From: Nitrospirota bacterium
GTDB lineage: Bacteria; Nitrospirota; Nitrospiria; Nitrospirales; Nitrospiraceae
DNA: 35,612 nt
NCBI GenBank assembly: GCA_013388555.1
Contig: JACAFD010000202.1
Location: 1-35,612, forward strand
Direction: 5' to 3'
A program made the position numbers and the translations under genes. Below the pieces are notes generated by a model. The model saw only the letters and a list, made by a program, of their open reading frames with translations, was not told where the DNA came from and made no database searches. This document shows positions 1 to 35,612 of the stretch, piece by piece; positions within the stretch are counted from its first letter, which is position 1; each line of letters begins with the position of its first letter.

Positions 1-15
1 CCCCCCCCCCCCCCC
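1..15. repeat. Homopolymer of 15 C at window edge
   Basis: Fifteen consecutive C residues open the window, followed by ordinary sequence running into the end of the PhoX-like gene. A run of this length exactly at an edge is more likely a sequencing or assembly artefact than biology. Nothing else is coded in the first 55 bases. Confidence 0.6.
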
Positions 16-55
16 GCCACAGTGACTGAACAGGAAGCGCGTGGGTTACATCGCT

Positions 56-1585
56 TCAGTGCTGAAACCGGAACGGAATCCTGAACCCGGTAATCTTGAT
101 GATGTCGTCAGTCGCGTAGTCATCCACCTTCGGCATATTGGTATCGTTGCTGTGCTGAATCGACAGATAGGCCGTTTTGCCGTCTGCCGTAAACTTGAAG
201 CCCGTCGGCTCAGCGGAAGAATCCTTCACTGAGAGGATCTTCACGCAGCCGTCGCTCTTGATGTCTCGATCCGTCCCATCAGGCAGGCAGGCGAAAATAT
301 CGCCGTTCGGATTGTCCTCGATCACATAGTGGTTACCGGTCTTCGGTTGAAACGCGAAGTTGTCCGGCTGATTCATGTCCTGATCTCCCTCCACAAACCG
401 GTTTACCGTCACGGTCCGCTGGCTGGTCGCCTGGTCCGGAGCCGAGTCCACACCGCAGATGACCTCGCCGTAGTTTTTCCCACCGGCGTTGCCGGTGTTC
501 GTCCAGCAGAATCGTACGCCGGGCCCTTCGAATTCCTCGTCGATCTCCAGATCCTCCGGCCGGTAGTAGCCGGTCGCGCCTGCAGTGTTGGCGTCAATGC
601 GCGCATTGGCGGCGTTGACGCTCACCCAGGCCCCGTTGCCGATCTCACAGCCCTGTCCGAACTGCTGGTTGCCAGACTGGCAAGAGACCTGTAGGGCCCA
701 TACATTCCCCGCGGCAAGCGGCGATTCGCTCAGCATCGTGATCGGAGTCGTTCCGGTTCTGACATTCACAGGAATGAACTTGAACATCGCGCCGCCATCG
801 GCATTGGGCGTACCGGTTCCAGGCCTCAGCTCATCCCCGGCGTACAACACACCGCTTGGGAGGATACCGATGCCTTCCCAGGCCATTGTCGGAAGCGCGG
901 GCCGCTTGATCACTTTCGTAGCTATCACCCCGGTCTCATCGATGATTGTCCCTGCCGCGCGATTCGTGATCGTATGGTTGATGACATTCAAGGGATCGAT
1001 GATCTCATAGGCTCCGCCGTCGGATGCCTCTTCAGTGAACAAGATCGTGCCCCAAGGTGTACGCCTGATGCCGTCGCAGGAGTCTGTCCCGCGCACGAGT
1101 GTGTCGACCGATCCAGTGCTCAGGCGAATACGCTGCACTCCCGGATTGAGTTTATTGACCCCCGCCCCTAGAAGGGGAACTCCCAGGTCCTCCCGGTCTC
1201 CCTCGATACAGAAAACCAGGTGCGTCGGATTCTCGTCGCTTGGCCAGAACGCAAACATGTCGGCCGCATTGGCGGCATTGCGCGTCACATACTCGGCCTT
1301 CAACCCGTCGGCAAGGAGCACTTGATCTGACGCTTTCTGAGCGGCAGTCCGATACGGTCCTGAGGTCGGAGCTGCCGACTCTTTTAGCGGCTTGCCAACT
1401 CCGAACCACACTTGGGAGGTCCGTTCCAGGCCACGCTGCACAATTGCCCCGAAATCCAACCCGTCAAGCCCATCGAATTCGCTTGCCTGGGCGGACACCG
1501 CAGGCGCTGCCAGAATGGAAGCAGCCAGACCGACCTTCGCCGCCGACAGCCCCCATTTCACCATTCGCTTTCTGATTCTTGTCAT
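56..1585 (-). CDS. PhoX-like (DUF839) exported phosphatase-family protein
   Basis: This 509-residue protein carries the blocks typical of the DUF839/PhoX beta-propeller family: a PWGTILFTEE block, a RPED block, a QPDNFAF block and a late EPTGFKFTADGKTAYLSIQH block. PhoX enzymes are periplasmic, metal-dependent alkaline phosphatases that release phosphate from organic esters. A basic N-terminus followed by a hydrophobic stretch ending in AVSAQA gives a clear signal peptide, as expected for an exported protein. The start chosen is the second ATG of an ATG-ATG pair, which has AAAGGAG six bases before it. An in-frame ATG at 1705 has its own strong AAGGAGG and would add 40 residues ahead of the signal peptide. 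Family membership is well supported. Phosphatase activity is inferred from the family and the phosphate-gene neighbourhood, since many DUF839 proteins are untested. Confidence 0.82.
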   Translation of the reverse strand: MTRIRKRMVKWGLSAAKVGLAASILAAPAVSAQASEFDGLDGLDFGAIVQRGLERTSQVWFGVGKPLKESAAPTSGPYRTAAQKASDQVLLADGLKAEYVTRNAANAADMFAFWPSDENPTHLVFCIEGDREDLGVPLLGAGVNKLNPGVQRIRLSTGSVDTLVRGTDSCDGIRRTPWGTILFTEEASDGGAYEIIDPLNVINHTITNRAAGTIIDETGVIATKVIKRPALPTMAWEGIGILPSGVLYAGDELRPGTGTPNADGGAMFKFIPVNVRTGTTPITMLSESPLAAGNVWALQVSCQSGNQQFGQGCEIGNGAWVSVNAANARIDANTAGATGYYRPEDLEIDEEFEGPGVRFCWTNTGNAGGKNYGEVICGVDSAPDQATSQRTVTVNRFVEGDQDMNQPDNFAFQPKTGNHYVIEDNPNGDIFACLPDGTDRDIKSDGCVKILSVKDSSAEPTGFKFTADGKTAYLSIQHSNDTNMPKVDDYATDDIIKITGFRIPFRFQH

Positions 1586-1588
1586 CAT

Positions 1589-2057
1589 GGACTCCTTTTC
1601 ACATTTCCTCACTGTGCCGGACGACGCCAGCAGCAGTGAGCGTGCCGTGATCTGTGTCGGCACACGTAATTGATTGACTGCTCTTGCGTGATTCCGTGTT
1701 GCCATTGTCGCTCTCCTCCTTATCGCATGCGGGCACTGCCGCAAACGGTCATTCGCAGACGAAGAAGAACCGGATACCGGTTACGGGAGCGGTGCGAAGA
1801 AGCTGCAGTCTTCTCCTTCCCAGATCCGCGTCGGCATCCTCACAGGCAATACTTTCTCAGAGACCTGTTACGAATCGATCTGTCCATCATCAAAAACCCG
1901 TAACAACACCGCTAAGAGAGATGGTAATCACGGAGGAGAGAAGTCCTGACAGCGGCCGCTTCAGTTGTCTCAGTGGATATCGAACAGTCGAACAGGCATT
2001 TGCATTGATCGGCAGGAAAGAGTAAATTCGATCGAATTGTGATGCGGAGGGTTGCTG
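1589..2057. other. Divergent intergenic region, PhoX-like / BamE-like lipoprotein
   Basis: This stretch separates two divergent genes. On the minus strand it holds an in-frame upstream ATG at 1705 with a strong ribosome binding site. It also holds a 6-bp inverted repeat at 1768-1782 (AACCGG-ATA-CCGGTT) and a symmetric block around AGCGGCCGCT near 1950. GGAGG at 2046-2050 serves the gene at 2058. Short open frames on the plus strand have no family resemblance and are left out. Confidence 0.5.
1867..1906 (-). promoter_or_regulatory. Weak Pho-box-like half-sites upstream of the PhoX-like gene
   Basis: Read on the minus strand, TTGTTAC and TCGTAAC lie 33 bases apart, which is three turns of the 11-bp period seen elsewhere in the window. 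The two intervening in-phase heptamers (TTTTGAT, GACAGAT) fit poorly, and no good -10 follows at 10 bases. I list it only because the gene downstream is an expected Pho-regulon member. Confidence 0.25.
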
Positions 2058-2495
2058 ATGAGAAATCTACGGGCACGCGCGACTCTTTCTTCGCTTGTGT
2101 ATGCTTTCCCGCTCACGCTGGCGATACTTGGCCTCTTCGCGGCATGTGCCTCGGCCCCTGGCCATCCGGCTCCCGAACATCCTGACTGGATTCGTATCGG
2201 TGTGACGACGAAGGACGAGGTGATCCAACGATACGGGCAACCTGATTTGGTGATCGCTTCCACTGACGGGGACACCGTCGTCTACCGCCCGACCGCTTCA
2301 GCACCATCCGCACCGCGAGTCGAAATTCCCATCGTCCAGGCCGGCCCCCTCGGATCAAGTACGACACGTATGCAAACGATCAACCCGGGCCTAGATGCCA
2401 ACGATGTGAACACAAAGATGAAAGGGCGGTTGCGGAGTGAAATTCGCATCCGCTACGATGCTCGCGGCCTCGTGCAGGAGCTGTCTCCACCCTAA
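2058..2495 (+). CDS. Small BamE-like lipoprotein (paralogue 1)
   Basis: The 145-residue product has a basic start, a hydrophobic segment and a lipobox-like LFAAC, so it is probably a lipoprotein. After a proline-rich linker comes a block of the form DWIRIGVTTKDEVIQRYGQP, which resembles the first helix region of the SmpA/OmlA (BamE) fold. The ATG at 2058 is chosen because GGAGG sits seven bases upstream. A closely related gene lies on the other strand at 8042-8455, sharing the TTK.EVI.RYGQPDLV and VQAGPLGS.TT stretches. BamE itself assists outer-membrane barrel assembly, but these proteins may only share the fold, so the role is not assigned. Confidence 0.75.
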   Translation: MRNLRARATLSSLVYAFPLTLAILGLFAACASAPGHPAPEHPDWIRIGVTTKDEVIQRYGQPDLVIASTDGDTVVYRPTASAPSAPRVEIPIVQAGPLGSSTTRMQTINPGLDANDVNTKMKGRLRSEIRIRYDARGLVQELSPP

Positions 2496-2595
2496 TCGAC
2501 CGATCTGATTCTGGGTTGTTTCTGTCAGGATCACACCTATTCTCATTGGCCGCAGATCAGGGCGAGCGCTACCCTGGACTCTCAGCAGAAATGAG

Positions 2596-3711
2596 ATGGA
2601 CTCTTTTTCTGTAATGTCACTGACGATCAATAAAGGCACCTGCTACGCTGTGTTTGCGTACGATATCGGATGGTCGATCGATCTTGAGGACGTCAACCGC
2701 CGGATCACGGCAGACAGGGAGCGCAGCCGCCTCCGGCATAAGACGAGAGCGCCGCAATATTTCGAATACCGGCCGGCTCCGCTCCGCCTCATGCAAGAAG
2801 GAGGAAGCCTGGCGGTCGGCCAATATCAATCCAGCCCTACGGTCGAAGTGATGGTCTATGACTTCGGCGCCGTGACCATCACCTACCGGTTTATGCTGGA
2901 CGGTCCCTTCGAGGGCCTGCTCGAACTGAGCGAGGCGCTCTACGAGAACAAGTCCTTACTCACGGAATCGCGCAAGCGGGTAGAGCAGCTTGTTCAGGCG
3001 ATTCATCCGTCGATCGAACGGCCCAAGACCGCCAAAGAGGTGGAGGATTACATCATTTTCTCGATTGAATCCTATTCGCCGGAACAATCACTCCCGCCCT
3101 GGACAAGTCGGAAGACGGAACTGGCGCAGGTGCTTCGCGGCGAACGGATGCCGCTCGCAGACCAGGAAATTCAAGATGCCACGTCCTGCCGCATTTCGTA
3201 CGGAGTCGGAGACGCGGCACTCATCGATTGGCACTCGGCCGTGATCTTCGGCAAAGAGATGGACGACGTGCGAGCCGTGCTGGAATTTGCCAATGTAGAG
3301 CTCTTGGAAATGCGGATGCTCGACGAGCAGCTCGATACGGCGTTGGACGAGGGATACGCGGCACTTGCCCGAAAACCACGTCTGCTGCCGCTCCCTGGTT
3401 CACACGACAGGGACACCACTCAGATCGCGCAGCTCCAGGTCGACGGCGCGCTCCTCTTCGAGCGGGTGACGAACACTTTGAAACTCTTAGGGGACCAGTA
3501 CCTGGCCCGCGTCTATCGCCTCGCGTCGCAGCGTTTCCACCTCGAAGCCTGGGATGCGAGCATTCTGCGCAAGCTGGAGACGCTGGAAAGCATTTACAGC
3601 AAGATGTCGAACCGCGCGACCACCCGACGCATGGAAGTGCTTGAATGGATCATCATCGTCCTGATCGCCGTCTCGATCGCGGTGTCGTTCTTCCCAATGG
3701 GTGGGCACTGA
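2596..3711 (+). CDS. DUF155/RMD1-like protein with C-terminal membrane anchor
   Basis: This 371-residue protein begins with a CYAVFAYDIGWSIDL strand-like block and has a VMVYDFGAVTITYRF block near residue 90. Its middle is long and helical. It ends with a charged helix, LEWIIIVLIAVSIAVSF and a short tail. The layout and the LEW-III-VLI anchor match the DUF155/RMD1-Sif2 family (mitochondrial RMND1 in eukaryotes), whose bacterial role is unknown. The N-terminal YDIG and later YDFG pair looks like a duplicated motif. No strong ribosome binding site precedes the ATG at 2596, and an ATG at 2614 is a possible alternative. It converges with the next gene, leaving only 27 bases. Family assignment is by pattern and not certain. 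Confidence 0.65.
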   Translation: MDSFSVMSLTINKGTCYAVFAYDIGWSIDLEDVNRRITADRERSRLRHKTRAPQYFEYRPAPLRLMQEGGSLAVGQYQSSPTVEVMVYDFGAVTITYRFMLDGPFEGLLELSEALYENKSLLTESRKRVEQLVQAIHPSIERPKTAKEVEDYIIFSIESYSPEQSLPPWTSRKTELAQVLRGERMPLADQEIQDATSCRISYGVGDAALIDWHSAVIFGKEMDDVRAVLEFANVELLEMRMLDEQLDTALDEGYAALARKPRLLPLPGSHDRDTTQIAQLQVDGALLFERVTNTLKLLGDQYLARVYRLASQRFHLEAWDASILRKLETLESIYSKMSNRATTRRMEVLEWIIIVLIAVSIAVSFFPMGGH

Positions 3712-3738
3712 TCCCTTCTCCGGTCATCGGTGCTCAGC

Positions 3739-4725
3739 TTAACCCGCCGCAAGGCTCCGCTCAAGTGACGTCAGTTCCGAAGGCGTGAGCCCAGTCGAGT
3801 CTCCGTGGCTGAATGGTTCCCGGCGCAGCTCGGCGCCATTTCTGGTGCGATAGACCAGTTCGTTGGTTTCGAAATCATATTCGGGAATCTCCTGGTTCTC
3901 CCATCGTTTCGTGAAGTACTGATAGAAGAGTGTATAGAGTCCGTGATGATCGGGGTTGTGCTGGAAGACGTATTCCGGCATCCAGCGCACGTCGAGTCCC
4001 GTGTGGTAATGCTGGAGCCATAAATAGTCGCCGAGGATGACCATCCGAAGATGCGGCCGATCGGAATAGAGCTTCAACCGGATGACCTTGCCGTTGACGC
4101 GAAAGCGTTTGATCAAGGCGATGGTGTCTTGCAGTTCTTGATGGAACCGGTCCGGGGAAATGTCGGGATGCGAGAGAGACTGAGCCCTCCGCGCGGCTTC
4201 CTCCGAGAATGGGTTCAAGAGAATGAGCTTCGCTTCGAGGCAAGTCTCAAGTAGCGCATGCACCTCGGACTTGCCGTCCACGACCGTACCATTGCCGGTC
4301 ACCCCGATGGCGAGCACCGTTCGCCCCAAACTTTGTTGTTGTTTGAGCTCACGAATCGTTTTCCCGGCGCCCGGATCATGTAACGGGAAAAAGGAAAAGA
4401 GCCCTGCTCCCCTGGCCATCACGGCCTGCCGACGGTCCTTATGGGCTCTCCACAGGTAGTTAGACATGACGATGAGCAGAAGCGCAACGCCAACCTCGAT
4501 GGTCAGCAGCAACATTTTCTCTTGTTCGACATGCGACCAGAATGTCAGAAACTGCCGGGCGATGTTCGGGAGAGACCAGGCGATTCCGGCGCTGACCCCT
4601 ATGACCACAGCGTGAAATGCCAAGGCGCTGACCTCGGTCACAAACCCTTTCAGTTGAGACAACTTTCCTCTGTGCATGTATTCTTCTCCAATGGTCCAAC
4701 CAGGCAATCTATCTACTTGCGTCAT
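3739..4725 (-). CDS. Membrane protein with two N-terminal helices and a cytoplasmic domain of unknown role
   Basis: The 328-residue protein has two hydrophobic segments, near residues 32-50 and 70-92, followed by a basic stretch and about 220 soluble residues. The soluble part contains a Rossmann-like pattern (LKQQQSLGRTVLAIGVTG, then KLILLNPF) and a region with LKLYSDRPHLRMVILGDYLWLQHY. The latter resembles phospholipase D-like folds used as sensors, but I see no HKD catalytic motif. The ATG at 4725 has GGGAGAA about ten bases upstream. An in-frame ATG at 4677 with GGAG eight bases upstream is equally plausible and would still keep both helices. I do not recognise a named family, and the role is open. 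Confidence 0.65.
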   Translation of the reverse strand: MTQVDRLPGWTIGEEYMHRGKLSQLKGFVTEVSALAFHAVVIGVSAGIAWSLPNIARQFLTFWSHVEQEKMLLLTIEVGVALLLIVMSNYLWRAHKDRRQAVMARGAGLFSFFPLHDPGAGKTIRELKQQQSLGRTVLAIGVTGNGTVVDGKSEVHALLETCLEAKLILLNPFSEEAARRAQSLSHPDISPDRFHQELQDTIALIKRFRVNGKVIRLKLYSDRPHLRMVILGDYLWLQHYHTGLDVRWMPEYVFQHNPDHHGLYTLFYQYFTKRWENQEIPEYDFETNELVYRTRNGAELRREPFSHGDSTGLTPSELTSLERSLAAG

Positions 4726-4838
4726 TGCGCCGGCTTCTCCCTAGTCCTCGTTTACCCTAGCTGCCCGAAGTTACAATTGGGTAAATTCAAGGCTGACGGC
4801 ATGTAAACACTTGGCCGTAGAGGGAGGGCACGCGCAAC

Positions 4839-4859
4839 GGCGTTCTCAGCAAAAACGCC
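4839..4859. terminator. Stem-loop between same-strand genes
   Basis: GGCGTT and AACGCC form a perfect 6-bp stem around a 9-base loop, just downstream of the PepSY gene on the minus strand. No T-run follows, so it is at best a weak terminator. Confidence 0.3.
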
Positions 4860-4873
4860 TTGAATAATGCGGA

Positions 4874-5230
4874 TTAAAGCCGGGGAACCGATTTGAGAGG
4901 TGAGAGATAATTCGGTCGGGCACCTTCAGGAGGCATCGACTGGTAGGATTCATCGACGGTGATTTCGGCTTTGGCTTCAAGGACGTGTCCCGAGCGGGCG
5001 TCGATATACATCTTGACTCGTCCACCGCCCGTCAGGAGTTTCACTCTCCAGACCACGTGCTGGTCCACTTCTTTGAGTAGGGCATCGAATACCATCCCGC
5101 CAACGCTCGATAACGCCACCTTGATCGCTTGATCGATCGGGACCGAACAAGCGTTCACCAGCGCCATCGCTTTTTTTGCTTCCAGGAGCCGATCACAGTT
5201 GTACTTCAAGTGATTTCTCTCTTGCCGCAT
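4874..5230 (-). CDS. PepSY-domain protein without signal peptide
   Basis: This 118-residue product contains one PepSY-like domain: an AIKVALSSVGGMVFDALL helix, a WRVKLLTGG strand and a VKMYIDARSGHVLEAKAE strand with the usual D..[ST]G. PepSY domains often occur in exported proteins, as inhibitory or sensing modules. Here the N-terminus (MRQERNHLKYNCDRLLEAKK) is polar and charged, with no export signal, which is unusual. The ATG at 5230 lacks a clear ribosome binding site. The ATG at 5167 would trim 21 residues but still gives no signal peptide. The 5' end may be mis-set, or the gene may have lost its leader. Coding status is likely, the start is uncertain. Confidence 0.6.
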   Translation of the reverse strand: MRQERNHLKYNCDRLLEAKKAMALVNACSVPIDQAIKVALSSVGGMVFDALLKEVDQHVVWRVKLLTGGGRVKMYIDARSGHVLEAKAEITVDESYQSMPPEGARPNYLSPLKSVPRL

Positions 5231-5609
5231 TGTTGTGAACGAAGACTCGGTATCCTACCCGCCGCAGAACTGCCACACCTGATGGAACACGATGCTGGTC
5301 CCAGGTGGGAGGAGAAGTGTAATCCGGCGGTTGAAGAAGTGCCAGAGAAAACTACGGCTTCCTTGAGCATGGTACCCATCGGCATGCCGCAACACCATAT
5401 GATGTGGCCTGACTCCGGATAGCCCCCATATATGTTGAGATGACTCACCGTGCTACAGTTACCGGACTCTCCATGAGTGCATGCGCACCGACACGACACC
5501 ATACATTAGTCGAGCTCCGTGTTGTTAACGTAAACCTGACTCTGTGAAAACTTTTTGGTAATAGAACACCTTCACATTGAATGCCCCATTTTTCTGTGGC
5601 ATCTGAGCC
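5231..5609. other. Divergent intergenic region, PepSY / ankyrin-PstS
   Basis: I see no convincing gene in this 379-base stretch. It carries the candidate Pho-type array at 5523-5567, facing the ankyrin-PstS gene. A short minus-strand frame with two CC pairs (around 5206-5502) has no recognisable domain and no ribosome binding site. Confidence 0.5.
5523..5567 (+). promoter_or_regulatory. Pho-box-like array upstream of ankyrin-PstS
   Basis: Three heptamers with an exact 11-bp period, TGTTAAC (5523), ACCTGAC (5534) and TGAAAAC (5545), are followed after 10 bases by TAGAAC at 5562-5567 as a possible -10. The spacing matches the box-to--10 distance known for E. coli PhoB promoters. The middle repeat is degenerate, so this is a moderate candidate. 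Confidence 0.4.
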
Positions 5610-8015
5610 ATGTCGGCATACAGCCTGGTTAACATTCGTTTGGGAGAGAGGGCTTCGTGTCCCCGTGCGCTCGTGAGAGGTCGAACACTCTGTGTTGGTG
5701 TTCTTGCCTTGATCATGCTCGCGTCCTGCCGCCCATCTCCTGATGACTTCTTGCTCGCGGCAAAGCAAGGGAAAGTCGATCAGATTCAGCGACTGCTCGA
5801 TCGAGGCGTTCCGATCACCGTAGCAGATCATCTGGGGGAGACTGCGCTGCACCTCGCCGCGCAATGGGGCAGAGAAGACGTGGCGGCCATTCTGCTGGAT
5901 CGAGGGGCCCCGCTTGAAGCGGCCACTATCGAGGGGCGTACGCCCCTGCATATCGCCGCGAAGGAAAATCAGGAGCTTCTGATCAGACTGTTCCTCGATC
6001 GCGGAGCTGCGCTTGAGGCCATGGATCACTCCGGTTCGACTCCCCTGCATCTCGCTGCCGAATGGAATGCCGGAGACGCCATCCGTACACTCATCGCGCG
6101 AAAGGCGGCGCTGCAAGCGCAAGATAAGAACGGACAGACCCCTCTCCATACTGCGGCCCTCTGGGGCGCTGAGGAAGCAGCCCGGTTGCTCTTAGAGGCA
6201 GGCGCAGCGGCTACTGCGGTGGGAAATCAGGGGCAGACTCCACTCCATCTGACAGCCAAAGGAACCCAGCGATTATTTGAACCCACCAAGGGACAACACG
6301 CTATCGCCCGTTTACTGCTCGACCGTGGAGCCCCCACAGATGCGGCCATGCAAGATGGTACAACCACCCTTCACACAGCGGCACGAGAGGGGGATACCGA
6401 GTTGGCCCGCCTCTTGATCGAACGAGGCGCGACCGTCGACAGCAAAACACGCGAAGGGCTCACCCCCCTCCACAAGGCGATCATGTTCAATCAGACGCCC
6501 GTCGCCCAACTGCTGCTCAATAAACACGCCAATATCGAGACCCGGGAGAATCATGGAAAATCCCCGCTGCACCTTGCCGCCGAACTTGGACAGAGTAACA
6601 TGATCCAGTTGCTGGTGAACAAAGCGGCTTCGACGAACGCCACCGACTCCGAAGGGCGCACCCCGTTACATGAACCGGCAGGACGAGGCCACGAGGCTGT
6701 GGTGCGCCTGCTGTTGGATCGCGGCGCGACCGTCGAAGCGTCGGATCGTTACGGCTGGTCTCCGCTGCACCTCGCGGCTTTTCACGGTCGTGAGTCAATC
6801 GTGCGCCTCCTGCTGGACCGTGGCGCTCAGGTGAATCGTGGGGACGCCGAGGGTGTCACTCCGCTCCATGGAGCCGTCTACTTCGGTTATGAGGGGATAC
6901 AGAAGCTGCTCATCCAGCGAGGCGCCACGATCGATCTTGTGGATGGCCGTGGGTATACGGCGGCTCAGTACGCGAAGCCCCAGGGCAAGATCGGCTCCAC
7001 CGACAAAAGGGTCCCGGTGGAGCCGATTCAGCCTGTCTCCGCCGCTCAGTCAGGCGTGGCTCGTCTTCACCTGCCCTTGATCAAGATCGACGGATCGAGC
7101 ACGGTGTACCCCCTATCGGCTTTAGCCGCCGAGCGATACGCAGAAACCGGCAGAGGCAACGCTCGGGTGACGGTCGGGATTTCCGGCACCGGAGGCGGCT
7201 TTCAGAAATTCTGTCGCGGCGAAACCGACCTGCAAGACGCCTCTCGTCCCATCAGCGCGGTGGAATTGGAATTGTGCCAACGCAACGGGATACATTTTTT
7301 AGAGTTGCCGGTCGGCTACGACGCATTGTCCGTAGTGGTGAGCGTGAGCAATACCTGGGTCGAATCTCTCACGCTCAAAGAACTCAAAGCGATGTGGGAA
7401 CCGGAGGCCCACATGAAAACGACGTCGTGGAATCAGATTCGAAGAGACTGGCCCGCCGCGCCGCTGAGACTGTTCGGAGCCGGACCGGATTCGGGGACAT
7501 TCGACTACTTCACGGAAGCGGTGGTGGGGAAGGCGAAGGCAAGCCGCGCAGATTATACCGGCAGCGAAGACGACAATATCCTGGTCGACGGCATTGCCGC
7601 AAGCCGGTTCGCGCTCGGCTATGTCCCGTTTGCGTATGTGGAACCTAATCGCCAACGACTCAAAGCCGTGGCGATTGACGCGGGAAACGGCCCGGTCCTT
7701 CCGACAAGAGAGACGGTCGTGTCAGGTCAGTATCATCCTCTCGCACGACCGATCTTTATCTACGTCAATCAGCGCTCCGCCATAGATAGTGCAGTCAGAC
7801 AATTCGTGGAGTACTATCTGAACCAGGCGCCTCAGTTTGTCGATCAGATTGGGTGCGTCCCGTTCCCCACCGACGCCTATGCGGCGATCCTCTCTCAGTT
7901 TCGCAAGGGAAAGCTGGGGACGATCTTCGCGGGAAAATCGCCGGTCGGCATGACTATCGTGCAGTTTCTCGAGCTCCAGGGCAACACACTGAGTCCTTCA
8001 GGGGAGGGTTCTTGA
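5610..8015 (+). CDS. Lipoprotein fusing ankyrin repeats to a PstS-type phosphate-binding domain
   Basis: This 801-residue protein starts with a basic leader and a classic lipobox, LASC, with Cys40 as the lipidation site. Residues about 45-460 hold about a dozen ankyrin repeats, visible as recurring G.TPLH.AA and LLLDRGA units. Residues about 488-775 form a PstS-like periplasmic binding domain with DGSSTVYPLS, GISGTGGGFQKFC and GAGPDSGTFDYF. These match the phosphate-contacting loops of PBP_like_2 proteins. The family normally delivers phosphate to the PstCAB transporter. The ankyrin stack, at the lipid-anchored end, could dock a partner in the periplasm. I see no frame break between the two parts, so the fusion looks genuine. 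The ATG at 5610 has only a weak ribosome binding site; GTG at 5673 is an alternative but leaves a short leader. Phosphate binding is inferred from motifs. Confidence 0.85.
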   Translation: MSAYSLVNIRLGERASCPRALVRGRTLCVGVLALIMLASCRPSPDDFLLAAKQGKVDQIQRLLDRGVPITVADHLGETALHLAAQWGREDVAAILLDRGAPLEAATIEGRTPLHIAAKENQELLIRLFLDRGAALEAMDHSGSTPLHLAAEWNAGDAIRTLIARKAALQAQDKNGQTPLHTAALWGAEEAARLLLEAGAAATAVGNQGQTPLHLTAKGTQRLFEPTKGQHAIARLLLDRGAPTDAAMQDGTTTLHTAAREGDTELARLLIERGATVDSKTREGLTPLHKAIMFNQTPVAQLLLNKHANIETRENHGKSPLHLAAELGQSNMIQLLVNKAASTNATDSEGRTPLHEPAGRGHEAVVRLLLDRGATVEASDRYGWSPLHLAAFHGRESIVRLLLDRGAQVNRGDAEGVTPLHGAVYFGYEGIQKLLIQRGATIDLVDGRGYTAAQYAKPQGKIGSTDKRVPVEPIQPVSAAQSGVARLHLPLIKIDGSSTVYPLSALAAERYAETGRGNARVTVGISGTGGGFQKFCRGETDLQDASRPISAVELELCQRNGIHFLELPVGYDALSVVVSVSNTWVESLTLKELKAMWEPEAHMKTTSWNQIRRDWPAAPLRLFGAGPDSGTFDYFTEAVVGKAKASRADYTGSEDDNILVDGIAASRFALGYVPFAYVEPNRQRLKAVAIDAGNGPVLPTRETVVSGQYHPLARPIFIYVNQRSAIDSAVRQFVEYYLNQAPQFVDQIGCVPFPTDAYAAILSQFRKGKLGTIFAGKSPVGMTIVQFLELQGNTLSPSGEGS

Positions 8016-8041
8016 ACTGAGGGCAAGGATTGATGGGCGCG

Positions 8042-8455
8042 CTACCGGATGAGTTCCTGCACGATGCCTTGGGCATTGTAACGAATGCGCAGCTCCTGCT
8101 CCGGTCTTTTCTGGAGGCTGCCCTTCGTCGGTCCGGCACCAAGGCCTGGATTGATCGGTTCCATCTTGGTCGTTGCCGACCCCAACGGGCCAGCCTGTAC
8201 CGTTGGGATGTCCATACGCGGGGCAGGAGTTCTCAACTCTCTTGACCGATAGATTGCCGTTTCCTCTTCCCCGGAAGCCATGACAAGATCCGGCTGACCG
8301 TATCGTTCAATCACTTCTCCTTTCGTTGTCTGGCCGACCTTGATCCACTCCCCTGTGTCAGGAACGGCAGCGCAAGCACCAAAAAGCACGAACGCACTAC
8401 ATATGAGAAGCATCTGCGGGAGACGACACCAGCGGGTTATCTTCGAACGGTGCAT
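8042..8455 (-). CDS. Small BamE-like lipoprotein (paralogue 2)
   Basis: The 137-residue product has a hydrophobic leader ending in VLFGAC, a plausible lipidation site, followed by EWIKVGQTTKGEVIERYGQP. That block resembles the SmpA/OmlA (BamE) N-terminal motif. The rest aligns along nearly its full length with the lipoprotein at 2058-2495, including QPDLVMAS, IPTVQAGPLGSATTKM and the closing RIRYNAQGIVQEL. AAGGAG six bases before the ATG at 8455 supports the start. It converges with the ankyrin-PstS gene and leaves 26 bases between them. The pair looks like a local duplication in which one copy was inverted. The role is unknown. Confidence 0.75.
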   Translation of the reverse strand: MHRSKITRWCRLPQMLLICSAFVLFGACAAVPDTGEWIKVGQTTKGEVIERYGQPDLVMASGEEETAIYRSRELRTPAPRMDIPTVQAGPLGSATTKMEPINPGLGAGPTKGSLQKRPEQELRIRYNAQGIVQELIR

Positions 8456-8506
8456 TCGGGACTCCTTGTGTAGCGAATTGAGCTTGTTCGCGGCAGGTTC
8501 GGGCTG

Positions 8507-9169
8507 TCAACACTCGGCCGTCATGTGCCTGATGATCTTGCCTTCCACCAAATAGACAACGAGCTCAGCGATGTTCGTCGCATGGTCGGCGATCCGCTCG
8601 TAGTACTTGCCGATGAAGGCGAGGCGGGCCGCGCGCGTGATGGTTCTTGAATCTTCCAGCATGAATGAGACGAGTTCTCTGAAGAGTTGCTCCGTGAGGT
8701 CGTCCATAAAGGGGTCGTCCCGGCAGACTTTCCGTGCCAGTGCGGCGTCACGATTCACAAAGGCATCCAGGCACTCTTTAACCATCCGGATCGTCCACTC
8801 AGCCATTCTTGGAATATCGAGGTAGGGCTTCAGCTGGGGTTCTTCGTTCAACTCCATCGCCCGTTCGGCAATGTTTTCGGCCAAATCGCTTATTCGTTCG
8901 AGTTCTGGGGAGATCTTCATGGCCGTCGTAATTAATCGGAGGTCGCCGGCCGTCGGATGATGGAGCGCCAGCAAACGGAGGCATGTCTCGTCAATTTCGA
9001 GATCCAGCGCATTGATATATGAGTCGTTTCCGATGACGTGCATTGCCAGATTCGAATCGCGTTCGGTCAACGCTCGCAGGACGTCCTGCAATTGAGATTC
9101 GACAGAGCGCCCCATCAGCAAAAGTTTCTGCCTGAGATCGGTCAATTCGAGATCGAGATGTCGTTCCAC
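8507..9169 (-). CDS. phoU: PhoU, phosphate-signalling regulator
   Basis: The 220-residue product starts VERHLDLELTDLRQKLL, the usual opening of PhoU. It contains two three-helix halves with the family signatures SPELERISDLAENIAERA and FIGKYYERIADHATNIAE, which carry the metal-binding acidic residues. PhoU links the Pst transporter to the PhoR kinase and keeps the Pho regulon off when phosphate is plentiful. The GTG at 9169 is chosen over the longer frame (GTG at 9190) because GGAGG lies five bases before it and the length then matches the family. A small membrane-protein gene sits 44 bases upstream on the same strand. No pst or phoR gene is next to it, so its partners must be elsewhere. Confidence 0.93.
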   Translation of the reverse strand: MERHLDLELTDLRQKLLLMGRSVESQLQDVLRALTERDSNLAMHVIGNDSYINALDLEIDETCLRLLALHHPTAGDLRLITTAMKISPELERISDLAENIAERAMELNEEPQLKPYLDIPRMAEWTIRMVKECLDAFVNRDAALARKVCRDDPFMDDLTEQLFRELVSFMLEDSRTITRAARLAFIGKYYERIADHATNIAELVVYLVEGKIIRHMTAEC

Positions 9170-9213
9170 CGCCCCTCCGGTGAGAGTCACCCAAACCAGC
9201 CGATCACATGCTC

Positions 9214-9354
9214 TTAGGTCAGCTCGTTTTGCCTCTGACGCTCAATCCACCGACCTGGCCTCATGAACATTCCCAAGGCCAGCAAACTCATAATAAACAG
9301 AAAAAAGACAAGGGACAAGACGAGAAAGAACGCGCCACGCATATCGGTAAGCAT
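9214..9354 (-). CDS. 46-residue single-helix membrane protein upstream of phoU
   Basis: I translated this frame by hand from ATG at 9354 to TAA at 9214-9216. The ATG is preceded by a near-perfect AAGGAGGTGA with nine bases between AGGAGG and the start. The product begins MLTDMRGAFFLVLSLVFF, continues as a single hydrophobic helix to about residue 31, and ends with a basic and polar tail (RPGRWIERQRQNELT). The topology would leave the tail in the cytoplasm or periplasm depending on orientation. It is in the same direction as phoU, 44 bases ahead, and so probably co-transcribed. I recognise no family. The strong ribosome binding site, clean helix and operon position argue that it is real. Confidence 0.7.
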   Translation of the reverse strand: MLTDMRGAFFLVLSLVFFLFIMSLLALGMFMRPGRWIERQRQNELT

Positions 9355-9487
9355 CTCGACTCACCTCCTTCTATCCGCGGGCCGACCTTGGTTCACACTT
9401 CGTATCGTATGATTCCACTGCCCGTGGCCATCTTGAAAATCCCGTTCATAGTGCCGATGATGAATACGCAAAGTGTCTCTGGGCAAG

Positions 9488-9527
9488 GTCACTACGCCGT
9501 TGCGGGTTGGTTATGATCTTGTAACAT
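9488..9527 (-). promoter_or_regulatory. Pho-box-like array upstream of the phoU operon
   Basis: On the minus strand four heptamers recur at an exact 11-bp period: ATGTTAC (9527-9521), TCATAAC (9516-9510), CCGCAAC (9505-9499) and TAGTGAC (9494-9488). All end in AC. Ten bases after the last is GACACT, a poor -10. The array is the longest in the window and lies about 130 bases before the 46-residue gene. Confidence 0.5.
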
Positions 9528-9550
9528 CTTGCCCCACTGCCCGGCCGTGA

Positions 9551-9596
9551 GGTAGCTCACGACCCCGGGAAGTGGTAGCTCACGACCCCGGGAAGT
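9551..9596. repeat. Perfect 23-bp tandem duplication
   Basis: The unit beginning GGTAGCTCACGACCCCGG occurs twice back to back, at 9551-9573 and 9574-9596, with no mismatch. It lies between two divergent candidate Pho arrays and is followed by a partial GGCGAAGTGG echo. It could be a recent slippage product. Confidence 0.85.
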
Positions 9597-9624
9597 GGCG
9601 AAGTGGAGCGCAAATTGCTAGGAG

Positions 9625-9658
9625 ATGTAACAGTATCTTAATTGAAATTTAATATTTG
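9625..9658 (+). promoter_or_regulatory. Pho-box-like array upstream of the receiver gene
   Basis: ATGTAAC (9625), TCTTAAT (9636) and ATTTAAT (9647) recur with an exact 11-bp period. Ten bases after the second is TATTTG (9653-9658), a usable -10. Only the first repeat carries the full TAAC. Confidence 0.4.
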
Positions 9659-9745
9659 CCAGCCGGCACCCCCCTGTACATTCTGGGCTCGCTCATGACC
9701 ACTGAAGATCGGCTTGCGCAATTTGAACAAGGGAGGATATGTCGT

Positions 9746-10147
9746 ATGAGCCAAGGGAGAGTGCTCGTCGTGGACGACGAAGTCGAGGTCAGGAAATCGG
9801 TGCGTCTCATATTGTCGAAGGCGGGATATGATGTGGTGGAAGCCGAAGATGGAGAATCAGGCGTCAGGGCTATCAAGCGCGGAGATAACCCGTTTGCTTT
9901 GGGCGCCATCGTCTGTGATCTGAATATGCCGAAGATGGGAGGCATGGAGGCGATCCCCTATTTTCGATCCCAGTTTCCCCATGCCTCGGTCGTTGTGTTG
10001 AGTGGAGAAGTCACGAGCGAGAGAGCGAGAGTTCTCTTAAAGCAAGGCGTATCCGACATCCTGCAGAAGCCGATTAATCAAGCGACATTGCTGGCAGCAA
10101 TAAAAAAGGTGTTCGACGCAGGGGAATGGAAGGACAATAAATCATAA
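9746..10147 (+). CDS. Stand-alone CheY-like receiver protein
   Basis: The 133-residue protein is a single response-regulator receiver domain with no output domain. All key residues are present: acidic pair Asp10-Asp11, phosphoacceptor Asp58 in VCDLNMP, Ser86 in LSGE and Lys108 in the KP pair. A short basic-acidic tail follows. Such proteins pass a phosphate within a relay or act by docking to a partner. The ATG at 9746 has GGGAGG about nine bases upstream, whereas the longer frame would need a TTG with no ribosome binding site. No histidine kinase is adjacent. Its promoter carries a candidate Pho array, so a role in phosphate signalling is possible but is inference. Confidence 0.9.
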   Translation: MSQGRVLVVDDEVEVRKSVRLILSKAGYDVVEAEDGESGVRAIKRGDNPFALGAIVCDLNMPKMGGMEAIPYFRSQFPHASVVVLSGEVTSERARVLLKQGVSDILQKPINQATLLAAIKKVFDAGEWKDNKS

Positions 10148-10177
10148 TGCGGATATGCCGTTATGCAGTGAGCGTCC

Positions 10178-11989
10178 TCATGGCGAAGTCTGCCTAGAGG
10201 ACTGCTGGCGAAGAATTTCATCCAGCCTGATTCGTGATCGCTCCCGGACAAGCTGCCGGTCATCTCTGGTACGGAGTGGGTCGGCGAAGGTCTGATCGGA
10301 TGGCGCGATCGGCGCGAGGGGAAACATGGATAAGGCAGAGCGTTTGGCGGCCGGCTTGTTTCTCCAGGGATTGTAGAGGGGATCGCCGACGAGCAGCATG
10401 CGCCAACTCACCCATCGGCTGGTCAGATAGTAGGATTCGACGAGCGAATACTGGCCGGTCATCAACAGCGCCGTGAACTCAAGTGGTTCGGGAAAGGTAT
10501 CCAGGTACGGTTCTCCGACAGATCCGAGTGTGGCGGTAATTCCACGTTCCAACGCATTCTTGCACCAGCCCGATTCCCCTGTCCTGTGGAGACTCACAGC
10601 TTCGGCGGAAGCCATGTGGTAGCCGATTGCGCCTGGCTGGAAGGTAAATGCGTCCTCGTATTGCCTGAGTCGATACCAGCCGATATAGAGCCCTACGTCC
10701 GGCGCCTCGCCCGGGCGATGGAATCGCGCTTCGGTATTTTCCAAGACCACTTTGTAGGAACTATGCTGCGTGATGAACGCGTGCAAATCCCGCAGGCTCT
10801 GGTCGTAGCGGCCGTAAGTATCGGATGGGGATTTAGCCTGCAACCCCCGCGCATCCAGGTACACTGTCCCAGCAAGCCCCTGCCGTTCCACCTCTATTGC
10901 GCGGTCCACCAAGCGCATGGCCGACTTGGCTGTCGGAGCATCGAGGCGGCTTACCATGAGGACCGGGAGTTCGCGCTGGGCTGGCCTTTCAGTACGTTTA
11001 AACGCATGGTGGAACGGATTGAGGCTGCGCCAGGATACGGGATAGTCACGTTGATCCCACCAAATCAGGCTCAGTTCGCTATCCACACTCGCGTCGGCCT
11101 GCTCGTCCGAGAGGAGATGTAACTCCATTGCGGCAAGCGCGAAGACACCGTAGAGTCCGTAGACCAGTTCGACCTGTCGATAGAGTTCAGCCCGCCTCTG
11201 GCGGAGAGGAAACTCCAACGATCCCAACAATTGTAATCCTTCCATCTGCTGAGCCCGCAGTTGTGCTTCTGCGTCAGGGCCTGAAGCGAGGCCCGGTTGG
11301 GGTAATTCATGTTGCAGCTGCGCAAGTCCGGCCAGTCCTTGATGACGCCGGATGATCGATTCCAGTTGCGTGTAGTCCTGAATATGTGCCGCAGGTTGAT
11401 GTTGCTGGGTCCGCTTGACCGCTTCCTGCACTGATTGGTCTACGTGGAAGAGGAACACGACATTCCGTTCATACGCTGTAACCCCCTGCTCTTGTTCGTT
11501 CTGTGGCTCGGAAGCGGATGGTGACGCGATTGTGCGCGCCTGGCGTTCGAGGTCGAACAGCTGCGATCTTGCCGCATCCAACCTGGCGCTTGCATCGCGG
11601 AGCGGGCCCTGTTCCTCCAACGTGAAAGTTGGAGATCCTACCCGAATCGGCACGCCATAAACCGTGACCAGAACACGGATCGTCCGGTGTAGCCCCTGCG
11701 CTTGCAATGTCTGACGAAGGGGCAAGACGAGTCGCTGTATATAGTCGTCCCGGGTGATCGTTTCATCGGACGGAAGATCCAGCTTGGCAATGTGTTCTAG
11801 AGGGATTGCCCGGCTGATCGCATAATGTTCCGCGACCAGGAGGCTCTCCCTGCTGTTGGCGTTGGCCACAATCATCACTTGATTAGCCGAGAGTTCAGCT
11901 TGGACTGGATGAGCGTTCCCCATAAAGGCGGCGACGAAAAGGACGACCCCTATAGCCGAACGTGTAACCGAAACCCGGGTGGTAACCAT
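10178..11989 (-). CDS. TIGR03790-family exported protein
   Basis: The 603-residue protein has a signal peptide (hydrophobic stretch ending HPVQA) and then the opening typical of the uncharacterised TIGR03790 family: VMIVANANSRESLLVAEHYAISRAIPLEHIAKLDLP. Later family-like blocks include YGVPIRV, LVSRLDAP-type and the GYHMASAEAVSLH to VGEPYLDTFPEP region near the C-terminus. A glutamine-rich, probably coiled middle (residues 150-270) interrupts the conserved parts. A GAGAGGGA stretch lies upstream of the ATG at 11989. Function in this family is unknown. It is divergent from the 5'-nucleotidase gene with a 262-base promoter region between. Confidence 0.8.
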   Translation of the reverse strand: MVTTRVSVTRSAIGVVLFVAAFMGNAHPVQAELSANQVMIVANANSRESLLVAEHYAISRAIPLEHIAKLDLPSDETITRDDYIQRLVLPLRQTLQAQGLHRTIRVLVTVYGVPIRVGSPTFTLEEQGPLRDASARLDAARSQLFDLERQARTIASPSASEPQNEQEQGVTAYERNVVFLFHVDQSVQEAVKRTQQHQPAAHIQDYTQLESIIRRHQGLAGLAQLQHELPQPGLASGPDAEAQLRAQQMEGLQLLGSLEFPLRQRRAELYRQVELVYGLYGVFALAAMELHLLSDEQADASVDSELSLIWWDQRDYPVSWRSLNPFHHAFKRTERPAQRELPVLMVSRLDAPTAKSAMRLVDRAIEVERQGLAGTVYLDARGLQAKSPSDTYGRYDQSLRDLHAFITQHSSYKVVLENTEARFHRPGEAPDVGLYIGWYRLRQYEDAFTFQPGAIGYHMASAEAVSLHRTGESGWCKNALERGITATLGSVGEPYLDTFPEPLEFTALLMTGQYSLVESYYLTSRWVSWRMLLVGDPLYNPWRNKPAAKRSALSMFPLAPIAPSDQTFADPLRTRDDRQLVRERSRIRLDEILRQQSSRQTSP

Positions 11990-12083
11990 CCTCGCGTCCC
12001 TCTCTTCTCCCAGCAGCTAACCCCTTGTACGTGAAGCATGGTTGATCATGCAACACATCCGAACTATATATGTCTTGATCTAG

Positions 12084-12139
12084 ACGTTACTTCTGCTTGA
12101 CCTGTTCCCAACCGATTCGTAACACACCTGCCGTATCCT
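12084..12139 (+). promoter_or_regulatory. Pho-box-like array upstream of the 5'-nucleotidase gene
   Basis: Four heptamers at an exact 11-bp period, ACGTTAC (12084), GCTTGAC (12095), TCCCAAC (12106) and TCGTAAC (12117), all end in AC. Exactly ten bases after the last is TATCCT (12134-12139), a good -10. The arrangement mirrors the E. coli phoA promoter layout. Confidence 0.5.
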
Positions 12140-12251
12140 TTATTCCATCGCTTGTTGGTGCCGGCTATTCGGCCCAAGTACCGGGCGCTCAAACCAAAAC
12201 GCATCGTTCTGCAATCGCAGCCGTCGCCATTGATGAGACGAGCCGGACGAA

Positions 12252-14177
12252 ATGAGTTCGCGCATGAGCATCGACGGTATCATCCCGAAGCCCTTTGCCC
12301 TGCTCGCCGTCTTAGGCACACTGTATATGAACGGCGCCTGCCTCCTTCAACCGGCCTTGGCCGGAGCATCGGCCGAGCATCACTCCCACGAGTGGGACCG
12401 CGGCGACGAGGACGACGATACCATTGAGATGCACCAGGACGTTGGACGGCGGGTGGAATGGCGGACCCTCGAATTTCACAAGCGCGAGAAAGACTCGCTC
12501 CTCCATGTGCAGTTGCTCAGCATCAACGATTTCCACGGGCAGCTCTCGGTAGGCCGGCTGGTGGCGAACCGTCCGGTGGGAGGCGCGGCGGTCCTGGCCG
12601 CCTATCTCCAGGCCGCGCAGCAGGATCCGAATGACCCCGAACTATCCGACCGCACGTTTATCATCCATGCAGGCGATCACGTCGGCGCGACCCCGCCCGA
12701 GTCGGCCCTACTGCAGGATGAGCCTTCCATCGGTTTCCTCAACCTGCTGGCCAACCGCTATTGCCGCTTCAATGACCGAACAGACCGGCGGGATCGGTTG
12801 CGCGCTTGGGAGGTCGAAGAATCGAGGGACGACCGCCGCGACCGCAGGATGGATCCGAAATGCAATCTGGTCGGCACGCCGGGCAACCACGAGTTCGATG
12901 AGGGCAAAGACGAACTGATGCGCCTGCTGAATGGCGGCAACCACTCGACAGGACCATTCTTAGAGAATCCCTATCGAGGCGCGCGGTTCCCGTATGTCTC
13001 GGCTAACGTCGTCGTCGAGAGGACCGGTAAACCGATCCTTCCCCCTTTCGTCATCAAACAGGTCAATGGAGTTCGGCTCGCGTTCATCGGGGCGGTGCTC
13101 AAGCAGACCCCGACGATCGTCACGCCTACAGGTGTGGCCGGCTTGAAATTCCTGGATGAAGCGGACAGCATCAATCGCTATGTAAGGTGGCTGCGCCGGA
13201 AAGAGCGCATCCACACGTTCATCGTGTTGATTCATCAAGGTGGAACTCAGACATCCTATCAAGGCCCGACTCAGCCTGGCGGATTGATCAACGGCCAGGA
13301 TATCGTCAACATCGTCTCGCGCTTGGACGACGATGTGGATGTGGTCGTCTCCGGCCATGCCCATTCGTTCACAAACACCTTGCTCAAGAACCAGAACGGC
13401 GCGGAGATCCTCGTCACCCAGGCCTTCTCTTCAAGCACGGCTTATGGAGACATCGACCTCACAATCGACCGGAAAACCAACGACGTCGTCGCCAAGAGCG
13501 CCGCGATCGTCACGACGTTCGCCGATGCCGGTCCTGGCCTCACGCCGGACCCGGAGGTGGCGGCGGTGGTCGCGCAGACGGAAGCCAAAGTCGCCCCGCT
13601 CGTCAATCGGGTGATCGGCGAAGCCGCCGCCGCCCTGCTGCGCTCGGAAAGTCCCGCCGGCGAATCGGCCCTGGGTAATGTGATCGCCGATGCCCAACGA
13701 GCGGCCCTCGGCACGGACTTCGCCTTCATGAATCCCGGCGGCATCCGGGCCGATCTCTTGGCAGGTCCCATCACGTACGGCGCACTATTCACGGTACAAC
13801 CGTTCGGCAACAGCCTGGTCCAGATGACGTTAACTGGCCAGCAAATTTACGATCTGCTGAATCAACAGTGGGTCAATCAGCCGTTCCCTCGCACCTTAAA
13901 AACATCCGGCCTGACCTATACATGGGACAACAACCGGCCGATCGGGGATCGTATCGTCGAAGTGCGTCGTCATGGCGCCCCGATCGACCGGCAAGCACGC
14001 TTCTCCGTGACGGTCAACAATTTCATGGCGGCGGGAGGCGACAACTTCACGGTGTTGACCCAGGGACAGAATCAGATGGGTGGGCCGATCGACCTGGGTG
14101 CCTTGATTGCCTATATCCAGAGTCTCCCGCAACCGTTCTCCGCCGCCATCGAAGGACGGATTACGCGCCTCAACTAA
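12252..14177 (+). CDS. UshA-type 5'-nucleotidase / metallophosphatase
   Basis: The 641-residue protein has an N-terminal hydrophobic segment (residues 14-38) for export and then a calcineurin-like phosphatase domain. Its metal ligands are visible in order: DFH at 93-95, GDH at 141-143, GNHE near 219, LIHQGG and VSGHAHSF. The C-terminal 5_nucleotid_C domain follows with ESALGNVIADAQR, NPGGIRADL and the substrate-stacking region around NNFMAAGGDNF. The enzyme would hydrolyse periplasmic nucleotides to nucleosides and phosphate. A highly charged arginine- and aspartate-rich insertion of roughly 35 residues lies between the second and third metal motifs. The ATG at 12252 has no strong ribosome binding site, and ATG at 12264 is an alternative. 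A candidate Pho array precedes it. Confidence 0.92.
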   Translation: MSSRMSIDGIIPKPFALLAVLGTLYMNGACLLQPALAGASAEHHSHEWDRGDEDDDTIEMHQDVGRRVEWRTLEFHKREKDSLLHVQLLSINDFHGQLSVGRLVANRPVGGAAVLAAYLQAAQQDPNDPELSDRTFIIHAGDHVGATPPESALLQDEPSIGFLNLLANRYCRFNDRTDRRDRLRAWEVEESRDDRRDRRMDPKCNLVGTPGNHEFDEGKDELMRLLNGGNHSTGPFLENPYRGARFPYVSANVVVERTGKPILPPFVIKQVNGVRLAFIGAVLKQTPTIVTPTGVAGLKFLDEADSINRYVRWLRRKERIHTFIVLIHQGGTQTSYQGPTQPGGLINGQDIVNIVSRLDDDVDVVVSGHAHSFTNTLLKNQNGAEILVTQAFSSSTAYGDIDLTIDRKTNDVVAKSAAIVTTFADAGPGLTPDPEVAAVVAQTEAKVAPLVNRVIGEAAAALLRSESPAGESALGNVIADAQRAALGTDFAFMNPGGIRADLLAGPITYGALFTVQPFGNSLVQMTLTGQQIYDLLNQQWVNQPFPRTLKTSGLTYTWDNNRPIGDRIVEVRRHGAPIDRQARFSVTVNNFMAAGGDNFTVLTQGQNQMGGPIDLGALIAYIQSLPQPFSAAIEGRITRLN

Positions 14178-14261
14178 GAACGAGTCGGCATGCGGATTGA
14201 CGAGGACGCAACTCGACGCGGAAAAACCGGCGGGCATGAGAAACTGAGGCGGTGGCGTCTC

Positions 14262-15134
14262 TTACCGTGGAGTGATGATGAGATCGTCTGGCGAAAATTG
14301 CATCCTGATTCGATTACCTTGGATGGTCACCACATCATGCAGATTGCCAAGTTCCGATCGTGAACCGATCCAGATCGCATCGTCACGATCCTCATCTGCT
14401 CGTAGCCAGGTGAAGAATTTCGACAGTCCTGAGTTGGGATGGTCCTTGAAATAGCTTACGAGACGGCGAAACAGCTTGGGCCACAAAGCCAGCTGCTGGA
14501 GTCTGGCCAGACCGGGAATGCCGGCCCCTCGCATGCTGACATCACTTCGCCAGAGGCCTGTTCGACTCGCCCCGCGCGCGAGCTGCTTGATTCGAGCGCG
14601 TAGGTCCGCCGGCAAACCTGTATAAAATGTGGGATAGGCATGCCCTGCCTGGACGAGCTTGGCATTGATACTCCGGTTCAGCAGCGCGACATCCAAAAAT
14701 ATTTCAGTTCCACTCTGTCGATTGGTCTGCCCTTCATACACGAATGAGACCGGACGGCCGTAGGGATCAACGGAACGCGTCAGAATATAGCCGGGGATAG
14801 GATGGGGCGTAGCGGTTTTCACATGGAGACCTTTTTCCGTGTACGTCACTTCGTTGAAACCAGCCCGGTCAAGCGCGAGGTCGCGGGCCTCTTCTGCGAG
14901 TTGGAGTACTTGATGAGCCGTCCCGAAATGAAGCTCAAGAGCATCGATCCCTTCGAAACGGAGTTGCGCGAACCCACCGCCGTTGTATTTCACGGCACGA
15001 ACGCCGAGATTGGCCAGATCTCGCTTGCTCTGAGGCTTGAACCAGATGGAGTCTCCATCCGGTTGAGCGCTCACTCGTCGCGTATCGCCCTGGTAGAAGA
15101 GATGGAACTCGCCGCGCACCACGCGATAGCTCAT
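14262..15134 (-). CDS. SNase-like (thermonuclease fold) protein
   Basis: The 290-residue protein contains an OB-fold core like staphylococcal nuclease: QLRFEGIDALELHF matches the VRL.GID.PE block. It continues with DPYGRPVSFVY, LNRSINAKLVQAGHAYPTFY and the KQLARGASRTGLW closing helix. It has no export signal. The family cleaves nucleic acids using Arg and acidic residues. The first arginine and the ID.LE acids are present, but the second catalytic arginine is not obvious, so it may be an inactive relative. The C-terminal 100 residues are unrelated to SNase. AGGAGG ten bases upstream supports the ATG at 15134. Confidence 0.7.
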   Translation of the reverse strand: MSYRVVRGEFHLFYQGDTRRVSAQPDGDSIWFKPQSKRDLANLGVRAVKYNGGGFAQLRFEGIDALELHFGTAHQVLQLAEEARDLALDRAGFNEVTYTEKGLHVKTATPHPIPGYILTRSVDPYGRPVSFVYEGQTNRQSGTEIFLDVALLNRSINAKLVQAGHAYPTFYTGLPADLRARIKQLARGASRTGLWRSDVSMRGAGIPGLARLQQLALWPKLFRRLVSYFKDHPNSGLSKFFTWLRADEDRDDAIWIGSRSELGNLHDVVTIQGNRIRMQFSPDDLIITPR

Positions 15135-15268
15135 AACAGTGCATCCTCCTCTTTTTGTGAAAAACGACCCTCATGAGGCCTGTGCGAACTTGAAAGACTC
15201 CCAGGCACACACTCTTGTTGATAGTTGGCATATGGATCTAGCCTCCAGTCGACTCCTCCCTCTCTGTC

Positions 15269-16108
15269 CTACTGGCCTGGCCGGGCGCCGGGCTTGAGCT
15301 GTTCCTGCATCTTCCGGATCTGCGCTTGAATCTGGCTTGTATCCTTGCCTTGAAACACTTCGCGCATTTTCTCTGCTTCCTGCATTTCTTCGGGAGTGAG
15401 GGGCTTGCCTTTCTTCTTCTTCATGGGGCGATCGCCTGTCTGCCCCCGCATCTGTCGCAGCTTTTCCAACGGATCCTCCGTTTCCACGACTGTGATGCCG
15501 GGCGGAAGTGAGACGAATCCTGAAGGAAGCGACCCGATCTTAACCTCAGTGGCGGTCTCTTTCACGACCATTGCCCCTATCTTGGCCTCAGTCCACAGAG
15601 CCACTCCCTCCTTGGTGAGGCAGGTCTTCGTTGAGAAGGACTTGATGTCCCAGATGTCGCAGGCATATCCGATCAACTTGTCGATCCCAACCTTTTCTCC
15701 GCCCAACGCTCTCACGTAGTCGTCGGGAGTTTTCAAGATCTTCTCCCGGTTGGATTCCTTGGTGAAATCCTTTGCGAGAGCGTTGTGTTGTTTCGTGGCT
15801 CGTTTGGTTTTCGGGTCAAGGGTATAGATCCATGCCCCGTCTGTGTAGACGATAGAATCGTCTTGCTGAGCTATGCCCATGACCGTCGTGGTCGCGTGAA
15901 TTTCCTGCCGGGTTCGGCTGCCATAATCGGTAAATGCCAGCGACTTTGTGCCGACTCTCATCCCGCTCAACGCGTAGGTGATCTGCGCTTCTTTCACCGC
16001 GTAGTATTGAACGCCTGCGCTGTCGCCGGCCGAAGCAAGGGTAGCGGCGCTCCCAACGAGCGTCATTGCGGAAACGGTCCTGCAGACCCATGATCTGATC
16101 GGCAGCAT
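15269..16108 (-). CDS. Exported protein of unknown role, LolA/DUF4412-like
   Basis: The 279-residue product has a signal peptide (hydrophobic to ATLASA). It is followed by a beta-rich region with YALSGMRVGTKSLAFTDYGSRTRQE, SIVYTDGAWIYTLDPKTKRAT and IGYACDIWDIKSFSTKTCLTKEGV. This alternation of strands resembles LolA-like lipoprotein-carrier and DUF4412 proteins. The last 80 residues are lysine- and glutamate-rich helices (PMKKKKGKPLTPEEMQEAEKM). AGGA seven bases before the ATG at 16108 supports the start. A TATGAT -10-like site lies at 16208-16213 on the minus strand, about 100 bases upstream. I cannot assign a function. Confidence 0.7.
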   Translation of the reverse strand: MLPIRSWVCRTVSAMTLVGSAATLASAGDSAGVQYYAVKEAQITYALSGMRVGTKSLAFTDYGSRTRQEIHATTTVMGIAQQDDSIVYTDGAWIYTLDPKTKRATKQHNALAKDFTKESNREKILKTPDDYVRALGGEKVGIDKLIGYACDIWDIKSFSTKTCLTKEGVALWTEAKIGAMVVKETATEVKIGSLPSGFVSLPPGITVVETEDPLEKLRQMRGQTGDRPMKKKKGKPLTPEEMQEAEKMREVFQGKDTSQIQAQIRKMQEQLKPGARPGQ

Positions 16109-16544
16109 GCAGCTTCCTCTCGGGCTCTTGTGGAATGAACCGGCATCGGATTAGGGACGATTGAAGGAGGACACGATACCAATTTTCGATTACGACTATG
16201 TTCTGAGATCATATATTTGGCGTAACGTTCTCGATGAATGGGGACGCTCAAGGAGACGAGACACGCAACAAAGAACGTTACAACGGCTTTCATGCGGGCA
16301 TCGAAAAGAAGAGACCGTATCGCTTCACTCCGTTACATTGCCGCCTGCCTGCAATGAGGTTTTTTTCTGTTTTATATGCTCCCTGCCTCGTCAAGAATGT
16401 TTGCCGTCTCTTAACGAGAGGCTTCACAGCTTGTAACGTCTTCCCGTTATAAACGTCAGCAGTCGTGTGATCGTCTCCTACCGGGTGAAAGAGCTGCCAC
16501 CGGCATGGAGGAATTCTTCATAACCTCATGTAGGGAGGTGCTCA
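16109..16544. other. Divergent intergenic region with several GTAAC/GTTAC motifs
   Basis: The 436-base region lies between an exported-protein gene and the zinc-ribbon gene. It contains several GTAACG or CGTTAC motifs on both strands and the well-formed array at 16409-16453. Small open frames here show no domain and no good ribosome binding site. Confidence 0.5.
16409..16453 (+). promoter_or_regulatory. Pho-box-like promoter of the zinc-ribbon gene
   Basis: TCTTAAC (16409-16415), GGCTTCA (16420-16426) and TTGTAAC (16431-16437) recur with an exact 11-bp period. Exactly ten bases after TTGTAAC is TATAAA (16448-16453), the best -10 in the set. The layout repeats the E. coli phoA promoter geometry, with the box ending ten bases before the -10. 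Confidence 0.5.
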
Positions 16545-16799
16545 GTGGAGCCATTGACAGGTTGCACAAGATGCGGCGGATTGATTATCCCTGAAGCTTT
16601 CCGGGATGTCGGCCTAGTCTCCCTTGGCTGGCACTGTCTGCTCTGTGGAGAAATAGTCGACGGTGTGATCCTGCACAATCGGGCGATGCCGTCGATAACG
16701 TCTCCGATCGAAGAAGAACAGGATGGCTGGGACCAGGACTCCGATGCCGATGAGTATGATCTCGAACCGATGACGGAACGTTTCTCGAATCTGACTTAG
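16545..16799 (+). CDS. Small zinc-ribbon protein with acidic tail
   Basis: This 84-residue protein has CTRC at residues 7-10 and CLLC at 31-34, spaced as in a zinc ribbon. The following GEIVDG block is typical of these folds. The C-terminal 35 residues are strongly acidic (EEEQDGWDQDSDADEYD). GTG at 16545 is used as start because GGGAGGTG lies just upstream. It could bind nucleic acid or a protein partner through the ribbon. I do not know a named family. Its promoter is the cleanest Pho-like site in the window, which suggests that it belongs to the phosphate response. Confidence 0.7.
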   Translation: MEPLTGCTRCGGLIIPEAFRDVGLVSLGWHCLLCGEIVDGVILHNRAMPSITSPIEEEQDGWDQDSDADEYDLEPMTERFSNLT

Positions 16800-16938
16800 G
16801 AGAACGCGACTTGAGTTTCAGCCGAGAGGCGGCGACTGCGACTCGGGCTATAATTCCCTCCACTCGTTCCACGATTCGAACTGGAATCCGCGTGAGACTG
16901 TGAATTGAGGAAAGCGATGCGGTCAAGTAAAGATTGTG

Positions 16939-17715
16939 TTAACGGAGAAGCGATTGTGGAGAGAAGTTATTGCGCGGCGGGCCGGACATAGGCAGCTCTT
17001 TTAACAACCGTTCCGCTTCCGGTTTGAACTTACGCGCCCAGGTGTAGGGATAGTGCGGATGCTCCGCGTGGATCACGGCTTCGAGTTGCTTCTTCGCGTC
17101 CTCGATTCGATTCTGGTTCTTGTACAACTTGGCCAAGAGGAGACGCGCGTTGGTGAAGTTCCCGTCGGCAGCGATCGCCCGTTCGAGATATTCTTCGGCT
17201 TTTTTCTTGTCCCCGCCGAGGAACCATGGCAATTCCATCAAGAGCCCACCCATCATCTGTAATGCCTGAGCATGTGTCGGGTCGAGTTCGATGGCGCGAG
17301 CCACGTGCTGTTTGATTTCCTTCACCGTAAAGGCAGCCTTTGTCAGTCCCTTGATCCGTTCCGCGCTGCCGAGATTGGCTGCGTAGAGGAAATGCGCCTG
17401 CGCATTGGAATCTTGCAACCCTATCGCCCTCTCTGCGGCCTTGGCCCCTTCCTCGTAAGCCGACCGGCGGTTGCCATCATCCGTAAACAGATCGTCTGCC
17501 AAGTCCATGTAGACCTCGGCCAGTTCGACAAACACATCTGCGCTCACGTGTCCTCCGGCTATGACAGAGAGCAAACGTTGCAGGTCCGATTCGAGAGACT
17601 GAGGATAATTGGGAGGAATCGCATCCCGCGCCCCTGCGGCGTGCGAAACCGGCAGGCCGACAAGCCCGAACAGGAATAGGCCGGCGAGAAGCCCCCGCGA
17701 CGTCGCGCTCGCCAT
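16939..17715 (-). CDS. Exported TPR protein, last gene of the lipid-type operon
   Basis: The 258-residue protein has a signal peptide (hydrophobic residues 8-24 ending SHAA) and about four helical pairs that fit tetratricopeptide repeats. These include AHFLYAANLGSAERI, AIELDPTHAQALQMMGGLL and AIAADGNFTNARLLLAKLY. The overall pattern recalls TatT-type TRAP-transporter-associated TPR proteins, but I cannot confirm that. The start ATG shares one base with the upstream stop (TGATG), so translation is probably coupled to the Lgt homologue. The longer open frame starting at 17955 runs within that gene and is not used. It likely acts in the periplasm, scaffolding the envelope proteins of this operon. 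Confidence 0.75.
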   Translation of the reverse strand: MASATSRGLLAGLFLFGLVGLPVSHAAGARDAIPPNYPQSLESDLQRLLSVIAGGHVSADVFVELAEVYMDLADDLFTDDGNRRSAYEEGAKAAERAIGLQDSNAQAHFLYAANLGSAERIKGLTKAAFTVKEIKQHVARAIELDPTHAQALQMMGGLLMELPWFLGGDKKKAEEYLERAIAADGNFTNARLLLAKLYKNQNRIEDAKKQLEAVIHAEHPHYPYTWARKFKPEAERLLKELPMSGPPRNNFSPQSLLR

Positions 17716-18776
17716 CAGATTTGATCCCGAGCCACGGAGATGGCGAGGTGTGAGGCCGTCACTTTGCTCCGTCCCGTATAGAGGAACATCGCGACCCAGA
17801 TTAATTGCAGCGACAGGATGACGCCGGGATGCCAAAGCGTATGCAGGCCGAGTGCAAGTTCCGGAACGGAGGATTCGTGTTCGGAAACAAACAGCACGAT
17901 GCCGAGACCGTAGATGGCTCCGACCAGCGCCAAGATCTGATACGACGACATCCACCCCCCGCCGCGAAAATCAGCCCGTAGCATTTCTGAGACTGCCCGC
18001 CACACTTGCGTGAACGGCCAGACGACGACAAAGGCTGCCACGGCACGGCCTTCGAGAAACAGCGACAGCCCGAGCAGGCCGGCCGCGACAAAGAGCACAG
18101 CGGTAATCCCCTGTATGGGAATGACCGGCATCTTCTCCAGGCGCCCTTCGTACGCCGCTTTCTTCGTCGACCCCGCAAAAGAAAAATGATAGGTGCCGAA
18201 GAGTCGCGAAATCCACGAAGGTAATTCCGCAAGCGGTTTGCCGTAACAACAGCCGAAGCTGATGCAGCCAAGGCGTCCGGTTCCTTCTCCCAACGCATAG
18301 GCGATCGCCAAAATCGCCATCGCCGGAACGATCGGAATTCCGAGCACCACAGGCTGCTCCGCTGCCGCGTACACGGAATTGATACCGAACATGACCCACG
18401 GGGCGAGCACGACACCGACGAAGACCGCCCCGCCGACGGTAAAGGTGTTGGGCTTGCCCTCGACAAGACGGGCAACGATTTTCGCGGCTGGCACGGCGCA
18501 GACCAGCAGCAGCAGCACGACCCAGCTCGTGATCGCGAGCGGCACCTTCAGCGCGGCCATCAACACGAACACTGTCGCCACCGCCACGGTGACGCCGGTG
18601 GCGGTGAACAGGCCGTAGTATGTCAGATTGAACCCCGTCCACCAGCCGTTCGACTGGCGAGAGCGGGGAATTGCCGCGAGGATCTGCCATTCCTCCCGGG
18701 GCAATGTCCGGAATGCCCAGGCGAATAACCCGGCATAGACCGCGCCGAGCAGGCTGACGGCGAGCAGATTCGTCAT
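17715..18776 (-). CDS. Lgt-like diacylglyceryl transferase homologue
   Basis: The 353-residue protein is polytopic, with about seven hydrophobic segments. It carries the Lgt-family signatures in altered form: YYGL at 53-56, GRLGCISFGCCYG at 167-179 in place of GR.GNF.N, and RADFRGGGWMSSYQ at 267-280. True Lgt moves diacylglycerol from phosphatidylglycerol to prolipoproteins at the inner membrane. The Cys-rich signature loop marks a divergent subfamily whose substrate may differ. The start ATG overlaps the upstream decarboxylase stop (ATGA). Its neighbours, a phosphatidylserine decarboxylase homologue and a HAD phosphatase, fit a lipid-modification role. I infer family membership from motifs and keep the substrate open. 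Confidence 0.8.
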   Translation of the reverse strand: MTNLLAVSLLGAVYAGLFAWAFRTLPREEWQILAAIPRSRQSNGWWTGFNLTYYGLFTATGVTVAVATVFVLMAALKVPLAITSWVVLLLLVCAVPAAKIVARLVEGKPNTFTVGGAVFVGVVLAPWVMFGINSVYAAAEQPVVLGIPIVPAMAILAIAYALGEGTGRLGCISFGCCYGKPLAELPSWISRLFGTYHFSFAGSTKKAAYEGRLEKMPVIPIQGITAVLFVAAGLLGLSLFLEGRAVAAFVVVWPFTQVWRAVSEMLRADFRGGGWMSSYQILALVGAIYGLGIVLFVSEHESSVPELALGLHTLWHPGVILSLQLIWVAMFLYTGRSKVTASHLAISVARDQI

Positions 18777-19810
18777 CGGTCCTCCTGAGCCATGACACAG
18801 TCCCGACGGAAACCGATCGTCGAGCGGACCTTGACGTCGGTCTCGACCAGCGATCGGCCGAATCCGTTGGAGAATCGGCTTTCCACATCCGCGCGAGCCA
18901 TGTTCTGCATGAGGTCTTCACAAAAACCGACTCGACCTGATTGAAACACAGCGACGGTGGTGGAACTGCCGGGCCGATAGAGGCTCTTGGGTTGTCCCCT
19001 CCTCAGAAACATCCCGGCCGTAACGGGGAGCGGTTGCTCATACCGCCGCGCGCTGTAACATTGATCGATCCTGCCGATCATCAACGCCACGATCTCGATG
19101 AAGGCCACCAGGCCTACACCCGTGCCTTCCGGCACATCCGTGTCCACCACCGTCACCGTGCGGACGTTCTTAGAATAGGGCGTCCCGATCGCCACCACGG
19201 AACCCGGATTGCACGAATGGTAGCGTCCGTGCAGTTCATAGATGTCGCGCACCACTCCCGACACGGGCATGTGGTTATAGTGATATTTGTCGGGAGTCAG
19301 CCGGCAAATGGCGTAGTCCCCTCCCTGAAACGCCGTGAGCCACGCAGGGTGGTCCGAACCGAACAATTCTTCGAAGTCGAAGAATTTCCCCTTTAAAAAG
19401 AGCGACGACTGCGGAGCAAACGACCCCACGAGCATGCGTGCGTCGGCAGGAGCGACGACCCGGTCCGGTTCGTGGTCCATCGGCCTCGTCTCCCAGTATC
19501 GAATCTGGCGCTGGAACAGCTTGCGCGGGCTGTCCAGGCGTTCCGCCGACTCGATACATTCGCCGAGATCGACCCCGAGCTGGCGAACAAAGCGGTCGAT
19601 CCCCCACAACATCGACCCGAAGGGAAGGTCATAGTTCAAGAAGCCCAGAAGCTGTGAGGCGCGGGCCGACGTGACCGTGCGCAAAATCCAGGAGCGGTCT
19701 TCCCAGGGAGCAGCATAGACCAGGCGCAACAGCTGATCCGCATAAAGCGGTTCGGTAAAGACACGGCCCGACACCCGATCGATGTATTGATGGGACACCA
19801 TCGTCTTCAC
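18773..19810 (-). CDS. Phosphatidylserine decarboxylase homologue
   Basis: The product is about 345 residues. Its second half matches the Psd family: VAPADARMLVGSFAP (catalytic Asp), GGDYAICRLTPDKYHYNHMPVSG (catalytic His) and a GSST self-cleavage site at about residues 281-284. There the Ser would become the pyruvoyl group. All three expected catalytic residues are present, so it should process itself into two chains. The first 120 residues are a less familiar helical region. The usual role is conversion of phosphatidylserine to phosphatidylethanolamine at the membrane. I chose GTG at 19810 because it overlaps the upstream stop (GTGA) with GGAGG four bases before it; ATG at 19801 is possible. 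It may be a specialised copy, since a housekeeping psd could exist elsewhere. Confidence 0.88.
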   Translation of the reverse strand: MKTMVSHQYIDRVSGRVFTEPLYADQLLRLVYAAPWEDRSWILRTVTSARASQLLGFLNYDLPFGSMLWGIDRFVRQLGVDLGECIESAERLDSPRKLFQRQIRYWETRPMDHEPDRVVAPADARMLVGSFAPQSSLFLKGKFFDFEELFGSDHPAWLTAFQGGDYAICRLTPDKYHYNHMPVSGVVRDIYELHGRYHSCNPGSVVAIGTPYSKNVRTVTVVDTDVPEGTGVGLVAFIEIVALMIGRIDQCYSARRYEQPLPVTAGMFLRRGQPKSLYRPGSSTTVAVFQSGRVGFCEDLMQNMARADVESRFSNGFGRSLVETDVKVRSTIGFRRDCVMAQEDR

Positions 19811-22212
19811 GAGACCTCCAGGCATTCGACGGGCGCCACCTCGTCAAGATCCCGCTGGAGCACAATGAGCGCCATGTGGATGCATTGGCGGAGCTGCGCT
19901 TCATTGAGGGTCTCCGACAGAATACCGTCGCGCATCGACCGGAAAAACTCACTCGCGCTCCGTTGTCCGATGATTTCAGTGACCCGCTGGCGAGAGGCCG
20001 AGTTCCCCTCGGCATGTTCATTGTCGAGCCGGGAGAGGTCTTCCAGCAATACATCTATCGCCTCTGTGACGTGACGCCGCCGTAGCGCGCCTCGATAATA
20101 TTCCTCGGCGGACTCATTGAACTCCTCCGCAGACAGATCCATCGGGGAACGGGCTCCGCTCAATCCGAGAACGCCGGCGGTAAGTTTGCCGGCGACTCCG
20201 TGCGCTTCCGGCTCCGCCAGACGGCGCTGTACGCTCTCGATCAACGGTCCTGCGCCGAAGGCCTCCACCAGATCCGCCGCATCCTCCCGAAGGATGTCCA
20301 ACAACGCCTGCCGGTATTCCACCAGCCGAACACGCAGGTGCTCCCCATAGCGGCGACTCGGCCTGGTCTTCGCTGTTTTTGTCAGGATCCGGGCAAGCAA
20401 CCGATTGGGACCGTCTATCCGCACGTTGCAGGTATTCAATCCGAGAGCGGACGAGAATATGAATTGCCGGCGCTCGCTTTCGGTAGTCGGGTCATCCGGG
20501 ATGTCGACGTGCCGTACGACCCCCTCCGCGACATACTTGAACGCCAGCCCGGTGAGGAGCGCTTGCAACGTCGCCGCCTCGGCCATATCGATGAACGGAT
20601 CGGCGAATAGGCTATAGTGCCGGCCTTCGAACCCGGAAAAACCGATCACGCTCTGGCTCCGAAGTTTCAAGAGCAGATATAGCGACATCGACTCGTCGAA
20701 GATCCCCAATTGGGCCAGATCCCGCTTGAGTCTCTGTTCATTGCCCAGACACCCGTCGAGTGCGGGGCTCTGGTCTGTGCTCAATATGGCGACGAGATAG
20801 TCGATCAATCGGAAATCCGGCACGAAATCTCCCCTCAGCCGAAAGACGCGGCTGGTCAGCTTATCCAGCCATAATGGTCCGAGGGGGGTCATTGGCCGGC
20901 CGAAAACAGACAGGTCGGCCTTCTGTTTCCACCGCCTCCAGATCATCCGCAGATGGCCGTCGTCGAGTTCGTGCGGCAGGAATCCCAATGCCTTTTCAGG
21001 ATGGAAATCGCAGAAATCGAGTCGATAGGGCGCCGCGCTGTACGTGCCGACAAACAGCGGCAGGAAATGCTCCAAGATTTTCATGACAAGATCGCCGAGC
21101 ACCTTCTCATGCGCGGCGGTGAACTGCGACTCCGGGTCCGCCAGCAGCCGGGTCATCACCCTGCTGCCCAGGCTCACATGCGTCCCGTTATTGGCGAGGC
21201 TGATATTCGAGGTACTCGGCAGCACGACGAGGTTGCGCGTAATGATTCCAGCCTCGCGCAACTTGATCATGGCGTTGAGCTGGCTTCGAGACAATACTTG
21301 ATGGCAGAGATGCATATATCGATGCTTCTCCTCTCCCCGCTTCCAGCCGGACAGGCAGGGATTCATGAACATGTCCCGATAGAAGCTGTCGGAAAGCAGG
21401 CTGTTGAGTCGCTTTTGCCTGAGAGGCGGGTGCGGGGCGAAATAGATCATCGCCCGTTGCCCCATAGCCCGCAACCCGAACGACTCGTTGGCATACAGGA
21501 TGAGCAGGTGGGAGAGCAGATAACGTTTGACCATCTCGCCGGCCAACACCTTCCCCATTCCTGTGGCAGGCTGAAGCGCGGAGACATAAAAAGAAAACGT
21601 TTCAGGCGAACTGTTGTCGTTTAAGAAATGGTCTGAGAAGCGGCGGCCTGTGGCCCTGACCGATTGCGATGGGCATAATCCCGCGCTGACCGCCTGAATC
21701 AGAGAGAGCTTTAAGAGGTAGCTGATCGGCACGCGAAGACAGGATTCTCCTCGATGCTCCACGAAGAACTCTGCCGAATCCCTGCGCGCTTCACCCTGCA
21801 GATTTCCCTTGTCTGCCGATAAATCCCGTTTGAGGATCTCCCGTACATCGTTCGACAGCAGTCTGACAGGAATCCGGACCCAGGAGTTTTCCCAGATCCC
21901 CGTCGGGTTGTTTCGCAGCAGATCTCCCAACGCGTCAACGAGACGCGCCGGGCTCTCGCCGGCGGCAGCGCGACGTTGGAGATTCCGAAGGTAGTTCGAC
22001 TGCTGGATGACCAATGGCAGATCGACTGCGTCCGGTTGTCCTTCAACGGAGGCTTGGAGTTCCGTCTCCGAACCCGCTGTGATATCGTGGGCGGAAAACG
22101 GCAGGGCGGTGGGAAAGAACCGGTGAAGCAAATGAGCCTCGTCATGATCCGGTCTCCTCACCACAATTTGAGGCGGTACGAGCGCTAGATGACCTGCCAA
22201 GAGTTGCGACAT
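19807..22212 (-). CDS. Unrecognised 801-residue protein of the lipid-type operon
   Basis: This is the largest gene of the operon and I do not recognise its family. It has no signal peptide and no obvious membrane segment. The sequence is mixed helical, with conserved-looking blocks such as SNISLANNGTHVSLGSRV, YRLDFCDFHPEKALGFLPHE and SALGLNTCNVRIDGPNRLLAR. These suggest an enzyme-like core with Asp, His and Arg residues. The last 200 residues are charged and helical. The ATG at 22212 has GGAGG four bases upstream and overlaps the end of the HAD gene by 28 bases. Its stop overlaps the next start, so it is translated with the lipid enzymes. Calling it a lipid enzyme or its regulator would be guesswork. 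Confidence 0.75.
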   Translation of the reverse strand: MSQLLAGHLALVPPQIVVRRPDHDEAHLLHRFFPTALPFSAHDITAGSETELQASVEGQPDAVDLPLVIQQSNYLRNLQRRAAAGESPARLVDALGDLLRNNPTGIWENSWVRIPVRLLSNDVREILKRDLSADKGNLQGEARRDSAEFFVEHRGESCLRVPISYLLKLSLIQAVSAGLCPSQSVRATGRRFSDHFLNDNSSPETFSFYVSALQPATGMGKVLAGEMVKRYLLSHLLILYANESFGLRAMGQRAMIYFAPHPPLRQKRLNSLLSDSFYRDMFMNPCLSGWKRGEEKHRYMHLCHQVLSRSQLNAMIKLREAGIITRNLVVLPSTSNISLANNGTHVSLGSRVMTRLLADPESQFTAAHEKVLGDLVMKILEHFLPLFVGTYSAAPYRLDFCDFHPEKALGFLPHELDDGHLRMIWRRWKQKADLSVFGRPMTPLGPLWLDKLTSRVFRLRGDFVPDFRLIDYLVAILSTDQSPALDGCLGNEQRLKRDLAQLGIFDESMSLYLLLKLRSQSVIGFSGFEGRHYSLFADPFIDMAEAATLQALLTGLAFKYVAEGVVRHVDIPDDPTTESERRQFIFSSALGLNTCNVRIDGPNRLLARILTKTAKTRPSRRYGEHLRVRLVEYRQALLDILREDAADLVEAFGAGPLIESVQRRLAEPEAHGVAGKLTAGVLGLSGARSPMDLSAEEFNESAEEYYRGALRRRHVTEAIDVLLEDLSRLDNEHAEGNSASRQRVTEIIGQRSASEFFRSMRDGILSETLNEAQLRQCIHMALIVLQRDLDEVAPVECLEVS

Positions 22213-22991
22213 TGTGCCTCCGAATCCAGCCTGTCCATCTCCCATTCCGTGGACGACGGGACGCCGCGTGCCGGTCCTTGAACAACCGCCTCGGCAACGC
22301 GACCGGCTCTTCCCATCAAACGTTCTGCCACGAGCCCTAGATCGATCCTGTCCAAAGACGGAGCGACAAGATCGGCCAGCGCCAGCGCGTCTGGCGCTAC
22401 TGTCGTCGCCACGCCCAGACAGACCAGTCCTGCAGCTTTGGCTGCCTGAATTCCTTTAGGCGTATCTTCGATGGCGATACAATCATCTGTCGCAATCATC
22501 TGGCGTCTCATCAATGCGGCAAGACAGTGCACGTAGGGATCCGGAAACGGCTTTCCTCTTACAACATCCTGTGCGGCAGTCACATGTTCGAACACATCGA
22601 GCAGCCCGGCCTGATCGAGACAGAACTCGATTTCCTCCCGTAGAGCACAGGACGCGATCGCCAGGCGATAGCGCTCCGCCGCATCCAGCACGAACTGCTT
22701 CACAGCTTCAGGAATCATGCTGTCCGTTTTGAACGCCCTCAGCATACATCGGGACTTTCGAGCGACCAGCGCCTCAAGGTGCTCTGAGGAGACCGATCGG
22801 CCGTGAGCCTGATACACTGCCGAAAAGCAGGCATGATCAGTCAAGCCGATGTAACGCCGGAAATAGTCATCCCCGCCCAGGTGAAGCCCCTCTTCAGCCA
22901 GCACATGCTGAATCATGCGCATGTGCGTCGGCTCCGTGTCGGCGAGCACACCGTCAAAATCGAAGATGACCGCTTTGAGCTGTCTCCTCAT
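22185..22991 (-). CDS. HAD-superfamily phosphatase, beta-phosphoglucomutase-like
   Basis: The 268-residue protein shows the HAD motifs: motif I DFDGVLADTEP with both catalytic Asp, motif II SCAL, motif III KPFPDPYVH and motif IV EDTPKGIQAAKAAG. The helical cap between motifs I and II is of the class seen in phosphoglycolate phosphatase and beta-phosphoglucomutase. It would hydrolyse or move a phosphate on a small sugar or lipid head-group-like substrate, not identifiable from sequence. It is first in the five-gene operon. The ATG at 22991 is preferred over a TTG three codons earlier. The last 30 residues extend past the HAD core. Confidence 0.88.
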   Translation of the reverse strand: MRRQLKAVIFDFDGVLADTEPTHMRMIQHVLAEEGLHLGGDDYFRRYIGLTDHACFSAVYQAHGRSVSSEHLEALVARKSRCMLRAFKTDSMIPEAVKQFVLDAAERYRLAIASCALREEIEFCLDQAGLLDVFEHVTAAQDVVRGKPFPDPYVHCLAALMRRQMIATDDCIAIEDTPKGIQAAKAAGLVCLGVATTVAPDALALADLVAPSLDRIDLGLVAERLMGRAGRVAEAVVQGPARGVPSSTEWEMDRLDSEAQCRNSWQVI

Positions 22992-23087
22992 ACCGTTCAA
23001 GCTCCCGAACGACCGTCCGTCTGCGGCTCTTTCTACTGTAGCGCATCACGATGCGGGGTACAGCGAAGACCGTGGCTCATTCACACA

Positions 23088-23105
23088 GTTTACGAAGAAT
23101 TAACC
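23088..23105 (-). promoter_or_regulatory. Pho-like half-sites upstream of the lipid-type operon
   Basis: On the minus strand GGTTAAT (23105-23099) and CGTAAAC (23094-23088) are 11 bases apart, about 97 bases before the HAD start. The composite GTTAA..T....GTAAACT nearly repeats a string in the regulator-pstS region near 24993. No -10 follows at the expected distance, so this is weak. Confidence 0.3.
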
Positions 23106-23231
23106 GTTTGGATTCAGGCTGGTAACGCGCGAGCGGAAACAGGCGCGTCTCCGGGCAAAGAAGCTGTCTCGGCAGATTGAGGACAGGGCGGGTGAGAAGG
23201 CAACGTTGGAACGACTCTTCGTGCCGGGAAA

Positions 23232-23549
23232 TTACGCGGCAATTGTTTCGCTGATCTGCCCTTTTCGTGGGCGACGGGCTCGAGTCATGCCTCGCTTTTG
23301 CACCTGAGTATCATACGTTTTCTGCAGACCCATCCAGTAATCAGGCGTCGTATGGCGGATCTCTCCAAGACGCGCTGCAATGGGGCGCGTGATCATGCGG
23401 TTTCCATGAATCAGGTCTCGAATGTGTCGCCAGGGTACTCGAGTGCAGAGTGACAGCCCAGCTACACTGAATGGCGGCTCGGACGCCTTCATGTAGACTT
23501 CCAGAAGAACCTCGCCCGGATGGATCGGTGTCGTTCGTAAATTCGGCAT
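23232..23549 (-). CDS. HigA-like antitoxin, apparently orphan
   Basis: The 105-residue protein has the HigA layout: an N-terminal PIHPGEVLLEVYM block, a helix-turn-helix (SVAGLSLCTRVPWRHIRDLI), RPIAARLGEIRHTTPDYWMGLQ and the YD near the tail. HigA binds its own promoter and neutralises the HigB mRNA-cleaving toxin. AGGAGG five bases before the ATG at 23549 supports the start. TATAAA at about 17 bases upstream may be a -10. HigB normally precedes higA, but the 221 bases upstream hold no such frame and the downstream side is also empty. It is therefore an orphan or domesticated regulator. Confidence 0.82.
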   Translation of the reverse strand: MPNLRTTPIHPGEVLLEVYMKASEPPFSVAGLSLCTRVPWRHIRDLIHGNRMITRPIAARLGEIRHTTPDYWMGLQKTYDTQVQKRGMTRARRPRKGQISETIAA

Positions 23550-23670
23550 AGCATCCTCCTTATTTATAGTACGAAGGATACGGAAGGATGCCGGCAAACA
23601 CCACTAGGTAAGTTACTAGGTGAACGGGCACTGAGCTGGGGGCATTGCCACTGATGTTCACATCGGTTGG

Positions 23671-23684
23671 GTGTAAATTTACAC
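23671..23684. promoter_or_regulatory. Perfect 14-bp palindrome GTGTAAATTTACAC
   Basis: A perfect dyad lies in the divergent region between the HigA-like gene and the CBS gene. It has the form of an operator for a dimeric repressor and could be bound by the HigA-like protein. Its right half overlaps the first repeat of the Pho-like array. Confidence 0.45.
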
Positions 23685-23715
23685 ATCCCTAACACCCCTC
23701 TAACTGTGGCGCAAC
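23676..23715 (+). promoter_or_regulatory. Pho-box-like array upstream of the CBS gene
   Basis: AATTTAC (23676), CCCTAAC (23687), CTCTAAC (23698) and GCGCAAC (23709) recur with an exact 11-bp period, and all end in AC. Ten bases later is TAAGTA, a poor -10; TATATA lies at 23739-23744. Confidence 0.5.
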
Positions 23716-23770
23716 GCCGGCCTGGTAAGTATTGCCAATATATATCATCAATATGTAAAGGAGGGGAACA

Positions 23771-24154
23771 ATGGTTACAGTCAGTCAACTGATGAAGCGG
23801 GATCTCGTGACGGTGGACTCCGGCACCTCGGTCATCGAGGCTGCCAAGTTGATGAAAGCCTGCGATGTGGGAAGTGTGTTGGTATTCCACGACCACCAGA
23901 TCATCGGTATCGTCACGGAATCGGATGTGGTGAGGAAATTCGTGGGGGCTGATAAGGCATCCTACTTTATGCCCGTCGAAGAGATCATGAGCTGTCCGCT
24001 CGTCGGGATCGAAGAGCGCCGCCCTCTGACTGAAGCAGCAGACCTCATGAATAAACACCAGACGCACCACCTGGGTGTGACCAAGGGTGGCGCTGTGGTG
24101 GGAATCCTCTCCGTCCGCGACCTGCTCCACCCAGTCTCCACCGACGAATTCTAA
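23771..24154 (+). CDS. CBS-domain pair protein
   Basis: The 127-residue product is two CBS motifs forming one Bateman module: residues 1-60 (VTVDSGTSVIEAAKLMKACDV, GIVTESDVVRK) and 68-122 (IEERRPLTEAADLMNKH, VVGILSVRDLL). Such stand-alone modules bind adenine nucleotides and regulate a partner protein. No other domain is attached. AAAGGAGGGG lies a few bases before the ATG at 23771. It is divergent from the HigA-like gene and converges with the regulator gene. The four-repeat array upstream suggests that it is co-regulated with the phosphate genes, which is inference. Confidence 0.92.
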   Translation: MVTVSQLMKRDLVTVDSGTSVIEAAKLMKACDVGSVLVFHDHQIIGIVTESDVVRKFVGADKASYFMPVEEIMSCPLVGIEERRPLTEAADLMNKHQTHHLGVTKGGAVVGILSVRDLLHPVSTDEF

Positions 24155-24170
24155 CCCCCAAACTTTTGTG

Positions 24171-24190
24171 CGCGAGATGCGCGACTCGCG
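24171..24190. terminator. Stem-loop between convergent CBS and regulator genes
   Basis: CGCGAG and CTCGCG form a perfect 6-bp stem with an 8-base loop in the convergent gap. No T-run follows on either side, so termination is a modest inference. Confidence 0.35.
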
Positions 24191-24236
24191 TGACGTGTGA
24201 ATCCCGACATTGCTAGTCTCGCTGGCTGGCAGCAGC

Positions 24237-24944
24237 TTATGCTCGCAGCTTGTAGCCCACGCCGCGCACCGTCACGATGATTTTTGGCATGGCAGGGTTG
24301 AGTTCGATCTTTTGTCGGAGGGAATGGATATGGACATCGAGGGCATGCTCTTCTAAGGCAAAGCCGTCACCCCAGACCCTGTTGAGCATTTCTTGACGAG
24401 TGAAGGCCCGGCTGGGTGATTCGAGAAACTGGCGGAGGATCTGAAATTCTTTTGGCGTGAGGTTGACAATTCTGCCGTTGACGGAAACTTCGTGACGGTC
24501 CAGGTCCATGCGCAGCGACCCGGCACTGTAGTAATGAGTTGATTCGCGACGGGGTTCCCGTCGCCGCAATATGGCCCGCGCGCGGGCCAACAACTCACGA
24601 GGACTCGGGTTGCAGACGACGAGATCGATGTCCCGATCGTAATCTTGAATACAGTCGTCATCCGAGCAGGCGATGGCTCGGTCCTGCACCGCAACGATAG
24701 GAGCAGCGATCATCGTACGCAGCCGGCGGAGATCGATAAAGGTGCTCTGTTCACGATCGACGATGATCAGCGCAGGCATTGACGTCTTTGCCGCCGAATA
24801 GGCAGCCGATTCGGTCGTCACGACCGTGCCCTGATAACCGTTCGCCTCGAACGTCTTTTTGAGCGATTGCGCGAACAGCTCAGCCTGCATGAAGATGAGA
24901 ATAGTATTACGCAGTCCTGTCATCGTAGATGGAGTGTCCAACAT
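24237..24944 (-). CDS. OmpR/PhoB-class regulator with degenerate receiver
   Basis: The 235-residue protein has an N-terminal receiver-like domain and a well-preserved winged-helix output domain: LTPKEFQILRQFL, RVWGDGF, DVHIHSLRQKIE and VRGVGYKLRA at the end. This output type binds tandem direct repeats. In the receiver, Asp63 (VDRE) sits at the phosphoacceptor position. The acidic pair that holds magnesium is replaced by FMQAE, and the conserved Lys is replaced by Asn112. It probably does not use ordinary aspartyl phosphorylation. No kinase gene is adjacent. It is divergent from pstS, with arrays facing both ways between them, so it is the natural candidate for the local Pho activator. No strong ribosome binding site marks the ATG at 24944; ATG at 24923 is possible. 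Confidence 0.88.
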   Translation of the reverse strand: MLDTPSTMTGLRNTILIFMQAELFAQSLKKTFEANGYQGTVVTTESAAYSAAKTSMPALIIVDREQSTFIDLRRLRTMIAAPIVAVQDRAIACSDDDCIQDYDRDIDLVVCNPSPRELLARARAILRRREPRRESTHYYSAGSLRMDLDRHEVSVNGRIVNLTPKEFQILRQFLESPSRAFTRQEMLNRVWGDGFALEEHALDVHIHSLRQKIELNPAMPKIIVTVRGVGYKLRA

Positions 24945-24981
24945 CGCGGCGTGATAGTAAACCCGACAAGAAAAACTGGTA

Positions 24982-25010
24982 GTTATGCTGGTGTTAAATG
25001 CCAGTAAACT
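24982..25010 (-). promoter_or_regulatory. Pho-box-like array facing the regulator gene
   Basis: On the minus strand AGTTTAC (25010-25004), ATTTAAC (24999-24993) and GCATAAC (24988-24982) recur with an exact 11-bp period. They lie about 40 bases before the regulator start, consistent with autoregulation. No good -10 is seen at 10 bases. Confidence 0.5.
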
Positions 25011-25033
25011 TCTATCCAGCTAGGCAAGCAGGG

Positions 25034-25062
25034 AGTTAACACAGGGTTAACAGTCCATTAAC
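25034..25062 (+). promoter_or_regulatory. Triple Pho-box-like array facing pstS
   Basis: AGTTAAC (25034), GGTTAAC (25045) and CATTAAC (25056) recur with an exact 11-bp period. This is the strictest array in the window. TTAACA separated by five bases is also the Bacillus PhoP box consensus. The pstS start is about 90 bases downstream. TACGCT at 25084 is a possible -10. Confidence 0.6.
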
Positions 25063-25150
25063 CTACAAGAAACATGGAGCCCGTACGCTTACCGTAGTTC
25101 TGAGTAGAGACCCTGTCAAAAACCTTGAGCCCCTAGCCATTGAGATACGC

Positions 25151-26200
25151 GTGCAACTCCGTCAATCACTTCAAGCAATTCTCTTTCGAACCCTCATTCC
25201 GCTCCTCATCGCCCTTGCTTTGACAGTTCCTGCTCAGGCCCAGGTCAAGCCTGAACTCGATCACGGGATTTCTCCCTATCAGCGCGTCAATGACCTGAGC
25301 GGCCCACTTTCCGTCGCCGGGTCGGAAACCATGAAGCCCTTGACAGAATCCTGGTCAGCCGGCCTCCAACAGAGGTATCCCGGTCTTAAAATCAAAGTGG
25401 AAAGCTCCGGTTCCGAGGCAGGAATGGCTGCACTGCTCGAGGGAAAAGCCCAGATTGTTGCGTTGCCCCGGCGCATGACGCAGCAGGAGGTCGTTGAATT
25501 CAAGCGGGAATTCGGGTATGAACCAACTGAGGTTCCCGTTGCCGTAGACGCACTCGCTGTCGTCGTGCACAAAGATAATCCCATCGAAGGGCTGACTCTC
25601 GCCCAGCTAGATGCGATGTTCTCTAAAGAGCGCCGCCGAGGATGGCCCTACCCCGTCAACACATGGGGAGATGTACCTGTCCTTGAGGAAGGATGGACCG
25701 ACGCTCCTATTCATCTCTATGGCAGGAATAGCAATTCCGCCACAGCATCGTTCTTCAAAGAGCATGTGTTGAATGGAGCAGCCCTCAAGAACACCATGAC
25801 GGCCGTGCCCGGCTCTGCAACAGCGGCCCTGGAGGTGACCATTGACCGGTTCGGGGTTGGATTTAGCAGAATCGGCTATCAAACATCGGAGATCCGGCCT
25901 GTTCCTCTCGCCTCGGTCGAAGGGGGCCGGTATATCCAACCGAACTTCCAGACCGCCATGGATGGCTCATACCCTTTGAGGCGCAATATCTATCTGTATC
26001 TGAATAAACCTCCCCAAATGGGCGCCTCCTCTCCTCTGGCTGAGTATGTCAAGTTTGCGCTCAGCCGACAGGGCCAACAGATTGTATTAAATCACGGCTA
26101 CTATCCCCTCCCGACCACCGAGCTGAATCGACTAGCCATGATGTGGAAGACTCCTCTCCGAACGTCGGCTGCTGAAGAACCAGGCAAAGCCCTCAACTAG
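25151..26200 (+). CDS. pstS: PstS-family phosphate-binding protein
   Basis: The 349-residue protein has a signal peptide (hydrophobic stretch ending AQAQ) and a periplasmic PBP_like_2 domain. VAGSETMKPLTESW and VESSGSEAGMAALLEG form the first ligand loops, and GRNSNSATASFF forms the second. ALPRRMTQQE and GFSRIGYQ match conserved positions. It should capture phosphate in the periplasm. The usual PstS partners PstC, PstA and PstB do not follow; a lipoprotein and a porin do. It therefore feeds a distant transporter or acts as a sensor or scavenger. The GTG start at 25151 has a weak ribosome binding site. There is no lipobox, unlike the ankyrin-fused relative at 5610. Confidence 0.88.
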   Translation: MQLRQSLQAILFRTLIPLLIALALTVPAQAQVKPELDHGISPYQRVNDLSGPLSVAGSETMKPLTESWSAGLQQRYPGLKIKVESSGSEAGMAALLEGKAQIVALPRRMTQQEVVEFKREFGYEPTEVPVAVDALAVVVHKDNPIEGLTLAQLDAMFSKERRRGWPYPVNTWGDVPVLEEGWTDAPIHLYGRNSNSATASFFKEHVLNGAALKNTMTAVPGSATAALEVTIDRFGVGFSRIGYQTSEIRPVPLASVEGGRYIQPNFQTAMDGSYPLRRNIYLYLNKPPQMGASSPLAEYVKFALSRQGQQIVLNHGYYPLPTTELNRLAMMWKTPLRTSAAEEPGKALN

Positions 26201-26212
26201 CCTGAAAAACCA

Positions 26213-26300
26213 GTTTGTTTTATTGTTTGGTCTGTTTAGTTTATTTGGTTAAACGAAACACACCAAATGAACCAAACAAGCCAAATAAACCAGATGAACA
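26213..26300. repeat. Inverted TTTGGTT / AACCAAA repeat block
   Basis: A T-rich arm with several TTTGGT units is followed by an A-rich arm with CCAAAT and CCAAAC units. TTATTTGG at 26241-26248 matches CCAAATAA at 26281-26288, and TGTTTGG at 26224-26230 matches CCAAACA at 26272-26278. The block can fold into an imperfect hairpin and overlaps the first codons of the next gene. Confidence 0.6.
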
Positions 26301-26980
26301 AGTTTTGTTTCGTTATCCTTGCCTTCGTCGGCGCCGGACTGATCAGCGCCTGTGGCCCCAGACAATTCACCACGGTCACGATCTATGACGATTCAGCTGC
26401 CTACGTCCGCTTGGAGTTTGATCGAACGGTGACCAAGGGGGCAGAACACTCGCATCCGATCTCGCTCAAACCAGAACACATCGCCGCAGTTCTGGGCGGG
26501 GTGAGGATCCATGAGCCCATTGCCCTTGTTCGAGGTGACATCTTAGAGCGGGACCCTGTTCCCCGCGTCCATCCAGCCTTCACTGATACGGACATCACGC
26601 TCTTCGCCCCGCTGTTCGCAGTGGCTCTCAGCAAAGCAACGCCGGAAGAAGTCGTCACCTTCTATCAAACTCGAAAAATCTCAGCCCTCACGCGAGAAGT
26701 CACATCCGGAGGGCTGTTCGTCCAAGGCGATGAGCTGCATCTGATTCTGGCGAACTACAGGTCGCATACCCGCTATATGGCCGACTTCGGTGTCGCCGAA
26801 ACCCAGGACGACCGGCTCACGCCGATGCAATCGCTGGCCCCCCAAGATGGCCGCCTTGATTTTGAGCCGGACTCAGCCAAACGGGACCTCTCAGTCGGAG
26901 TCCTCGGAAAACTCTTTCACCGGGATCGTCGTGAACTAGCGGTGTTGTACAAGCAACTGCCTCCCCGCCCCAGTCCGTGA
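26267..26980 (+). CDS. Lipoprotein of unknown function in the pstS-porin region
   Basis: The 237-residue product has a hydrophobic stretch ending LISAC, a good lipobox, so it is a lipoprotein. Its body is mixed alpha and beta, with a VTIYDDSAAYVRLEFDRT block, an EEVVTFYQTRKIS block and a YMADFGVAETQDDR region. I do not recognise a domain. The first eleven residues (MNQTSQINQMN) are encoded by the repeat block above. ATG at 26294 would start right at the signal peptide and may be the true start; neither has a clear ribosome binding site. Following pstS in the same direction, it could be a membrane-anchored helper for phosphate handling, which is inference. Confidence 0.7.
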   Translation: MNQTSQINQMNKFCFVILAFVGAGLISACGPRQFTTVTIYDDSAAYVRLEFDRTVTKGAEHSHPISLKPEHIAAVLGGVRIHEPIALVRGDILERDPVPRVHPAFTDTDITLFAPLFAVALSKATPEEVVTFYQTRKISALTREVTSGGLFVQGDELHLILANYRSHTRYMADFGVAETQDDRLTPMQSLAPQDGRLDFEPDSAKRDLSVGVLGKLFHRDRRELAVLYKQLPPRPSP

Positions 26981-26982
26981 AG

Positions 26983-27043
26983 CGTGAATCGTTAAACGTT
27001 TCGACGGAAAAGCGCCCGGTAATCCTACGTTTCACGTTTCACG
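26983..27043. terminator. Inverted ACGTGAA-type repeat between convergent genes
   Basis: CGTGAATCGTTAAACG (26983-26998) pairs with CGTTTCACGTTTCACG (27028-27043), with two mismatches in sixteen, around a 29-base loop. It sits in the gap between the convergent lipoprotein and porin genes and may act as a two-way terminator. More TTCACGT-like units follow to about 27058. Confidence 0.5.
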
Positions 27044-27060
27044 TCTAACGTTTTACGGTT

Positions 27061-28500
27061 CTAGAAACTCCACTGAAGCTGGAAACGAATTAGGTTGCCG
27101 GTTTGAAGTTGGTAAGGAGTCTGGAGGCAGGAGACACCGATGGCAATGGGATCAGTACAGGTGGCCGGGCTAAAAGAGGAGTTCGACGAGGTTCGCTGTG
27201 TCCATGCATAGGCAACGGTCAACTCAAGGGCGCGATTGAACTGATACTCGAGTCCCAGTTCTGTTTCCCGCACCGACTGTTGGGGTGCATTACTCTGAAG
27301 CTTCTGGCCGCCAAAATATTCCTGCCAGCGTACATAGGGGAAGACGTTCTGGCAATAGGTATCGCATTTATAATTGTAATACAGTTGCACATAGCCTCCG
27401 CGCACGGAACCGAGTTCCACCTCCGTCCGAGCGTTATTCAGCTGAGGCCCTCGCCCGATCATGTACTCCGCCTGAAGGCCGAACGGTTGCGGGAAGACGA
27501 TCAGATTCCACAAGACCCGTTCGTCGAGATAGTCCCCATCGTTCGTAACAAGCGGAGAGGCCGGAAGTCCGTTCGACGACGTTATATTGGTAGGCACGAC
27601 GGGAGATGTCGATACGCCGACTTGTCCCGTGTAGGCGTCCATCCCGACCTGGACGATTTGACCGTTGGAAAACTCATGGGGATAGGCCGAATGGAATATC
27701 ACGTGCTTATTTTTGTTCACATCTTGCTGATCGATTCCCTGACCGTTGTAGACCCCGATGCCGAGCATGCCATAGTCACCAGATCCTTTGAGGCCGCTCT
27801 CGACCAACCGACGGAATCGCTCGCGCACCACGGTCGGCGCGTAGTAGAGAAAGACACCCAAATTGCGCTCATTCGGGACTGCACTAAAAGTCGCATCATT
27901 GCGGTCGAATGCCAGCCGGTTTTGGCTTGACTGCAGGGTCTCGAATCCGAAGGGGATCTTCGACTGCCCGGGCCGGATCCGCCATTCTTTATTCTCTGTG
28001 AGAAAGAGATCTGCATAGGCATCTCGCAGGACCACGGTGCCTTCATTATTATTAATGTTGTCTCCCTGATTGTTGACGACGCCCGCGAATTCACTCTGCA
28101 GATAGACAAATACACGATCGTGAGGCTGGCCGCTCACAATGAGGCGGGCGCGGCGCATAAAAAACTCGTTATTCTTGACGATGGAGCGGTCCCCGGGAGC
28201 AGTCAGGAATTCATTGTCCGGAGAGTTGTTATAACGGAACTGGGTGTAGCCCCTGACGCTGATCTTTTCATACCATCGTTCACGCAGGGGGACATCGCCG
28301 ATCCCCCGGTTTTCTTGCATGATTTTTGCTTCCCGCTTTTCTTCTTCTGCCTTCAGCTTGACCCACTGCTCGGTGGTGATTTGCTTGTTTTCCAGCAAGA
28401 GATCCTCAAGTTGCCCAGCCAGGGCCGGCGCCCAGGAGGCAAACAACGCCCCCAGAGCCAATATCCCTATCCGTGCCAATCCTCGGGAAGCCGTCTTCAT
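27061..28500 (-). CDS. OprO/OprP-type phosphate-selective porin homologue
   Basis: The 479-residue protein has a signal peptide (ending PALAG) and a short coiled N-terminal segment (LLENKQITTEQWVKLKAEEEKREAK). The remainder is a beta-barrel with alternating strands such as ISVRGYTQFRYN, RARLIVSGQPHDRVFVYLQSEF and ELTVAYAWTQ. It ends in Phe, as outer-membrane barrels do. The pattern fits the OprO/OprP (porin_O_P) family, which forms phosphate- or polyphosphate-selective channels in Pseudomonas. Selectivity here is inferred from neighbours, pstS and the regulator. ATG at 28500 is preferred over the ATG at 28515. The promoter at 28530-28563 has two GTAAC boxes and a -10 in the phoA-like arrangement. 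Confidence 0.82.
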   Translation of the reverse strand: MKTASRGLARIGILALGALFASWAPALAGQLEDLLLENKQITTEQWVKLKAEEEKREAKIMQENRGIGDVPLRERWYEKISVRGYTQFRYNNSPDNEFLTAPGDRSIVKNNEFFMRRARLIVSGQPHDRVFVYLQSEFAGVVNNQGDNINNNEGTVVLRDAYADLFLTENKEWRIRPGQSKIPFGFETLQSSQNRLAFDRNDATFSAVPNERNLGVFLYYAPTVVRERFRRLVESGLKGSGDYGMLGIGVYNGQGIDQQDVNKNKHVIFHSAYPHEFSNGQIVQVGMDAYTGQVGVSTSPVVPTNITSSNGLPASPLVTNDGDYLDERVLWNLIVFPQPFGLQAEYMIGRGPQLNNARTEVELGSVRGGYVQLYYNYKCDTYCQNVFPYVRWQEYFGGQKLQSNAPQQSVRETELGLEYQFNRALELTVAYAWTQRTSSNSSFSPATCTDPIAIGVSCLQTPYQLQTGNLIRFQLQWSF

Positions 28501-28529
28501 TGAATCTCTTTCCATATCGGCATCGAAGG

Positions 28530-28563
28530 AGATTATGAAGAGACCGTTACAGCCACGTTACGG
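28530..28563 (-). promoter_or_regulatory. Pho-box-like promoter of the porin gene
   Basis: On the minus strand CCGTAAC (28563-28557) and CTGTAAC (28552-28546) are 11 bases apart, and ten bases further is TAATCT (28535-28530) as a -10. CTGTAAC resembles the E. coli CTGTCAT half-site closely. The predicted transcript start is about 25 bases before the chosen ATG. Confidence 0.5.
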
Positions 28564-28672
28564 CTATCTCCGATAACAGTTAACTCTCCCAGAAGTTCGT
28601 GTAATAACTGCACTGTCGGCTTGTACACAAGGAACGACTTTGTCTGTTGGCTGTGCAGTGCCGGGTTGCGGG

Positions 28673-30064
28673 TCAGTTGGTGCTGCGGAGGAGCTGGCTA
28701 CAGCTCTTGGCAAACGACTGCAACCAGCTTTTGGACCCCTCAGGCCCGAGCGTCTGAGTGAGTTGTAATTGGTCGATTCGCAGAGTCACATCCCGATAAT
28801 TCCGCCCATCACGCTTGATCGAGCGATAGCATTCGATTGCTTCGTCAGACCGCCCCATCGATTCCAGCGTCCTGGCAAAGAGGTACCGAATCGGTTCCAG
28901 TTCCTGTGGCGGCACCGACGGCCGGTCGAACGCGATACGAAAGGTGGCCAAAGCTTCTTCATATCGACCGATCGCCTTCATACAGAGTCCCTTCTGCCCA
29001 AGCGCCTTGACCCCCCACACCCTGTCGTCAATTACCCGGTCGAAGAGTGGGATGGCCTTCGAGAACTCGCCGGCCTGTTTCAACGAAAGAGCTTCCTGGT
29101 ATAAGGCAACAGGGGTTCCCGCAGACGGAGAGACAGCTGCCGGTCGGGCAGTGTCCGGCTCCGGCTTCAATGGAATGTTCGCAGCTATTTCATCTGTTTC
29201 CCCTTCGAGATCGCTGTGACTCGGTTCGATCGTGTGAGGATTTGTCCGAAAGGAGAAAAAGCCGTTCTTCTCCCTGATGCGCGCTGCATCGAGGATCACG
29301 CGCGCCGTAATCGTCTCATCTTGCGCAGCATACCCGTAGACCAATGCATGGTCGCACAGCTGATTGATCAATCGAGGGACTCCAGCAGTTAACGCGTAGA
29401 TCGTTCGACAGGCGAGTGTCGAAAACAACGGTCTCAGCCCTCCGGCGACTCGTATACGATGGCTGATGTATGCGACAGTCTCTTCTTCGGTCAAAGGATC
29501 GAGCGCATACTCCACTGAAATGCGCTGGGCAAACTGCTCCATCCCGGGCCCTCCCAGGAGACTTCGAAGACCAGGTTGCCCCGACAATAGAATCTGCAAC
29601 GAGCGGCGGAGCCCATCGTTGAGATTGGACAAGAGCCGGAGTTCCTCCAACATCGCCGATCCGACATTCTGCGCCTCGTCGAGGACCAAAAGCACGCGCT
29701 GGCCGGACGCGTGTTGACTCTCGAGAAATCGCGCAAATTCATGAAAGAGTTCCACTTCACTCTTTCCTGTGGTCTCCAAGCTAAAAGACGCCGCAATCCA
29801 TGGCATCAGTCCCGCCAACCCAGCATGCGTATTCGATAGCATGCCGATCGTCCATTGATGGCCCGATTGATTCAACAAGCGGTTCAAGAGCGTGGTCTTT
29901 CCTGTGCCAGGTTCACCGGTAATCACAATGAAGGCGGACCCGTTCAACAGGCCATACTCCAACAGGCTCAACGCCATTTTGTGCTTGCTTCCCAGAAAGA
30001 GAAACTCGGGATCCGGCAGCAGCGTGAAAGGACTTGTCTTCAGTTGATAATAGGTTTCGTACAT
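28673..30064 (-). CDS. ExeA-like ATPase with C-terminal TPR region
   Basis: The 463-residue protein has an AAA ATPase core of the ExeA/TIGR03015 type: a MYETYYQLKTSPFTLLPDP start, Walker A GEPGTGKT at 50-57, Walker B LLVLDEAQ at 125-132 and the GVPRLINQLCDHAL sensor region. A linker of about 50 residues and three TPR-like helical pairs follow (ALYQEALSLKQAGEFSKAI, ALGQKGLCMKAIGRYEEAL). TIGR03015 ATPases accompany exosortase-A exopolysaccharide operons, although their exact task is unclear. The ATPase core is usual; the TPR tail is an addition. It is the last gene of the operon. I see no clear ribosome binding site next to the ATG at 30064. Confidence 0.85.
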   Translation of the reverse strand: MYETYYQLKTSPFTLLPDPEFLFLGSKHKMALSLLEYGLLNGSAFIVITGEPGTGKTTLLNRLLNQSGHQWTIGMLSNTHAGLAGLMPWIAASFSLETTGKSEVELFHEFARFLESQHASGQRVLLVLDEAQNVGSAMLEELRLLSNLNDGLRRSLQILLSGQPGLRSLLGGPGMEQFAQRISVEYALDPLTEEETVAYISHRIRVAGGLRPLFSTLACRTIYALTAGVPRLINQLCDHALVYGYAAQDETITARVILDAARIREKNGFFSFRTNPHTIEPSHSDLEGETDEIAANIPLKPEPDTARPAAVSPSAGTPVALYQEALSLKQAGEFSKAIPLFDRVIDDRVWGVKALGQKGLCMKAIGRYEEALATFRIAFDRPSVPPQELEPIRYLFARTLESMGRSDEAIECYRSIKRDGRNYRDVTLRIDQLQLTQTLGPEGSKSWLQSFAKSCSQLLRSTN

Positions 30065-30081
30065 GTATCCACAGCATCCTG

Positions 30082-30918
30082 CTAGCCTGAATGGGACATC
30101 AGAAGGTCTTTCGCGTGACGATGCGTCCGTGTTCCTCGGCCGGATTTATTCAAGATGCCGCCAAGAATCGGCACGCGGTCTTTCAGCAACCCCATTGCCT
30201 GCTCTACCTCCGTCGAGGTCGTGCGGCCCTCTTCCACCACCAACAGAAGGGCATCAATGTGTGGGACAAACCCAAGGACATCGGCACGCGACAACAAAGG
30301 AGGCAAGTCGAACAGCAAAAACCGGGCGGGATACCGGTGCTTCAGCTCCTCGACCAGCAAGGCCATCTTGGGCGAAACAAGCGCCTCTGCGGAATTCGCG
30401 ATAGTGCGTCCGGCGGGAAGAAATACGAATCGGCCGATACCGGGGTGGATCAGCAGCTGCTCGAGAGGGACGTCGTCAAAGAGATATTCGGTCAAGCCTG
30501 GACAGCTCTCCAGGCCAAAGGCTTTGTGGACACCTGGCCGATGCAAGTCTGCATCGACGAGCAGAACCGTGTGGGCCAGATCCATCGCCAAGGCAAGCGA
30601 CAGATTCACCGATGTCAGTGTTTTCCCTGCGTGCGCCGTTGGACTCGTGACGCCCACCACATTCCATCCATTCTGACGACACTGTTGAACGACCTGCGCC
30701 CTCAACATCTTGTATGCATCGACGAATGCGCCCCCTTCGTACCCGGCGATCAGATGACGGGCGCGCATAGTCTGATCGGTGAGCTCGACGGTCTTCGTCG
30801 ACGTATAGACGATGGGCGGAGGCACCGTCCGCTGCGACCCAGCTTGGTGTCCCCGGGGCTTCGCTTCCGATGTGTGGTCTTGCCTGAATCGTTCAAGTCC
30901 CCGTTGTAGGTAATCCAC
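30082..30918 (-). CDS. CpsD/CapB-family P-loop protein of the exopolysaccharide operon
   Basis: The 278-residue protein is a BY-kinase-type ATPase: Walker A-like TSPTAHAGKT at 91-100, A' motif VLLVDADLHRP at 118-128 and a FLLFDLPPLLSRADVL motif B. Partner proteins normally activate it, and it phosphorylates C-terminal tyrosines to cycle polymer length. The Walker A is divergent (AHAGKT rather than GEGKT), and the C-terminus carries no tyrosine cluster (NKSGRGTRTHRHAKDLLMSHSG). It therefore may act without self-phosphorylation. GTG at 30918 is used because AGGAG lies seven bases upstream. It follows the Wzz-like gene by 24 bases. Confidence 0.85.
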   Translation of the reverse strand: MDYLQRGLERFRQDHTSEAKPRGHQAGSQRTVPPPIVYTSTKTVELTDQTMRARHLIAGYEGGAFVDAYKMLRAQVVQQCRQNGWNVVGVTSPTAHAGKTLTSVNLSLALAMDLAHTVLLVDADLHRPGVHKAFGLESCPGLTEYLFDDVPLEQLLIHPGIGRFVFLPAGRTIANSAEALVSPKMALLVEELKHRYPARFLLFDLPPLLSRADVLGFVPHIDALLLVVEEGRTTSTEVEQAMGLLKDRVPILGGILNKSGRGTRTHRHAKDLLMSHSG

Positions 30919-30942
30919 GAAGCATCTCCTCTTGTTTCAGAC

Positions 30943-32718
30943 TTAACCAAGCTTTCTCAAGATCGTGAACCATAGTACGTCCAGAGGCATCCAGGTCAAA
31001 TGCAGCACAACCGCGCCGACTATCATGATACCTAATCCTGCAAGGCTGACTGTCGCGCGGCGACGGCCCAGCTGCGCCATTTCTTTTTCAGTGGGTAGAT
31101 AAGGAATCACGCCTAACGGAATACTGCCCATAGCGCGGGCGAGCTGTCCGGAGGTATGGATTCTCCTATCCACTTTATCCGTAACCACACCTGTTCCCAA
31201 TCCTCCAGCCAAGGCGAGGAATGCCCCCATAAAGAGAATCGCTTTGCGATTCGGCCGGTCTGGTCTCTCCGGTAACTCCGGCGGATTGATCAGCGAGAAC
31301 CGCTCGCCCTTCCGCTGCACTTCCAGCTCACCGGAGACCTGCGCTTCCATCAGCCGGGAGGTGATCTCCTGATGCTTGCGCACGGAATTTTCCCGATCAC
31401 GCAGTAGATCCAGATACTCCGGTTCGACAGTCGGTGTCGCTTCCAATCGCTTGGCATATTCCGCCAAGCGGTGTTTGAGCTCTATGCGCGCAGTTTCCAG
31501 AGACTGGAGCGTAGCCGAGGTCGACGCCAGCTGTGACTGAATATTAATGTAGGCAGGGTTTTCCGGCTTAACGGTGGAGAGTTTGGGCCGCCGGGCCATC
31601 ACGGCCGCCAATTCTCGCTCGAGGGAAGCCACGACACCCTGAGCCCGTATGATATCAGGATGCGATGCCTCCATCCGTTCCCGCAGCGCCGCGAGTGAGG
31701 CTCGCTCTGCCGTGAGACGCTTCGACAGCTCCTCACGCCCGTCCGTCGCTCCTGCTTCCTTCTCAAGCGACGACAATTCCTGTTTCACCTTGATGAGATC
31801 GGGATGGTCGGGCTCGAGATAGGCCGATACACTGGCATAGTGAGCACGCAAGGACTTCAATCGCTCGCTGGTGTCAAGCAATCGCTCCCCGCTTGCGCTG
31901 ATAAGAGGCGTATGAGGTTTGAGTACGGCCAACTCCCCTTCCAGATAGGTTTTGCGTTCTCTCAAACTCCTGATATCCCGGTCACTGTCCAGGATTTCCC
32001 GTTGCACCTGATTCAGCAGCTGCATATTCAACGCGACCAGTTCTGGCAATGCCCCATCCGCTCGTCGTTTGACCGCGGCAAGTTTCTCCTCCAGCTCGTG
32101 AATGTGCCGGGACAGGTTCTCAGATTCTCGTTTCAAGAAGGCAGTGGTCTCCTGCGCGTGCCTCTCACGGGTCTTAAGATTTTCCTGCAGGAACAGGCTC
32201 GTAAGTTCATTCGCGACCTTCTGCGCCAGTTCCGGACTCTCGCCGTCGTACGCCAATGTAAAAGCAATCGTCGCCTGGGTAGGAGTCTGGGTCCGCTTGT
32301 CGATGACTTTTACATTCATCACGTTGATCTGAATGTCCTGAATGAAACGCTCAAGAATCTCCTCGGTCGGGTTACGGTTGCGAAGATTCTTGTAGAGGTC
32401 ATATTGCTCGACGATGTGCCAGAGGGTCGCACGGCTTAACACTTGCTGTTTGATCGTCTCGATCCGCTGATCGGCATAACTTGCAATCGCGGATCGCACG
32501 AGATCGGGCGGAATCTCCTGCTCTTCAATGAGAATCGTCGCCGTCGAGCGATACACGACCGGCAACAAAAAGGCCACTGCGACCGTGGCCGCCAGGAGGC
32601 ACGCTAAGACTGCGAGAATGATGGTCCTGCGGCGGCGTAAAAGGCCGAGATAGTCGTAGAGATCTCTTGTAGGCTCTTCCAGAGATCCTGTCCCCTCCGG
32701 GATGCCTGCGTCGATCAT
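30943..32718 (-). CDS. Wzz-like chain-length determinant
   Basis: The 591-residue protein has an N-terminal membrane segment (RTIILAVLACLLAATVAVAF), a long periplasmic coiled-coil middle and C-terminal membrane helices (AILFMGAFLALAGG and SLAGLGIMIVGAVV). The proline-rich PPELPERPDRPNR motif before the C-terminal helix is typical of polysaccharide co-polymerases. These proteins set polymer length and pair with a CpsD/CapB kinase, here the next gene. The start ATG overlaps the barrel gene stop (ATGA), so I use 32718. The longer frame would extend into that gene without a better ribosome binding site. Coiled-coil regions lie around residues 195-460. Confidence 0.88.
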   Translation of the reverse strand: MIDAGIPEGTGSLEEPTRDLYDYLGLLRRRRTIILAVLACLLAATVAVAFLLPVVYRSTATILIEEQEIPPDLVRSAIASYADQRIETIKQQVLSRATLWHIVEQYDLYKNLRNRNPTEEILERFIQDIQINVMNVKVIDKRTQTPTQATIAFTLAYDGESPELAQKVANELTSLFLQENLKTRERHAQETTAFLKRESENLSRHIHELEEKLAAVKRRADGALPELVALNMQLLNQVQREILDSDRDIRSLRERKTYLEGELAVLKPHTPLISASGERLLDTSERLKSLRAHYASVSAYLEPDHPDLIKVKQELSSLEKEAGATDGREELSKRLTAERASLAALRERMEASHPDIIRAQGVVASLERELAAVMARRPKLSTVKPENPAYINIQSQLASTSATLQSLETARIELKHRLAEYAKRLEATPTVEPEYLDLLRDRENSVRKHQEITSRLMEAQVSGELEVQRKGERFSLINPPELPERPDRPNRKAILFMGAFLALAGGLGTGVVTDKVDRRIHTSGQLARAMGSIPLGVIPYLPTEKEMAQLGRRRATVSLAGLGIMIVGAVVLHLTWMPLDVLWFTILRKLG

Positions 32719-33947
32719 CGGGACACCGACCACTTCGGACCTCCATACGTCAGCATGACGAATGTCGAATTGGCGAAATTCCATTGATTGGCATTGTCCA
32801 CTATCCGCTCCGCATAGGTGTAATTAACATCAAGGGCCCACCATTGAGCAAATCTCCAGGACAAGTTCGGACTCACGCTGTTATAGCGGCTATCTGGAAA
32901 TGACTGATCTCCTACCGTAGCGATGACCGACACGAAATTCAAGGCACCGGTCAGCGAGGCGGTCAGGTTTTCGGTGAGATTATGAGAGATCGCGCCGCTG
33001 ACCCGATCAGTCTGGAACAACCGGCCAAACCCGCTGGGATTGATTTCTCTGCTTCCGTCCAACGAGATCGCCGACCGTTCGAACTCCTTCCTAATACTCG
33101 CGTGATAGAGCCAGACCACATCGTTCTGGCTCAAGGAGCCACTCGAAAGACCCTGGTTGGAGTTGATGAATCGCACGCCTCCTGAGACGGTCGCGATAAT
33201 GGACTGAGACAAATTATGTGATAGGCCTGCCCCGGCACCGTAGTACGTCCAGGTTTGATCGATATCGGGTGCCACGAAATTCACCAGGTCTCCTGTGATC
33301 TGGACCTGCGTGCGGTCGCGCAGGTTGTAGGAAAGCTTCGACGATCCACCGTTGATTTGATAGTTCACGAGCCCGAGGCTGAGCCCATTCTGATAGCTGG
33401 CGTCCGAGAAGCGGTAGTCGAGTTGCAAACGCAGCCGTTCCGTGAGCCCGATCGTCAGGCTGGGTGTCGCAGTCCAGAGATTCCGTTGGGTAAAATTGAG
33501 CACCAGACCGGTCTGTTGCAACTCACTCATCAAGGTATTGTCACGGGTAAACCCACCCTCAAAGCCGAATGTGAATCGATCCCACCGGTAGGATGCACGG
33601 ACCGGGAAGTACAGGTTCGTCAAGCCCCGGTCCGTGCTACCATAGTACTGAACGAACTCTCCCCTGGCAGTGCCGTCGATTTGAAGGGATTCCGTCGCGC
33701 CCTTAAATTTCATATTAGGACTCACCCAATTCCCCCACACTTCATTGTTGCCGTTCGTCAAGAGCAGGTTGCTGTTGTACACGCCTCTCACGCTCAACGA
33801 CGGCTCAGCCGACCATTCGGCGGCCACGGCCTCTCCCCTCACAATGCCCGACATCATCATAATCATGCTGCAGAAGCTCGCCAGAACGCCCAACCGCAGC
33901 TTGGCCCCCACAGGCAACCGATTGAGAACGCCATTCGAAGATCCCAT
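32715..33947 (-). CDS. Outer-membrane beta-barrel protein of the exopolysaccharide operon
   Basis: The 410-residue protein has a signal sequence (hydrophobic residues 19-35) and then repeated amphipathic strands, for example LSVRGVYNSNLLLT, SLQIDGTARGEFVQYY and LRLQLDYRFSDASY. This is the pattern of TIGR03016/BBP2-type barrels found next to exosortase-A exopolysaccharide genes. Such barrels probably form or assist the export channel for the polymer. It is four bases downstream of the Wza-like stop, and the Wzz-like start overlaps its stop. No domain beyond the barrel is seen. Confidence 0.8.
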   Translation of the reverse strand: MGSSNGVLNRLPVGAKLRLGVLASFCSMIMMMSGIVRGEAVAAEWSAEPSLSVRGVYNSNLLLTNGNNEVWGNWVSPNMKFKGATESLQIDGTARGEFVQYYGSTDRGLTNLYFPVRASYRWDRFTFGFEGGFTRDNTLMSELQQTGLVLNFTQRNLWTATPSLTIGLTERLRLQLDYRFSDASYQNGLSLGLVNYQINGGSSKLSYNLRDRTQVQITGDLVNFVAPDIDQTWTYYGAGAGLSHNLSQSIIATVSGGVRFINSNQGLSSGSLSQNDVVWLYHASIRKEFERSAISLDGSREINPSGFGRLFQTDRVSGAISHNLTENLTASLTGALNFVSVIATVGDQSFPDSRYNSVSPNLSWRFAQWWALDVNYTYAERIVDNANQWNFANSTFVMLTYGGPKWSVSR

Positions 33948-33951
33948 TCGG

Positions 33952-34596
33952 TCACGGCACCATCACCACGTCGCCACGCTGTAACAAGATATTCTGCTTC
34001 AGGTCTCTCTCCTTCTGCATATCTCCATATCGGAAAGTAAAGACCTGCTGATCGCCTCCGCTGCGACGCATAATCTTGATGTCGTTCTCAGATGCATAGG
34101 GCGTGAGGCCCCCCGCCATGCTCAACGCCTGCAACACATCGGTATGGTGGCCGACCAGAAACTCTCCGGGCTTGTTTACACGTCCGAGGACATAGATACG
34201 ATAGCTCAAAACCTTGAGCACCGTGACTGTGACGTTCGGGTTCGGGAGATACTTGCCCAGCCGCTTCGCGATTTCATTCCGGACATCCTCTGCCGTGCGG
34301 CCCGCCGCAGCCACGTCTCCAATGAGAGGAAACGTAATCATCCCGTCCGGCCGCACCACCGTGTCCTGCGTGAGGTGCTCATCTTTCCAGACCGCCACTT
34401 TCAGCACGTCTTCAGGGCCAAGCAGGTAAGCGGGATCGGCGGCCGCCGTCTCTGCCGCCATGGAGAGGCTCTGTCCGAAAAAACACAGTCCTGCCCATGT
34501 GATCGCCGCACAGATGAAACTGCGTAAAACGTGAACCGTGAAACGTGAAACGTGAGAGGCCCCCTGACCCAAATTCTTCTGCAGAAGAGTTCTCAA
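33952..34596 (-). CDS. Wza-like polysaccharide export protein
   Basis: The 214-residue protein has a hydrophobic export segment and the Poly_export domain (YLLGPEDVLKVAVWKDE, VVRPDGMITFPLIGDVAAAGRT). It continues with an SLBB domain (RIYVLGRVNKPGEFLV and LSMAGGLTPYASEND). This is the small type used in exosortase-A-type operons. The start is a TTG at 34596 that overlaps the stop of the TPR gene (TTGA), with GGAG eight bases upstream. Residues about 14-26 (SHVSRFTVHVLRSF) are encoded by an ACGTGAA-type repeat, so an extragenic repeat appears to have entered the signal region. The real start could lie later, but no better one is visible. Confidence 0.82.
   Translation of the reverse strand: MRTLLQKNLGQGASHVSRFTVHVLRSFICAAITWAGLCFFGQSLSMAAETAAADPAYLLGPEDVLKVAVWKDEHLTQDTVVRPDGMITFPLIGDVAAAGRTAEDVRNEIAKRLGKYLPNPNVTVTVLKVLSYRIYVLGRVNKPGEFLVGHHTDVLQALSMAGGLTPYASENDIKIMRRSGGDQQVFTFRYGDMQKERDLKQNILLQRGDVVMVP
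34529..34556. repeat. ACGTGAA repeat inside the Wza-like gene
   Basis: ACGTGAA-type units occur in tandem (ACGTGAACCGTGAAACGTG, then AAACGTGAG), matching the arm at 27028-27043 and its neighbours. Here they lie within the 5' coding part of the Wza-like gene. Confidence 0.7.
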
Positions 34597-35612
34597 CCCG
34601 CCATCTCCGCCAGGAGCGCCTTAGCTTCTTCCAACCCTTCGAAGGGCGCCTCTGCCGCCAACGCTTTCTTCAAATGTGTCCGCGCATCGGCATGCTGTCC
34701 AGCCTTCGAGAGCGCCGCCCCAAGATGATAGTTCAGCACCGGGTGGTCCGGCGCCAAGGCCGTGGCTTGCTTGAGCAAGCGGACTGCATCGCTCCCGTGA
34801 TCTAACTTAAAATGCGCCCATCCCAGGGTATCGAGCAGGTAGGGATTCGGTGTTTGCGATTCAAATGCCTTGCTCAGCGCCAGGGCTCGCTCAAGACTCT
34901 GTCGATCGCTCTTGTGGTCAACCAGTGTTGCCGCCAGATTGTTCGCCGCCAGCATCGACTTCGGATTCTTTCGCAGGACTTTTTCATAGTGCCCGAGGGC
35001 CTCGTCGAATCGACGCTGGGCGCCAAGGCTCACCGCCAGCAACAGCCGCATCTGCTCATCCTCCGGATTCGATTCAAGCCCCTTCTGGAGCGCCCCATCC
35101 CCTTCAGCCTGCCGCTTCTCTCCATAGTAAGCCCGAGCGAGATGGACCCATGGGGTGCTCCATTTCGGATTCAAGCGGGCCGCCGTTTCAAAATGGGGGA
35201 TGGCTCCGCTCACATCGCCTCGCATCAACAGCAATTCACCGAGAAATCCGTCTGCGTAGGGATGGTCTGGATGCGCTCTCAACAGGGCTTCAAGCCGGGA
35301 CTGGGCCGGAGCGATCTGGCCTCGTTTCACCTCAAGCTGCACCAGCGCCAGGAGCGGTTCCGGCGCCATGGGACGCCGCTCGGCAGCTCGCACATAGGCC
35401 GCTTCCGCTTTGTCCCATTGCTGTTGCGCCAAGAACACATGCCCTTCGGCCAGATCCGCTGCAACCTGGTCCGCTCCCGCGGTCCGCAGCTTTCTCAACG
35501 TTTCCTGGCTGTGCCCCCAATCTCTCTCGTGGGTCTGCAGCTGAAACAGCAAGCCCAGGAGCCTCACGTTGCCGGGATCGCGGGCGATGAGCTGATCGAC
35601 GCGTTCACGCGC
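34593..35612 (-). CDS. TPR-repeat protein of the exopolysaccharide operon (partial)
   Basis: The frame is open to the window edge, so the protein N-terminus is missing; at least 339 residues are visible. It is built of TPR repeats of the form A..Y.RA...P, for example ALGHYEKVLRKNPKSMLAANNLA, AVRLLKQATALAPDHPVLNYHLG and ALLRAHPDHPYADGFLGELLL. Large TPR lipoproteins of the PrsT type occur in exosortase-A exopolysaccharide clusters, and this position fits. The visible segment shows no signal peptide or lipobox, which would be upstream. Its stop overlaps the TTG start of the Wza-like gene. Confidence 0.8.
   Translation of the reverse strand, partial: ARERVDQLIARDPGNVRLLGLLFQLQTHERDWGHSQETLRKLRTAGADQVAADLAEGHVFLAQQQWDKAEAAYVRAAERRPMAPEPLLALVQLEVKRGQIAPAQSRLEALLRAHPDHPYADGFLGELLLMRGDVSGAIPHFETAARLNPKWSTPWVHLARAYYGEKRQAEGDGALQKGLESNPEDEQMRLLLAVSLGAQRRFDEALGHYEKVLRKNPKSMLAANNLAATLVDHKSDRQSLERALALSKAFESQTPNPYLLDTLGWAHFKLDHGSDAVRLLKQATALAPDHPVLNYHLGAALSKAGQHADARTHLKKALAAEAPFEGLEEAKALLAEMAG

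Follow-up and report, generated by a model that had tools for sequence, protein, structure and literature searches.

Where phosphate is scarce, bacteria swap phospholipids for phosphorus-free lipids through a handful of known routes. Ornithine-lipid synthesis by OlsF/OlsBA is a Pho-regulated, phosphorus-free amino-lipid pathway in which acyltransferases N-acylate ornithine; OlsF of V. cholerae makes its phosphorus-free lipid under PhoB control (PMC12186959). Betaine-lipid (DGTS) synthesis by BtaA/BtaB uses S-adenosylmethionine and a methyltransferase and brings an amino-acid-derived head group onto a diacylglyceryl backbone under phosphate starvation. Glycolipid remodelling by PlcP/Agt replaces phospholipids under phosphate limitation through phospholipase and glycosyltransferase chemistry. 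Sulfate reducers swap phospholipids under phosphate limitation via agt and olsF homologues, and D. alaskensis, which has an agt homologue, requires an OlsF homologue to form ornithine lipid under this limitation (PMC5193443).

The stretch of DNA analysed here (the window, 35,612 nucleotides in full) belongs to a genome of 3.5 Mb in 327 contigs that is 99.5% complete. On its minus strand, positions 16939-22991 hold an operon of five genes overlapping end to end, listed here in gene order:

22185..22991, minus strand: HAD phosphatase (Pfam HAD_2, E 1.5e-27)
19807..22212, minus strand: P801, a soluble protein of about 801 residues (801 counted from the ATG at 22212), core gene 1, no Pfam match
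18773..19810, minus strand: PSD-like pyruvoyl decarboxylase, core gene 2 (PF02666 PS_Dcarbxylase, 117 bits, E 8.6e-34)
17715..18776, minus strand: LGT-like membrane protein, core gene 3 (PF01790, 34 bits, E 2e-8)
16939..17715, minus strand: TPR protein with a hydrophobic N-terminus and predicted signal peptide (TPR_19, E 1.5e-9)

An earlier note on this DNA had described five overlapping genes, and all four junctions were confirmed in the sequence: HAD and P801 overlap by 28 bp, followed by GTGA (P801/PSD), ATGA (PSD/LGT), and TGATG (LGT/TPR). A gene for a HigA-family antitoxin (23232-23597, minus strand; TIGR02607, 2.9e-13) lies just 5' of the operon.

Homologues of P801 with 46-61% identity were found in two phyla, and Desulfosarcina alkanivorans was the single named organism among the matches. 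In the phylum of the window, 396 genomes were sampled and 20 had P801 (a remnant in one case). Its spread was patchy: the window's genus is represented by 32 genomes, and P801 occurred in the window's genome alone. PSD-like and LGT-like genes followed P801 in the same order and on the same strand in all 14 window-phylum relatives compared and at the Desulfosarcina locus; in the window's phylum, each intact P801 locus with sufficient flank had both genes with the order kept. In an exhaustive test of 395 genomes of the Desulfosarcina phylum, P801, triad-type PSD, and triad-type LGT were each found in 44 genomes (a 45th P801 match was left out as a chance fragment), and 43 genomes had all three (Fisher p 3e-55). 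In each of these 43 genomes a single contig carried the triad on one strand, P801 first, then PSD and then LGT, separated by gaps with medians of 53 and 61 bp; in the two exceptions to the full triad the contigs end exactly at that point. Inter-locus distances of the three proteins agreed in a mirror-tree comparison (r 0.80-0.87), an agreement to which shared species history contributes. No description of the triad was found in the open-access literature (subscription papers lay outside the search), and the passages of PMC5193443 that were searched hold no mention of it. The triad is a real and conserved module, apparently not yet described. The pairing of two lipid-enzyme relatives with an 801-residue protein, from which the earlier note had suggested an unreported pathway, recurs beyond this strain, in many genomes of two phyla.

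What is conserved is the three-gene core and not all five genes of the operon; HAD and TPR are lineage-specific additions to it. HAD was located 5' of P801 in every locus of the window's family (f1), and none was found at triad loci of families f3 and f29 or of the Desulfosarcina phylum. TPR was located downstream of LGT in the window's family and the related family f3 (10 of the 14 window-phylum loci compared). The 20 Desulfosarcina-phylum loci compared had the identical triad without HAD or TPR. The neighbours outside the triad were not conserved across the two phyla, and no transporter or biosynthetic genes recurred beside it in the neighbourhoods compared. The core can be lost as one block, since locus L161 (G060 C58, ~5720) carries a deletion scar in which P801 residues 37-150 lie 4 bp from LGT residues 303-347, with PSD gone and TPR kept. 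In locus L074 (G623), PSD and LGT are separated by the insertion of a 735-aa gene and an 817-aa PHP-glycosyltransferase family-4 (PHP-GT4) protein; members of this PHP-GT4 family were also observed near the triad in L027, L039, and L076. In two assemblies, G264 (C21:33714-34436) and G769 (C34:84318-85205), the LGT-like gene is interrupted by an in-frame stop codon (TAG, TGA), from either decay or sequencing error.

The PSD-like protein scored 117.4 bits against PF02666, above the gathering score of 22, and stayed below the NCBIfam equivalog cut-offs (114.9 vs 371 and 77.5 vs 111.75 bits). All 16 aligned sequences share, without variation, the catalytic Asp and His of the family (D128 and H182) and its Gly-Ser self-cleavage serine (S288). 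The extended N-terminal half, previously regarded as atypical, is not unique, as the NCBIfam PRK00723 alignment covers residues 13 to 319. The protein resembles PRK00723-type phosphatidylserine decarboxylase in its catalytic Asp-His-Ser and N-terminal extension but differs in falling far below the equivalog cut-offs, in being a second copy beside canonical Psd, and in having a Pho-type promoter. In a profile search of the PDB, E. coli Psd (7cnw/6l06) was the best match (1e-16), followed by PsiD-type L-tryptophan decarboxylases (2e-6 to 8e-4). Judging from the chemistry of the family, the substrate likely carries an alpha-amino acid group.

In prolipoprotein diacylglyceryl transferase (Lgt), phosphatidylglycerol is held by arginines, and these are fully conserved in the LGT-like protein. 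Y26, R143, G154, and R239, and also H103 and N146, are essential in E. coli Lgt, and natural variants with N146C/E151C or H103Y/W/F exist (PMC13251419). The LGT-like protein scored above the gathering score of PF01790 (34.3 vs 24.9 bits) and below the NCBIfam equivalog cut-off (21.1 vs 334 bits), and its profile matched canonical Lgt, with Cys-type Lgts included, over the full length (E 1.9e-8). Like Lgt, it has the same fold family and membrane topology, invariant Y54, R168, G179, and R260 (the equivalents of E. coli Y26, R143, G154, and R239), and a kept E243 equivalent. Unlike Lgt, it is 60-80 residues longer, is below the equivalog cut-off, always occurs beside a canonical Lgt, and has H103 replaced by V120 and N146 by C171; the H103 equivalent in most LGT-like members is V/I/L/A-like, not H/Y/W. 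The window protein contains the loop GRLGC...GCCYG, which the earlier note had regarded as atypical. The loop by itself is no sign of new chemistry: a natural Cys at N146/E151 has been reported (PMC13251419), so it is a known natural variant and not unprecedented. In addition, two genomes have a third, separate Lgt-like gene of the Cys type, GRIGCFLAGCCFG, away from the triad (L149 and L150; G360 C223 and G121 C1; family f29).

The window's genome has a second Psd on contig C178, which is stronger at 148 bits; its canonical Lgt (268 bits) is on C90. Canonical Psd and Lgt were likewise present beside the triad copies in 17 further triad genomes, with no exception among the triad genomes examined, so that the triad Psd and Lgt are, as had been supposed, not simple housekeeping copies.

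Searches of Pfam, NCBIfam, PADLOC, PHROGs, and PDB with P801, singly and as a family, gave no match, the PDB searches by sequence and by profile yielding chance-level matches alone, and no P801 was found in viral contigs, phages, or plasmids. A defence-system protein was rejected since PADLOC gave no match, and a glutamine-synthetase-like ligase (NNGTH motif) was rejected since hhalign against a purpose-built profile gave a probability of 0.1. AF2 on P801 from two sequences reached a pLDDT of 35. About 120 residues are invariant among 22 P801 sequences and no transmembrane segment is predicted, features that suggest that P801 is an enzyme; the first ~46 residues are not conserved. The triad gives this family of ~800-residue proteins a first functional context.

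Since several triad neighbourhoods looked phosphate-related, with Ppx-, Ppk-, CHAD-, PhoR-, and PhoB-like genes read from the sequence, the promoters were examined. Scanning for Pho boxes with a matrix of the E. coli style gave scores that were mostly at shuffle level. On the coding strand upstream of P801, a TTAACA direct repeat with an 11-bp period was found in most lineages, and its tandem signal peaked at period 11 (and 22) only. In a leave-one-out analysis, the median score was 11.6 for triad promoters and 2.5 for the 419 upstream regions that served as controls (p 3e-10). pstS promoters from these genomes, unseen in training, were also recognized by the triad-trained matrix, with a median of 11.1 vs 3.0 (p 8e-11). 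Conversely, an unseeded pstS-trained motif peaked at period 11 and scored triads at 8.0 vs 1.1 (p 8e-9), a shift of the whole distribution in which 4 of 31 triads were above the controls' 95th percentile. Canonical psd promoters scored 0.5 and have no triad-type box. Of 30 genomes, 9 had a pstS gene no more than 25 kb from the triad, where 0.74 were expected (P 2e-8); in the other 21 it was distant or on another contig. Among the 11 triad genomes with a PF13444 gene, 4 had an OlsF-like gene within the same 25 kb (0.19 expected, P 3e-5). From the promoter boxes, the triad family is predicted to be mostly under phosphate-starvation (Pho) control. This phosphate link was absent from the earlier note and is new here.

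The window itself is a phosphate-acquisition island, with two PstS-like genes among its contents and the following features:

8507..9190, minus strand: PhoU (PF01895, 6.7e-45)
12252..14177, plus strand: 5'-nucleotidase family protein (5_nucleotid_C, 6.2e-45)
24237..24944, minus strand: PhoB/OmpR-type response regulator, divergent from pstS (Trans_reg_C, 5.2e-25; TIGR02154 PhoB, 3e-35, below cut-off)
25036..25063, plus strand: triple direct repeat TTAACAcagggTTAACAgtccaTTAACC, resembling a Pho box, upstream of pstS (18.1 with the triad-trained matrix)
25151..26200, plus strand: PstS-like phosphate-binding protein (PBP_like_2, 2.1e-35; TIGR02136, 5.2e-56, below the curated cut-off)
27061..28515, minus strand: phosphate-selective porin O/P family protein (PF07396, 7.3e-34)

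A further box at 24980-24997, with a score of 13.3, serves the gene of the PhoB-type regulator. No box above the threshold was found before HAD or P801 of the window's own operon, the nearest boxes being those of pstS and the regulator gene. Therefore, Pho control of the window copy rests on its relatives and its location. Most HAD-bearing relatives likewise have no box; an exception is G033, with a score of 20.2 between HAD and P801.

We consider it somewhat probable (about 0.55) that P801, PSD, and LGT constitute a Pho-regulated module that remodels membrane lipids under phosphate starvation. For this reading, co-inheritance, gene order, promoter signature, neighbourhood, and residue conservation were computed, and the steps of the mechanism are those that we infer. 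The LGT-like protein would move the diacylglyceryl group of phosphatidylglycerol to a non-phosphate acceptor, which P801 would make or tailor (finish), and would release glycerol phosphate, whose phosphate could be recovered, possibly with the help of the HAD phosphatase where present. The PSD-like protein would decarboxylate an alpha-amino-acid head group, before or after the diacylglyceryl transfer. The product, perhaps a phosphorus-free amino lipid, would be an amine-bearing diacylglyceryl lipid by which the phosphate of phospholipids is spared. From the lipid or lipoprotein modification pathway suggested in the earlier note, the conserved combination of lipid enzymes distinct from the housekeeping copies stands, and an amine lipid is a possible product of the triad; neither the grouping of all five genes nor the emphasis on the Cys loop held up. 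A cysteine-type version seems rather doubtful: the diacylglyceryl group of phosphatidylglycerol would be placed on a small thiol amino acid (e.g. cysteine) and PSD-like decarboxylation would yield a diacylglyceryl thioether amine. This analogue of phosphatidylethanolamine, free of phosphate, would be a new class of phosphorus-free lipid, with P801 founding a new enzyme family. The most explicit form of the lipid idea, in which decarboxylation of S-diacylglyceryl-cysteine gives a cysteamine lipid, is no more than a hypothesis.

The main rival to the lipid module is stress-specific synthesis of lipoproteins and phosphatidylethanolamine, in which the envelope is assembled under phosphate stress and no new lipid arises; PSD-like would make phosphatidylethanolamine, LGT-like would lipidate particular lipoproteins (e.g. 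for phosphate uptake), and P801 would be accessory. This would agree with the core residues that both enzymes keep from their families, with Pho regulation and pst proximity, and with the existence of natural N146C Lgts, one of which, that of L. interrogans, partly complements E. coli (PMC13251419). However, two positions essential in E. coli, H103 and N146 (PMC13251419), are mostly V/I/L/A-like and Cys, respectively, in LGT-like proteins, a canonical Lgt is always present, and the strict tie among Psd, Lgt, and P801 would be left without a reason. We regard this explanation as unlikely. It is improbable that PSD-like, in the manner of PsiD-type enzymes, decarboxylates a small conjugate or an amino acid in free form and that P801 and LGT-like convert the resulting amine to a small molecule with a lipid attached, or to a natural product for secretion, and not to a bulk membrane lipid. 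The matches of its profile to L-tryptophan decarboxylases of the PSD superfamily fit this, but the similarity to E. coli Psd is far stronger, no transporter or biosynthetic genes recur beside the triad, and Pho regulation and the olsF neighbours indicate membrane lipids.

Lgt chemistry releases glycerol-1-phosphate, and in one family the first gene of the operon encodes a HAD phosphatase, as would suit a module that dismantles phospholipids for phosphate recovery, in which diacylglyceryl transfer would serve salvage and the remaining lipid would be incidental; since most triad loci have no HAD and a decarboxylase would be superfluous for salvage, we find this quite improbable. Overlapping genes alone are common in compact bacterial genomes, but the perfect co-occurrence and order in two phyla, across which the outside neighbours are not conserved, refute chance neighbours or a housekeeping cluster lacking functional unity, to which we assign a negligible probability.

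The role proposed for the lipid module is like that of the three known routes, whereas its proteins are different: Pfam and NCBIfam scans of the triad enzymes gave relatives of Psd and Lgt alone and no homology to Ols, Bta, or Agt/PlcP. No triad protein matches the acyltransferases of ornithine-lipid synthesis, although olsF-like genes are near the triad in several genomes; the triad has no homologue of BtaA/BtaB; and it has no glycosyltransferase of its own, though PHP-GT4 sits inside the triad of L074. The triad as a simple replacement for ornithine lipids was rejected since its presence showed no anti-correlation with that of OlsB/OlsF (11/40 vs 5/40, p 0.16). The triad occurs in ~11% of the sampled Desulfosarcina-phylum genomes, sulfate reducers included; within the window's phylum, several lineages have it. 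A further phosphorus-free lipid route, if true, might account for unidentified sediment lipids.

Three other genes of the window were observed. The 801-residue product of 5610-8015 (plus strand) is an unusual fusion of many ankyrin repeats with a PstS-like substrate-binding domain (TIGR02136 at 7053-7862), and 10178-11989 (minus strand) encodes a TIGR03790 family protein (E 8e-74). A 371-aa protein with no Pfam match is encoded at 2596-3711 (plus strand), and genes for its 66-69% identical homologues adjoin HAD, divergently, in the triad loci of genus g17.
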